This document shows positions 1 to 37,423 of a stretch of 37,423 bases of DNA, piece after piece. Made by a program: the position numbers and the translations under genes. The stretch's first letter is position 1. Each line of letters begins with the position of its first letter. The notes under the pieces are model-generated. The model was not told the origin of the DNA. It saw only the letters and a program-made list of their open reading frames with translations, and ran no database searches. Source of the DNA: a virus; IMG/VR virus record IMGVR_UViG_3300046816_000332, positions 1 to 37,423 of that record. One strand, 5' to 3'.

Positions 1-64
1 CGTCCTCGCGCTCCATCTCGATCAGCCACGCCTCGTGCTCGGGCGTGCCGTATGCGAAGTCCAT
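1..64 (-). CDS. Hypothetical protein, N-terminal fragment (runs off left edge)
   Basis: Only the first 21 codons lie in the window. The protein begins MDFAYGTPEHEAWLIEMERE and is acidic. The start is supported by a GGAG ribosome binding site about nine bases upstream on the minus strand. The stop codon of the upstream gene ends one base before this ATG, so the two are translationally coupled leftward genes. I do not recognise the protein. It matters mainly because it shows that a leftward operon begins here, divergent from the long rightward gene cluster. Confidence 0.7.
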   Translation of the reverse strand, partial: MDFAYGTPEHEAWLIEMERED

Positions 65-65
65 G

Positions 66-227
66 TCAGTTCGCTCCGTGGTTGTGTCGGGGGGACTTGA
101 ACAGGTCGACGAGGCCGCAGCCGCCGCACAGGGCGCGCTCGGATCCGTCGGCGTTGAGGCCGCAGCCCCGGGCGCCCTGTCGGTGGTTGGTCCAGAGGTA
201 GACGCAGTAGCAGCGTCGTCGGGCCAT
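66..227 (-). CDS. Small zinc-ribbon-like protein, 53 aa
   Basis: The protein is 53 residues long. It has a CYC pair at residues 6-8, a single Cys at 22, and a CGGC knuckle at 34-37, which suggests a small metal-binding fold. Coding is supported by almost exclusively C or G third positions, by a perfect AGGAGG six bases before the ATG (minus strand, 233-238), and by a one-base gap to the next leftward gene. The function is unknown. Small zinc-ribbon proteins of this kind are common in phage early regions, where they may bind nucleic acid or host proteins. It is the first visible gene of the leftward transcription unit. Confidence 0.75.
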   Translation of the reverse strand: MARRRCYCVYLWTNHRQGARGCGLNADGSERALCGGCGLVDLFKSPRHNHGAN

Positions 228-252
228 GTGTGGCCTCCTGTCATCATCAGAC

Positions 253-271
253 CCGGGGAGGAGACCCCCGG
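253..271. repeat. Inverted repeat CCGGGG-7-CCCCGG
   Basis: A six-base-pair stem with a seven-base loop lies about 25 bases upstream of the start of the leftward 53-aa gene. In RNA read leftward it would form a hairpin in the 5' leader, just before the AGGAGG. It has no T-run, so a leader or operator role is more likely than termination. Confidence 0.4.
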
Positions 272-408
272 ATGTTCCGGCAGCGGGAGCGCGCGCGGGA
301 CGACTCTATGTGTCTGGCCGTCCGTTGTCGCTCACCGGCATGCCGGAATTCGACTGTTCGTGTCGTGGAGCCCAGCCGACAGTGCTGGTTCGTGCCTCGC
401 CCCGTACC

Positions 409-504
409 TCACCTCCGGATGGCGGAGCGTGGGCCGTTGGGTCCGTGCGTGACCACCGGATCGGTTTGCCGTCCGATGTCACCGTCTCGGTCTCGCGCCT
501 TCAT
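409..504 (-). CDS. Possible tiny leftward ORF, 31 aa
   Basis: An ATG at 504 (minus strand) opens a 31-residue frame, beginning MKARDRDGDIGRQ, preceded by GGGGAG about six bases upstream. Its TGA overlaps a further GTG-initiated mini-frame. Third-position GC is only about 74 percent, lower than in confirmed neighbours, and the protein is unrecognisable. It may be a leader peptide or chance. I list it because the spacing of the ribosome binding site is good and there is otherwise no gene here. Confidence 0.2.
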   Translation of the reverse strand: MKARDRDGDIGRQTDPVVTHGPNGPRSAIRR

Positions 505-511
505 GTTGGGC

Positions 512-534
512 TCCCCGGGGACATGTCACCCGGG
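512..534. repeat. Palindrome CCCCGGG-GACATGTC-a-CCCGGGG
   Basis: Seven-base arms CCCCGGG and CCCGGGG flank a self-complementary GACATGTC with one unpaired A. This near-perfect symmetric element in the divergent region is a candidate operator for a dimeric regulator. It also covers the ribosome binding site of the tiny ORF at 409-504. Confidence 0.45.
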
Positions 535-744
535 GATCACTGTTCCGCGATCCAAGATCCTGTCGGTATGGGCACGGTCGATGCCGTGTCTGGGAGGTCC
601 GGCTAGGCCTCTGTTGTCCGGGCTGGGAGGTGGGGGATGGCGGGTAGGCGGTGGCGACCTCGATCTGAGCGGCTGTAGGCCCTCAGCCTAACGGTTCCCC
701 ACGTCCTAGGAGGCCCTTTAGGTGCAGTCGAGTGGGGTCAAAGG

Positions 745-758
745 CCCCTTTTGGGCAC
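745..758 (-). promoter_or_regulatory. Divergent copy of the GTGCCCAAA element
   Basis: Read on the minus strand this is GTGCCCAAAAGGGG, immediately after a weak -10-like GATAGT. The arrangement (a -10-like hexamer followed directly by a CCCAAA element and then GACCCCAC) mirrors that at 1587-1618 on the plus strand. This suggests matched control sites for leftward and rightward transcription. Confidence 0.35.
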
Positions 759-1102
759 TATCTGTTGACAGGGCGCACCGTCTCGAGACCCCAGCTTTCC
801 GCACACCCTCCATCCAGCGGTCACCTGACCCCACCAGATCGCACCTCGACCAGAGCGTCACCAGAGCCCTGCTCGACGACAGCCCCCGGAGCACGGATCA
901 CGGGCGCATCAGGTGCCCAGACGACGGCCAGCAGGCACCCGGGAACCACGCTGGCAGGCCAGCCCGCCGGACACCGTCCCGGACACCAGATCGCCGGGAG
1001 CGGGGTCTCCTGACAGGTAGGAACGGACACCTCTTGGTCAGGGCGGGCACCGCGCCAGCGGCCCCCACACGCTCCGGCACCTCGCCGCCGTCGACCCCAG
1101 AT

Positions 1103-1119
1103 CAGACCGCTGCGGTCTG
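1103..1119. repeat. Inverted repeat CAGACCGC-t-GCGGTCTG
   Basis: Two perfect eight-base arms flank a single T. The right arm belongs to the element GCTGCGGTCTG, which recurs at 1183-1193, in part (GCTGCGGTC) at 1203-1211, and with one change at 1382-1392. A 17-bp dyad plus direct half-site copies is typical of binding sites for a regulator or replication initiator. Which one cannot be told from sequence. Confidence 0.5.
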
Positions 1120-1182
1120 GGCGCCGTCGTCCCCACGTGGCAAGTGGGGTGCAGTGCGGAACCGCAGAATGCAGGGCGCTGC

Positions 1183-1211
1183 GCTGCGGTCTGCTGCGCT
1201 TCGCTGCGGTC
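1183..1211. repeat. Two tandem copies of GCTGCGGTC element
   Basis: GCTGCGGTCTG at 1183-1193 and GCTGCGGTC at 1203-1211 are spaced 20 bases apart. They repeat the right arm of the dyad at 1103-1119. A 20-base period places them on nearly the same face of the helix, as expected for cooperative protein binding. Confidence 0.4.
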
Positions 1212-1214
1212 GTA

Positions 1215-1228
1215 CCCCAAGGTGCCCA
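1215..1228 (+). repeat. 14-bp direct repeat, copy 1 (CCCCAAGGTGCCCA)
   Basis: This is one of four copies of SCCCAARSTRCCCA; the others are at 1295-1308, 1593-1606 and 2510-2523. It is followed by an inverted repeat TGACCCC (1231-1237) / GGGGTCA (1247-1253). Confidence 0.5.
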
Positions 1229-1292
1229 GATGACCCCTCCGCGGTGGGGGTCAAACGTCCCCTGTGGGCCCCGTGGAGCCACGCTGTGACCC

Positions 1293-1308
1293 GTGCCCAA
1301 AGTGCCCA
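1293..1308 (+). repeat. 14-bp direct repeat, copy 2 (GTGCCCAAAGTGCCCA)
   Basis: This copy shows the internal structure of the element most clearly: two TGCCCA half-sites in direct orientation, nine bases apart. Direct half-sites suggest a non-palindromic binding mode. Confidence 0.5.
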
Positions 1309-1583
1309 CACGTGTACGGCGGGGCCTTTGTCCCCGGCCCGTGGCGGGGGTCCTACGGGGCTTCTGGGGCCTATGGGGTCCGGTGCGGTCTGATGAGGTG
1401 CCCGAAGACCCCACAAGACCCCTCTGGGCCACACCGCCGAGCACCAGAGCCCACCATGAGGCCACCCCTCGACGGTGATGGTGTGGTGGAGGGCAGTCCG
1501 GTGGGGTGGGGGCCCACGTCGCCGACTTCCCGAACGCGCCCGGGCACCGTCGAGCGGCACTCTGGAATTGCATCAGCACGATC

Positions 1584-1592
1584 TGCTATGGT
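1584..1592 (+). promoter_or_regulatory. Candidate rightward promoter, extended -10 TGCTATGGT
   Basis: The hexamer TATGGT carries the TGN extension typical of extended -10 promoters. Transcription would start near 1599, about 60 bases before the first rightward gene. No good -35 is seen at standard spacing; TTGCAT at 1568-1573 is too close. The CCCCAAAGTACCCA repeat begins at the next base, so a bound protein would block the start site. Confidence 0.45.
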
Positions 1593-1606
1593 CCCCAAAG
1601 TACCCA
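1593..1606 (+). repeat. 14-bp direct repeat, copy 3 (CCCCAAAGTACCCA)
   Basis: It is placed directly downstream of the -10 hexamer at 1587-1592, over the expected transcription start, as an operator would be. Confidence 0.5.
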
Positions 1607-1661
1607 AAGACCCCACAGGGGGCCTCCCATCATTCACACGAACAGCAGCCAAGGAGCAGGA

Positions 1662-1907
1662 ATGGTCACAGCAGCAGAGGTGAGGCTGGGGACGCACCTG
1701 ATCCTGATCCTCAAGGGATCCACATCGACGGTGGCGTGGGATACGGGGTTTGAGGCGGGGCTGCTGATCGCGCAGGCAGCTCCGGAGTTGGTCGCCAAGA
1801 TCCTCGCCGAGCTCGAGAAGCTGAAACCCCACCCGTTGCCGGAGGATGAGGAGAAGCGGGGGATCGAGGCGATGGTGCAGACGTGGCGGGAGGTGATCGG
1901 TGGCTGA
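1662..1907 (+). CDS. Small helical protein, paralogue family member 1, 81 aa
   Basis: The start is the ATG at 1662, with AAGGAG five bases upstream. A longer in-frame start upstream runs through non-coding repeats and is rejected. The protein has a predicted helical core, WDTGFEAGLLIAQAAPEL, followed by an acidic/basic helix. The G-x-x-x-G-like spacing followed by a leucine-rich helix recurs in the proteins at 1900-2178 and 2941-3216, suggesting duplicated small genes. The gene overlaps the next one by eight bases (GTGGCTGA). The function is unknown. It is first in the rightward operon, so it is probably expressed early. Confidence 0.75.
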   Translation: MVTAAEVRLGTHLILILKGSTSTVAWDTGFEAGLLIAQAAPELVAKILAELEKLKPHPLPEDEEKRGIEAMVQTWREVIGG

Positions 1908-2178
1908 CGAGGCGTTCGAGATGATCAGGGCACACGCGCTCGCGGTGGCCCACAACCTTCAGGATCGGACGTGGGCGCTCCTCGTCGCCAAGGGCGAGAT
2001 CATGGAGATGGAGGAGATCATCTCGGCAGCGTTCGTGACCGGGTTGTTCTGGGGAGCCACGGTCACGAAGGGCGGGGATGGGGAGAAGCTCCTCGACGAG
2101 CTCGTCAAGCTGACGCCCGACATCGAGCAGGATGTGCCGGCGGTCCTTGCACTGTGGCAGGCGGCGCTGCGTGGCTGA
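1900..2178 (+). CDS. Small helical protein, paralogue family member 2, 92 aa
   Basis: The GTG start lies inside the overlap GTGGCTGA with the previous gene. The same eight-base overlap sequence recurs at its own 3' end with the next gene. The protein is alpha-helical and acidic. The segment AAFVTGLFWGATVTKGGDGE followed by a KLLDELVKL helix matches the layout of the proteins at 1662-1907 and 2941-3216. I cannot name a family. Short, coupled and duplicated genes at the start of a phage operon are often host-takeover or anti-defence proteins, but nothing here shows that directly. Confidence 0.75.
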   Translation: MADEAFEMIRAHALAVAHNLQDRTWALLVAKGEIMEMEEIISAAFVTGLFWGATVTKGGDGEKLLDELVKLTPDIEQDVPAVLALWQAALRG

Positions 2179-2380
2179 GATCTACCTCATCGTCACGGGT
2201 GACGAGATCTACGAGGAGCTGCGGATGCCGCTCGTGCCTGCCAAGGGCGACATCCTCGAGCTGCACTCCCTCACCGGCGGCCGGAGCCCAGAGCACCGGG
2301 TGATCGTCTCTGCGATCGAGTGGGTCATGGACCAGCAGAGCCGGATCATGTACCCGCGCCTGAAGGTGGTGCGCCGATGA
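2171..2380 (+). CDS. Small hypothetical protein, 69 aa
   Basis: The GTG start at 2171 overlaps the upstream stop by eight bases (GTGGCTGA), copying the junction before it. An earlier ATG in frame (2132) lies deep in the previous gene and is not used here. The protein begins MAEIYLIVTGDEIYEELRM. It alternates beta-like and charged segments, ending in a basic KVVRR tail, and may be a small beta-barrel or SH3-like fold. No family is recognised. Its stop overlaps the following mini-gene as ATGA. Confidence 0.65.
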   Translation: MAEIYLIVTGDEIYEELRMPLVPAKGDILELHSLTGGRSPEHRVIVSAIEWVMDQQSRIMYPRLKVVRR

Positions 2381-2442
2381 CGCACGACATCATCGACGTC
2401 GACGCCGAGCTGGTGATCGTCCTGCGGGTCCCGCGCCACTAG
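2377..2442 (+). CDS. Mini-protein, 21 aa
   Basis: The ATG overlaps the upstream TGA (ATGA), and the frame closes at a TAG after 21 residues, MTHDIIDVDAELVIVLRVPR plus His. Almost all third positions are C or G and the coupling is typical of this phage, so it is probably translated. It is acidic in the first half and hydrophobic in the middle. The function is unknown. It is the last gene of the first small operon; a promoter follows about 90 bases later. Confidence 0.45.
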   Translation: MTHDIIDVDAELVIVLRVPRH

Positions 2443-2509
2443 AATTTCCGCTGGGCCCTGCGACGTCATGTCCTTCCTGATCTGGGGTGATGGAGGTGGG
2501 TTACCCGGG

Positions 2510-2523
2510 GCCCAAACTACCCA
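2510..2523 (+). repeat. 14-bp direct repeat, copy 4 (GCCCAAACTACCCA)
   Basis: This fourth copy of SCCCAARSTRCCCA lies over the -35 region of the promoter at 2531-2539. Copies 3 and 4 are thus each promoter-associated. Confidence 0.5.
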
Positions 2524-2530
2524 TCCGGGG

Positions 2531-2539
2531 TGCTACGAT
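2531..2539 (+). promoter_or_regulatory. Candidate promoter, extended -10 TGCTACGAT
   Basis: The hexamer TACGAT with TGC extension is identical to the site at 12661-12669 and differs by one base from that at 20797-20805. All three are in gaps or at gene ends and are followed by structured leaders. No clear -35 is seen, which is acceptable for extended -10 promoters. The expected start is near 2546. Confidence 0.6.
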
Positions 2540-2545
2540 CGGCCT

Positions 2546-2654
2546 GATCGCCGTCAGGGGCGTAGCTGAGCTTCTGGCGTGCAAGGCGATCTCTGGGCGA
2601 AGGGACGGGTTCCAAGACGACGCCCGTCCTGACGCTCACCCCACGGAGGCGCAC
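2546..2654 (+). promoter_or_regulatory. Structured 5' leader before the 99-aa gene
   Basis: About 109 bases separate the promoter from the next ATG. An outer pairing CGTCAGG (2552-2558) with CCTGACG (2628-2634) and an inner hairpin GGACGGG (2603-2609) with CCCGTCC (2623-2629) compete for two bases, so two alternative folds are possible. A GGAGG lies before the ATG. The leader may control translation or protect the RNA. I see no known riboswitch. Confidence 0.35.
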
Positions 2655-2954
2655 ATGACCGTCGGCGGAACCAACTCTTCCCGGAACCACGTGCTGGGGC
2701 TGCGGAACCTGCTCGGGAGCGCACAGGCCGACATCGCGCAGGGCGACCGGGCGGACGCCTTGGCCCGTGACGAGGAGCGCGGTACGGAGCGGCCGATCGA
2801 CGCCATGATCGCCCAGTCGGCCTACCTGTCCTCGATCGCGAAGTCGCTGCTGATCATCGCCGGCCACGTCGTCGATGAGGTCAGCACCGACGCCGGGATG
2901 TCGAAGCTGCCGTCGGTGCTGGCGGTCAAGGAGGACCGAGATGGCCCGGACTGA
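2655..2954 (+). CDS. Hypothetical protein, 99 aa
   Basis: The start is the ATG at 2655 with CGGAGG at 2644-2649, chosen over an in-frame ATG at 2487 that would include the promoter and leader. The protein has an N-terminal amphipathic region (NHVLGLRNLLGSAQADIAQG), a charged middle, and a helix around residues 57-78 that holds a short hydrophobic stretch (AKSLLIIAGHVV). It is probably all-helical and cytoplasmic, and the family is unknown. It overlaps the next gene by 14 bases. It is first in the second rightward transcription unit. Confidence 0.7.
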   Translation: MTVGGTNSSRNHVLGLRNLLGSAQADIAQGDRADALARDEERGTERPIDAMIAQSAYLSSIAKSLLIIAGHVVDEVSTDAGMSKLPSVLAVKEDRDGPD

Positions 2955-3216
2955 GCTCGAGGAGACCTTCATCGCGCAGGCGATGCACGTCCTCGACGCT
3001 GGCGTGATCTACGCGACCATGGTCGGGCTCAGCCCGGCGCTGAAGTCGTCCTACGTGTCGGGCGTCTGGCTCGGGCTCTCGATCGGCATCACCGACGCCG
3101 AAGCTGCCCGCAAGCTGCGCGACCTGCTCGTCGAGATGGTCGAGGTGGCGATCGGGGACGAGGAAGCCGCGCAGGAGGGCGTCGAACAGCTCGTCAGCGC
3201 CGCTCTCCGGCCGTGA
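2941..3216 (+). CDS. Small helical protein, paralogue family member 3, 91 aa
   Basis: The ATG at 2941 is preceded by AAGGAGG, embedded in the end of the upstream gene. The core SSYVSGVWLGLSIGITDAEA followed by a KLRDLLVEMVEV helix has the same arrangement as the proteins at 1662-1907 and 1900-2178: an aromatic residue, SG or TG, a small-residue helix, then a leucine-rich helix. The stop overlaps a GTG start (GTGA). The function is unknown. Three copies within 1.6 kb suggest duplication and possible hetero-oligomers. Confidence 0.75.
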   Translation: MARTELEETFIAQAMHVLDAGVIYATMVGLSPALKSSYVSGVWLGLSIGITDAEAARKLRDLLVEMVEVAIGDEEAAQEGVEQLVSAALRP

Positions 3217-3392
3217 CGCCCCATCCGAGGCCCGAATGGCCCCCAGAGCGCGCCAAACGGCTCATTTCGGTCATCGACGAGCTCGATCGGGTCATTTCGG
3301 GCTCTCGGCGCGTCCTGTACCGCGGAAACGGCCTGCTGATGACCGGCGAAGCCCGAATTCGGCCAGATTTCGTCTACTTTGGCCGGAATTAG
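3213..3392 (+). CDS. Small basic hypothetical protein, 59 aa
   Basis: The GTG start overlaps the upstream TGA (GTGA). The 59-residue product begins MTPHPRPEWPPERAKRLISV and ends in YFGRN. The coupled start and the sensible amphipathic helix ERAKRLISVIDELDRVIS support it over the longer frame that starts at 3236 in another register. Base composition is more AT-rich than neighbours, with ATTTCGG repeated, so it may be a more recent arrival. It is followed by an imperfect inverted repeat at 3356-3390 covering its 3' end. Confidence 0.65.
   Translation: MTPHPRPEWPPERAKRLISVIDELDRVISGSRRVLYRGNGLLMTGEARIRPDFVYFGRN
3356..3390. repeat. Imperfect inverted repeat over the end of the 59-aa gene
   Basis: AATTCGGCCA (3356-3365) pairs with TGGCCGGAATT (3380-3390) with one bulged G, around a 14-base loop. 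It could slow or end transcription at the 3' end of the gene, or be a binding site. There is no T-tract, so termination is uncertain. Confidence 0.3.
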
Positions 3393-3406
3393 CCGAAAAC
3401 GACGAA

Positions 3407-3622
3407 TTGAGCGATCTGGTCGAATTCAGGCGCCTGCGTCGGCGGATCGGTGCGCTCATGGAGCTGCTCTCCGACTGCGAGCCCTACCTGCGGACCGCGG
3501 CACCCCGCTCCGACACTCGCCGGACCCCAAACGAGATCCACGACGACATTCTCGACGTGATCGGGGTCCCGCCGGCGCCCTATGATCCCGACGGATCCGC
3601 GCAGGTCGGCCGGGACACATGA
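3407..3622 (+). CDS. Small hypothetical protein, about 71 aa, start uncertain
   Basis: The frame is open from 3236, but its first part lies within the 59-aa gene. The best supported start is the TTG at 3407, 14 bases after that gene's stop; an ATG at 3458 would give 54 residues. The product has a leucine/arginine helix (DLVEFRRLRRRIGALMELLS) and an acidic helix NEIHDDILDVIGV. No family is recognised. No strong ribosome binding site is seen for either start, which lowers confidence in the exact 5' end. Confidence 0.5.
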   Translation: MSDLVEFRRLRRRIGALMELLSDCEPYLRTAAPRSDTRRTPNEIHDDILDVIGVPPAPYDPDGSAQVGRDT

Positions 3623-3853
3623 GCACCTCGGAGCAAGGCCGTCGGTCGTCGACACCGGCGCTCCCCGCACGCAACAGGGCCCAACGCATACGGGACGGCG
3701 GCAAGCTACCGCGACAGTTCGGCGCAGCTCTTCCAGATACCACGCGGATCCACCTTGCAGGAGGGGCCCATAGGCCCCATACTCCCACTTCGGGGTCCGA
3801 TCGGCATCCCGGTGTCGGCCGAACCCCGAGTAGCCCCACCCCACGGAGGTCAC
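3619..3853 (+). other. Weak ORF start or leader region before 3854 gene
   Basis: An ATG at 3619 overlaps the upstream stop (ATGA) and opens a frame to 3912. However, third-position GC is only about 68 percent and the end would run 59 bases into the well-supported gene at 3854. I treat it as doubtful. The stretch holds a candidate promoter (3755-3783), a GGGGCC palindrome and a hairpin, and reads better as a control region. Confidence 0.3.
3755..3783 (+). promoter_or_regulatory. Candidate promoter TTGCAG-17-CATACT with palindromic spacer
   Basis: TTGCAG (3755-3760) and CATACT (3778-3783) are 17 bases apart. The spacer contains a perfect GGGGCC-cata-GGCCCC palindrome at 3763-3778, which would serve well as a repressor site. 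The -10 CATACT also occurs at 12787-12792. Downstream, ACTTCGGGGT and ACCCCGAGT can form a leader hairpin before the AUG at 3854. Confidence 0.4.
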
Positions 3854-4090
3854 ATGGACCAGATCACTGCTGCTGCCGAGTGGATCAACGACGCCCTCGA
3901 CGAATTGCGTGAGGCGCGCGACAAGAGCGGGCCCGGACCCAACGGCCGCGAGATCGCGATCGCCATCACCCACATCGAGGACGGCCAGTTCCGCATCCAG
4001 AAGCTGCTCTCCAAGGGCTCCGGCCTCGTCTTCCCGGGTCAGCTCGCCGACGAAGAGCATGCCGGCGAGACCGAGAAGCCCGAGGCATGA
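3854..4090 (+). CDS. Small helical protein, possible Acb2-like (anti-CBASS) protein, 78 aa
   Basis: The start is the ATG at 3854 with CGGAGG upstream; an earlier in-frame ATG at 3755 lies in the promoter. Residues 10-23 form one charged helix. Residues 32-52 read REIAIAITHIEDGQFRIQKLL, preceded by Gly31. This resembles the (S/G)RE-x-(S/A)-x-A-x-T-x-x-E-E pattern that I remember for Acb2, a small helical phage protein that sequesters cyclic nucleotides. The usual second acidic stretch and Trp-Ala are replaced (D-G-Q-F-R), so this is a similarity, not an identification. It could equally be an unrelated small helical protein. Its stop overlaps the next start as ATGA. Confidence 0.65.
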   Translation: MDQITAAAEWINDALDELREARDKSGPGPNGREIAIAITHIEDGQFRIQKLLSKGSGLVFPGQLADEEHAGETEKPEA

Positions 4091-4305
4091 GCCGGACCGT
4101 CCGTGAGCTGATCCGCGTCCTCGAGCGGGCAGCCAGCCACGCACCCAACGGCGACCTCGCCACCGTCGTGATCGACGCACGCACCGACTTCCGCGACGAC
4201 CCCTTCTACCTCGGGATCCCGGGCGAAGGCGAGACGGCGGTCGGGGCGCATCTCGACGTCGACACGATGCAGATCGTCATCGAAACCGAGGAGATCACCG
4301 CCTGA
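4087..4305 (+). CDS. Small acidic hypothetical protein, 72 aa
   Basis: The ATG overlaps the previous TGA. The product pairs a basic N-terminal helix (VRELIRVLERAASHAP) with a beta-rich acidic C-terminus (GAHLDVDTMQIVIETEEI). The segment GDLATVVIDARTDFRDDPFY suggests a mixed alpha/beta fold. Short proteins with this layout, a helix followed by NGDLxVVxD and a beta hairpin, are common beside phage single-stranded DNA-binding genes. I cannot name a family. The last base is shared with the ATG of the single-stranded DNA-binding gene, so they are co-translated. Confidence 0.7.
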   Translation: MSRTVRELIRVLERAASHAPNGDLATVVIDARTDFRDDPFYLGIPGEGETAVGAHLDVDTMQIVIETEEITA

Positions 4306-4784
4306 TGGCCTATCTCAACCGCCAGCAGATCATCGGCAATCTCGGGCGCGATCCCGAGATGCGCTACACGCCCTCGGGTCAGGCGGTCACGCAGGCCACG
4401 GTGGCCGCGACCCGCCGCTACCAGCAGAACGGCGAGTGGACCGAGCAGACGGAGTGGTTCCGGCTCGTCATCTGGGGCGAGTCGGGCGAGCGGTTCGCCG
4501 AGAAGATGCACAAGGGCGACAAGGTCTACATCGAGGGCCGCACCGAGACCCGCAACTGGGAGGGTCAGGACGGCCAGAAGCGCCACACGACCGAGATCAA
4601 CGTGCAGGTCTGGCAGGACCTGATGACCCGCACCCGCGATGACGACGACGAGGAGGAGGAGGAGCGGCCCAAGCGCCAGTCCGGCAGCCGCCAGCAGCGC
4701 GGCGCCCCGCCGAGCCGTCGCAAGCAGGAGCCGACCGAGCCCGCGGACGACCTGTCCGACCTCGACGAGCTCCCCTTCAACTGA
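4305..4784 (+). CDS. ssb: Single-stranded DNA-binding protein
   Basis: The protein is 159 aa. The N-terminal OB fold (about residues 1-110) shows the family signatures NRQQIIGNLGRDPEMRYTPS, the central TEWFRLVIWGESGERFAEKM and the GDKVYIEGRTETRNW strand. A disordered Asp/Glu-, Arg- and Gln-rich linker follows. The acidic tip DLSDLDELPFN matches the usual D-D-x-I/L-P-F tail that recruits replication and repair partners. The length is normal for bacterial-type SSB. It binds single-stranded DNA in the cytoplasm during phage replication. It is co-translated with its neighbours (TGATG overlaps on both sides). Confidence 0.96.
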   Translation: MAYLNRQQIIGNLGRDPEMRYTPSGQAVTQATVAATRRYQQNGEWTEQTEWFRLVIWGESGERFAEKMHKGDKVYIEGRTETRNWEGQDGQKRHTTEINVQVWQDLMTRTRDDDDEEEEERPKRQSGSRQQRGAPPSRRKQEPTEPADDLSDLDELPFN

Positions 4785-5353
4785 TGGCCCTGCTGGCCGA
4801 GCTGACGGAGGTCGAGGTCGAGATCTCGGCCGTCCGCCTCCGCCTGACCGACGCTGTCCTCCGAGTGGAGCGCGACAAGCTGCGAGAGGAGCTCCTCGCG
4901 CTCCAGAACCGCGAGATCGGCCTGTACCGCGACTACTTCGCGCTGCTCGGGCACACCGGCCCCGGTGACTGGCAGATCACGGTCTCTCACCGCTCCGCGG
5001 ACATCCGTCGACCTGACCGGACCGCGACGGCTCGTCGGGTGGCGTCGCTCGACGCGGCGGGCCTCGACCCCCACAGGTTCTGGTTCGCGCTCCACTACGA
5101 GCTGGGGCGCGCCGTCCGCGGGATCCTCGAGCTCGAAGGCGAGCCTGTCCCGCGCGACGAGCACTCCGACGCGATGTCCCTGATGCAGGACGACATGCAC
5201 GAGCTGCTGCGTTTGCTGGGTCTGGGCGACCATGCCCGTCCGATCTCGCCGCACGAGGTCATGCAGCAGGAGATCCTGCCGCGCGTCCGCATTGTGGTCG
5301 GCATCATCCAGAAGCTAGGGCGCGCGATGCGGGCAGCAGAGCCGCCCCCGTGA
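4784..5353 (+). CDS. Hypothetical coiled-coil protein, 189 aa
   Basis: The start ATG shares a base with the ssb stop. Residues 1-55 form a strong charged coiled coil (EVEVEISAVRLRLTDAVLRV and onward), followed by an aromatic segment LYRDYFALLGHTG. A C-terminal helical domain holds HEVMQQEILPRVRIVVGIIQ. There are no catalytic motifs or membrane spans. Its position between ssb and a DNA-translocase-like ATPase suggests a role in DNA metabolism, perhaps as a partner or loader, but this is only context. It overlaps the ATPase start as GTGA. Confidence 0.75.
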   Translation: MALLAELTEVEVEISAVRLRLTDAVLRVERDKLREELLALQNREIGLYRDYFALLGHTGPGDWQITVSHRSADIRRPDRTATARRVASLDAAGLDPHRFWFALHYELGRAVRGILELEGEPVPRDEHSDAMSLMQDDMHELLRLLGLGDHARPISPHEVMQQEILPRVRIVVGIIQKLGRAMRAAEPPP

Positions 5354-7104
5354 TCAGGATCGCCCCGGGCGTCGATCTGCCGGCAGAGCTCGTGACCGAG
5401 GTCACGGGCATCCTCGCGCGCCGGTCGGCCGGCAAGACGTACACCGCGAAGAAGATCGCCGAGCAGGTGATCAAGGCCCGGCTGCCGGTCGTGATCATTG
5501 ACCCGCTGGGGGCGTTCTGGGGGCTCCGCAGCTCCGCTGACGGGATGCACGCGGGCCTGCGGGTCGTGATCTTCGGCGGGGCCCACGGGGACATCGCCCT
5601 GACGCCCGACATCGGCAAGACGATCGCCGAGGCCGTCGTCGAGAACCCGGGCGCCTACATCGTCGACCTCAGCCACTTCGACACGAAGGGCGAAGAGGTG
5701 ACGTTCATGACGGCGTTCCTCGAGCGCCTGTATCGGTACAAGGCCAAGTTTCCGTCGGCCCTGCTGCTGATCATCGACGAGGCCGACACGTTCGCGCCCC
5801 AGAAGCCCCAGACGACCGAGATCAAGATGCTGGGCTCGATGGAGTCGATCGTCCGCCGGGGCCGCCTGCGGGGGCTCGGGGTGATCCTGATCAGCCAGCG
5901 CGCCGCGGTGATCAACAAGAACGTCCTGACCCAGATCGAGCTGCTCATCCTGCACCAGACGACGTCCCCGCAGGACCGCAAGGCGGTTCTGGAGTGGATC
6001 AGCGCGAAGAGCGCCGAGGACAAGCAGAAAGAGGTCATGGCCTCGATCGGCAGCCTTGCGCGCGGCGAGGCGTGGATCTGGTCCCCGGCGTGGCTCGACA
6101 TCCTCGTTCGCGCCCAGATCGACCGTGCCGAGACGTTTGACAGCAGCAAGACCCCCGAGCCCGGCGAGGCGATCGTTCCGCCGGCTGCGTGGCTGACGCT
6201 CGACGTGAACGCCCTCGGTGCCAAGATCGTCGCCCTCGCCGAGCGCCAGCAGCAGGACGACCCGGGCGTTCTCCGGCGGCAGATCGCGGAGCTGGAGCGC
6301 AAGGCTCGGATCATGGCCGAGACGCTCTTGGCCGAGAAGCCGGAGCCCGTCACGGTCCGGGAGCCCGTGGCGATCATCGCCGCCGGCGACATGGAGAAGC
6401 TGGAGGCCGCGGTCGCCTACGTTCGCGCCGCCGCGCGCGAGATTGCCGAGGTCGGCGAGAGCATCGGTGTTCAGCTCGAAGAATGGGCGCCCGGGCGGAC
6501 CGGCCCGAATACGGCGACGTTCGGGCGGTCGATGGAGACCGCCCCGACACCGTCGACCGCGATCGTTCATCAGTGGCCGGAGGAGCCAGTCACCCCGGCC
6601 GAGGAGGAGGCCTTTGTCGGATCGGGCGTCGGGAAGGCTGATCGCGCGTTCCTCGCCGCGCTGGCGCAATTCCCGGCGGGGATCAGCTTCAACCGGGCTG
6701 CGTTTCTGGCCGGCTACTCCCCGTCGGTCTCGACGACCCGCAACGCCCTCAGCCGTCTCCGGACTCGAGGTTTCGTTACGGGCATGGGTCGAGGCGATGA
6801 TCTCCTTCGCCCCACACCGGCTGGCCTCGCCGCGCTGGGACCATTCGAGCCGGCTCCGACCGGAGGCGCGCTGGTCGACTACTGGGCAGGGAAGCTGGGC
6901 AAGGCTCAGCAGGCGTTCTTCACGGCCATCGTTCGTGAGCACCCTCGTGCGATCACTCAGGACGAGGCTGCGACGCTGGCTGGCTACGACCCGCGCGTCT
7001 CGACCACCCGCAACACCCTCTCGAGCCTGCGATCGCTGGGGCTGATCGTCGGCGGCAGCGCGTCGCTGTCCCTCGCCCCAGAGCTCACAGAAGGAGTGGC
7101 ATGA
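5350..7104 (+). CDS. HerA/FtsK-like (DUF87-type) ATPase with two C-terminal winged helices
   Basis: The 584-aa protein starts at a GTG overlapping the upstream stop. The Walker A region is ILARRSAGKTYTAKK (residues 21-35); its first Gly is replaced by Ala, but GKT is intact. Walker B is LLLIIDEADTFAPQK with D143 and E144. An Arg-rich segment VRRGRLRGLGVILISQR is consistent with sensor and finger residues. Two homologous winged-helix units follow near residues 428-490 and 515-580, each with a GYxPxVSTTRNxLSxLR core. HerA/FtsK-family motors pump or remodel DNA; the helices may bind it. The C-terminal tandem helices and the coupling with ssb suggest replication or recombination rather than packaging, since a separate terminase exists. 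Confidence 0.85.
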   Translation: MIRIAPGVDLPAELVTEVTGILARRSAGKTYTAKKIAEQVIKARLPVVIIDPLGAFWGLRSSADGMHAGLRVVIFGGAHGDIALTPDIGKTIAEAVVENPGAYIVDLSHFDTKGEEVTFMTAFLERLYRYKAKFPSALLLIIDEADTFAPQKPQTTEIKMLGSMESIVRRGRLRGLGVILISQRAAVINKNVLTQIELLILHQTTSPQDRKAVLEWISAKSAEDKQKEVMASIGSLARGEAWIWSPAWLDILVRAQIDRAETFDSSKTPEPGEAIVPPAAWLTLDVNALGAKIVALAERQQQDDPGVLRRQIAELERKARIMAETLLAEKPEPVTVREPVAIIAAGDMEKLEAAVAYVRAAAREIAEVGESIGVQLEEWAPGRTGPNTATFGRSMETAPTPSTAIVHQWPEEPVTPAEEEAFVGSGVGKADRAFLAALAQFPAGISFNRAAFLAGYSPSVSTTRNALSRLRTRGFVTGMGRGDDLLRPTPAGLAALGPFEPAPTGGALVDYWAGKLGKAQQAFFTAIVREHPRAITQDEAATLAGYDPRVSTTRNTLSSLRSLGLIVGGSASLSLAPELTEGVA

Positions 7105-7463
7105 GCGTTCATCGCCCCCTGCCGGTCACGTATGGCGAGTTGGCCGACACGCTCTGGGACATCCACCGGCTCCTCTCGCGGGCGGCCGTCATGGCGGATG
7201 CCTTGGCGGACTTAGCGAAGCCGCCCGCCGCCGGTGGGCGTGTCTCCGCCGGGGAAGACAGCCTCGGCGACAGGATCGTCGAGCTGCTCATGGGTACCCG
7301 AATGAAGGCCCCGACCATCGCCGAGATGCTCGGGGTGAACCCGGCCTCCGTCCGGGACAGGCTCTCGAAGGACCCTCGCTTTGATCGCGAGCCGACGGGG
7401 TTCTGGGTCGTGGTGCAGGACCACCTCCCGCTGGATGCGGCTCGTGCTGAGGAGGAGTCATGA
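7101..7463 (+). CDS. Winged-helix-like DNA-binding protein, 120 aa
   Basis: It overlaps the ATPase stop (ATGA). The N-terminal 50 residues are helical (YGELADTLWDIHRLLSRAAV). Residues 55-105 form a helix-turn-helix/winged module: GDRIVELLMGTRMKAPTIAE, then MLGVNPASVRDRLSKDPRF and a beta wing ending WVVVQDH. The layout resembles the C-terminal helices of the upstream ATPase, so it may act on the same DNA or regulate the cluster. It is followed by a ribbon-helix-helix gene with another ATGA overlap. No named family is recognised. Confidence 0.7.
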   Translation: MSVHRPLPVTYGELADTLWDIHRLLSRAAVMADALADLAKPPAAGGRVSAGEDSLGDRIVELLMGTRMKAPTIAEMLGVNPASVRDRLSKDPRFDREPTGFWVVVQDHLPLDAARAEEES

Positions 7464-7834
7464 CCAAGCAGCGGTACAAGGTCGAGCTGGAGCAGGAGAT
7501 CTGGCACCAGACCCGCACCCGGGCGATCCAGAACGGCGTCACCGCCGGCGCGATCGTCGAGGACGCTCTTCGCCAGTACCTGTCGGGCAGTCCCGCCCAG
7601 CGGGCCCGGGAACAGATCGAGGAGTCCGTGGCGGCAGAGGCCGTCGACACGACCACGCTCGCCGAGGCTGCCCGCGGAGAGACGTCGAAGATCCCGATGG
7701 CCGCGGTGACGGCGCCGGTCGAGCTCGAGGCCCTGCCCGACGATCTGGAGGGCGAGACCGCCACGATCGGTGTCCCGAAGCCGCCGGCGCGCGTTCGCAA
7801 GCCCCGACCGCTCGACCTCACGAGCCGCGCATGA
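7460..7834 (+). CDS. Ribbon-helix-helix domain protein, 124 aa
   Basis: The first 45 residues fit a ribbon-helix-helix fold: a beta strand RYKVELEQEIWHQTRTRAIQ leading into helix one, a turn NGVTAGAIVE, and helix two EDALRQYLSG. The rest is Ala/Glu/Pro-rich and probably disordered, ending in basic KPPARVRKPRP, which may add DNA contact. The family typically forms dimers that repress transcription, including in antitoxins. No toxin is adjacent, so autoregulation of the phage operon is the better guess. It overlaps both neighbours as ATGA. Confidence 0.75.
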   Translation: MTKQRYKVELEQEIWHQTRTRAIQNGVTAGAIVEDALRQYLSGSPAQRAREQIEESVAAEAVDTTTLAEAARGETSKIPMAAVTAPVELEALPDDLEGETATIGVPKPPARVRKPRPLDLTSRA

Positions 7835-8148
7835 GGATGACCGTGGTCCTGATGCCGTCGCTGGCCGAGCAGGCCTCGCTGGGTTACGGCATGGTCGTCG
7901 ACCCCGCCACCGCCGTGATCCCGGGGCGGATCCCGCTCTGGCAGGGCGACGACTTCAAGCGCCCGGCGATCGGCTGGGCCGAGAACGTCCACGTCAACGA
8001 GGAAGGCCGGCTGGTCGCCGACATCGAGCTCGACGACGCCTATCAGGACCACGCCGTGCCCGGGCTCAACTGGTCCCCCTCGACCACCGGGATGACCCTG
8101 TGGGGCGCCAGCCTGTTCCCGGTCGTCCGCGGCCACGAAGACGCGTAG
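7831..8148 (+). CDS. Small beta-rich hypothetical protein, 105 aa
   Basis: The ATG at 7831 overlaps the upstream TGA; the long in-frame extension from 7381 is a shadow of upstream genes. The product is beta-rich: MTVVLMPSLAEQASLGYGMV, then IPLWQGDDFKRPAIGWAENV and GRLVADIELDD. This part resembles the N-terminal barrel of prohead-protease-like folds, though no catalytic His-Ser pair is visible and a real prohead protease exists at 22204. The function is unknown. It ends with an AGGAGGAG that serves the metallopeptidase gene ten bases on. Confidence 0.65.
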   Translation: MRMTVVLMPSLAEQASLGYGMVVDPATAVIPGRIPLWQGDDFKRPAIGWAENVHVNEEGRLVADIELDDAYQDHAVPGLNWSPSTTGMTLWGASLFPVVRGHEDA

Positions 8149-8158
8149 GAGGAGCTGA

Positions 8159-8677
8159 ATGCCGCTACCGCTGGATCCCGAGCAGGGCTCGCAGGCCGGG
8201 ATGTTCGAGGCCGAGGCCGCCTTCGTCGAAGCCGATGCGGTCGCCGAGGTCGCAAAGGACCTGCTCTACGAATTCAACGACCTGATCACCCTGCGCGAGG
8301 CCGTCGACGCCGGCGACGTCGTGCTGGGCTACTGGTTCGACACCAAGCCCTACAAGGCCGACGAGGGCATGGAGCACGACACGGTCGGCAAGGCGGTCAA
8401 GGTGCCGCCGTTCTGGCGGATCTACTCCGGGATCGACGTGGTGATCCAGATCCGGCGCGATCTCTGGGCCGCGTTCAGCGAGGAGCAGCGCAAGGCACTC
8501 CTGTATCACGAATTGAAGCACGTCGGCATCGTCGGCGAGAAGAAGACGCTCAAGATGCAGGAGCACTCGATCGAGGAATTCACCGCCGTCGCGCTCCGGT
8601 TCGGGGCATGGCTGCCGTCCCGGGCGGCGTTCGGTGACGCTCTGGCGGAGCACGCGAAGGTCACCGCTGCCGAATGA
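8159..8677 (+). CDS. Putative phage zinc metallopeptidase, HExxH
   Basis: The 172-aa protein has a zincin motif LLYHELKHVG with His117, Glu118 and His121, and a downstream helix EHSIEEFTAVALRFG whose Glu may be the third zinc ligand. The layout matches the small putative phage metallopeptidase family (PF18894 by memory). The preceding segment PPFWRIYSGIDVVIQIRRDL forms the beta edge usual in such folds. The start ATG follows AGGAGGAG. The target is unknown; candidates are host regulators or phage proteins. It is cytoplasmic, as no signal peptide is present. It overlaps a mini-gene as ATGA. Confidence 0.85.
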   Translation: MPLPLDPEQGSQAGMFEAEAAFVEADAVAEVAKDLLYEFNDLITLREAVDAGDVVLGYWFDTKPYKADEGMEHDTVGKAVKVPPFWRIYSGIDVVIQIRRDLWAAFSEEQRKALLYHELKHVGIVGEKKTLKMQEHSIEEFTAVALRFGAWLPSRAAFGDALAEHAKVTAAE

Positions 8678-8760
8678 GCGACCTCGCCTACCTGCGACTG
8701 GCGGTGTTGCTGTGGCTGAAGATGCTGCTGGTGTTGCGGTTCCAGCCGGTGCTGCTGTGA
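8674..8760 (+). CDS. Membrane micropeptide, 28 aa
   Basis: The ATG overlaps the upstream TGA and the TGA overlaps a downstream GTG, so it is coupled on both sides. The peptide starts MSDLAYLRLAVLLWLKMLLV and is a single hydrophobic helix with one Lys and two Arg. 27 of 28 codons end in G or C, while the competing frame is poor in this respect, so coding is well supported despite the size. It may insert in the inner membrane. Roles could include lysis timing, superinfection exclusion or membrane recruitment; none is shown. Confidence 0.6.
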   Translation: MSDLAYLRLAVLLWLKMLLVLRFQPVLL

Positions 8761-9014
8761 GCGAGGCGCCGGTCGCGATCCAGATGACGATCGACCACGC
8801 ATCGTTCTCGCAGGCCCTCGACGAGGCGGGGCAGGCGCTCGCGGTCGGGTTCGTGGCCCGGATCGAGCGCCTCGACAACCCGGTCCGGCGGTGCTCGTAC
8901 TGCGGCAAGCGCCGGATCTGCTTCGCGATCAGGATCCTCGCGATCGGCAACACTGGTGACCCCGGCCAGATCATCGGTGCGCCCAAGTGCGCCGAGCACG
9001 CCGGGATCCGATGA
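8757..9014 (+). CDS. Zinc-finger-like hypothetical protein, 85 aa
   Basis: The GTG at 8757 overlaps the micropeptide stop. A longer start upstream lies in the metallopeptidase gene and would give poor codon use. The protein begins MSEAPVAIQMTIDHASFSQA and carries a CSYCGK knuckle and a later CAEH pair, which together could bind one zinc. The remainder is helical. I know no named family; proteins of this shape occur widely in actinophage genomes as conserved unknowns. Its stop overlaps the next ATG. Confidence 0.7.
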   Translation: MSEAPVAIQMTIDHASFSQALDEAGQALAVGFVARIERLDNPVRRCSYCGKRRICFAIRILAIGNTGDPGQIIGAPKCAEHAGIR

Positions 9015-9229
9015 TCCGCTGGCTCCGGTCGCTCTTCGCGCCGCCCCCGCCGCGCGGGACGCTGACGCTGCTGCCGGAGGGTAGGCTCGTGCTCGGCACG
9101 CTGCCCGGGGTCACGCCGGCCGAGATGGTGCATCTCCGCGCGGTGGTCATCGACTGGCTCGAAGGGCGAACGGACGGCATCCTCGCGTTGCCGTGGCCGG
9201 TCGACGTCATCGACATGAGGAGGGGCTGA
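9011..9229 (+). CDS. Small hypothetical protein, 72 aa
   Basis: The ATG overlaps the upstream TGA. The N-terminus MIRWLRSLFAPPPPRGTLTL is basic and hydrophobic, then a beta hairpin (LPEGRLVLGTLPGVTPAEM) and a helix HLRAVVIDWLEG follow. The first 10 residues could associate with a membrane, but the segment is too short for a clear span. No family is recognised. The last base of its stop is the first base of the next ATG. Confidence 0.65.
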   Translation: MIRWLRSLFAPPPPRGTLTLLPEGRLVLGTLPGVTPAEMVHLRAVVIDWLEGRTDGILALPWPVDVIDMRRG

Positions 9230-9486
9230 TGCACTGGCTGGAAGGGCACATCGAGGGCTGGTGGACGAACGGGGCCACCGAGGACGCCGAGCAGGTCCCG
9301 GTGATCATCCTCGGGGCGCTCAGCGGGTCGCTGCTCCTCGTGTGCCGCGGTGACACGGGAGTCCTGACCACGGTCCCGTCGGACAAGGTCCGGCTCGGCT
9401 GGCGCTACGACTTCGACACTCGGCGCTGGGTCGACATCGACCATCTCGAGGAGGACGATGGAGACGCGGCTGACGGCGAAGGCTGA
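9229..9486 (+). CDS. Small hypothetical protein, 85 aa
   Basis: The start shares a base with the upstream stop. The protein is probably beta-rich: VPVIILGALSGSLLLVCRGD, then VLTTVPSDKVRLGWRYDFD, ending in an acidic tail HLEEDDGDAADGEG. It may be a small barrel. The function is unknown. Its 3' end overlaps the following pterin-synthase-like gene by 29 bases; that gene's ribosome binding site GAGGAGG lies inside this coding region. Confidence 0.65.
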   Translation: MHWLEGHIEGWWTNGATEDAEQVPVIILGALSGSLLLVCRGDTGVLTTVPSDKVRLGWRYDFDTRRWVDIDHLEEDDGDAADGEG

Positions 9487-9817
9487 CTTCTCGGCCGGCA
9501 CGAAGCGGTCCAACGGCGAGGAGCGCCATCCCCACGGCCACACGTACTTCGTCGAGGCGACGTCGGTCAGCCAGCTCAACAGCGTCGACTGGGCGCTGCC
9601 CGACAAGCTGGAGTCGATCGTCGGCGAGCTCCACGAGCGCAACCTCGAGGACATGATGCGCGGCGGCTCGACGGACCTCGACGGGATCGCCCGCTGGATC
9701 CTCGAGCGCCTGATGTCGTCGGTGCCCAGCATCGTGGAGGTGACGGTCACCGAGGGCGGCCAGCTTGGCCGGGTCGCCATCACGGCGCGCCGTGAGCTCC
9801 GGGCCGCGGTCAGGTGA
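9458..9817 (+). CDS. 6-pyruvoyl-tetrahydropterin synthase/QueD-like protein, apparently degenerate
   Basis: The 119-aa protein has the family's length and layout: an N-terminal strand KADFSAGTK, the zinc motif HPHGHTYFVEAT with His26 and His28, then NLEDMMRGGSTDLDGIARWI (the usual LN-x-PT-E-N-A region) and VEVTVTEGG. However, the first zinc His (AAH in QueD) and the catalytic Cys before HGH are not evident: the text reads SAGTK and ERHPHGH. QueD-type enzymes make 6-carboxytetrahydropterin for 7-deazaguanine, which some phages use to modify DNA. No partner enzymes (QueC, QueE, FolE, DpdA) are in this window. It may be a non-catalytic or altered-function relative. Confidence 0.7.
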   Translation: METRLTAKADFSAGTKRSNGEERHPHGHTYFVEATSVSQLNSVDWALPDKLESIVGELHERNLEDMMRGGSTDLDGIARWILERLMSSVPSIVEVTVTEGGQLGRVAITARRELRAAVR

Positions 9818-10125
9818 GCGGCAAGCTCGTCCGGGACAAGATCCCGGCCATCCTCGATGGGCTCGGCGTGCCGCACGTCTGGGGGACGCTCAGTGGCACC
9901 GCGATGGGCGTGGCGCTCCGAGCCAAGCTCAACGAGGAGATCGCCGAGTACGATGCGGCCTCTGGCGCCGATGCCATCACCGACGAGCTCGCTGACATTC
10001 TCGAGGTTGTCTACGCGATGGCCGAGCACCGCGGCATCGCATCCTCGACGGTCGACCGGACCCGGGCTACCAAGGCCGCCCTGCGCGGTCGGTTCACCGA
10101 GGGCATCTGGCTGGAGGTTCCGTGA
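9814..10125 (+). CDS. MazG-like nucleoside triphosphate pyrophosphohydrolase
   Basis: The 103-aa protein opens with KLVRDKIPAILDGLGVP, the hallmark of a small MazG-related family, and has the metal-binding helix pair LNEEIAEYD and TDELADILEVVYAM. These Glu/Asp residues (E-E-x-x-E and D-E-x-x-D) bind magnesium in the all-alpha NTP pyrophosphatases. They hydrolyse NTPs to NMP and pyrophosphate. In phages they may cleanse nucleotide pools or lower ppGpp-type signals. It starts at a GTG overlapping the pterin-synthase-like stop and overlaps the next gene as GTGA. Confidence 0.85.
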   Translation: MSGKLVRDKIPAILDGLGVPHVWGTLSGTAMGVALRAKLNEEIAEYDAASGADAITDELADILEVVYAMAEHRGIASSTVDRTRATKAALRGRFTEGIWLEVP

Positions 10126-10388
10126 GCCCTCGACCGAAGACGCCGGCGGTGCCGCGGATGCACGAGTGCCCGCATCACGGCTGCGCCAACCAGATCCCGC
10201 GCGAGATGTTCGCCTGCCGGATCCACTGGTTTGCGCTCCCGACCGACTTGCGTCAGGAGATCACCCTGAAGTGGCAGATCTACCGGGCCACGTTCAAGAG
10301 CGGTGACCTGATCAGGGTGGGCAAGGCGGCCGAGGAGCTGCTGGAGGTACAGTCCACCGCAGACACGTTCTGGAAGGTGGGGACCTAA
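10122..10388 (+). CDS. Zinc-finger-like hypothetical protein, 88 aa
   Basis: It is started by a GTG overlapping the upstream stop. The motif CPHHGCANQIPREMFACRIH gives four possible zinc ligands (two Cys/His pairs), followed by a helix LPTDLRQEITLKWQIYRATF. This CPHxGC...FACxxHW layout is frequent in actinophage genomes as a conserved unknown. It probably has a structural zinc and binds nucleic acid or protein. It lies two bases before the small terminase gene, so it could serve packaging or simply be the end of the early cluster. Confidence 0.75.
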   Translation: MSPRPKTPAVPRMHECPHHGCANQIPREMFACRIHWFALPTDLRQEITLKWQIYRATFKSGDLIRVGKAAEELLEVQSTADTFWKVGT

Positions 10389-10390
10389 CG

Positions 10391-10975
10391 GTGAACCGTA
10401 CCCACGACTACGTCGCGCTCCGGGACCAGTTCGTTCGGGGCGATATGGGCATCCGGGAGCTGTGCCGGATCAACGGCATCGCCAACCACAGCCCTGTGGC
10501 GACCAGAGCCCGTGACGACCACTGGGCAGAGGCCCGGGCGGCGTTCCGGAAGCTGACGCTCGAGAAGACCGACGACAAGGCCGCCGACAAGCAGGCGCAG
10601 CGCCGGGTCCGGGCGATGGAGGTCATTGACCACGCCTTTGACGCGGTCGACGCGGTCCTGACGAAGCTCGTCGAGGACATGCACGCGACCCATGTCGTGC
10701 GCCAGATCGACGACGACGGCAAGGAGATCCGCGTGCGCGTCCCGGTGATGCGCGTGACACCGCAGGCCGCTGCTGCGATCATCGACCGCCTCAACGTGCT
10801 GGTGGGTCAGCCGTCGACGATCACCGAGGAGCGTCATTCTGGAAGCGTCACTCTCGACGGACTCCCCTCCGACGTTCTCCGGGCGATCGCCGACGCAGCT
10901 CGGGGAGCTACTGGGCCCAAGCGTGTTGGCGGATCTCCGATCCCCCGCATTGAGGCTCCTCGCCCGACCAACTGA
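10391..10975 (+). CDS. Terminase small subunit (putative)
   Basis: The 194-aa protein starts at a GTG two bases after the previous stop. The N-terminal helix-turn-helix (VALRDQFVRGDMGIRELCRI, then NGIANHSPVATRARDDHWAE) resembles small terminase DNA-recognition domains. A central helical oligomerisation region and a basic/Pro C-terminus (RVGGSPIPRIEAPRPTN) follow. It directly precedes and overlaps the large terminase by 53 bases, the usual order. In packaging it would recognise the phage DNA end and recruit the motor. The identification rests mainly on the helix-turn-helix and position. Confidence 0.8.
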   Translation: MNRTHDYVALRDQFVRGDMGIRELCRINGIANHSPVATRARDDHWAEARAAFRKLTLEKTDDKAADKQAQRRVRAMEVIDHAFDAVDAVLTKLVEDMHATHVVRQIDDDGKEIRVRVPVMRVTPQAAAAIIDRLNVLVGQPSTITEERHSGSVTLDGLPSDVLRAIADAARGATGPKRVGGSPIPRIEAPRPTN

Positions 10976-12395
10976 CGAGGAGGTCGCCCAGCTCTTCGTC
11001 GACGACCGGACGGGGCAGACGCTCCTCGACCGGTACACCGAGGCGGTGCTCGCGTATGGCGAGCTGACCACCAACTACGAGCCGGCGCCCCACCACCGGA
11101 CCATGATCCGGTTCGTCCTCGAAGGGATCCTCGGCCGCCGGCACACCCAGATCCTCGAGCCCCGCGGTGCCGCCAAGACCACGTGGGCCAACACCACGCT
11201 CCTGTGCTGGCTGATCGGGATGTGGGACGTCCGGATCGGCCTCGTGTCGAATACCGACCTTCAGGCCCTCGACTTCAGTCGCGCGATCAAGAACACGATC
11301 GAGCAGAACGAGGAGCACCGCGCCGTCTTCGGGGATCAGGTCAACCCCAGCAAGTGGACGAACAAGGAGTGGCTCCGCAAGGGCAGCTCGTGGTCGACGA
11401 GCAAGGACGTCAGCCTGTTCGCGGTCGGTGTCGGCGGCGCGATCATCAGCAAACGCTTCGACATCATCCTCATGGACGACATCCTCGACGAGGAGAACAC
11501 GGCCAACCCGGACATCCGGGCCAACGTCAAGACGTGGTTCCTCAAGACCCTGAAGCCGACGCTCGCGCCCGACGGCGTCGTGATCTCGATTGGCACCCGC
11601 TGGTCCGAGGACGACCTGTACGAGCACTTCATCACGCTGATCCGGGACGGCGGGCAGGGCTGGCGGTGCCTCCTCGTGTCGGCCCTCGTCGAGATCGACG
11701 GTGAGCTCCACAGCTACTGGGAGGAGGTCTGGCCGGTCGAGCGCCTCCTCGAAGAGAAGACGTCGATGGGCTCGCCGCTCTTCTCGTGCGCCTACCAGAA
11801 CGACATCTCGGGCCTGCTCGAGGGCAACATCTTCAAGGGCCCGTTCGACCACTTCGACCTGCTGCCGGAGGGCCACCTCTACTCGGGCAAGATGGGCGTG
11901 GACCTCGCCTCCAGCGAGAAGCAGGCGGCCGACTTCACGGCCCGCGTGACGACGTTCCGAGACGCCTGCTCAGCCGGCTCGCCATGCACCCAGCGGGGTG
12001 AATTCTTCGTGATGTCGGCCTACCGCGACAAGCGCGAGAGCCACCACGCCGAATTCGTGTTCGACGGCTGGTCGGCCTACCCGACCATCAGCTTGGTGCT
12101 CATCGAGAGCCAGCAGTTCCAGTCGACCCTGATCCAGACGGTCATGGAGGACTACCCCCAGATCCCGGTCGAGGGCAAGAAGCAGGACGTCGACAAGGTC
12201 ACCCGGGCCCGGGCGGTCGCGGCCAAGTACGAGGCGCACAAGGTCCACCACCACAAGGACCTCCGCGGCACCGCGTTCGAGGTGGAGCTCCTCAGCTTCC
12301 CCAAGGGCCACGACGACCTCGTCGACGCCGAGGGCCTGTCCTTCGACATGGTCAACGACACATTCGTGTTCGGCTCGGTCAGCAGGGCGGCGTGA
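10923..12395 (+). CDS. Terminase large subunit
   Basis: The 490-aa packaging motor has an N-terminal ATPase and a C-terminal RNase H-like nuclease. Walker A is EPRGAAKTTW (residues 79-88), Walker B IILMDDIL (181-188), and ISIGTRW fits the coupling motif. The nuclease has GVDLASSE with D327 and a late acidic pair in GHDDLVDAEG (D464/D465). It cleaves and translocates DNA into the prohead at the portal. The GTG start gives a long overlap with the small subunit; an inner start is possible but would trim conserved sequence. It overlaps the next gene as GTGA. Confidence 0.95.
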   Translation: MLADLRSPALRLLARPTDEEVAQLFVDDRTGQTLLDRYTEAVLAYGELTTNYEPAPHHRTMIRFVLEGILGRRHTQILEPRGAAKTTWANTTLLCWLIGMWDVRIGLVSNTDLQALDFSRAIKNTIEQNEEHRAVFGDQVNPSKWTNKEWLRKGSSWSTSKDVSLFAVGVGGAIISKRFDIILMDDILDEENTANPDIRANVKTWFLKTLKPTLAPDGVVISIGTRWSEDDLYEHFITLIRDGGQGWRCLLVSALVEIDGELHSYWEEVWPVERLLEEKTSMGSPLFSCAYQNDISGLLEGNIFKGPFDHFDLLPEGHLYSGKMGVDLASSEKQAADFTARVTTFRDACSAGSPCTQRGEFFVMSAYRDKRESHHAEFVFDGWSAYPTISLVLIESQQFQSTLIQTVMEDYPQIPVEGKKQDVDKVTRARAVAAKYEAHKVHHHKDLRGTAFEVELLSFPKGHDDLVDAEGLSFDMVNDTFVFGSVSRAA

Positions 12396-12673
12396 GTCTC
12401 GTCCCGTGGGAGCACCCACGCACGCACGAGCCGCACTTCAGCCGGTGCGTCACGACTGGCGAGCGGCATCTCCTGTGGGAGCACGACCACGCGTTCTACG
12501 ACCGGGCCCGGGTTCGGATCATGGAGATGCGCGCGCAGGGGCTCAGGGAGGCCCGGGTGTCGCCCGAGATCATGCACATGGTCATCGGCTGCTGCTCGGC
12601 GAACGACGCCCGGGTGATCCGCCTGATCTGCGATCCGAGCCTGCCGCCCAACAGCATCGTTGCTACGATCTAG
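12392..12673 (+). CDS. Small His/Cys-containing hypothetical protein, 93 aa
   Basis: The GTG overlaps the terminase stop. The protein contains HEPHFSRCVTTGERHLLWEH in its N-terminal third and MVIGCCSANDARVIRLICD later, so metal binding is possible. There is a charged helix ARVRIMEMRAQGLREARVS. The family is unknown. The position right after the large terminase in head modules is often taken by HNH endonucleases, but no HNH signature is present. Its 3' end contains the -10 element TGCTACGAT at 12661-12669. Confidence 0.65.
   Translation: MSLVPWEHPRTHEPHFSRCVTTGERHLLWEHDHAFYDRARVRIMEMRAQGLREARVSPEIMHMVIGCCSANDARVIRLICDPSLPPNSIVATI
12661..12669 (+). promoter_or_regulatory. Candidate promoter, extended -10 TGCTACGAT
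   Basis: It is identical to the site at 2531-2539 and sits at the end of the preceding gene. Transcription would begin near 12676 and run into a strongly structured, non-coding interval. No convincing -35 is seen. Confidence 0.55.
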
Positions 12674-12675
12674 GG

Positions 12676-12783
12676 CAGGCAGACGGCAATACCCGCTGGA
12701 ATGGTCGAAAGATCGTGCCGGGCGGTGCGCCCGAGCCTCGCGATGGCCCCGGTGACTTCGGTTGCCGGGGCCTAGCCTTGTTC
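12676..12783 (+). ncRNA. Candidate small RNA or structured leader, about 105 nt
   Basis: The interval between 12674 and 12799 has no open frame but contains GGGCG-gtg-CGCCC-like pairing around 12720-12732. It also has a long hairpin at 12745-12772 capped by C(UUCG)G, followed by TAGCCTTGTTC. With the promoter at 12661 this would give a transcript of about 105 bases ending at the hairpin. The alternative is that it is only the terminator of the terminase operon plus the leader of the portal operon. Confidence 0.35.
12745..12783 (+). terminator. UUCG-capped hairpin, terminator-like
   Basis: GGCCCCGG (12745-12752) pairs with CCGGGGCC (12765-12772). Four more pairs (two G-U) lead to a C-UUCG-G tetraloop at 12756-12761, giving a 12-pair stem. 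The tail TAGCCTTGTTC is only moderately T-rich. It is probably an intrinsic terminator between terminase and portal transcription units. Confidence 0.5.
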
Positions 12784-12786
12784 GTG

Positions 12787-12792
12787 CATACT
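12787..12792 (+). promoter_or_regulatory. Candidate -10 CATACT of a leaderless transcript
   Basis: CATACT ends seven bases before the ATG at 12800, which would make the A of the ATG the first transcribed base. The gene lacks a Shine-Dalgarno sequence, as expected for a leaderless mRNA, which is common in actinobacteria. A -35-like TTGCCG lies 19 bases upstream. The same CATACT hexamer is used at 3778-3783. Confidence 0.35.
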
Positions 12793-12799
12793 CCCCGCG

Positions 12800-13012
12800 A
12801 TGGCGTTCGACCCTCCCAAGCCGACTGAGCTCGAATTTCGGGACGGCATCAGGGTCGTCCCGGACTACCTCGTCACCATTCTTCGGACGATCGAAACACA
12901 CCGCCTGACCTACGCAGAGGCGCTCGATCAGGCGAATGCGAAGATCCAGTCGGACTACCTGAACGCTCAGCAGGACAAGGTCCTCGCGGCGCACTTCCGG
13001 CAGAGGCGGTAG
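12800..13012 (+). CDS. Small hypothetical protein, 70 aa
   Basis: The start is an ATG without a visible ribosome binding site (upstream is CATACTCCCCGCG). The product begins MAFDPPKPTELEFRDGIRVV and continues with helices YLVTILRTIETHRLTYAEAL and AKIQSDYLNAQQDKVLAAHF, so it is probably all-helical. It ends immediately before the portal GTG with no gap. It could be a portal or packaging accessory, or a scaffold-like factor. There is no recognisable family. Confidence 0.65.
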   Translation: MAFDPPKPTELEFRDGIRVVPDYLVTILRTIETHRLTYAEALDQANAKIQSDYLNAQQDKVLAAHFRQRR

Positions 13013-14368
13013 GTGGGGGCTCTCGTACAGGCCGTTGCGGACACCTTCCGGAGGAGCTACCGGACGGGCCCTGTTTCGAGCTCGGTCAGCTCTGCTGCGC
13101 TCTCGTACAACGGCCGGCAGCGCGTAGGCAAGCCCGACGCGAACCTGTTCCGCAACTGGGCCGAGCACGGCGAGTGGGTCCGGGCCGCGATCCGGTTCAT
13201 GAAGACGCAGGTCAGCCAGTCCGAGTGGGACATCGTCCCGTTCGACAAGACCCGCCGCTACGACAAGGGCCGGGCCAAGGCGATCAAGGCGCTCCTGTCG
13301 GATCCCACGAACCCGGGTGGCGGCGACGAGTCTGGCGACTCGTTCCGGAGCTGGATCGAGCCGATCATCGAGGACGTGCTGACCCTCGACGCAGGGACGA
13401 TCGAGAAGGAGCGCACGGTCGGCGGAGACCTCGTCGCGCTGCACGGCGCCGACGGCGGCCGCATCTTCGTCAACCGGTTCTGGGACGGCGACCCCAAGAC
13501 CATCCGCTACTGGTTCCAGCGATCCCCGGTCGACTTCGCCGGCTTCCTGAACGCCGACATGGTCTACATCATGTCGAACCCCCGGACCTATTCGCCGGTC
13601 GGGCTCTCGATGCTCGAGACCCTGAAGTACACGGTCGACGCCGAGCTCAACGCCAGCGCGTACAACACGCGGCAGGTCACGAACGCGGCTCCTGACGGGA
13701 TGCTCGACCTCGGCGAGGGGACGCGCCCGGAGCAGGTCGAGGGCTTCAAGAGCTACTGGGCGGCCGAGGTCGCCGGCCGCGGTGCGATGGCGTTCATCGG
13801 CGGCACCAAGGGCGCCAAGTTCATCCCGTTCCGGGCCACGAACCGGGACATGCAGTTCCTCGAGTGGAACATCTACCTCGTCCGCAAGATCTGCGCCGTG
13901 GCCGGTCTCAGCCCGCAGGATCTGGGCGTGACCTTCGACATCAACCGGGCGACGGGAGAGGTCCAGCAGGACAAGACCGAGAGCGCCGGCATCCGCCCGT
14001 TCCTGTCGCTCGGGCAGGACTACATCACGCGCGAGATCGTCTGGGACAAGTCCTTCGGCGGCCGGGCCAACAACCTCGCCTTCGCCTTCACGCGGCTCAA
14101 CATCAAGGAGTCGCTCGACAAGGCCCAGATGAACAAGCTGGCGCTCGCCGGCGTGCCGTGGAAGGTCATCAACGAGGCCCGGGCAGACGAAGGGCGCCTG
14201 CCGCTCGGTGACCCGGCGGATCCCGAGAACCCGTACAACCAGCCGATGGCGAACACGCCGCTGGGCGTGGTCCTCCTCAGCGAGCTCCAGACGGCCGCCG
14301 AGGTCAGCAAGAAGCCTGAGCCGGCGCCGGCGGGCGCGTCGAAGCCCAGTGGTGGAGGGAGCAACTGA
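13013..14368 (+). CDS. Portal protein
   Basis: The 451-aa protein starts at a GTG directly after the previous stop. It matches the HK97/SPP1-type portal layout: an N-terminal region, a mixed core with NADMVYIMSNPRTYSPVGLS and SMLETLKYTVDAELNASAYN, then the stem/wing segment and the LEWNIYLVRKICAVAGLSPQDLG region. The conserved ITREIVWDKSFGG leads to the C-terminal crown, and the Pro/Ala/Ser tail is probably disordered. Twelve copies form the vertex channel through which terminase pumps DNA. Its last base overlaps the next ATG. Confidence 0.93.
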   Translation: MGALVQAVADTFRRSYRTGPVSSSVSSAALSYNGRQRVGKPDANLFRNWAEHGEWVRAAIRFMKTQVSQSEWDIVPFDKTRRYDKGRAKAIKALLSDPTNPGGGDESGDSFRSWIEPIIEDVLTLDAGTIEKERTVGGDLVALHGADGGRIFVNRFWDGDPKTIRYWFQRSPVDFAGFLNADMVYIMSNPRTYSPVGLSMLETLKYTVDAELNASAYNTRQVTNAAPDGMLDLGEGTRPEQVEGFKSYWAAEVAGRGAMAFIGGTKGAKFIPFRATNRDMQFLEWNIYLVRKICAVAGLSPQDLGVTFDINRATGEVQQDKTESAGIRPFLSLGQDYITREIVWDKSFGGRANNLAFAFTRLNIKESLDKAQMNKLALAGVPWKVINEARADEGRLPLGDPADPENPYNQPMANTPLGVVLLSELQTAAEVSKKPEPAPAGASKPSGGGSN

Positions 14369-14856
14369 TGGCAGCCAGCCTGCAACTGTCGGTCCGAACG
14401 GGCTCCGGCGCGGGTGCGTTCACCGACGGCGTCAGCGGCGTTGACATGATCTCGGCAGACAACGCCCTGAATTCGCTGGCGAACCGACAGGCCAACCCGA
14501 TCACTGTCGGTGGCTACAGCTACGAGAAGTGGCTGGCGCTCAAGGTCGTCACGGCACCCGCCAACAGCACCTCGGGTTTCAAGATCTGGGGCGACGGCGC
14601 GGTGGCGGCGAGCTCGACCCTCTGGTTCACGGGCAACTACGCCACGTACCAGCAGGGCACCACGGCGGCCTCTACGATCGCCAACACGAGCTTCACCAAC
14701 TTCACCTCGGGCAACAAGGCCAACTGGGACACCGGCACGTACTCGATGACCGGGTCATACACGAAGTACAGCGTGTGGCAGCTCCAGATCGGTGCCGACA
14801 GCAACCCGGGCAACTGGACGACGGAGACGGTCAGCTACAGCTTCGACGAGACGTAG
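14368..14856 (+). CDS. Beta-rich structural protein, 162 aa
   Basis: The ATG shares a base with the portal stop. The protein is rich in Thr, Ser, Gly and aromatic residues, with segments such as GGYSYEKWLALKVVTAPANS, SGFKIWGDGAVAASSTLWF and YSVWQLQIGADSNPGNWTTE. It looks like an extracellular-type beta sandwich, suited to a virion surface or fibre protein. There are no cysteines or membrane spans. It lies between portal and scaffold-like genes, which favours a head decoration or minor capsid part. The exact role is unknown. Confidence 0.7.
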   Translation: MAASLQLSVRTGSGAGAFTDGVSGVDMISADNALNSLANRQANPITVGGYSYEKWLALKVVTAPANSTSGFKIWGDGAVAASSTLWFTGNYATYQQGTTAASTIANTSFTNFTSGNKANWDTGTYSMTGSYTKYSVWQLQIGADSNPGNWTTETVSYSFDET

Positions 14857-14867
14857 GAGGTCCCGAG

Positions 14868-15167
14868 ATGGCCGATGAACCGACGACGGTCGACGTGACC
14901 GCTCCCGTCAACATGGACGAGGTCCGTGATCGCGCTGAGGCCGAGCAGCTCGCCCAGATGCAGGCGCAGGCGGAGGCGCAGGGTCGGCGTCAGGCGCGCG
15001 ACAACGCCCACGCCGAACGCCTCCGCACCTTCGGCGACAAGCGCATGAGCAAGGCGGCCCTGCACGGGCAGGACACCGTCGCGGGCCCGACCGGGCCCAC
15101 GTCGAGCCTGTTCGAGGGCTCGGCGGTCCCGACCGAAGAGGAGGCCACCGGTGCCGAAGCGGGTTGA
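14868..15167 (+). CDS. Small acidic/helical protein, scaffold-like, 99 aa
   Basis: The start is the ATG at 14868 with a perfect AGGAGG at 14855-14860. The centre is a Gln/Ala/Arg helix (VRDRAEAEQLAQMQAQAEAQ), flanked by flexible ends. The composition is like scaffolding or assembly-chaperone proteins, which are helical and non-conserved. It overlaps the following gene by 17 bases. It could alternatively be a head-fibre anchor. There is no named family. Confidence 0.65.
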   Translation: MADEPTTVDVTAPVNMDEVRDRAEAEQLAQMQAQAEAQGRRQARDNAHAERLRTFGDKRMSKAALHGQDTVAGPTGPTSSLFEGSAVPTEEEATGAEAG

Positions 15168-16068
15168 CACCGACGCCGCGAGCCCCTCGGCTCGTGCGCC
15201 AGAAGGAGCTGTCACGGCAGGCGACCTGACCAGCGATCAGGACGTCGCCGGCACCACCGCCACGGGGGAGCAGACCCCGGGCACCGCGAGCGCCCAGCGC
15301 GCGCAGGACCCGCCGGTTCCCGGCGAGACGTCCAACGAGGACATCGAGATGCCGCCGGCCGGCGATCCGGAGCCCGTCGAGGGAGTGCCCGCTCTCGGCG
15401 ACCCGGATGCGCCGGTCGACGACGACACCAACACCCTCACCGCCAAGGACAACCCGCTGGAGACCGACGCCGGTGGTGACACCAGCAAGGCCGAGCGCCC
15501 GCTCGAGATCCCCGCGGTCGACAAGGCCGATCTGGCAGAGCAGCGCGCCGACAACGCCGACACCGAGCTCCGTCAGCGTCAGGCGGCGAACGAGGCCGCG
15601 ACCTCGGACCCCGCGTCGCGCTCGACGGACACGGAGGACGCGGAGGCGGCGACTTTCACGAGTGACCGCCCGGAGCGCCGAGGCGCTGCCGATACGTCCT
15701 ACGCGGGCCCGGAGCGCCGCCGGACGGTCGACTCGACCCACGGACTCGGCGCAGGCCAGCCAGTCGCCCGCCGCGGTGGCCGCCACGGCGATCTGGTCCT
15801 CGACCACCACGGTCGCCCGATGGTGGCTGGGTCCACCTACACGGCGACCTACGAGTACGAGGACGAGACCGACGTCGCCCCCGGCGCCGGCGAGACTGGT
15901 CTCATCTTCGAGCTCAACACCCCGCGCGGCCGCCGCGTTCTCCCGGTCGTCCGCACCGGCGCGGCCGGCACCGTCTCGGTCACGTTCCCCGTCGAATTCG
16001 AGGGCCCCTACCGGGCCCGCCTGATCGACGGCTCCTCTGTTCTTGCCACCCTCGACTTCACCGTCTGA
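15151..16068 (+). CDS. Virion protein with disordered acidic N-terminus and Ig-like C-terminus
   Basis: The 305-aa protein starts at a GTG within the previous gene's end. Residues 1-215 are Asp/Glu/Thr/Ser/Pro-rich and probably disordered, with repeats of the PERR type (SDRPERRGAADTSYAGPERR). Residues about 215-305 read as an immunoglobulin-like beta domain (GDLVLDHHGRPMVAGSTYTA and GPYRARLIDGSSVLATLDFT). Such chimeras occur as head decoration or fibre-associated proteins. The Thr/Ser-rich linker could be a target of the glycosyltransferases encoded next, which is speculation from position. No enzyme motifs are visible. Confidence 0.7.
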   Translation: MPKRVDTDAASPSARAPEGAVTAGDLTSDQDVAGTTATGEQTPGTASAQRAQDPPVPGETSNEDIEMPPAGDPEPVEGVPALGDPDAPVDDDTNTLTAKDNPLETDAGGDTSKAERPLEIPAVDKADLAEQRADNADTELRQRQAANEAATSDPASRSTDTEDAEAATFTSDRPERRGAADTSYAGPERRRTVDSTHGLGAGQPVARRGGRHGDLVLDHHGRPMVAGSTYTATYEYEDETDVAPGAGETGLIFELNTPRGRRVLPVVRTGAAGTVSVTFPVEFEGPYRARLIDGSSVLATLDFTV

Positions 16069-16071
16069 GCG

Positions 16072-16761
16072 GTGACGCTCCTCGTGATCTGCCCGTCTCG
16101 GGGCAGGCCTGACGCAGCTTCCGAGCTGCAACGGACTTTCTCCGAGACGAAGGTTCTCGCGGGGACGGAGCTCATCTTCGCCATCGACTCCAACGACCCG
16201 ACGCTGGAGGGTTACGCGGCCAGTACCCGCGGACTGACCCTCCACGTTGGGCCTCCTGTTGAGATGGGCATGAACGGCGCCCTCAACGAAGCTGCCCACG
16301 CCCTGCTCTATGCCGATCCCGACGTCGAGGTGGTCGGGTTCGTGGGCGACGATCACCGCTTCCGGACCCACGGCTGGGATGCCCAGATCCTCGACCTGCT
16401 GCGCCGGCGCCCGGGGGTGGCGTTCGCCGACGATCGCAACTGGCACGAGAAGCTGCCGACGATGTGGTTCGCCAGCAGGGTCATCGCCTCGTTCTTCGGC
16501 ATGGGCCTCAAGACCCTGAAGCACCTGTACATCGACAACTACTGGCTCGAGCTGGCGGGCGGTGCTGGATGCCTCTACTACCTGCCGGACGTCGTCATCG
16601 AGCACATGCACCCGGCCTACGGCAAGGGCGAGTGGGACGAGGGGTATCGCCGGGTCAACAGCGAGGAGATGTACTCGGCCGACCGTGGCGCTTTCGAGCT
16701 CTGGCAGAGCATCAGCAAGCCGCAGGACGTGGCGCTCCTGACCGAGTTGCTGACGGCGTGA
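16072..16761 (+). CDS. Glycosyltransferase, GT-A fold (putative)
   Basis: The 229-aa protein begins MTLLVICPSRGRPDAASELQ, a typical nucleotide-sugar-binding first strand. It has the acidic triad segment VVGFVGDDHRFRTHGWDAQI (metal-binding D-D-H), then a long region with WLELAGGAGCLYYLPDVVIE and HMHPAY. This fits small GT-A (GT2-like) transferases found in phages. It would transfer a sugar from a nucleotide donor, probably to virion protein or to another sugar. The acceptor is unknown. It begins with a GTG three bases after the preceding structural gene and is coupled (GTGA) to another transferase. Confidence 0.8.
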   Translation: MTLLVICPSRGRPDAASELQRTFSETKVLAGTELIFAIDSNDPTLEGYAASTRGLTLHVGPPVEMGMNGALNEAAHALLYADPDVEVVGFVGDDHRFRTHGWDAQILDLLRRRPGVAFADDRNWHEKLPTMWFASRVIASFFGMGLKTLKHLYIDNYWLELAGGAGCLYYLPDVVIEHMHPAYGKGEWDEGYRRVNSEEMYSADRGAFELWQSISKPQDVALLTELLTA

Positions 16762-17540
16762 ACCCGGTCCCGAGCCCTTCCATCGGGGACGTCCGGGCCC
16801 TGTCGGGGATCCTCGACGATCCGCCGTACAGCCACGTCGACTTCGTGCTGGTGGCGAAGAACGAGTCGGCCCGGTTGCCGGCGCTCCTCGCGCGCGTCCG
16901 CCCTTACTTCGAGCGCGTGGTGGTCGCGGTCCAGCAGTCCCACGACGACACCGAGCAGATCGCCCGGAAGTGGGCCAACGTCGTCATCAGGGACTACGAC
17001 CACGGTTTCGGTGACGCGTCGATGCCGCACCTCCAGCGCCACGTCCGGGCGCGCTGGGCGTTCCGTGTCGATGCCGACGAGTGGCCGTCCTCGGCGCTGC
17101 TCTGGAGCCTCAGCAACGCCACGTGGTGGGCCGACCACGAGCACGCACAGGGCATCTGGATCCCGTACCGCAGCTCGGTCGAGGACATGCCCTACAACGA
17201 TCCCCACTCCCACCTGCGGCTCTGGGAGAACGGCGTGGTTTGGCCGGCGTTCCTCCACAGCCGGCCGCACCCCGACAACAACATCCTCTGGACGACGGGG
17301 TTCATCGACCACTCAAAGTCGCTCGACGAATTTGTCGAGGGCTACCTCTCGTACCTGCGGATCGGCCGGGACAACGAGGGCTGGACCGAGCACAATCTGT
17401 CCCAGCTCCAGAACGCGACGAGGGCCGCGGCGGAGCGGTACGGATGGTCACACGTGACCGGGCGGCCTTGGTGGCCGCAGGTGGTCGCCGAGGCCTTCAA
17501 TGGGGAGGATCCGAGTGCGACGACTGGGCAACAGGACTGA
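16758..17540 (+). CDS. Glycosyltransferase family 2-like protein
   Basis: The start is the GTG at 16758 overlapping the previous stop (GTGA); a longer in-frame extension is a shadow. The 260-aa product has a nucleotide-binding start VDFVLVAKNESARLPALLAR, the typical GT2 KNE signature, followed by RWAFRVDADEWPSSALLW with the metal-binding D-A-D. Downstream, GIWIPYRSSVEDM and HLRLWENGVVWPAF match TPR-less GT2 relatives that act on peptides or sugars. There is no membrane span, so it is cytoplasmic. It overlaps the methyltransferase gene by 26 bases. Confidence 0.85.
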   Translation: MNPVPSPSIGDVRALSGILDDPPYSHVDFVLVAKNESARLPALLARVRPYFERVVVAVQQSHDDTEQIARKWANVVIRDYDHGFGDASMPHLQRHVRARWAFRVDADEWPSSALLWSLSNATWWADHEHAQGIWIPYRSSVEDMPYNDPHSHLRLWENGVVWPAFLHSRPHPDNNILWTTGFIDHSKSLDEFVEGYLSYLRIGRDNEGWTEHNLSQLQNATRAAAERYGWSHVTGRPWWPQVVAEAFNGEDPSATTGQQD

Positions 17541-18213
17541 GCGCGAGGCGCTCGACTACCACCTTCGCCGGAACGACACGCCCGACTTCACGCAGGGCCA
17601 GCCGGGCCGGGTCGACCTCGCCCACTTCCTGATCGAGAAGATCCTCGTGAAGGACCTGACGCGCCGGCCGCTCAAGGTCGTCGAGCTCGGCTGCGGATCT
17701 GGCGACGTCACGGGCCCGTTCGCCGGTCCTCCGCTGGCGGTGCCGGAGTACGACTCCCGGCCAGACCATGACGGGCCCTACTACCAGTTGCCCCGCGGCT
17801 ACATCTCGGCGAACGGCATCGAGGTGATCGGCATCGACGTGGTCCCGATGGCGGTCCGGGCGATGGGGCGGTTCCCGGACATGACGGTCGTCATCAGCCC
17901 GGTCGAGGAGCTGGAGCCGTTCGAGTGCGACCTGCTCGTGATGACCGAATTCCTCGAGCATCTCGTCGACCCGATCACGGTCGTCCAGAAGTGGCTGCCC
18001 CTCGCCAAGTGGGCGATCATCGGCCACCCCCTCGACGAGCCAGACCCGCCCTACGAGTACGGCCACAACTGGTCGTACACCCGCGAGGACTTCCGCGCGT
18101 GGTTTGAGATGGGCGGTCACCACCTCTGGGAGGAATTTCGCTTCCCGATGGGACACTGGGACGCGATGGTGATGGGGCATAGTTGCCGCAACGATCAGCC
18201 CCCGCTGAGATAG
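17515..18213 (+). CDS. SAM-dependent methyltransferase
   Basis: The preferred start is the GTG at 17515, preceded by GGGGAGG six bases upstream; an in-frame ATG at 17500 lacks such spacing. The 232-aa protein has motif I, KVVELGCGSGDVTGPF, the post-I acidic loop EVIGIDVVPMAVRAM, and CDLLVMTEFLEHLVDP as motif IV. It is a class I Rossmann methyltransferase. Set among glycosyltransferases, it probably methylates a sugar or a sugar precursor. DNA methylation is less likely because no NPPY-type motif is present. It is followed after eight bases by a structural gene. Confidence 0.88.
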   Translation: MRRLGNRTEREALDYHLRRNDTPDFTQGQPGRVDLAHFLIEKILVKDLTRRPLKVVELGCGSGDVTGPFAGPPLAVPEYDSRPDHDGPYYQLPRGYISANGIEVIGIDVVPMAVRAMGRFPDMTVVISPVEELEPFECDLLVMTEFLEHLVDPITVVQKWLPLAKWAIIGHPLDEPDPPYEYGHNWSYTREDFRAWFEMGGHHLWEEFRFPMGHWDAMVMGHSCRNDQPPLR

Positions 18214-18221
18214 GAGACCCG

Positions 18222-18548
18222 ATGGCAGCAGCGATCGCATCCAACATCGCGAGCCCGACCGCCGCGAAGGACAACGTCATCGTCACGGTGTCCGGCCTGC
18301 CGGTGAACGACTCCAACAACTACGACGCGAACCGGTACCCGACCGAGCGCGCCCTCGTCTACCGGCTGATGTACGACAGCCCCGGGCCGACCACGCAGTA
18401 CGACATGACGTCGATGGCGTTCTCCCCGAAGGCGGATGGCTCCTTCAGCCACCGTCCGCTCATGTTCCCGGTCGCCGGCGCGTGGACGGTCACCTGCGTC
18501 GATCAGGACGCCAACGTGGTGGCGACGCAGGCCATCACCGTCCAGTAA
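18222..18548 (+). CDS. Small Ig-like virion protein, 108 aa
   Basis: The ATG is preceded by AGGAG six bases upstream. The protein is beta-rich (KDNVIVTVSGLPVNDSNNYD, SHRPLMFPVAGAWTVTCVDQ, NVVATQAITVQ) and resembles the small immunoglobulin-like or decoration proteins of siphovirus heads. Its position inside the sugar gene island suggests it is an acceptor or partner of the modification, which is an inference from order. There are no enzyme motifs or hydrophobic span. Confidence 0.7.
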   Translation: MAAAIASNIASPTAAKDNVIVTVSGLPVNDSNNYDANRYPTERALVYRLMYDSPGPTTQYDMTSMAFSPKADGSFSHRPLMFPVAGAWTVTCVDQDANVVATQAITVQ

Positions 18549-18555
18549 CCCGCGG

Positions 18556-19533
18556 GTGCGGGTCCTCGTCACCGGGGCAGCGGGGCTCCTCGGGCGCTGG
18601 TTCGTCTCTCACCATCTGAACAACGGGGACGAGGTCGTCGGGGTCGACGATCTCTCGAGCCCCTTCAGCCACTGGCCCGAGGCTCTGCATCCGCGCCAGC
18701 GGTACACAACCGAGCTCGTCCGCTGGCTGAAGAGCCACGAGTACGAGCGGTCGATGCTGTTCGACAGGGCGTACCACTTCGCGGCGCCGGTCGGCGGCCG
18801 CGTTCGGATCGAGCAGGATCCGCTCTTCAACGCCGGCAGCTTCGGCATCGACGCGGCGTTCATCGGCTGGTGCGTCAACCGCGTCGACACGCTCGTGTAC
18901 CCGAGCTCGTCCGCGGTCTACCCCGTCGATGACCAGACCGTCGGCTTCCACCACTCGCTGTCCGAGGATCTCTTCAACCCGGCCGTCCCGGGCACGACGA
19001 AGGTCTGGGGTAAGCCCGACGAGGTCTACGGGCTCACCAAGCTCGTCGGCGAAGTCCTCGCGTGGAAGGCCGCGGTGTTCGGCCTCAAGACCCTGTGCAT
19101 CCGCCCGTTCAGCGGGTACGCCGAGGATCAGGGGCTCGACTACCCGGTGGCGGCCATCGCCGACCGCGTCGCCCGGCATGAGGACCCGATCAAGATCTGG
19201 GGCGCCGGCGACCAGACGCGCGACTTCGTCCACGTCTCCGACATCGTTGCTGCCACCGAGGCCCGGCTCGCCGATGGGATCTACAACGGCTACGCGGCCA
19301 TGAACATCGGCTCGGGGATCCCGACGTCGTTCCGGACGATCGCGGTCCGCCTGATGGCGCTGGAGGGCTTCGAGGCCCCGATCGTGACCGACGAGTTGAT
19401 GCCGGAGGGCGTGAAGCACCGCTACGCCGACGTCGAGGAGATGGCCCGCTACTACGTCCCGCAGGTCGACCTGATGACCGGGCTCGAGCGCGTGCTCGCG
19501 TACCGCCACACCAGCCGGCGAATGGGCAGGTGA
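18556..19533 (+). CDS. NAD-dependent epimerase/dehydratase (extended SDR)
   Basis: The 325-aa protein begins MRVLVTGAAGLLGRWFV, with the TGxxGxxG dinucleotide-binding loop at residues 6-13. A Ser-rich active-site strand VYPSSSAVYPVDD and a catalytic Y158-x-x-x-K162 (YGLTK) follow. The substrate half includes ADGIYNGYAAMNIGSGIPTS, as in nucleotide-sugar epimerases, and AGDQTRDFVHVSDIV matches the GDP/UDP-sugar enzymes. It converts one nucleotide sugar to another, feeding the transferases of the island. The exact sugar cannot be told. The GTG start is eight bases after the previous stop, and the end overlaps the next gene as GTGA. Confidence 0.92.
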   Translation: MRVLVTGAAGLLGRWFVSHHLNNGDEVVGVDDLSSPFSHWPEALHPRQRYTTELVRWLKSHEYERSMLFDRAYHFAAPVGGRVRIEQDPLFNAGSFGIDAAFIGWCVNRVDTLVYPSSSAVYPVDDQTVGFHHSLSEDLFNPAVPGTTKVWGKPDEVYGLTKLVGEVLAWKAAVFGLKTLCIRPFSGYAEDQGLDYPVAAIADRVARHEDPIKIWGAGDQTRDFVHVSDIVAATEARLADGIYNGYAAMNIGSGIPTSFRTIAVRLMALEGFEAPIVTDELMPEGVKHRYADVEEMARYYVPQVDLMTGLERVLAYRHTSRRMGR

Positions 19534-20387
19534 CCGGGCCCAAGGTCGCGCGGCGCGTCGTCGGGCAGGGCGGCGGCTGGAGCATCAGCCCGGGCGCGGA
19601 CCTGACCGCGATCCACGACAATCCCACGGGCACGGTCGTCGGCACGATGGCGATCGTGACCCGTGACCGGATCGCGGCCTCGACCGCCATGAGCTGGATG
19701 CTGACGGATCTCGGCTTCCTCGGGCCCGGCGAGGTCCTCTCCCGCCAGATCGTGATCGGCCACATCCTCACCCTTCAGCGGAACGAGTGCGTTCAGCGAA
19801 TGGAGGGCGACTGGATCCTGTTCATCGACGACGACATGGTCTGGCAGCCGGGCGCCGTGCGGACCCTCGTCGAGACCCAGCGCAAGTACGACCTCGACAT
19901 CGTCGGCGGCCTGTGCTTCCAGCGCGGCGCTCCGCACCAGCCCACGCTCTACTACCGCGACGGGCCCACGGGCAACTACAACTTCCGCGAGGAGTGGCCC
20001 GAGGACACCGCGCTCGAGGTGGACGCGACCGGCATGGCGTTCACCCTGATCCACAAACGGGTCTTCGAGCGGGTCCTCGGCGAGCCCATGCCCACGCTCG
20101 AGGAGCGCGCCGGGATGCCCCCGCCGCCGTTCTTCAAGTGGACAGGCCAGTACGGCGAGGACTTCCTGTTCTGTCAGGAGGCCAAGGCCGCCGGCTGCCA
20201 GATCTTCGTCGACACCTCGGTCAAGATCGGGCACATCGCCGAGGTCGTCGTCACCGAGGACTCGTTCAACCGCGAGCTCGCGTTCCGATCGGAGGAGGCA
20301 TGGCAGGCGAGGATCGCCCAGAACGACCGGATGGGGCTCCCGACGGTGGGCCCGAAGGAAGCGTTCTACAAGGTCAGGCGTACCTGA
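19530..20387 (+). CDS. Glycosyltransferase family 2-like protein, 285 aa
   Basis: It is started by a GTG overlapping the epimerase stop. It contains the donor site DWILFIDDDMVWQPGAVRTL (acidic D-D-D) and GEDFLFCQEAKAAGCQIFVD, the ED-x-x-F motif of GT2 enzymes that holds the catalytic base, then HIAEVVVTED. It resembles phage GT-A transferases annotated near virion genes. It has no membrane span. The C-terminal part is overlapped by 88 bases by the next gene, whose start lies in GGAGGAGGC-ATG. The acceptor is unknown, presumably virion protein or sugar already attached. Confidence 0.88.
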   Translation: MTGPKVARRVVGQGGGWSISPGADLTAIHDNPTGTVVGTMAIVTRDRIAASTAMSWMLTDLGFLGPGEVLSRQIVIGHILTLQRNECVQRMEGDWILFIDDDMVWQPGAVRTLVETQRKYDLDIVGGLCFQRGAPHQPTLYYRDGPTGNYNFREEWPEDTALEVDATGMAFTLIHKRVFERVLGEPMPTLEERAGMPPPPFFKWTGQYGEDFLFCQEAKAAGCQIFVDTSVKIGHIAEVVVTEDSFNRELAFRSEEAWQARIAQNDRMGLPTVGPKEAFYKVRRT

Positions 20388-20773
20388 TCGGGGGCGGGCC
20401 GACGCCCGTATTCCTCGAGATCCGCCTGACCGCCGGCGGTGTCCAGATCGACCTCGACGAGCCCGGCTGGATGACCAAGTACGCCGACTACTTCGTGGTC
20501 AAGGCGCTCTGGGTCCTCGGCTGGAAGGACGGCAGCAAGCCCCCGGTGGCGATGCTCGTCGACGACGGCCAGAAGGGCTACTACACGGCCCGCCACATCG
20601 GGATGCAGTCCTCGATCGGCCACAACGAGACGATCGCCTATGGGCTCGGCAAGCAGCTTGCTGACGGCACCAAGGTCGAGGTCGTCCGCATGTTTCCCGA
20701 CGGCATGGCGGTCCTCGGCTCCGACGTCGAGCGGATCGGGTTGATGCTGGTGCGAGCCGCCGGACCGCGGTAG
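20300..20773 (+). CDS. Hypothetical protein, about 157 aa, overlapping the transferase
   Basis: The frame is open further upstream but the only good start is the ATG at 20300 with GGAGGAGG just before it. This gives an 88-base overlap in another frame and a low-complexity N-terminus (MAGEDRPERPDGAPDGGPEG) before the well-formed part GPTPVFLEIRLTAGGVQIDL. The folded region is beta-rich (YFVVKALWVLGWKDG, KVEVVRMFPDGMAVLG). If the true start is downstream, no ATG or GTG fits near the upstream stop. The function is unknown. Its expression is coupled to the transferase. Confidence 0.6.
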   Translation: MAGEDRPERPDGAPDGGPEGSVLQGQAYLIGGGPTPVFLEIRLTAGGVQIDLDEPGWMTKYADYFVVKALWVLGWKDGSKPPVAMLVDDGQKGYYTARHIGMQSSIGHNETIAYGLGKQLADGTKVEVVRMFPDGMAVLGSDVERIGLMLVRAAGPR

Positions 20774-20796
20774 TCGTGTCCAGCGTGCTGGTCGCG

Positions 20797-20805
20797 TGCT
20801 ACGCT
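20797..20805 (+). promoter_or_regulatory. Candidate promoter, extended -10 TGCTACGCT
   Basis: It differs by one base from the TGCTACGAT sites. It lies in the only sizeable gap of the sugar island (20774-20920), directly upstream of a structured leader and the family 4 transferase. Confidence 0.5.
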
Positions 20806-20811
20806 GCCGGC

Positions 20812-20920
20812 CAACAGCAGACTGGCGTCGCGGTTTCTGCCGCGCTCCCCGTATGGACGGGTTGAAGTTGCCGGCTGCGCGTCCCCGTCAGCCTGTTCCC
20901 GGGCGCGGGCTGGAGGTCCC
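20812..20920 (+). promoter_or_regulatory. Structured 5' leader of the family 4 glycosyltransferase
   Basis: Within about 110 bases there are hairpins CGCGG-tttctg-CCGCG (20829-20844) and CCCGT-atgg-ACGGG (20848-20861), and a GCCGGC pair that can close around them. Near the end, GCGCGGGCTGGAGG carries the ribosome binding site, which could be masked. No known riboswitch is recognised; translational control is an inference. Confidence 0.35.
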
Positions 20921-22168
20921 GTGTCCAAGATCCTCTGGCTGTCCGATGGCGGCTGCTCGACTGGCTTTGGGCGTGTCACGCACGAGATCGGCGAGCGGCT
21001 GGTCAGGGATTACGGGCACGAGGTTCACGTCCTAGCGGTCAACTACCGCGGCGACGCGTACCCCGGCCTCCTCGATCCGGCGAAGCCGACGCCGCTCTAC
21101 CTGTACCAGCCGACCCAGCTCGACCCCAAGGACGTCTACGGGATGTCCCGGATGATCGAGATGCTGGGCCGGGTCGAGCCCGACGTCGTCGTCTCGCTGA
21201 ACGACCCGCAGATCCTGCTCACGATGCTGTTCAGCAACCGCCTCGACCCCCAGCGGGTGCTGCTGAGCTACCGCCCGATCATCAGCTACACGCCGTGCGA
21301 CGGGACCAACCTCCCGCTGGCGTGGCAGATCCTCGGGGCGGCGACGAACCTGCTGGCGATGAGCCAGTGGGGTGCCCAGCAGTATCCAAACAGCCGGGTT
21401 GTCTACCACGGGGTGGACAGCGAGCACTTCTGGCCCGTCAGCGATCGCCGGCCGATCAAGGTCGGGGAGCTCGTGCTCCGCTCGAAGACCGACTGCAAGC
21501 GCGTGTTCGGTTTCCCGGATGACGCGTTCGTCGTTGGACGGGTGGACACCAACAGTGAACGCAAGGACTACCCGGCGACGTGGAAGGCCCTCGTACCGTT
21601 CATGAACCGCCACCCCGACGTCAGGGCGCACTTCCACTGCGGACGCAAGCCCGGGAACGCATTCGGGGTCGACTTCGACAACCTGCTGAGCCGGGTCGAC
21701 GATCCCAAGCCCGACCGGTTCCACTTCCCGGAGGCCCGCTCGACCTACGTCGGCTGGCCGCAGGAGCACATGAACGCGCTGTACAACGCGTTCGACGTGT
21801 TCATCTCGACGAGCCACGGCGAGGGCGCTGGCCTGACGCTGATGGAGGCGGCGGCCTGCGGGGTCCCGATCGTCGCCCAGAACGTGAGCGCGATCCCCGA
21901 GTACGTCGGGCCCGGGGCGATCCTCCTCGAGCCGGAGCGGCTGATCACGGTCCCCTCGGGCGAGGACCAGTGGCTGCCCGACATCGACGCATTCACCGAC
22001 GCCCTCGAGCGCCTGTACAAGAGCCGCGGGATGCGGCGGGATCTGGGCGCCGCGGGGCGTGAACACGTGAGCCAGTTCGGTTGGGAGACGCCCGCCGAGC
22101 AATTCGACGAGTACATCCGGGCGCTCGCGGCGATGCCGAAGGCTGAGCCTGCGTCCATGACCGGCTGA
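20921..22168 (+). CDS. Glycosyltransferase family 4-like protein
   Basis: The 415-aa protein has a GT-B layout. The N-terminal Rossmann half starts SKILWLSDGGCSTGFGRVTH, with the small-residue loop GxSTGFGR typical of phage and bacterial GT4. The C-terminal half has YVGWPQEHMNALYNAFDVFI and the E-x7-E signature SHGEGAGLTLMEAAACGVPI that binds the nucleotide sugar. It is a retaining transferase in the cytoplasm, with no membrane span. It starts at a GTG after GGAGG and has its own promoter and leader, so its level may be set apart from the rest of the island. Confidence 0.92.
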   Translation: MSKILWLSDGGCSTGFGRVTHEIGERLVRDYGHEVHVLAVNYRGDAYPGLLDPAKPTPLYLYQPTQLDPKDVYGMSRMIEMLGRVEPDVVVSLNDPQILLTMLFSNRLDPQRVLLSYRPIISYTPCDGTNLPLAWQILGAATNLLAMSQWGAQQYPNSRVVYHGVDSEHFWPVSDRRPIKVGELVLRSKTDCKRVFGFPDDAFVVGRVDTNSERKDYPATWKALVPFMNRHPDVRAHFHCGRKPGNAFGVDFDNLLSRVDDPKPDRFHFPEARSTYVGWPQEHMNALYNAFDVFISTSHGEGAGLTLMEAAACGVPIVAQNVSAIPEYVGPGAILLEPERLITVPSGEDQWLPDIDAFTDALERLYKSRGMRRDLGAAGREHVSQFGWETPAEQFDEYIRALAAMPKAEPASMTG

Positions 22169-22203
22169 GCGACGCCGTCAGGCAGCTCGTAGAGGAGGTC
22201 CCA

Positions 22204-23451
22204 GTGGACAAGATCGACGCGGCGATCGCCGGCGGACAGGGCCGCTTCCAGATCTTCTCTGGCGTGCTGATGGCCTACACGGCCTCGGTGAAGCAGGCCG
22301 ACGGATCTGAGCGCGAAGTCAAGATGCTCCGCGGCATCGCCAGCTCGACGGTCAAGGACCTTCACGGCGATCGCATGACCGACAACGCCATCGCGAAGAT
22401 GGAGCAGTCGGCCAAGAGCAACATGACGATCTTCCTGAACCACAGCTACGAGGTTCCGGAGGACGTCGCGGGCTCGGTCGTGTCTGCGTGGTCGACGAAG
22501 GACGCGTCCGAGACCGCGGCCGACGGCAACCCGATCGCGCTGCTCCACTTCGAGATCTCGGTCAACGAGCAGAACGAGCGCGCGGTCAAGGCGTGGTCCG
22601 CCATTCAGGGCGGCACCAAGCTCGGCCTCTCCATCGGCGCCATGATCCCGGACGGCGGCGCCACGTGGGACAAGCAGGCCGGCGGCTACATCATCGACGA
22701 CATCGAGCTCCTCGAGACCTCGATCGTGGGCATCCCGGCGAACCCCAAGAGCTGGGTGGAGTACGCGGTGAAGAGCATCGGTGGCCGACCGGCCGCCAAG
22801 GCTGCCGTGCCACTCGACGCGGGGAAGCCGCAGGTGACCCTCGACGCGGACACCGGGGAGTACAACATCCGGGGCCAGCTCGGCGACATCGCGGTTGTGC
22901 GCGGCGTTGCCCCGAGCGAAGAGCCCGAGACGCCGGCGACGCCGGCAGCCGGTGACACGGTCGAGCCTGAAGCGCAGGCCTCGTCCATCACCGTGATCCA
23001 GATCGACACCGGCAACGACTCCGGTGGCGATGACTCTGACTCCGCAGGGAGCTCCTCGAGCGACCCTGAGACCGGGGCGTCTGGCACGACGGACAGTGCC
23101 GGCACCGACGCGGGCCTGACCCGTGCCTACGAGCTGCTCGGCTCGTCGGCCGCGGTCATTCGCTCCACGAACGAGCTGATCCTCGCCCTCTCGACCGAGC
23201 TCGAGACCACGCGATCGCAGCTTGCCGCGGAGACCACCCGTGCCGATGAGGCGGAAGCAGCGGCGCAAACGGCGCTCACCGCGGCCGCCGACACCCTCAC
23301 CCGGGTGAAGAACCTCCCGCTCGGCCGCAAGGCCGTGCTCACGGAGGTGGAGGACTCCTTCCACCGCTCCATGTCGGAGGTCTATTCGTCCGGGGCTCTC
23401 AAGGTCCTCACGGACGCCGAGGCCAAGGCCAAGGCGGCCACCACCAAGTAG
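22204..23451 (+). CDS. Prohead protease with C-terminal scaffold-like region
   Basis: The 415-aa protein has an N-terminal HK97-type (S78) protease, about residues 1-190. His80 lies in IFLNHSYEVPEDVAGSV, Ser143 in TKLGLSIGAMIPD, and Glu171 in LLETSIVGIPANP; these correspond to the catalytic positions. The rest (about 200-415) is Ser/Asp/Ala-rich and then helical/coiled coil (ELETTRSQLAAETTRADEAE), as expected for a fused scaffold or delta-domain region. It cleaves head proteins inside the immature prohead. The GTG start has AGGAGG upstream. It directly precedes the capsid gene, the standard order. Confidence 0.9.
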   Translation: MDKIDAAIAGGQGRFQIFSGVLMAYTASVKQADGSEREVKMLRGIASSTVKDLHGDRMTDNAIAKMEQSAKSNMTIFLNHSYEVPEDVAGSVVSAWSTKDASETAADGNPIALLHFEISVNEQNERAVKAWSAIQGGTKLGLSIGAMIPDGGATWDKQAGGYIIDDIELLETSIVGIPANPKSWVEYAVKSIGGRPAAKAAVPLDAGKPQVTLDADTGEYNIRGQLGDIAVVRGVAPSEEPETPATPAAGDTVEPEAQASSITVIQIDTGNDSGGDDSDSAGSSSSDPETGASGTTDSAGTDAGLTRAYELLGSSAAVIRSTNELILALSTELETTRSQLAAETTRADEAEAAAQTALTAAADTLTRVKNLPLGRKAVLTEVEDSFHRSMSEVYSSGALKVLTDAEAKAKAATTK

Positions 23452-23462
23452 GAGCTCGCAAC

Positions 23463-24836
23463 ATGGGACTCTCTCCCCAGTTGCAGGCCCAGATCAACGC
23501 CGTTCGCGAGGCGCAGGAGGCCCTGTCGGCTTCCCTCGCCAGCCTGAACGACGAGCCGAATGTCGTGCGGCAGGACGCGCGCATCGGCATCGGTGATCAG
23601 GGCACGCAGCAGCCCAACGTCCGCCGGGCGCTCACCCCGTCGCAGCGCCACGAGATGGGCGACCGACTGCACTCGCTGTCGAACCGGCAGCTCATGCAGT
23701 TCTTCTTCGAGCAGATGCGCCAGAAGAACACCGGCATCCCGCTCGACACGTGGCTCAACGCCGGCGGCTACGCCGCGCAGGCGGCCTTTCAGGGGATCGG
23801 CTCTCAGGTCGATCCCGACGTCGCCCGGGCGATCGACACCGGCGGCGCAGCGGCCCTGATCCGGCAGGATCTCGAGCCGGCGCTGTACGAGCTGTTCGTG
23901 CGGCTGTTCCCGGCCTACGACCGGATCGCGAAGGAACCGGCCAACGGCCTCGTCCACGCGTTCAATCAGGTCACGAGCTATGGCGATGCCAAGTTCATGC
24001 CTGAGCTGGGCACCGTGACGGACGACCAGTCGACCTACGTCCGCAAGACCACGAACATCGCGATCCTCGCCACCCGGCGCGGCGTGTCGCTGAAGAGCCA
24101 GTTCGCGGTCCTCGCTGGCGGCGCCGGCTACAACCCGGAGCAGCTCGAGCTTCAGGGCGGCCTCCGGGCCATGGCCCACCGGATGCAGACCCAGATCTTC
24201 TCCGGTCAGGCCACGGTCACCGGCGGCACCTATGCCGACGAGTACGGCGCCTACGACGCGAACGCGTTCGACGGGCTCCGCTACCTGCTCGGCATCGTCC
24301 AGAACAACGCGCTCAACGTCGACCCCGCGACGAACCCGGCCACGACCGGCAACGTCCGGCGCGCCGTCGACGCGGCCATCCTTCCGTCCCTCCAGCTCGG
24401 CGGCAACCCGGGCGACATGGAGATCTGGAGCTACCCCACCGAGAAGCAGGCCTTCGACGAGCAGCAGGACGCCAACGTCCGGATCATGTCGTCGGCTCTG
24501 CGGACCACGGTCGGTGTCACCGCGAACGCGATCAACACGGTCGCCGGCGACATCCCGTGGTACGTCCTCGCCGGCGACTCGATCGACCCGACGACGGGTG
24601 CGGTGGGCTACTCGCCCGGCGCGCACTTCGCAGGGGCGACCAAGGCCCGCGACGTCTACATGCTCGACTTCGGGTCGCTCTCGCTGCCGTACCTCGGCAC
24701 CGAGGGCCCCACGGTCCTCGACATTCCGATCGGGATCTCCGGTCAGCTCACCCACCTGTTCGTGATCTTCCTCATGAACGGGCTGGCGCTGAAGGTGCCC
24801 GGCTGGAACAACAAGGTCCGCGTCAAGCTGTCCTGA
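23463..24836 (+). CDS. Major capsid protein, HK97 fold
   Basis: The 457-aa protein lies 11 bases after the protease. The first 90 residues are helical and polar, like a removable delta domain. HK97-fold features follow: the N-arm, an E-loop region with FMPELGTVTDDQSTYVRKTT, the spine helix QLELQGGLRAMAHRMQTQIF, and P-domain/A-domain strands through NARKVPG-like LALKVPGWNNKVRVKLS. Hundreds of copies build the icosahedral shell. It is preceded by GAGCTCGCAAC (weak ribosome binding site) and followed by a strong hairpin. High expression is expected, consistent with the terminator after it. Confidence 0.93.
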   Translation: MGLSPQLQAQINAVREAQEALSASLASLNDEPNVVRQDARIGIGDQGTQQPNVRRALTPSQRHEMGDRLHSLSNRQLMQFFFEQMRQKNTGIPLDTWLNAGGYAAQAAFQGIGSQVDPDVARAIDTGGAAALIRQDLEPALYELFVRLFPAYDRIAKEPANGLVHAFNQVTSYGDAKFMPELGTVTDDQSTYVRKTTNIAILATRRGVSLKSQFAVLAGGAGYNPEQLELQGGLRAMAHRMQTQIFSGQATVTGGTYADEYGAYDANAFDGLRYLLGIVQNNALNVDPATNPATTGNVRRAVDAAILPSLQLGGNPGDMEIWSYPTEKQAFDEQQDANVRIMSSALRTTVGVTANAINTVAGDIPWYVLAGDSIDPTTGAVGYSPGAHFAGATKARDVYMLDFGSLSLPYLGTEGPTVLDIPIGISGQLTHLFVIFLMNGLALKVPGWNNKVRVKLS

Positions 24837-24855
24837 GCCTTTCCCTCGTGGGCAG

Positions 24856-24896
24856 GTGGGCGCCGGCTCCCCTCGGCTGGCGCCCACTCCTTCTCG
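24856..24896 (+). terminator. Hairpin downstream of the major capsid gene
   Basis: GTGGGCGCC (24856-24864) pairs perfectly with GGCGCCCAC (24879-24887); inner G-U and G-C pairs may extend the stem. It is followed by TCCTTCTC, a short pyrimidine tract. It probably attenuates read-through after the capsid gene and so sets the capsid-to-connector ratio. Confidence 0.6.
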
Positions 24897-24904
24897 GAGG
24901 TTCG

Positions 24905-25831
24905 ATGTACGTCACGCCGGACGCGTTCAAGCAGATGCGGCTGGGATCCGATGTCACCGGGATCCCCGATCTCCAGCTCGCCGTCGTGCTGGAGCGCGCC
25001 TCGACGATCGTGAACGGCTACTGCACCGTCCCGACGATCCCGCAGCCCCATGACTTCCGCGGCGGGTCGATCGTCGGCGAGCAGCACGTGTGGCGCCTGC
25101 CCGAGGGCGGGCCCGGGTCGGACCAGACGGGCACCCGGCGGGTCTACCCGTTCCACTGGCCGATCAAGGCCGTCAGCGAATTCAACATCGCGGTGACGAA
25201 CACCCAGATCGCGCTCGACATCCAGCCCAGCGAGATCATCATCCAGAACAGCGACCGCTACCTCGAGGTCGTCACGCTGATCGGTGCGACCTTCGGCCTG
25301 TTCAACGCGATCGCGATGCCCAACGCATTCCTCGCGACGCCCACCGTCCGCCTCGACTACACCTACGGCCGCGAGATCCGCCAGACAGGCGAGACGATCT
25401 ACCCGGTCGACGAGACCAACAGGGTGCTGTTCCGGGCCATCAACCAGTGGTGGCTCGTCGACGTCGACCACACGGTCAACGTGTACGTCGGCGGCGTCCT
25501 CACCACCAGCGGCTTCACGGTCGACGCGGACGAGGGCACGATCCTCTTCGACGCTCCCGTGACCGGCTCGGTGAAGGTCGACTACACGTACACGCTGATG
25601 CCCGAGGTCCGGGACGCGACGGCCCTGATCGCCCGCTACGAATTCGCCCAGTCGGCGATCACCGCCAAGGGCCTGTCGGGTCTCGAGACGATCCGGATGG
25701 CCGAGCTCGAGATCACCCAGCGCCGCGAGCCACGCGGCTCCGGCGTCGTGTCAGCGAACAACCTTGACCGGCTGGTGCCCGAGGCCGCGGACCTCCTGTC
25801 GGGCATGAAGTTCTACCGCATGGCCGCGTGA
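24905..25831 (+). CDS. Head-tail connector (adaptor) protein, gp6-like
   Basis: The 308-aa protein starts at an ATG with CGGAGG upstream. Residues 1-50 (MYVTPDAFKQMRLGSDVTGI and LAVVLERASTIVNGYCTVP) match the helical start of HK97 gp6-type adaptors. A beta domain follows with VNVYVGGVLTTSGFTVDADE and GTILFDAPVTGSVKVDYTYT, then a helical C-terminus (EITQRREPRGSG...NNLDRLVPEAADLLS). It is longer than the usual 100-residue adaptors, so it combines an adaptor with an added beta domain. It would form the ring below the portal. The identification rests on position and the N-terminal helices. Confidence 0.8.
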   Translation: MYVTPDAFKQMRLGSDVTGIPDLQLAVVLERASTIVNGYCTVPTIPQPHDFRGGSIVGEQHVWRLPEGGPGSDQTGTRRVYPFHWPIKAVSEFNIAVTNTQIALDIQPSEIIIQNSDRYLEVVTLIGATFGLFNAIAMPNAFLATPTVRLDYTYGREIRQTGETIYPVDETNRVLFRAINQWWLVDVDHTVNVYVGGVLTTSGFTVDADEGTILFDAPVTGSVKVDYTYTLMPEVRDATALIARYEFAQSAITAKGLSGLETIRMAELEITQRREPRGSGVVSANNLDRLVPEAADLLSGMKFYRMAA

Positions 25832-25838
25832 GGGTGAG

Positions 25839-26492
25839 ATGACAGGCGTTGCGACTCGAGACAATCCGCCGGTCAGGGCTGACGACAGCCCTGCTTCCCC
25901 TGCTGACGTCGCTACGTCGGGGCTCGCCACTTCGGCCAACCAGACGGCCGCCAACGCGACCCTCGCGGCGCTCCAGACCCTGCTGGCGGGAGGCCTGCCC
26001 TCGGCGCTCTCGGCGGGTCGGCTCATGGTCGAGTCGACGGGCAACATCGCGTCTGGCGCCACTGACACCGGCAACCCGGTCAAGGTCGGCGGCGTGTACC
26101 GCACCAGCCCGTCGGTCCTGACCAACGGTCAGCGTGGCGACTTTCAGATCGACGCCAACTCCAACCAGAAGGTCGTCCTCGCGACGCTGATCGCAGGCGA
26201 GGACCAGACCTTCGACCGTCTCAAGACGATGCTGCGGTTCAGCCCGACGAACATCGCGGCAGCCACCACGACCCTCGTGAAGTCGGGTGCCGGCGTGCTG
26301 CACTCGATCACGATCAACACCACGGCGGCCGGGACCATCACGATCTGGGACAGCCTGACCGCGTCGGGGACCAAGATCGGCACGATCAAGGCGAGCGTGG
26401 TCGAGCAGACCTTTGTCTACAACTGCGCCTTCGCGACCGGGCTGACGATCGTCACCGCGGGCGCCTCCGACATCACCGTCAACTGGATCTGA
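25839..26492 (+). CDS. Beta-rich virion protein, 217 aa
   Basis: The protein has a disordered Ala/Ser/Pro N-terminus, then VGGVYRTSPSVLTNGQRGDF and QIDANSNQKVVLATLIAGED, a pattern common in phage tail or head-decoration proteins, and a beta-sandwich C-terminus (VLHSITINTTAAGTITIWDS). It has no cysteine-rich or enzyme motifs. It starts seven bases after the connector and ends six bases before the large surface protein, so it probably forms part of the same surface structure. It could be a neck or fibre-anchor protein. Confidence 0.65.
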   Translation: MTGVATRDNPPVRADDSPASPADVATSGLATSANQTAANATLAALQTLLAGGLPSALSAGRLMVESTGNIASGATDTGNPVKVGGVYRTSPSVLTNGQRGDFQIDANSNQKVVLATLIAGEDQTFDRLKTMLRFSPTNIAAATTTLVKSGAGVLHSITINTTAAGTITIWDSLTASGTKIGTIKASVVEQTFVYNCAFATGLTIVTAGASDITVNWI

Positions 26493-26498
26493 TCACCG

Positions 26499-29441
26499 AT
26501 GGCGAACCGCTACTGGGTCGGGGGCACAGGGACGTGGGACGCGGCGACCACGACCCACTGGTCGGCGACGTCCGGCGGAGCAGGCGGAGCCTCGGTCCCG
26601 ACCTCGGCCGATGACGTCCTGATCGACGGAAGCTCCGGCGGCGGCGTGATCAGCCTCGGCGCCGGCGGGGTGTGCGCCTGCCGGTCGTTCAGCACGACGG
26701 GCTTTGTCGGGAGCCTCTCGTGGGGCAACTTGGCTTCGGTCAACCTCCGGATCGGCGACGCGCTGGGCGGCGCGCTGACGACCGGCGCGGGCACGACCAT
26801 CGCGAACATCTCCAACACCGTGAACGCGATCATCTTCGCGGCGTCCACCGACAACGGCGGCGTGGGCTGGCCGATCACCACGAATGGCGTCCAGCTTCCG
26901 AGCATGACCTTCGGGTACAACGGGACGGTCGTGGTGCTCGGAGGGCGCTGGCAGCTTCAGGACAACCTGTCGTGGGCGAACGGCGGCACGGGCCAGTTGC
27001 TCCTCAACGCGGGCACGCTCGACACGAACAGCAAGAACCTGACCGGCTGGCAGATGAACATCTCGACCGCCAACGTCCGGTCGCTGATCCTCGGCTCGTC
27101 GGTGATCACGCTCTCCTCGACAGGGTCGAATGCGTGGGCCTCGAACACCGTCTCGAACCTCACGTTCAACGCGGGCACGAGCCGGATCGTTCTCACGGGG
27201 ACGACGGGTGGCTTGCAGACGGGGCAGTTGACCTTCTACGACCTCGTCTTCGGCGGCGCAGGCAAGCAGTTCCTGTTGGGGATCTCGGCCCCAACCATCA
27301 CGTGCCACAACCTGACGGTGACGAGCGTGTGGCTGGCGATCGGCCTGTACACCGCCCCGCTGCCACAGGGGCTGCTCGTCGTCACGGGTACGGCGACGTA
27401 TCAGGGCGCGAGCCTCGCCGCGAGGCTCATGGTGTCGGGGACAGACGCGGGCAGCGGCAGCGTGCCGATCCAGACACCGATCCAAGCCGCGGCCGTGGTC
27501 CTGTCCAACGTCGACTTCCGGGACATCAACGCCAGCGGGGCCGCAGCGCCGTGGGCGGGGACGTCCGTCGGCGACATGCAGGGCAACACGGGGATTACGT
27601 TCGACGCCTCCCAGACGCGTTACTGGGTCGGCGGCACCGGCAACTGGGATGACACGGCGCACTGGTCGGCGTCATCCGGCGGGGCGAGCGGGGCGTCGAT
27701 CCCCCTGTCGCAGGACGATGTCTTCTTCAACGCCAGCTCGGGCGGCGGCATCGTCAACGCGCGCGTGCCCCGCATGGGCCGCAACATCGACTTCACGGGG
27801 TTCACGGGCACGTTCGACACGGCCGGGACTGGGGCCACGACCGACCACTACTGTTTCGGCAACCTGACGCTGGGCGCCGGGATGACGATGTCGGGCGTCA
27901 ACAACGTCTTCCTCGCGGGGCGCGGCGGCTCGTTCACCCTGACGAGCAACGGCAAGGCGTTCACGCAGTCGGTCTTGGTCTTCGCACCGGGCGGCACCTA
28001 CACGCTCGCCGGCGACCTGACGATCCCGGCAGCCCTGTCGCTCTCGCTCGACTACGGCACCTTCGACGCGGCAGGCTTCAACGTGACCACCGGGCGGCAT
28101 CTTTGGGGCCACTCGTCGGCGTCGTTCCCGCCGCTCCTCATCAAGATGGGATCGGGGACGTGGTCTGTCACTGGTCCCGGGACGTCGGCTCCGGTCGCGA
28201 TCATCTCCGGGCCGACGAGCAACTGCGTGGTGCAGGCGTCGACCTCGACGATCGTGCTCACGAGCACCGCCCTGAACAACAAGCAGTTCGCGGTGACCGG
28301 CGGGTCGGCCCTCAACCTCAACGTCGTCCGCCACAGCGGCGGCGGCGACATGCAGTTCGTCAACGGCGGCTGCATCGTCAACTCGCTGATCATTGACCCG
28401 CCCACGGGACCCGTGTCGCGAGGGTTCTCGCTGAACAGCAACACGACCATGACCTTCGGGGCCATGACGTGCGTTGGCGCACAGGGGATGCCGGTCACGA
28501 TCAAGTGCTCCACGCAGGGCGGGCGGGGCAACATCGTCGTGACCACGGGGGCCGTGGCAATGCGGTTCGTGACGATCGCCGACATGGCCTTCTCGGGCGG
28601 CGCGATGTTCACCGCCACCAACTCGGCGAACCTCGGCAACGTCACCGGCGTCGACTTCGGCCATACGCCGCTTGCGATCGCCCGGACGCTGGCCGGAGCG
28701 CGCGCGGCGGCAGCGGACCGCCCGGTCGCGGTGGGGCAATCCGCGCTCGCCTACCTCGCGCTGGGCCCGATCCTGCACTACCGCTTTGGGGAGAAGGCTG
28801 GGACGACGGCCGTCGCGATGGTGGGCCCCAACGGGCTGGTCAAGGGCAGCGTGCTCCCAACGTGGGGTACGCCCGGACTCGTGCCCGGTGACAGCGACAC
28901 GGCGCTCCTATTCGACGGCGTGGCGCGTGGCGTGAATGACCAGTGCGTTCAGGTCACGATGCCGAACGCCGGACCGGCGACAGGCATCACCGTCGTGGCG
29001 TGGGTCCGGATGGACGGTGTCCCGACGAACACCTATGAGTCGCTCCTCAACTGGTCTACTCAGGTCGCCACGGTCGGCTACCACTGGGTCTACTTCCAGA
29101 CGACCAGCATCTGGTACCAGTTCGCCGACGGGACTGTCCGAACCGCCCAGTTCGTGACGGCGAACACCCTCGGCACGCCGTACTTCATCGCGATGGCGCA
29201 CGACTTCGTCGCCAAGACCCTGAGCCTCTACAAGAACGGCGCCCTCGTTCAGACCCAGAGCCTCGCTGCCTTCGGCGCGCCGCTCGTGGCTCCGGCCGCG
29301 AGCCCCCTGACCATCGGCGCGTACAGCGGGCTGAATTACGAATGGAACGGCGCCCTCGACGAGCTGGCGGTGTTCCCCCGGGCGCTCGCCGCGAGCGAGG
29401 TCACCTCGCTCTACATCCCGCCCCTGCGCCGCGCAGCCTGA
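26499..29441 (+). CDS. Large virion surface protein with repeated YWVGGTG modules and lectin-like C-terminus, 980 aa
   Basis: Two homologous modules begin RYWVGGTGTWDAATTTHWSA (about residue 4) and RYWVGGTGNWDDTAHWSASS (about residue 375). Both continue into SGGAGGA/SGASIP and DDV(L/F)(I/F) segments. Extended Gly/Thr/Ser beta-solenoid-like stretches lie between and after them. The C-terminal 220 residues look like a concanavalin/LamG domain (ILHYRFGEKAGTTAVAMVGP, ITVVAWVRMDG, LYKNGALVQTQSLAAFGAPL, YEWNGALDELAVFPRALAAS). Such domains bind sugars or other surface ligands. It fits a host-binding or decoration fibre. Its place in the neck region rather than after the tape measure is unusual. Confidence 0.8.
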   Translation: MANRYWVGGTGTWDAATTTHWSATSGGAGGASVPTSADDVLIDGSSGGGVISLGAGGVCACRSFSTTGFVGSLSWGNLASVNLRIGDALGGALTTGAGTTIANISNTVNAIIFAASTDNGGVGWPITTNGVQLPSMTFGYNGTVVVLGGRWQLQDNLSWANGGTGQLLLNAGTLDTNSKNLTGWQMNISTANVRSLILGSSVITLSSTGSNAWASNTVSNLTFNAGTSRIVLTGTTGGLQTGQLTFYDLVFGGAGKQFLLGISAPTITCHNLTVTSVWLAIGLYTAPLPQGLLVVTGTATYQGASLAARLMVSGTDAGSGSVPIQTPIQAAAVVLSNVDFRDINASGAAAPWAGTSVGDMQGNTGITFDASQTRYWVGGTGNWDDTAHWSASSGGASGASIPLSQDDVFFNASSGGGIVNARVPRMGRNIDFTGFTGTFDTAGTGATTDHYCFGNLTLGAGMTMSGVNNVFLAGRGGSFTLTSNGKAFTQSVLVFAPGGTYTLAGDLTIPAALSLSLDYGTFDAAGFNVTTGRHLWGHSSASFPPLLIKMGSGTWSVTGPGTSAPVAIISGPTSNCVVQASTSTIVLTSTALNNKQFAVTGGSALNLNVVRHSGGGDMQFVNGGCIVNSLIIDPPTGPVSRGFSLNSNTTMTFGAMTCVGAQGMPVTIKCSTQGGRGNIVVTTGAVAMRFVTIADMAFSGGAMFTATNSANLGNVTGVDFGHTPLAIARTLAGARAAAADRPVAVGQSALAYLALGPILHYRFGEKAGTTAVAMVGPNGLVKGSVLPTWGTPGLVPGDSDTALLFDGVARGVNDQCVQVTMPNAGPATGITVVAWVRMDGVPTNTYESLLNWSTQVATVGYHWVYFQTTSIWYQFADGTVRTAQFVTANTLGTPYFIAMAHDFVAKTLSLYKNGALVQTQSLAAFGAPLVAPAASPLTIGAYSGLNYEWNGALDELAVFPRALAASEVTSLYIPPLRRAA

Positions 29442-29452
29442 AGGAGCCCGAC

Positions 29453-29800
29453 ATGACGACGCTCATCCTGCCGTCCAGCAACCTGATCGGGACGCGGTTC
29501 CACTACGACGTGCTCCTCGACGACACCCACCCCGACGAGCCCGACTGGATCTACTCGGCCGACTGGACCGCGGATCCCCGGGGGACCGACGAGAGCGACG
29601 AGGACTTCAGCGCGCGCCTCAACGCCTATCAGGCGGCCATCGAGGTCGATCTGGGGCGGCACGCAGCCGCCCTCCTTGCCGCGAAGACGGGCGAGGGCTC
29701 CGTCCCGCTCGCTGACGAGGGCGGACGCGAGCTCGAGACGCCGATCACGACTGATCCGGGCCGTCCGACAGCCCCGGGCCGGCCGACGCTCGTCCAGTGA
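29453..29800 (+). CDS. Acidic hypothetical protein, 115 aa
   Basis: The start ATG has AAGGAG seven bases upstream. The product is acidic (DDTHPDEPDWIYSADWTADP, GTDESDEDFSARLNAYQAAI), with an Ala-rich helix and a Pro/Thr tail. It lacks recognisable motifs and is likely soluble. It may be a chaperone or accessory for the large surface protein encoded just upstream, since small acidic genes often follow fibre genes. That role is only inferred from order. It overlaps the next GTG. Confidence 0.6.
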   Translation: MTTLILPSSNLIGTRFHYDVLLDDTHPDEPDWIYSADWTADPRGTDESDEDFSARLNAYQAAIEVDLGRHAAALLAAKTGEGSVPLADEGGRELETPITTDPGRPTAPGRPTLVQ

Positions 29801-30081
29801 CCGACGAGGCTCCCGTCGAGCCGGCGATGGCGGGGCCCGCGATCGTCGCGATCGGGGCCTTCACGGTCGTCGAGCTGCGGGTGGTCAACCAGCGCCGGCA
29901 GCTCGCGGCCGAGCTCAGGCAGCGGGCCCGGGAGGCGCTGGACGCCGCGGAGCACCTCGAGGACAGCATCAACGAGTACGCCCTGATCGCCTACGCCAAG
30001 CGCGGCCTCCGGGACGTGGTCGGCTTCGACGATGACGGCAACATCCTCGGTCGAGTGCAGGAAGGAACGGAAGTCCCATGA
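29797..30081 (+). CDS. Hypothetical helical protein, 94 aa
   Basis: The GTG overlaps the upstream stop. The N-terminal third contains a hydrophobic stretch (MAGPAIVAIGAFTVVELRVV) that may be a membrane span or a buried beta/alpha segment. A long charged helix follows (RRQLAAELRQRAREALDAAE) and a beta hairpin GFDDDGNILGRVQE. A single-span helix with a coiled-coil tail would suit a holin-like or fibre-assembly protein, but the hydrophobic length is borderline. It overlaps the next gene as ATGA. Confidence 0.6.
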   Translation: MTDEAPVEPAMAGPAIVAIGAFTVVELRVVNQRRQLAAELRQRAREALDAAEHLEDSINEYALIAYAKRGLRDVVGFDDDGNILGRVQEGTEVP

Positions 30082-31196
30082 CGACGGTCCGAGACCTCGA
30101 GGGCAACGTCTCAGAGCTCGTCACCGAGGCAGAGGTCGACGAGAAGATCGCCGCCGGCGGCGCCGGTCTCACCGACACCTCGCTCGCCGACTACACGGCG
30201 ACGGGCGACATTCACATCGCCGGATCGGCGCAGGACGATCCGGACTGGCTCGACGGCGACGTCCACATCACCGGCGGGCAGGGCAACGCCGACCACAACG
30301 GTGGATCGGCCTACCTCGAGGGCGGGAACGCGCTGAACCCGGACGGCCGTGGCTCCGGTGACGCGCACGTCGTGGGTGGAGTCGGCGAGAGCGGTCAGAC
30401 GGGCGGCGAGATCATCGTCCGCGGTGGCGGCGATCAAGACGGCACGGGCTACATCGCCTTCTTCACGCACGGGTCCGGCGGCAATGCTGGTGATGTCCTG
30501 AAGAGCACCGGCGACGGGCTTGGGACGATCTGGGGTCCGCCAGCCGGTGGCGGCAACCCGCTCGATGGGATCGCGCTCGACGGGACGATCGGTGACCACT
30601 TCACGGAGGCGGCACTGAACGCGCGCTGGACCCGGCGCGGCTTCGTCGGCGGGGCTGAGCAGTACCAGCTCGGGGCGAAGGGCACCTTCATGCGGGCTGC
30701 CCTCGCGGGGCGGGGCAACGGTGACGGCTGGCTCCAGCCCGCCACGGCCGACGGCACCTACGCCTGCAAGTTCATCGCCCGCAACGGTCCGGTCGGCTTC
30801 AGCCTTGCTCTGGTCGATGCGGCCGGGTCAGGGGTCGCCCTCCAGTATTACAACGCCTCCCCCAACTCATTCAACCTCGAAACTCTGACCACCTACAGCA
30901 CCTACGGCGGTACCTACGTCGAGGCGGGCTACAACGGCGCCGCGCCCAACGTGAACCTCGTTACGCCCGACCCGACCGTCGCCGGTCGGCCGATCTGGCT
31001 TGCGGTCCGCAAGGCGGGCGGCTCCTGCTTCGCCTCGTACTCGCTCGACGGCGAGATCTGGTCGCCCGAGTCATCGGCCCTCGCGTGGGCGGGCACGATG
31101 AACCGTGTCGGCCTGCTCCTCGGCCCGCTCGGCGATGTCGACGGCGCGAACGGGCAGGGGTTCGTCGACATCGACTGGTTCAACAAAGTCGCCTGA
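30078..31196 (+). CDS. Virion protein with short beta-helix and lectin-like domain, 372 aa
   Basis: The N-terminus is a short helix (VRDLEGNVSELVTEAEVDEK). Residues about 43-110 show a repeated GDxHIxGG unit (GDIHIAGS, GDVHITGG, GSAYLEGG, GDAHVVGG, GEIIVRGG), forming a small right-handed beta-helix-like stack. A second domain follows, rich in aromatic beta strands (DHFTEAALNARWTRRGF, VGFSLALVDAAGSGVALQYY, CFASYSLDGEIWSP), which is concanavalin-like. The layout suits a receptor-binding or decoration protein. Its stop overlaps the next ATG. Confidence 0.75.
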   Translation: MTTVRDLEGNVSELVTEAEVDEKIAAGGAGLTDTSLADYTATGDIHIAGSAQDDPDWLDGDVHITGGQGNADHNGGSAYLEGGNALNPDGRGSGDAHVVGGVGESGQTGGEIIVRGGGDQDGTGYIAFFTHGSGGNAGDVLKSTGDGLGTIWGPPAGGGNPLDGIALDGTIGDHFTEAALNARWTRRGFVGGAEQYQLGAKGTFMRAALAGRGNGDGWLQPATADGTYACKFIARNGPVGFSLALVDAAGSGVALQYYNASPNSFNLETLTTYSTYGGTYVEAGYNGAAPNVNLVTPDPTVAGRPIWLAVRKAGGSCFASYSLDGEIWSPESSALAWAGTMNRVGLLLGPLGDVDGANGQGFVDIDWFNKVA

Positions 31197-31624
31197 TGGC
31201 CCAGCCGTTCTTCAGCGCGGCCGAGGTCGCTGCGCTGGAGCAAGTCGCTCTCACCGGTATGCAGACCGACATCTCGATCAGCGCATCGACGCCGACTGAC
31301 TCGGGCGGCATCTCGGCGAGCAACGACTACGGCGACGACGTCGTCACCTACCCGGTCGTCACGGATCCCGCGAACCCGTCGAACCCCCTGATCGTCAAGG
31401 CGTGGCTGTGGCAGCAGCCGACGCCCGTGGCGGTCGCCGACACCGACCAGATCGTGACCGTGAACACGGTCCGGATGTACGTGCCGCTGGGGACCCCGGT
31501 CAAGGTCGGCGACACCGTCCACGTGATCAACGACCCCAACGCGATCGACTACGTCGTGGCCGACACGAACGCCGAGATCACGTGGAAGGCGTGGCTCACC
31601 TGCTCGCTGCGGGAGCTCGAATGA
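31196..31624 (+). CDS. Head closure/neck protein (putative)
   Basis: The 142-aa protein starts at an ATG sharing a base with the previous stop. It has an N-terminal helix (FFSAAEVAALEQVALTGMQ), then beta strands (QTDISISASTPTDSGGISAS and YVPLGTPVKVGDTVHVIN) and a final WKAWLTCSLRELE strand. This fits small SPP1 gp16/HK97 gp7-like stoppers and the DUF6093-type actinophage neck proteins that I recall. Its place before gp10-like and tail terminator genes supports the call. It would seal the portal channel after packaging. Confidence 0.7.
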   Translation: MAQPFFSAAEVAALEQVALTGMQTDISISASTPTDSGGISASNDYGDDVVTYPVVTDPANPSNPLIVKAWLWQQPTPVAVADTDQIVTVNTVRMYVPLGTPVKVGDTVHVINDPNAIDYVVADTNAEITWKAWLTCSLRELE

Positions 31625-31625
31625 C

Positions 31626-32246
31626 GTGGTCCTCGACGCGATCGAAGCGGCGGTACTGGGAGCGGCCCCGGGACTGCTGACGCTGGGCGCCCGCACCATC
31701 GCCGAGATCGCCCGGACCAAGGCGCCGGTCCGCCGGATCTTCGAGGGCGACACCCGGATCATCGCGACGCGTTCGGTCGGCGACACGCAGACGCTCTCGA
31801 ACCGGGTCGTGGTCGGGCACACCGTCCGCTACCCGCACCTGCTGAGCCAGCGCCGCATCGTCGACGAGGGCGAGGTCATCGGGCAGGACTACCTGAGCCG
31901 TCGTGGCCGCTACGAGGTGCGGTCGGGCCGGGCCAACTACCGCCCCCGGGGTCGCGCGACACAGGTCGGCGGCCGCCTGAAGGGCGAGATCCGCGGCGAG
32001 CCGGCCACCATCGAGGGCCGGGTCGTCTCGTCTAGGGTCGTATCGCCGACGCCATACGCGAAGCATCAGGAGTTTGGGAACCGGCACAACCCGGCCCACC
32101 CCTACATGCGACCCGCGGCGGCCGAGGGACGACCGGTTGTCACCAGTCAGATCACGGAGGGCCTGTTGAGCGCCGGCAATGCCGCTGCTCGAGGGGGCCA
32201 ACGGGTCGCTGAGATCAGGGCGAAGTTGATCGCCGAGGTGAGCTGA
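31626..32246 (+). CDS. Tail completion protein, HK97 gp10-like
   Basis: The 206-aa protein uses a GTG start right after the previous stop. The C-terminal part has the family's hallmark PTPYAKHQEFGNRHNPAHPY and MRPAAAEGRPVV: an exposed H/Y-x-x-E-F-G followed by HPYMRPA, found in gp10-type head-tail connector proteins. The N-terminal helix and basic middle (RRIFEGDTRIIATRSVGDTQ) are normal. It would join tail to head. It is co-translated with the tail terminator gene (TGATG). Confidence 0.85.
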   Translation: MVLDAIEAAVLGAAPGLLTLGARTIAEIARTKAPVRRIFEGDTRIIATRSVGDTQTLSNRVVVGHTVRYPHLLSQRRIVDEGEVIGQDYLSRRGRYEVRSGRANYRPRGRATQVGGRLKGEIRGEPATIEGRVVSSRVVSPTPYAKHQEFGNRHNPAHPYMRPAAAEGRPVVTSQITEGLLSAGNAAARGGQRVAEIRAKLIAEVS

Positions 32247-32665
32247 TGGCAGCACCAACCACCACGGCGCCGATCAAGCGCGCGTTGGTTCGTTCCCTGC
32301 GCGCGATCCCGAGCTGGGGAACCGCCGTACCCGGCGGGGTCCACCAGTCTCTGGCCCCGAGGAAGCAGCGTTACCCGTTCGTGACCTACAACCTCCTGCC
32401 GGCAGTCCGCGACTACCAGTTCGACGGGATGCAGCTCACGACGGACGTCGACGTCTTCGCCTACTCGGAGAACGCGGTCGACGCTGAAAACGTCGACTCG
32501 CTCATCGCCGCTCATCTTCAAGATGCACCGCTCGCGGTGGATGGGCAGGTCCTCCTCTACTGCCGGCGTGTCGCCGACGTCAGCAACCCGCAGACCGACG
32601 CGCGGGGCCGACGCATTTACCAGATCGGCGGGACGTACCGGATCACCACCGACCAGAACCTCTAA
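32246..32665 (+). CDS. Tail terminator protein
   Basis: The 139-aa protein starts at an ATG sharing a base with the upstream stop. The layout, an N-terminal helix (IKRALVRSLRAIPSWGTAV), strand PFVTYNLLPAVRDYQFDGMQ with LTTDVDVFAYSENAVDAEN, and a terminal strand YQIGGTYRITTDQNL, matches lambda gpU/HK97-type tail terminators. It caps the finished tail tube before head joining. Its stop codon overlaps, in antiparallel fashion, the stop of the HNH endonuclease on the other strand. Confidence 0.82.
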   Translation: MAAPTTTAPIKRALVRSLRAIPSWGTAVPGGVHQSLAPRKQRYPFVTYNLLPAVRDYQFDGMQLTTDVDVFAYSENAVDAENVDSLIAAHLQDAPLAVDGQVLLYCRRVADVSNPQTDARGRRIYQIGGTYRITTDQNL

Positions 32666-33144
32666 GTCACGCTCTTCCACGAGCGACCGCTCACGGCCTG
32701 TCGGACAGCCTGATGGCTGACCCCGTACTTGCGGCCGAGGACGGTGAAGGGCACGCCGAGCGCCCGGAGCTCTCGAGCTTCACGGACCTGCTCGACGGAC
32801 AGCTTGTGCCACGGGATCCGTTCCCCCTCGGTGTTCGTTCCGTCTCGCTTTCGATCCCGGTTGTTGTCGCCTTTCGTTCCGGTGCTCAGGTGCCGATCGT
32901 TGACGCAATGCCGGTTCCGACAGGAGTGGCGGAGCACGACGCCCTTGGCGATCGGCCCGTGTTCCCAGATCCACGCGACTCGATGCGCGTCGACGGTGTT
33001 CCCGTCGAGCCAGAAGCTCCCGTAGCCGGTCTTGGGCCTGATCCCTCCCGTCCAGAGATGGCAGGTGTCGGGGCCCCCGGAGCGGTCAACGAGAGCCTCG
33101 AAGCGTTCTCGAGCGGGCGTGCGGTCGTAGACACCCTTCGGCAT
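32662..33144 (-). CDS. HNH homing-type endonuclease
   Basis: The 160-aa protein is on the strand opposite to the tail genes. Its ATG is preceded by AGGAGG seven bases upstream (minus). Residues about 28-100 contain CHLWTGG, the HNH_3-type core DAHRVAWIWEHGP and VVLRHSCRNRHCVNDRHLST with GTKGDNNRDRKR. The C-terminal third is a helix-turn-helix (LSVEQVREARELRALGVPF and YGVSHQAVRQAVSGR) for DNA targeting. Free-standing HNH enzymes cut uninserted relatives and spread by repair. It is wedged between the tail terminator and tail tube genes, and probably recently gained. Confidence 0.92.
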   Translation of the reverse strand: MPKGVYDRTPARERFEALVDRSGGPDTCHLWTGGIRPKTGYGSFWLDGNTVDAHRVAWIWEHGPIAKGVVLRHSCRNRHCVNDRHLSTGTKGDNNRDRKRDGTNTEGERIPWHKLSVEQVREARELRALGVPFTVLGRKYGVSHQAVRQAVSGRSWKSVT

Positions 33145-33188
33145 GGCAGTACCTCCTGCCCAGCATCATATCGACAGAGGTTGCAAAG

Positions 33189-33629
33189 GTGGCAGCAGGC
33201 TCGAACCAAAAGTTGCACGGGAAGAACGGCGCGATCTACATCGGTGGCCCCAAGGGCTCCGGGATCAAGGTCACGTCGAAGACCGAGTGGACGCTGAACC
33301 TCGGCCGCGACTACGTCGACAGCACCGTGTTCGGTGACGTCAACAAGACGTACCTCGTCGGCCTCCGCGACGTGCAGGGCCAGTTCGCTGGTCTCCTCGA
33401 CACGTCGGGCGACATCATGATCAACCAGACCACGTCGGACGCGGTGGACATCTACCTCTACGCGGACGACACCAACCTGAACCCGACAGGTCAGCCCATC
33501 CTGATCGCGTTCGGCCCCGGACTGGTCGACGGGTCGATCACCGCGGCGAACAACGACGCGATCAAGGCAACGGGCAACTTCCGCGCCGCCGGCGCGTGGA
33601 GCGTGTTCACGAGCGGGACCCTCAGCTAA
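33189..33629 (+). CDS. Major tail tube protein
   Basis: The 146-aa protein starts at a GTG with only a weak AGAGG upstream. The order of beta strands (NGAIYIGGPKGSGIKVTSKT, then EWTLNLGRDYVDSTVFGDV and GQFAGLLDTSGDIMINQTTS) and the end SAAGAWSVFTSGTLS-like fit the siphovirus tube fold. Other features are DAVDIYLYADDTNLNPTGQP and the D-G-S-I-T segment. It polymerises into hexameric rings to form the tail tube. The position right before the chaperone genes and tape measure supports the call. Confidence 0.85.
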   Translation: MAAGSNQKLHGKNGAIYIGGPKGSGIKVTSKTEWTLNLGRDYVDSTVFGDVNKTYLVGLRDVQGQFAGLLDTSGDIMINQTTSDAVDIYLYADDTNLNPTGQPILIAFGPGLVDGSITAANNDAIKATGNFRAAGAWSVFTSGTLS

Positions 33630-33630
33630 G

Positions 33631-33665
33631 CTCCCCCTAGCCGGGCGACCGGCTACGAGGGAGGG
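33631..33665 (+). promoter_or_regulatory. GNRA-capped hairpin containing the ribosome binding site of the next gene
   Basis: CTCCC (33631-33635) pairs with GGGAG (33659-33663), and TAGCCGG (33638-33644) pairs with CCGGCTA (33649-33655), closed by a GCGA tetraloop. The Shine-Dalgarno GGGAGGG (33659-33665) is within the stem, four bases before the GTG start at 33669. Translation would require opening of the stem, for example by an upstream ribosome or a factor. The lack of a T-tract argues against a terminator. Confidence 0.5.
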
Positions 33666-33668
33666 CGA

Positions 33669-34001
33669 GTGGCCCAGCAGCAGCTATTCGGCCGCATCGA
33701 GGGTATCGGCGGCGGGATCATCGTCCCGTTCATCGGTATCCACGTGGCGACCATCACCAACTGGCGACTTGTGCAGCGTGGAGCTGACGGGCGGGATGCC
33801 GCTCTGTACAACCTCCACGCTGCACTTTCGTTTGTGAACCGGGCCATCTGGGATGACCCGGAATACGAGAAAGAGGTCACCGTCGAGCTCGGTCGGAACC
33901 GGTTGCGGTACCGGATCGAGCAGGCGGAGGGCTTCAAGACCGCCCTGACGGGCAAGAGCCTGACGATGGAAGGGGTCACACCGTGCCGGATCGAGCCGTG
34001 A
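33669..34001 (+). CDS. Hypothetical tail-associated protein, 110 aa
   Basis: It starts at a GTG after the RBS-containing hairpin. The N-terminus is hydrophobic and Gly-rich (QLFGRIEGIGGGIIVPFIGI), followed by a helix (YNLHAALSFVNRAIWDD) and beta strands EKEVTVELGRNRLRYRIE. Gene order suggests a tail assembly or tube-associated role, but no family is recognised. Its last 19 bases overlap the chaperone start. The masked ribosome binding site suggests its amount is regulated relative to the tube protein. Confidence 0.65.
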   Translation: MAQQQLFGRIEGIGGGIIVPFIGIHVATITNWRLVQRGADGRDAALYNLHAALSFVNRAIWDDPEYEKEVTVELGRNRLRYRIEQAEGFKTALTGKSLTMEGVTPCRIEP

Positions 34002-34372
34002 GGCCAAGCGCCGCGGACTACGACGAGTCGCCGCGGGTCGAGCGCCACAAGTTTCGTGGCCGCACGTACACGTTCACCGAGCTCTCGATCGCCGACTACG
34101 ACAAGCTCGTGGCGCAGGCGACGACGAAGGACGAGGCGACCGGGATCGAGCGGCAGGACGACATCGCCCTGATGAAGCTGCTCGTCCTCAAGACCGTCGA
34201 CATCTCGCCGCGCGAGTACGCCAACGCCGGCACGCGCATCATCCTGTCGTTGAACAGGATTGTGCGGGACATGCACTATGGCACCGAGCCCGAGGAGCTC
34301 ATCAAGGACGATGACTCCGACGACGCCAAGAGCGACAACAACGAAGGGGACAGCCCGGGAAACGGCGAGTAA
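33983..34372 (+). CDS. Tail assembly chaperone, upstream frame (gpG-like)
   Basis: The 129-aa protein has a GTG start with AAGGGG upstream. The main part is RHKFRGRTYTFTELSIADYD, then VAQATTKDEATGIERQDDIA and MKLLVLKTVDIS; the tail is Asp/Ser/Asn-rich. Short acidic-ended products like this assist tape-measure folding during tail assembly. The frame ends at TAA 34370-34372, just after the slip site GGGAAAC at 34357-34363. Ribosomes that slip produce the longer product (see the frameshift entry). Confidence 0.85.
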   Translation: MPDRAVRPSAADYDESPRVERHKFRGRTYTFTELSIADYDKLVAQATTKDEATGIERQDDIALMKLLVLKTVDISPREYANAGTRIILSLNRIVRDMHYGTEPEELIKDDDSDDAKSDNNEGDSPGNGE

Positions 34373-34581
34373 CGACTCGCGAGCTGATCTGGGCGATCGC
34401 CGCCCACCTCCATGTCCTGCCGTGGCAGGTAGCTCGCCAGCCGTTCCACTCGTACTGGGCGATCCGCTGCGAATACCTCATCGCCGCCAAGCGAGAGCGC
34501 GAAGCGGTGAGGGTGAAGGTCTCGGCCGATGGCGATGAAGACATCGACATCGACAAGCAGCTCGGGATCACGGGTTCGTAG
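33983..34581 (+). CDS. Tail assembly chaperone, -1 frameshift product (gpGT-like)
   Basis: After the GGA-AAC codons at GGGAAAC (34357-34363) the ribosome can slip back by one base and continue in the -1 frame. The products are joined as 33983-34363 and 34363-34581. The second frame has no start codon of its own and reads RVTTRELIWAIAAHLHVLPW, then QVARQPFHSYWAIRCEYLIA and ends ITGS. This is the WxxxxHxxP and aromatic layout typical of lambda gpT-like extensions. A hairpin GCGAGT-aacg-ACTCGC (34365-34380) follows the slip site and may stimulate slippage, although the spacer is only one base. The ratio of the two products controls tape-measure folding. Confidence 0.85.
34357..34380 (+). promoter_or_regulatory. 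-1 programmed frameshift signal GGGAAAC plus hairpin
   Basis: The heptamer is in the right register (G GGA AAC) and seven bases before the zero-frame stop. The downstream stem GCGAGT/ACTCGC with an AACG loop overlaps the stop codon. Confidence 0.85.
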
Positions 34582-37423
34582 ATGACTGAAGGCCGCTCTG
34601 AACAGGTAGGCGGGATCGCCCTCGGCCTGTCCCTCGACACCGCTGGCTTCAGCGCCGGCGTCTCGAAGGCCAAGGCCGAGCTGGCGTCTCTCGAAGCGAC
34701 CCCCGTCCGAATACGGGCCGAGATCGCCGCGCCCGCTCGCGCGCAGGAGCTCGACGTCCGGGCCAACCTGTCCATCGACCGGGCTGCCATTCAGGGCTTC
34801 CGCTCCCAGATCGAAGCGGCGATGAAGGGCCTCGGCGACGCCGGCCACATCCCGATCCAGATCACCCTCGGGCGGATCAACTACGGCGCCATCCGCTCCG
34901 AGATCGCGGCCGGCATCGGTGAGGTCCCGATCAAGGTCACGGTCGCCGGCGGCGGGAGGGACAGCCCCTCGGCGATCGTCGCGGCCACGGTGGCCGAGAG
35001 CAGTGGCGCCAGCAATCAGGACGCCACGACGCTCGTCAAGAACGCCACCCGCAAGCGTGGCCTCGAGCCCCGGGCGATGGGCGGGCCCGTGCAGCCCGGT
35101 GGCCGCTACATCGTCGGGGAGTCCGGGCCCGAAGAGCTCACGATGCACAACCGGGGTGGCTACGTCCGCCCCATGCACGCCGGCGTCGGTGCGCGCGCCT
35201 ACCGGGCGACGCAGCTTCAGGGCGGCGGCACGTTCGGGCCCGGCGGCCAGCCGGAGCGCGGGTACGCCGTAGGCCTCTCGTCGGGATCGCCCAATGTCGT
35301 GCCGGCCGGTGACGCCCGGGGCTTCCTGCGTGCGTACCACTCGGTCCAGCGTCAGGGCGCGCCCTACGTCGGCACGTGGCTCCACGAGGGCGAGATCCAC
35401 GTCGACCCTGCCGACGTCCTGACTCGGCGTCGGCAGGCCAACATCCTCGCTGCCCGGAACGCCCAGATCGCCTTCTACGACATCACCCGCGGCGAGGAGA
35501 TCGGTACTCAGCGCCGGCGCAACGACCCGTCACCGGGCCAGATGGGCCTCGGCTTCAGGGCCACCGGTGGCGCAGCGCGCGGGACCCGCGCGTCGGTCGA
35601 CACGTTCATCGAGAACAAGGTCGTTCGCGCACACGCCGACAAGCTCAGGGAGTGGAAGGACAACCTCCTCGCCCACGCTCAGGGGATCCCCAAGGCGCTC
35701 GCTGACTCCGCACGGGACTGGTACCAGATCGCCCGCGCACAGGCGATGGGCGACCTCGCCGACTTCGGCAAGCAGGGGCTGGGCGACGTCGGGATCGGCG
35801 CGTTCGCGGCGGCGAGCCCCGGGCAGCCGTGGCCCAACAACCGCGCCATCCTGCGCTCGATCCTCGGTCAGGGCACCGCGCCCCACTCCACGGTGCGCCT
35901 TGACGTGCCGGGCTTCGGGCCTACGCAGGCGACTGCCCCCTACGGGTACGGCAACTGGGCCAAGGCCGCCGAGATCGTCAAGACCGGCAACATCGCGGGG
36001 CTGTCGGGCCCCAAGGTCACGCCGTTCTTCGGCAACCTCTCGGGCAAGGATCCGGATGCGTGGACGCTCGACGCTCGCCAGATGCGGATCGCGTCGAAGA
36101 ACGAGATCACCAGTGCTCCCGGCGGCGGCTCGTGGCAGCGCCTCGTGCTCGAGCAAGCCCACGAGGAGGTCTGGCCGGACTTGCAGCGGATGTGGGGCCT
36201 CAAGCACCGCAGCGAAGCACAGGCTGTCCTGTGGGCTGGCTACGGCCGCGGCGAGGACCTCGGCAACGACTGGAAGCGCACCTCCAGCCACATCCTGATC
36301 CCGCGCCACCCCGGCATCAGCGTGCCGCTCTCGCGCGCCGGCGGCGGCTTCACGCACGCCAGCGAGGCGTCGGCCCTCGCCCGGCTTCGCCAGATCACCG
36401 ACCAAGGCGGCCGGATCCTGCCGGGCTTCACCGACGAGGCCCAGTCGATCAACCTCCAGATCGAGCAGATGCGGATGGCGAACCGCAACACGTTCGAGTC
36501 GCCGTGGGCCCGGCGGATGCGCGAGAGCCGGGGCGTCGCGAAGGAATTCCGCATGGCCGGCGGCCGCGCCCGCAAGGAGACCCCGTTCTGGCGCCAGACG
36601 GTGCGCGACTCCTACGGCCGGCTCATGCCGCGCGCGTTCTCCCGGGACGAGGGCGACCCCCGGTACCAGCAGTGGGCCCGCGGTCGCGGCCTCGACGAGA
36701 CCCTCGACTTCCTGAGCATGTCGAACCCGATGAGCGCCGGCGACCCGGGCGTGTTCCCGGGCGAGGGCATGGGCCCGTTCACGCATCGCATGGCCGGCGG
36801 GATCTCGCGCAAGTACGTCGTCCACGACCCCGACGGGATCCACGGCCGTCCCTCCCAGTACCTCGCAGGGTTGATGGAGGGCCTCGACGTCCGAGTCTCG
36901 GCGATGAACGCCAGCCTCGGCAACGGCCGCTACGGCTTCGATGGCGCCGGCAACCAGATCCACGACTGGTACGGCCTGAACGCCCGCAAGGGCCACCGGA
37001 TCCACGTGGAGGCAGAGGGCGCCGACGCCGAGCGTGCCCACGCCCGGATCAAGGGCATCCTGAGCTTCGACCCCTACGAGTCGCGTGGCCGCACCTACGA
37101 CCCGGCGGAGCGGGCGTCGGGTTTCGCCGACTTCGACCCGGGCATCGGCTCCGAGTACAAGCGCCTGTACCACCGCCTGAACAAGCTGGCGACCGGCGGC
37201 TACATCGTCGGCGAGCGCGGGCCGGAGCTGTTCGTCCCCAAGAGCCTCGAGAGCGTGATCCCGCCCGACGTCATGGCCCGGCTCCCGAAGAAGGCCAACG
37301 GCGGCATCGTCGAGATCGGCAAGAAGCCGTTCAGCTACTTCGCCCCGCCCGAGGATGGCTGGATCATCCCCAACCACCTCCGCAACCGGATCCCGCACGC
37401 CGAGGGCGGCGCTGACTTCAGCA
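34582..37423 (+). CDS. Tape-measure-like protein with embedded DUF7178-like domain (3' end beyond window)
   Basis: It starts at an ATG right after the chaperone stop and is open to the window end (947 codons seen). The N-terminus (GGIALGLSLDTAGFSAGVSK) is as in tape measures. GGRYIVGESGPEELTMHNRG at about 173-192 and GGYIVGERGPELFVPKSLES at about 871-890 are the GE-x-GPE-F-V-P segments often seen in tape-measure proteins. Between about 370 and 565 lies a domain with WYQIARAQAMGDLADFGKQG, AFAAASPGQPWPNNRAIL, GLSGPKVTPFFGNLSGKDPD, AWTLDARQMRIA and EAQAVLWAGYGRG. That is the pattern of a phage family (DUF7178 from memory) otherwise encoded alone. No membrane spans are seen in this part. Confidence 0.8.
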   Translation, partial: MTEGRSEQVGGIALGLSLDTAGFSAGVSKAKAELASLEATPVRIRAEIAAPARAQELDVRANLSIDRAAIQGFRSQIEAAMKGLGDAGHIPIQITLGRINYGAIRSEIAAGIGEVPIKVTVAGGGRDSPSAIVAATVAESSGASNQDATTLVKNATRKRGLEPRAMGGPVQPGGRYIVGESGPEELTMHNRGGYVRPMHAGVGARAYRATQLQGGGTFGPGGQPERGYAVGLSSGSPNVVPAGDARGFLRAYHSVQRQGAPYVGTWLHEGEIHVDPADVLTRRRQANILAARNAQIAFYDITRGEEIGTQRRRNDPSPGQMGLGFRATGGAARGTRASVDTFIENKVVRAHADKLREWKDNLLAHAQGIPKALADSARDWYQIARAQAMGDLADFGKQGLGDVGIGAFAAASPGQPWPNNRAILRSILGQGTAPHSTVRLDVPGFGPTQATAPYGYGNWAKAAEIVKTGNIAGLSGPKVTPFFGNLSGKDPDAWTLDARQMRIASKNEITSAPGGGSWQRLVLEQAHEEVWPDLQRMWGLKHRSEAQAVLWAGYGRGEDLGNDWKRTSSHILIPRHPGISVPLSRAGGGFTHASEASALARLRQITDQGGRILPGFTDEAQSINLQIEQMRMANRNTFESPWARRMRESRGVAKEFRMAGGRARKETPFWRQTVRDSYGRLMPRAFSRDEGDPRYQQWARGRGLDETLDFLSMSNPMSAGDPGVFPGEGMGPFTHRMAGGISRKYVVHDPDGIHGRPSQYLAGLMEGLDVRVSAMNASLGNGRYGFDGAGNQIHDWYGLNARKGHRIHVEAEGADAERAHARIKGILSFDPYESRGRTYDPAERASGFADFDPGIGSEYKRLYHRLNKLATGGYIVGERGPELFVPKSLESVIPPDVMARLPKKANGGIVEIGKKPFSYFAPPEDGWIIPNHLRNRIPHAEGGADFS

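Follow-up and report, generated by a model that had tools for sequence, protein, structure and literature searches.

Exchangeable sugar-enzyme cassettes in the head module of an uncultured soil-phage family form a probable virion-glycosylation locus

In the phage of IMG/VR record IMGVR_UViG_3300046816_000332, an island of four glycosyltransferases (GTs), a class I methyltransferase and an SDR is flanked by the portal and prohead protease genes. We believe, with reasonable though not high confidence, that this island is a virion-glycosylation locus whose enzymes would decorate a virion protein with a methylated glycan, the product of the gene at 14368 being the likeliest acceptor. The island is exchanged as a cassette while its borders are conserved, and a whole soil-phage family devotes head-module genes to sugar enzymes and exchanges sets of them between close relatives. 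The features of the window, the whole 37,423-nt stretch analysed, are as follows.

13013 to 14368, + strand: portal, left flank (matches to named phage portals)
14368 to 14856, + strand: B14368, predicted Ser/Thr-rich all-beta protein of 162 aa, left cassette border (131-member family beside the portal)
14868 to 15167, + strand: 99-aa acidic protein found in close relatives of this phage only (cluster 32)
15151 to 16068, + strand: 305-aa protein found in close relatives only (acidic low-complexity N part, conserved C part)
16072 to 16761, + strand: GTa, glycosyltransferase of the actinophage phrog_14945 type (phrog_14945 GT, E 1e-36)
16758 to 17540, + strand: GTb, GT2-family glycosyltransferase (PF13704/PF00535; PF13704 9e-7, above the cut-off)
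17515 to 18213, + strand: SAM-dependent class I methyltransferase (PF13489 8e-6, slightly below the Pfam cut-off)
18222 to 18548, + strand: B18222, predicted Ig-like beta sandwich of 108 aa, position kept, fast-evolving (AF2 and structure match)
18556 to 19533, + strand: SDR nucleotide-sugar epimerase/dehydratase (PF01370, 6e-26)
19530 to 20387, + strand: GTc, core GT2-family glycosyltransferase (PF00535 9e-8; alignment A7; orthologs occupy the same slot)
20384 to 20773, + strand: p20384, conserved 130-aa protein (alignment A5, 29 members)
20921 to 22168, + strand: GTd, core GT4-family (GT-B) glycosyltransferase adjoining the protease (PF13692 5e-14; phrog_2170 2e-32)
22204 to 23451, + strand: prohead protease, right flank (PF04586, 4e-6)
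23463 to 24836, + strand: major capsid protein, right flank (46-60% identical homologs 3' of the protease in relatives)

The first-pass annotation had placed all six enzyme genes between the portal and the protease/capsid genes with frequent overlaps, and both points were confirmed: the island is a single-strand run with three overlapping pairs (16758/16761, 17515/17540 and 19530/19533). It had not listed the gene at 14368-14856 or the conserved gene at about 20384-20773, which probably starts at a CTG within a CTGA overlap. In the methyltransferase the VVELGCGSG motif is intact, the SDR carries the motifs TGAAGLLG and YGLTK, and the DxD, GED and H residues of GTc are invariant in alignment A7. 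The SDR was not assigned to a single reaction, because its PDB matches include epimerases and dehydratases as well as GDP-fucose synthase; at the top are MoeE5, UDP-Glc 4-epimerase and GDP-fucose synthase. The island enzymes are kept in more than 100 relatives, and purifying selection acts on all of them (dN/dS 0.16-0.56 against locus L009), so the island is not a product of chance. Neither a promoter nor a + strand terminator pattern was found in 14300-22400, and the repeats inside the island were just short, chance-like pairs. A near-identity DNA search against named phages gave no match, nor did tblastn in named phages with GTb, the methyltransferase or GTc. The capsid gene has no Pfam match, and its identity rests on the homologs kept after the protease in relatives; the PF05065 profile fails on the capsids of this family, which are found with the capsid of this phage as query. 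Judged from its genes, the head is of the HK97 type with an S78-family prohead protease.

More than 100 related IMG/VR contigs, a large uncultured soil-phage group, share this slot as a fixed place with changing contents. The family order is portal, 14368, variable sugar enzymes, 18222, GTc, p20384, an optional fibre, GTd, protease and capsid, and the portal-to-protease order is retained in relatives whose capsids are 46-60% identical. A sugar gene lies at most four genes from 14368 in 83 of the 85 loci with enough sequence, and the B18222 gene is present in 46 of 49 complete cassettes. An independent search recovered GTc orthologs of at least 41% identity, and on every contig that extends far enough these are found downstream of 14368; GTd occupies the same place in relatives. 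The retained parts are GTc, GTd, p20384, B14368 and B18222, while the remaining sugar enzymes change and take up 3 to 9 head-module genes across the family.

We propose that activated sugars would be produced in the cytoplasm of the host, here by the SDR and in relatives by SDR pairs, nucleotidyltransferases and O-methyltransferases. Since GTc and GTd are the constant transferases, they are proposed to put the first sugar or sugars onto a virion protein produced late with the head, and the variable GTs and methyltransferases may then lengthen and cap the glycan. A cassette swap would alter the sugar coat, probably with an effect on how the environment or the host recognises the particle or is bound by it.

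The likeliest acceptor would be the Ser/Thr-rich 14368 product; other candidates are 18222, the fibre and the capsid. B14368 has the highest Ser/Thr content among the proteins of the window (26%; the portal has about 12%), and its sequons are conserved at N32 in 42 of 46 members and at N149 in 41 of 46. Its AF2 model (pLDDT 87) gave no firm fold match, and PDB profile searches with p20384, B14368 and B18222 returned nothing firm; a possible kinship of B14368 with lambda J (PDB profile E 0.009) was only a lead and was set aside. The first-pass annotation had named two small beta-rich proteins, of which 18222 is indeed predicted to be Ig-like (AF2 pLDDT 88; Z 10.9 and rmsd 2.1 over 88 residues against the TEP1r MG domain). 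The 15151 product gave no matches, is low-complexity acidic sequence over its first two thirds and is divergent (54%) among close relatives; because it is restricted to these, 14368 was preferred over it as the acceptor candidate. A phage-encoded pathway for a virion glycan, with its own enzymes for sugar conversion and methylation, is still the reading we favour, with 14368 as a more consistent acceptor candidate than 15151. A variant of this reading makes 18222 and 14368 virion proteins of a lectin-like or adhesin kind, with the fibre (c21/26499) or the capsid as the target of the enzymes. B18222 could bind sugar rather than bear it, being Ig-like and fast-evolving (dN/dS 1.15 against L009), and most relatives carry a large fibre rich in Ser/Thr, c21, within the block. 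However, c21 is missing from the slot of the phage studied here, yet GTc, p20384 and GTd are kept, and the swap point is bordered by 14368 and not by c21; we regard this variant as unlikely, at about one in four.

Enzymes of these kinds may also act on the host. SDRs, O-methyltransferases and GTs serve cell-wall glycans too, and the GTs of the freshwater actinophages E7 and F5 have been proposed to act on host surface glycans (PMC10202952). The island enzymes would then alter the host surface in infection or lysogeny, as in superinfection exclusion or serotype conversion, and their place in the head module would be incidental. We consider this improbable, for no flippase, polymerase or Gtr-type membrane GT was seen among the annotated families, and the island proteins of this phage have no hydrophobic segments (the 19-residue hydropathy mean never exceeds 1.34). 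The placement between portal and protease, in the strand run of the head genes and with two small beta proteins, is strict over more than 100 contigs. Two profile scans of 84,980 species genomes of bacteria and archaea found no prophage of this family: the 14368 profile gave no match, and the portal profile gave weak portals only.

Glycosylation of DNA by phage GTs is known, and the PTPS/QueD family is used in 7-deazaguanine synthesis. A PTPS/QueD-like gene at 9458 of the same record could point to sugars on the phage DNA, for example on glucosylated hydroxymethyl bases. Against this, no thymidylate synthase/dCMP-hydroxymethylase-type gene (PF00303) and no QueC were found in 12 contigs (up to 131 kb, possibly incomplete) in which the controls were detected, and sugar O-methylation and multi-GT cassettes tied to two beta proteins suit protein glycans better, so we regard DNA as a very improbable target. 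The virion-glycan reading is the best explanation; it gains strength from the position conserved throughout the family, from the solubility of the island enzymes of this phage, which have no transmembrane segments, and from the failure to find the nucleotide-modifying enzymes of DNA glycosylation.

Among tailed phages, the known cases of virion glycosylation are a few mycobacteriophages that have small numbers of GTs, and the island is most likely a modular virion-glycan locus belonging to this known phenomenon. Mycobacteriophages (Che8 gp110, Corndog, Myrna) encode GTs, and glycans on the capsid and tail tube have been reported (Freeman et al. 2023, cited in PMC12363180 and PMC12619734). The first-pass annotation had cited mycobacteriophages as a precedent for such genes near structural genes, which did not hold for Che8: its three GTs (gp108-110) are encoded close to the right-hand terminus of the genome (56171-58673 of 59472) with no adjacent SDR or methyltransferase, and its head module has no insertion. 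Against the island family profiles, gp110 had no match at E<10 and gp108 alone matched, weakly. In Synechococcus phage S-CBS4 the head module runs portal, hypothetical, GTd-type GT4, GT2_16-type GT, MT31-type methyltransferase, protease and capsid; this stretch has no SDR, the portal is unrelated and 14368/18222 homologs were not found. Pontimonas phage phiPsal1 shares the same three enzyme types in its head module, without an SDR and with the sugar genes after the capsid gene and not before the protease.

An enzymatic parallel is found in the chloroviruses (PBCV-1/NY2A), which build a methylated capsid glycan in the cytoplasm with their own soluble GTs, nucleotide-sugar dehydratases and O-methyltransferases (A064R, A061L) (PMC5408694, PMC9614988). 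The island likewise combines soluble GTs, a nucleotide-sugar enzyme and a putative sugar methyltransferase, and the best PDB sequence match of GTd is B736L of chlorovirus NY2A, a protein itself without an assigned function, from a virus whose capsid glycan has no mannose (PMC9614988). Unlike the phage cassette, these algal giant viruses have scattered genes; the glycan chemistry is proven for them, and their N-glycan sits on a double-jelly-roll capsid protein that the HK97-type phage head does not match.

Exchange between conserved borders is not visible from a single sequence. Among 49 complete spans we counted 28 distinct enzyme sets, and cassette content is uncorrelated with portal relatedness (r=0.03). 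It correlates with the 14368, 18222 and GTc alleles; for 14368 and GTc, simple linkage can be sufficient. For example, loci L007 and L009 have 100% identical portals and 18222 proteins of 39% identity, and L120 and L128, with portals 98.6% identical, have entirely different cassettes, the DNA homology stopping at the 14368 stop codon. At some loci, homing endonucleases lie at this border. Bacterial capsule and O-antigen (Wzy-type) loci also have conserved flanks around exchangeable sets of GT and nucleotide-sugar genes; in contrast, the island lies among virion genes, and a flippase, a polymerase and a membrane initiating transferase were not seen, nor were the membrane flippase and membrane GT of Gtr/serotype-conversion clusters. 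We tentatively propose, at somewhat less than even odds, a "virion serotype" locus at which whole glycan cassettes are traded as in bacterial capsule loci. The border of the exchange would be set where the gene of 14368, as a dedicated carrier glycoprotein, ends at its stop codon, with homing endonucleases next to it at some loci, and close relatives would thereby differ in their methylated sugar coats. Should the virion carry the glycan, phage particles would have a system of variation based on sugars, and reasons for coat variation, such as soil adhesion, host binding and protist or antibody recognition, would become testable.

Unusual soluble GTs and sugar O-methyltransferases can also be catalogued from this family, possibly with an encoded protein acceptor. 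In the relatives' cassettes, the 148-type and 154-type proteins had no match, the 48-type protein matched sulfotransferases at E 0.027 only, and the 35-type protein (L122:8511), with no Pfam match, was called a nucleotidyltransferase from its GGNGTRLGMPFPKPL motif alone. These cassettes hold SDR pairs, predicted nucleotidyltransferases and O-methyltransferases, and include GT17 and a CmcI/rhamnosyl O-methyltransferase (PF04989, 2e-30).

In the window, an IMG/VR virus record of 37,423 bases, the island lies in the head module in the following layout:

10391, rightward, TerS
10923, rightward, TerL
13013, rightward, portal, followed by the island
22204, rightward, prohead protease (PF04586), right of the island
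23463, rightward, capsid, after the protease

Connector and tail genes follow the capsid, and the tape measure is cut off by the end of this incomplete record. The six enzymes listed in the first-pass annotation, four glycosyltransferases (GTa at 16072, GTb at 16758, GTc at 19530 and GTd at 20921), a methyltransferase (17515) and an SDR nucleotide-sugar epimerase/dehydratase (18556), were confirmed by profile search. Catalytic motifs were found: GTb and GTc have DxD, GTd has E-x7-E, and the SDR has TGxxGxxG and YxxxK. All six enzymes are under purifying selection (dN/dS 0.16-0.56 between the window and relative L009; portal 0.11). The gene overlaps in that annotation were also seen. These overlaps, and an island region in which no promoter or plus strand terminator pattern was found, fit its proposed co-transcription. 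A PTPS/QueD-like gene (9458-9817; PF01242, 1e-6), with homologs in a cluster of 63 family genes, was observed, and no QueC was found in 12 possibly incomplete contigs. An HNH-endonuclease-like gene was read by eye on the minus strand of the tail module (32662-33144).

More than 100 distinct contigs, all metagenomic, were recovered by scans with profiles of the portal and of the 162-aa gene 14368. Genes of these relatives were called by a codon model, with our own caller outside the window, and clustered by single linkage, in which "SDR" and "MT" may each cover several activities. The order was near-invariant: TerL, a 70-aa gene, portal, 14368, variable sugar enzymes, the small protein 18222, (methyltransferase, SDR), GTc, a homolog of the 130-aa gene p20384, a large Ser/Thr-rich fibre-like protein, a gene of about 105 aa, GTd, protease and capsid. 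The fibre-like protein between p20384 and GTd is missing from that place in the window, which, unlike these relatives, has a 980-aa fibre-like protein whose C terminus carries a LamG domain (26499-29441; PF13385, 5e-17) past the capsid and connector genes. In counts that take in near-identical contigs, 83 of the 85 loci in which three or more genes follow 14368 had a sugar gene no more than four genes past it, 18222 was present in 46/49 complete spans, and each complete span held 3 to 9 sugar genes (median 5) in 28 different sets. By Pfam, the family had GT2, GT17 and GT4-like glycosyltransferases, one or two SDRs, Methyltransf_11/24/25 types, a CmcI/rhamnosyl O-methyltransferase (PF04989, 2e-30) and a cytidylyltransferase-like protein. 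With GTc as an independent query, orthologs of at least 41% identity all lay behind 14368 wherever the contig extends far enough upstream; weaker matches (35% or less) were mostly generic GT2 proteins at other places. GTa orthologs were likewise behind 14368, apart from a second, apparently unrelated phage group (L285-L309), in which GTa is about 37-41% identical and paired with an SDR, and this family's portal was not seen.

Sequence comparison shows that the island is a cassette. Loci L007 and L009 have identical portals, yet their 18222 and GTa are 39% and 79% identical, and L007 matches the window at 96% identity just upstream and at 99.2% over 12664-19133, the island within; this is recombination. 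Loci L120 and L128 (portals 98.6% identical, DNA 89% identical through 14368) lose homology at the 14368 stop codon, give or take one or two bases, and past it SDR-GT17-SDR-(methyltransferase/GT fusion)-GT-GT stands against GTa-nucleotidyltransferase-methyltransferase-methyltransferase-GT. A single GT is replaced between L086 and L087. In a number of loci, an endonuclease gene lies at the cassette border directly past 14368, and such endonucleases may drive the exchange:

L122:7098-7862, after 14368, LAGLIDADG endonuclease (cluster size 13)
L125:3708-4001, after 14368, HNH endonuclease (cluster size 14)

Among 38 non-redundant loci, enzyme-set similarity had no relation to portal identity (r=0.03). 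Given the portal, it correlated with 14368 (partial r 0.30, 0/2000 permutations), GTc (0.26, 0/2000) and 18222 (0.19, 8/2000), which linkage alone could explain. In L009, a 207-aa gene without a Pfam match (6222-6842), missing from the window, is inserted between 18222 and the SDR.

It is secure at the family level that the island enzymes make and transfer sugars. We infer the virion as the target from the head-module position, the soluble enzymes, the constant company of two small beta proteins, the lack of flippase-type neighbours, and a PF00303 search of 12 possibly incomplete contigs that found no DNA-base hydroxymethylation gene. The constant GTc and GTd would provide the glycan linkage and core, and the variable genes its outer part. 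The gene 14368, which abuts the portal stop and was absent from the first-pass annotation, encodes the window's most Ser/Thr-rich protein (26%; portal family 12%), with a confident all-beta AF2 model (pLDDT 87) and no firm match in structure comparison. Its N32 and N149 lie within N-x-S/T sequons in 42/46 and 41/46 members. Being constant, S/T-rich, at the cassette border and co-varying with the contents, it is our first choice of acceptor, a rather doubtful guess. The protein 18222 is predicted to be an Ig-like sandwich (pLDDT 88; structural match Z 10.9, rmsd 2.1, 88 residues), and its dN/dS of 1.15 (window and L009) is unlike that of the island enzymes. The gene 15151 was found only in the window's closest relatives. 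The overlooked p20384 (about 20384-20773), conserved across 29 aligned relatives, probably starts with a CTG overlapping the GTc stop.

Studies have shown that the chlorovirus capsid is glycosylated in the cytoplasm by soluble, virus-encoded glycosyltransferases, that chloroviruses use a dehydratase of their own to produce GDP-sugars, and that A064R-D3 and A061L O-methylate rhamnose (PMC5408694, PMC9614988). The closest solved sequence to GTd is chlorovirus B736L (E 1e-10), whose function is itself unsettled. For mycobacteriophages, which had been put forward as a precedent, glycans on the capsid and tail tube are reported (Freeman et al. 2023, as cited in PMC12363180, PMC12619734), but the supposed proximity to structural genes does not hold for Che8, whose glycosyltransferases are at the far end of the genome and belong to families other than the island's. 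A literature search of partial coverage found no account of such a locus. Genes related to GTd and to the clustered families GT2_16 (GT2-type) and MT31 (methyltransferase) are in head modules of phages S-CBS4 and phiPsal1; in TJE1, an epimerase, a methyltransferase and GTd precede TerL, and in Mae-JY09, GTd and an SDR follow the capsid gene. A host in Actinobacteria is suggested by the high GC and by relatives of GTa in phages of Streptomyces, Arthrobacter and Actinoplanes. One contig of the family, IMGVR_UViG_3300028802_000007 (130,935 bases; loci L134 and L141), carries two portals and two capsids, reflecting either tandem genomes or misassembly.
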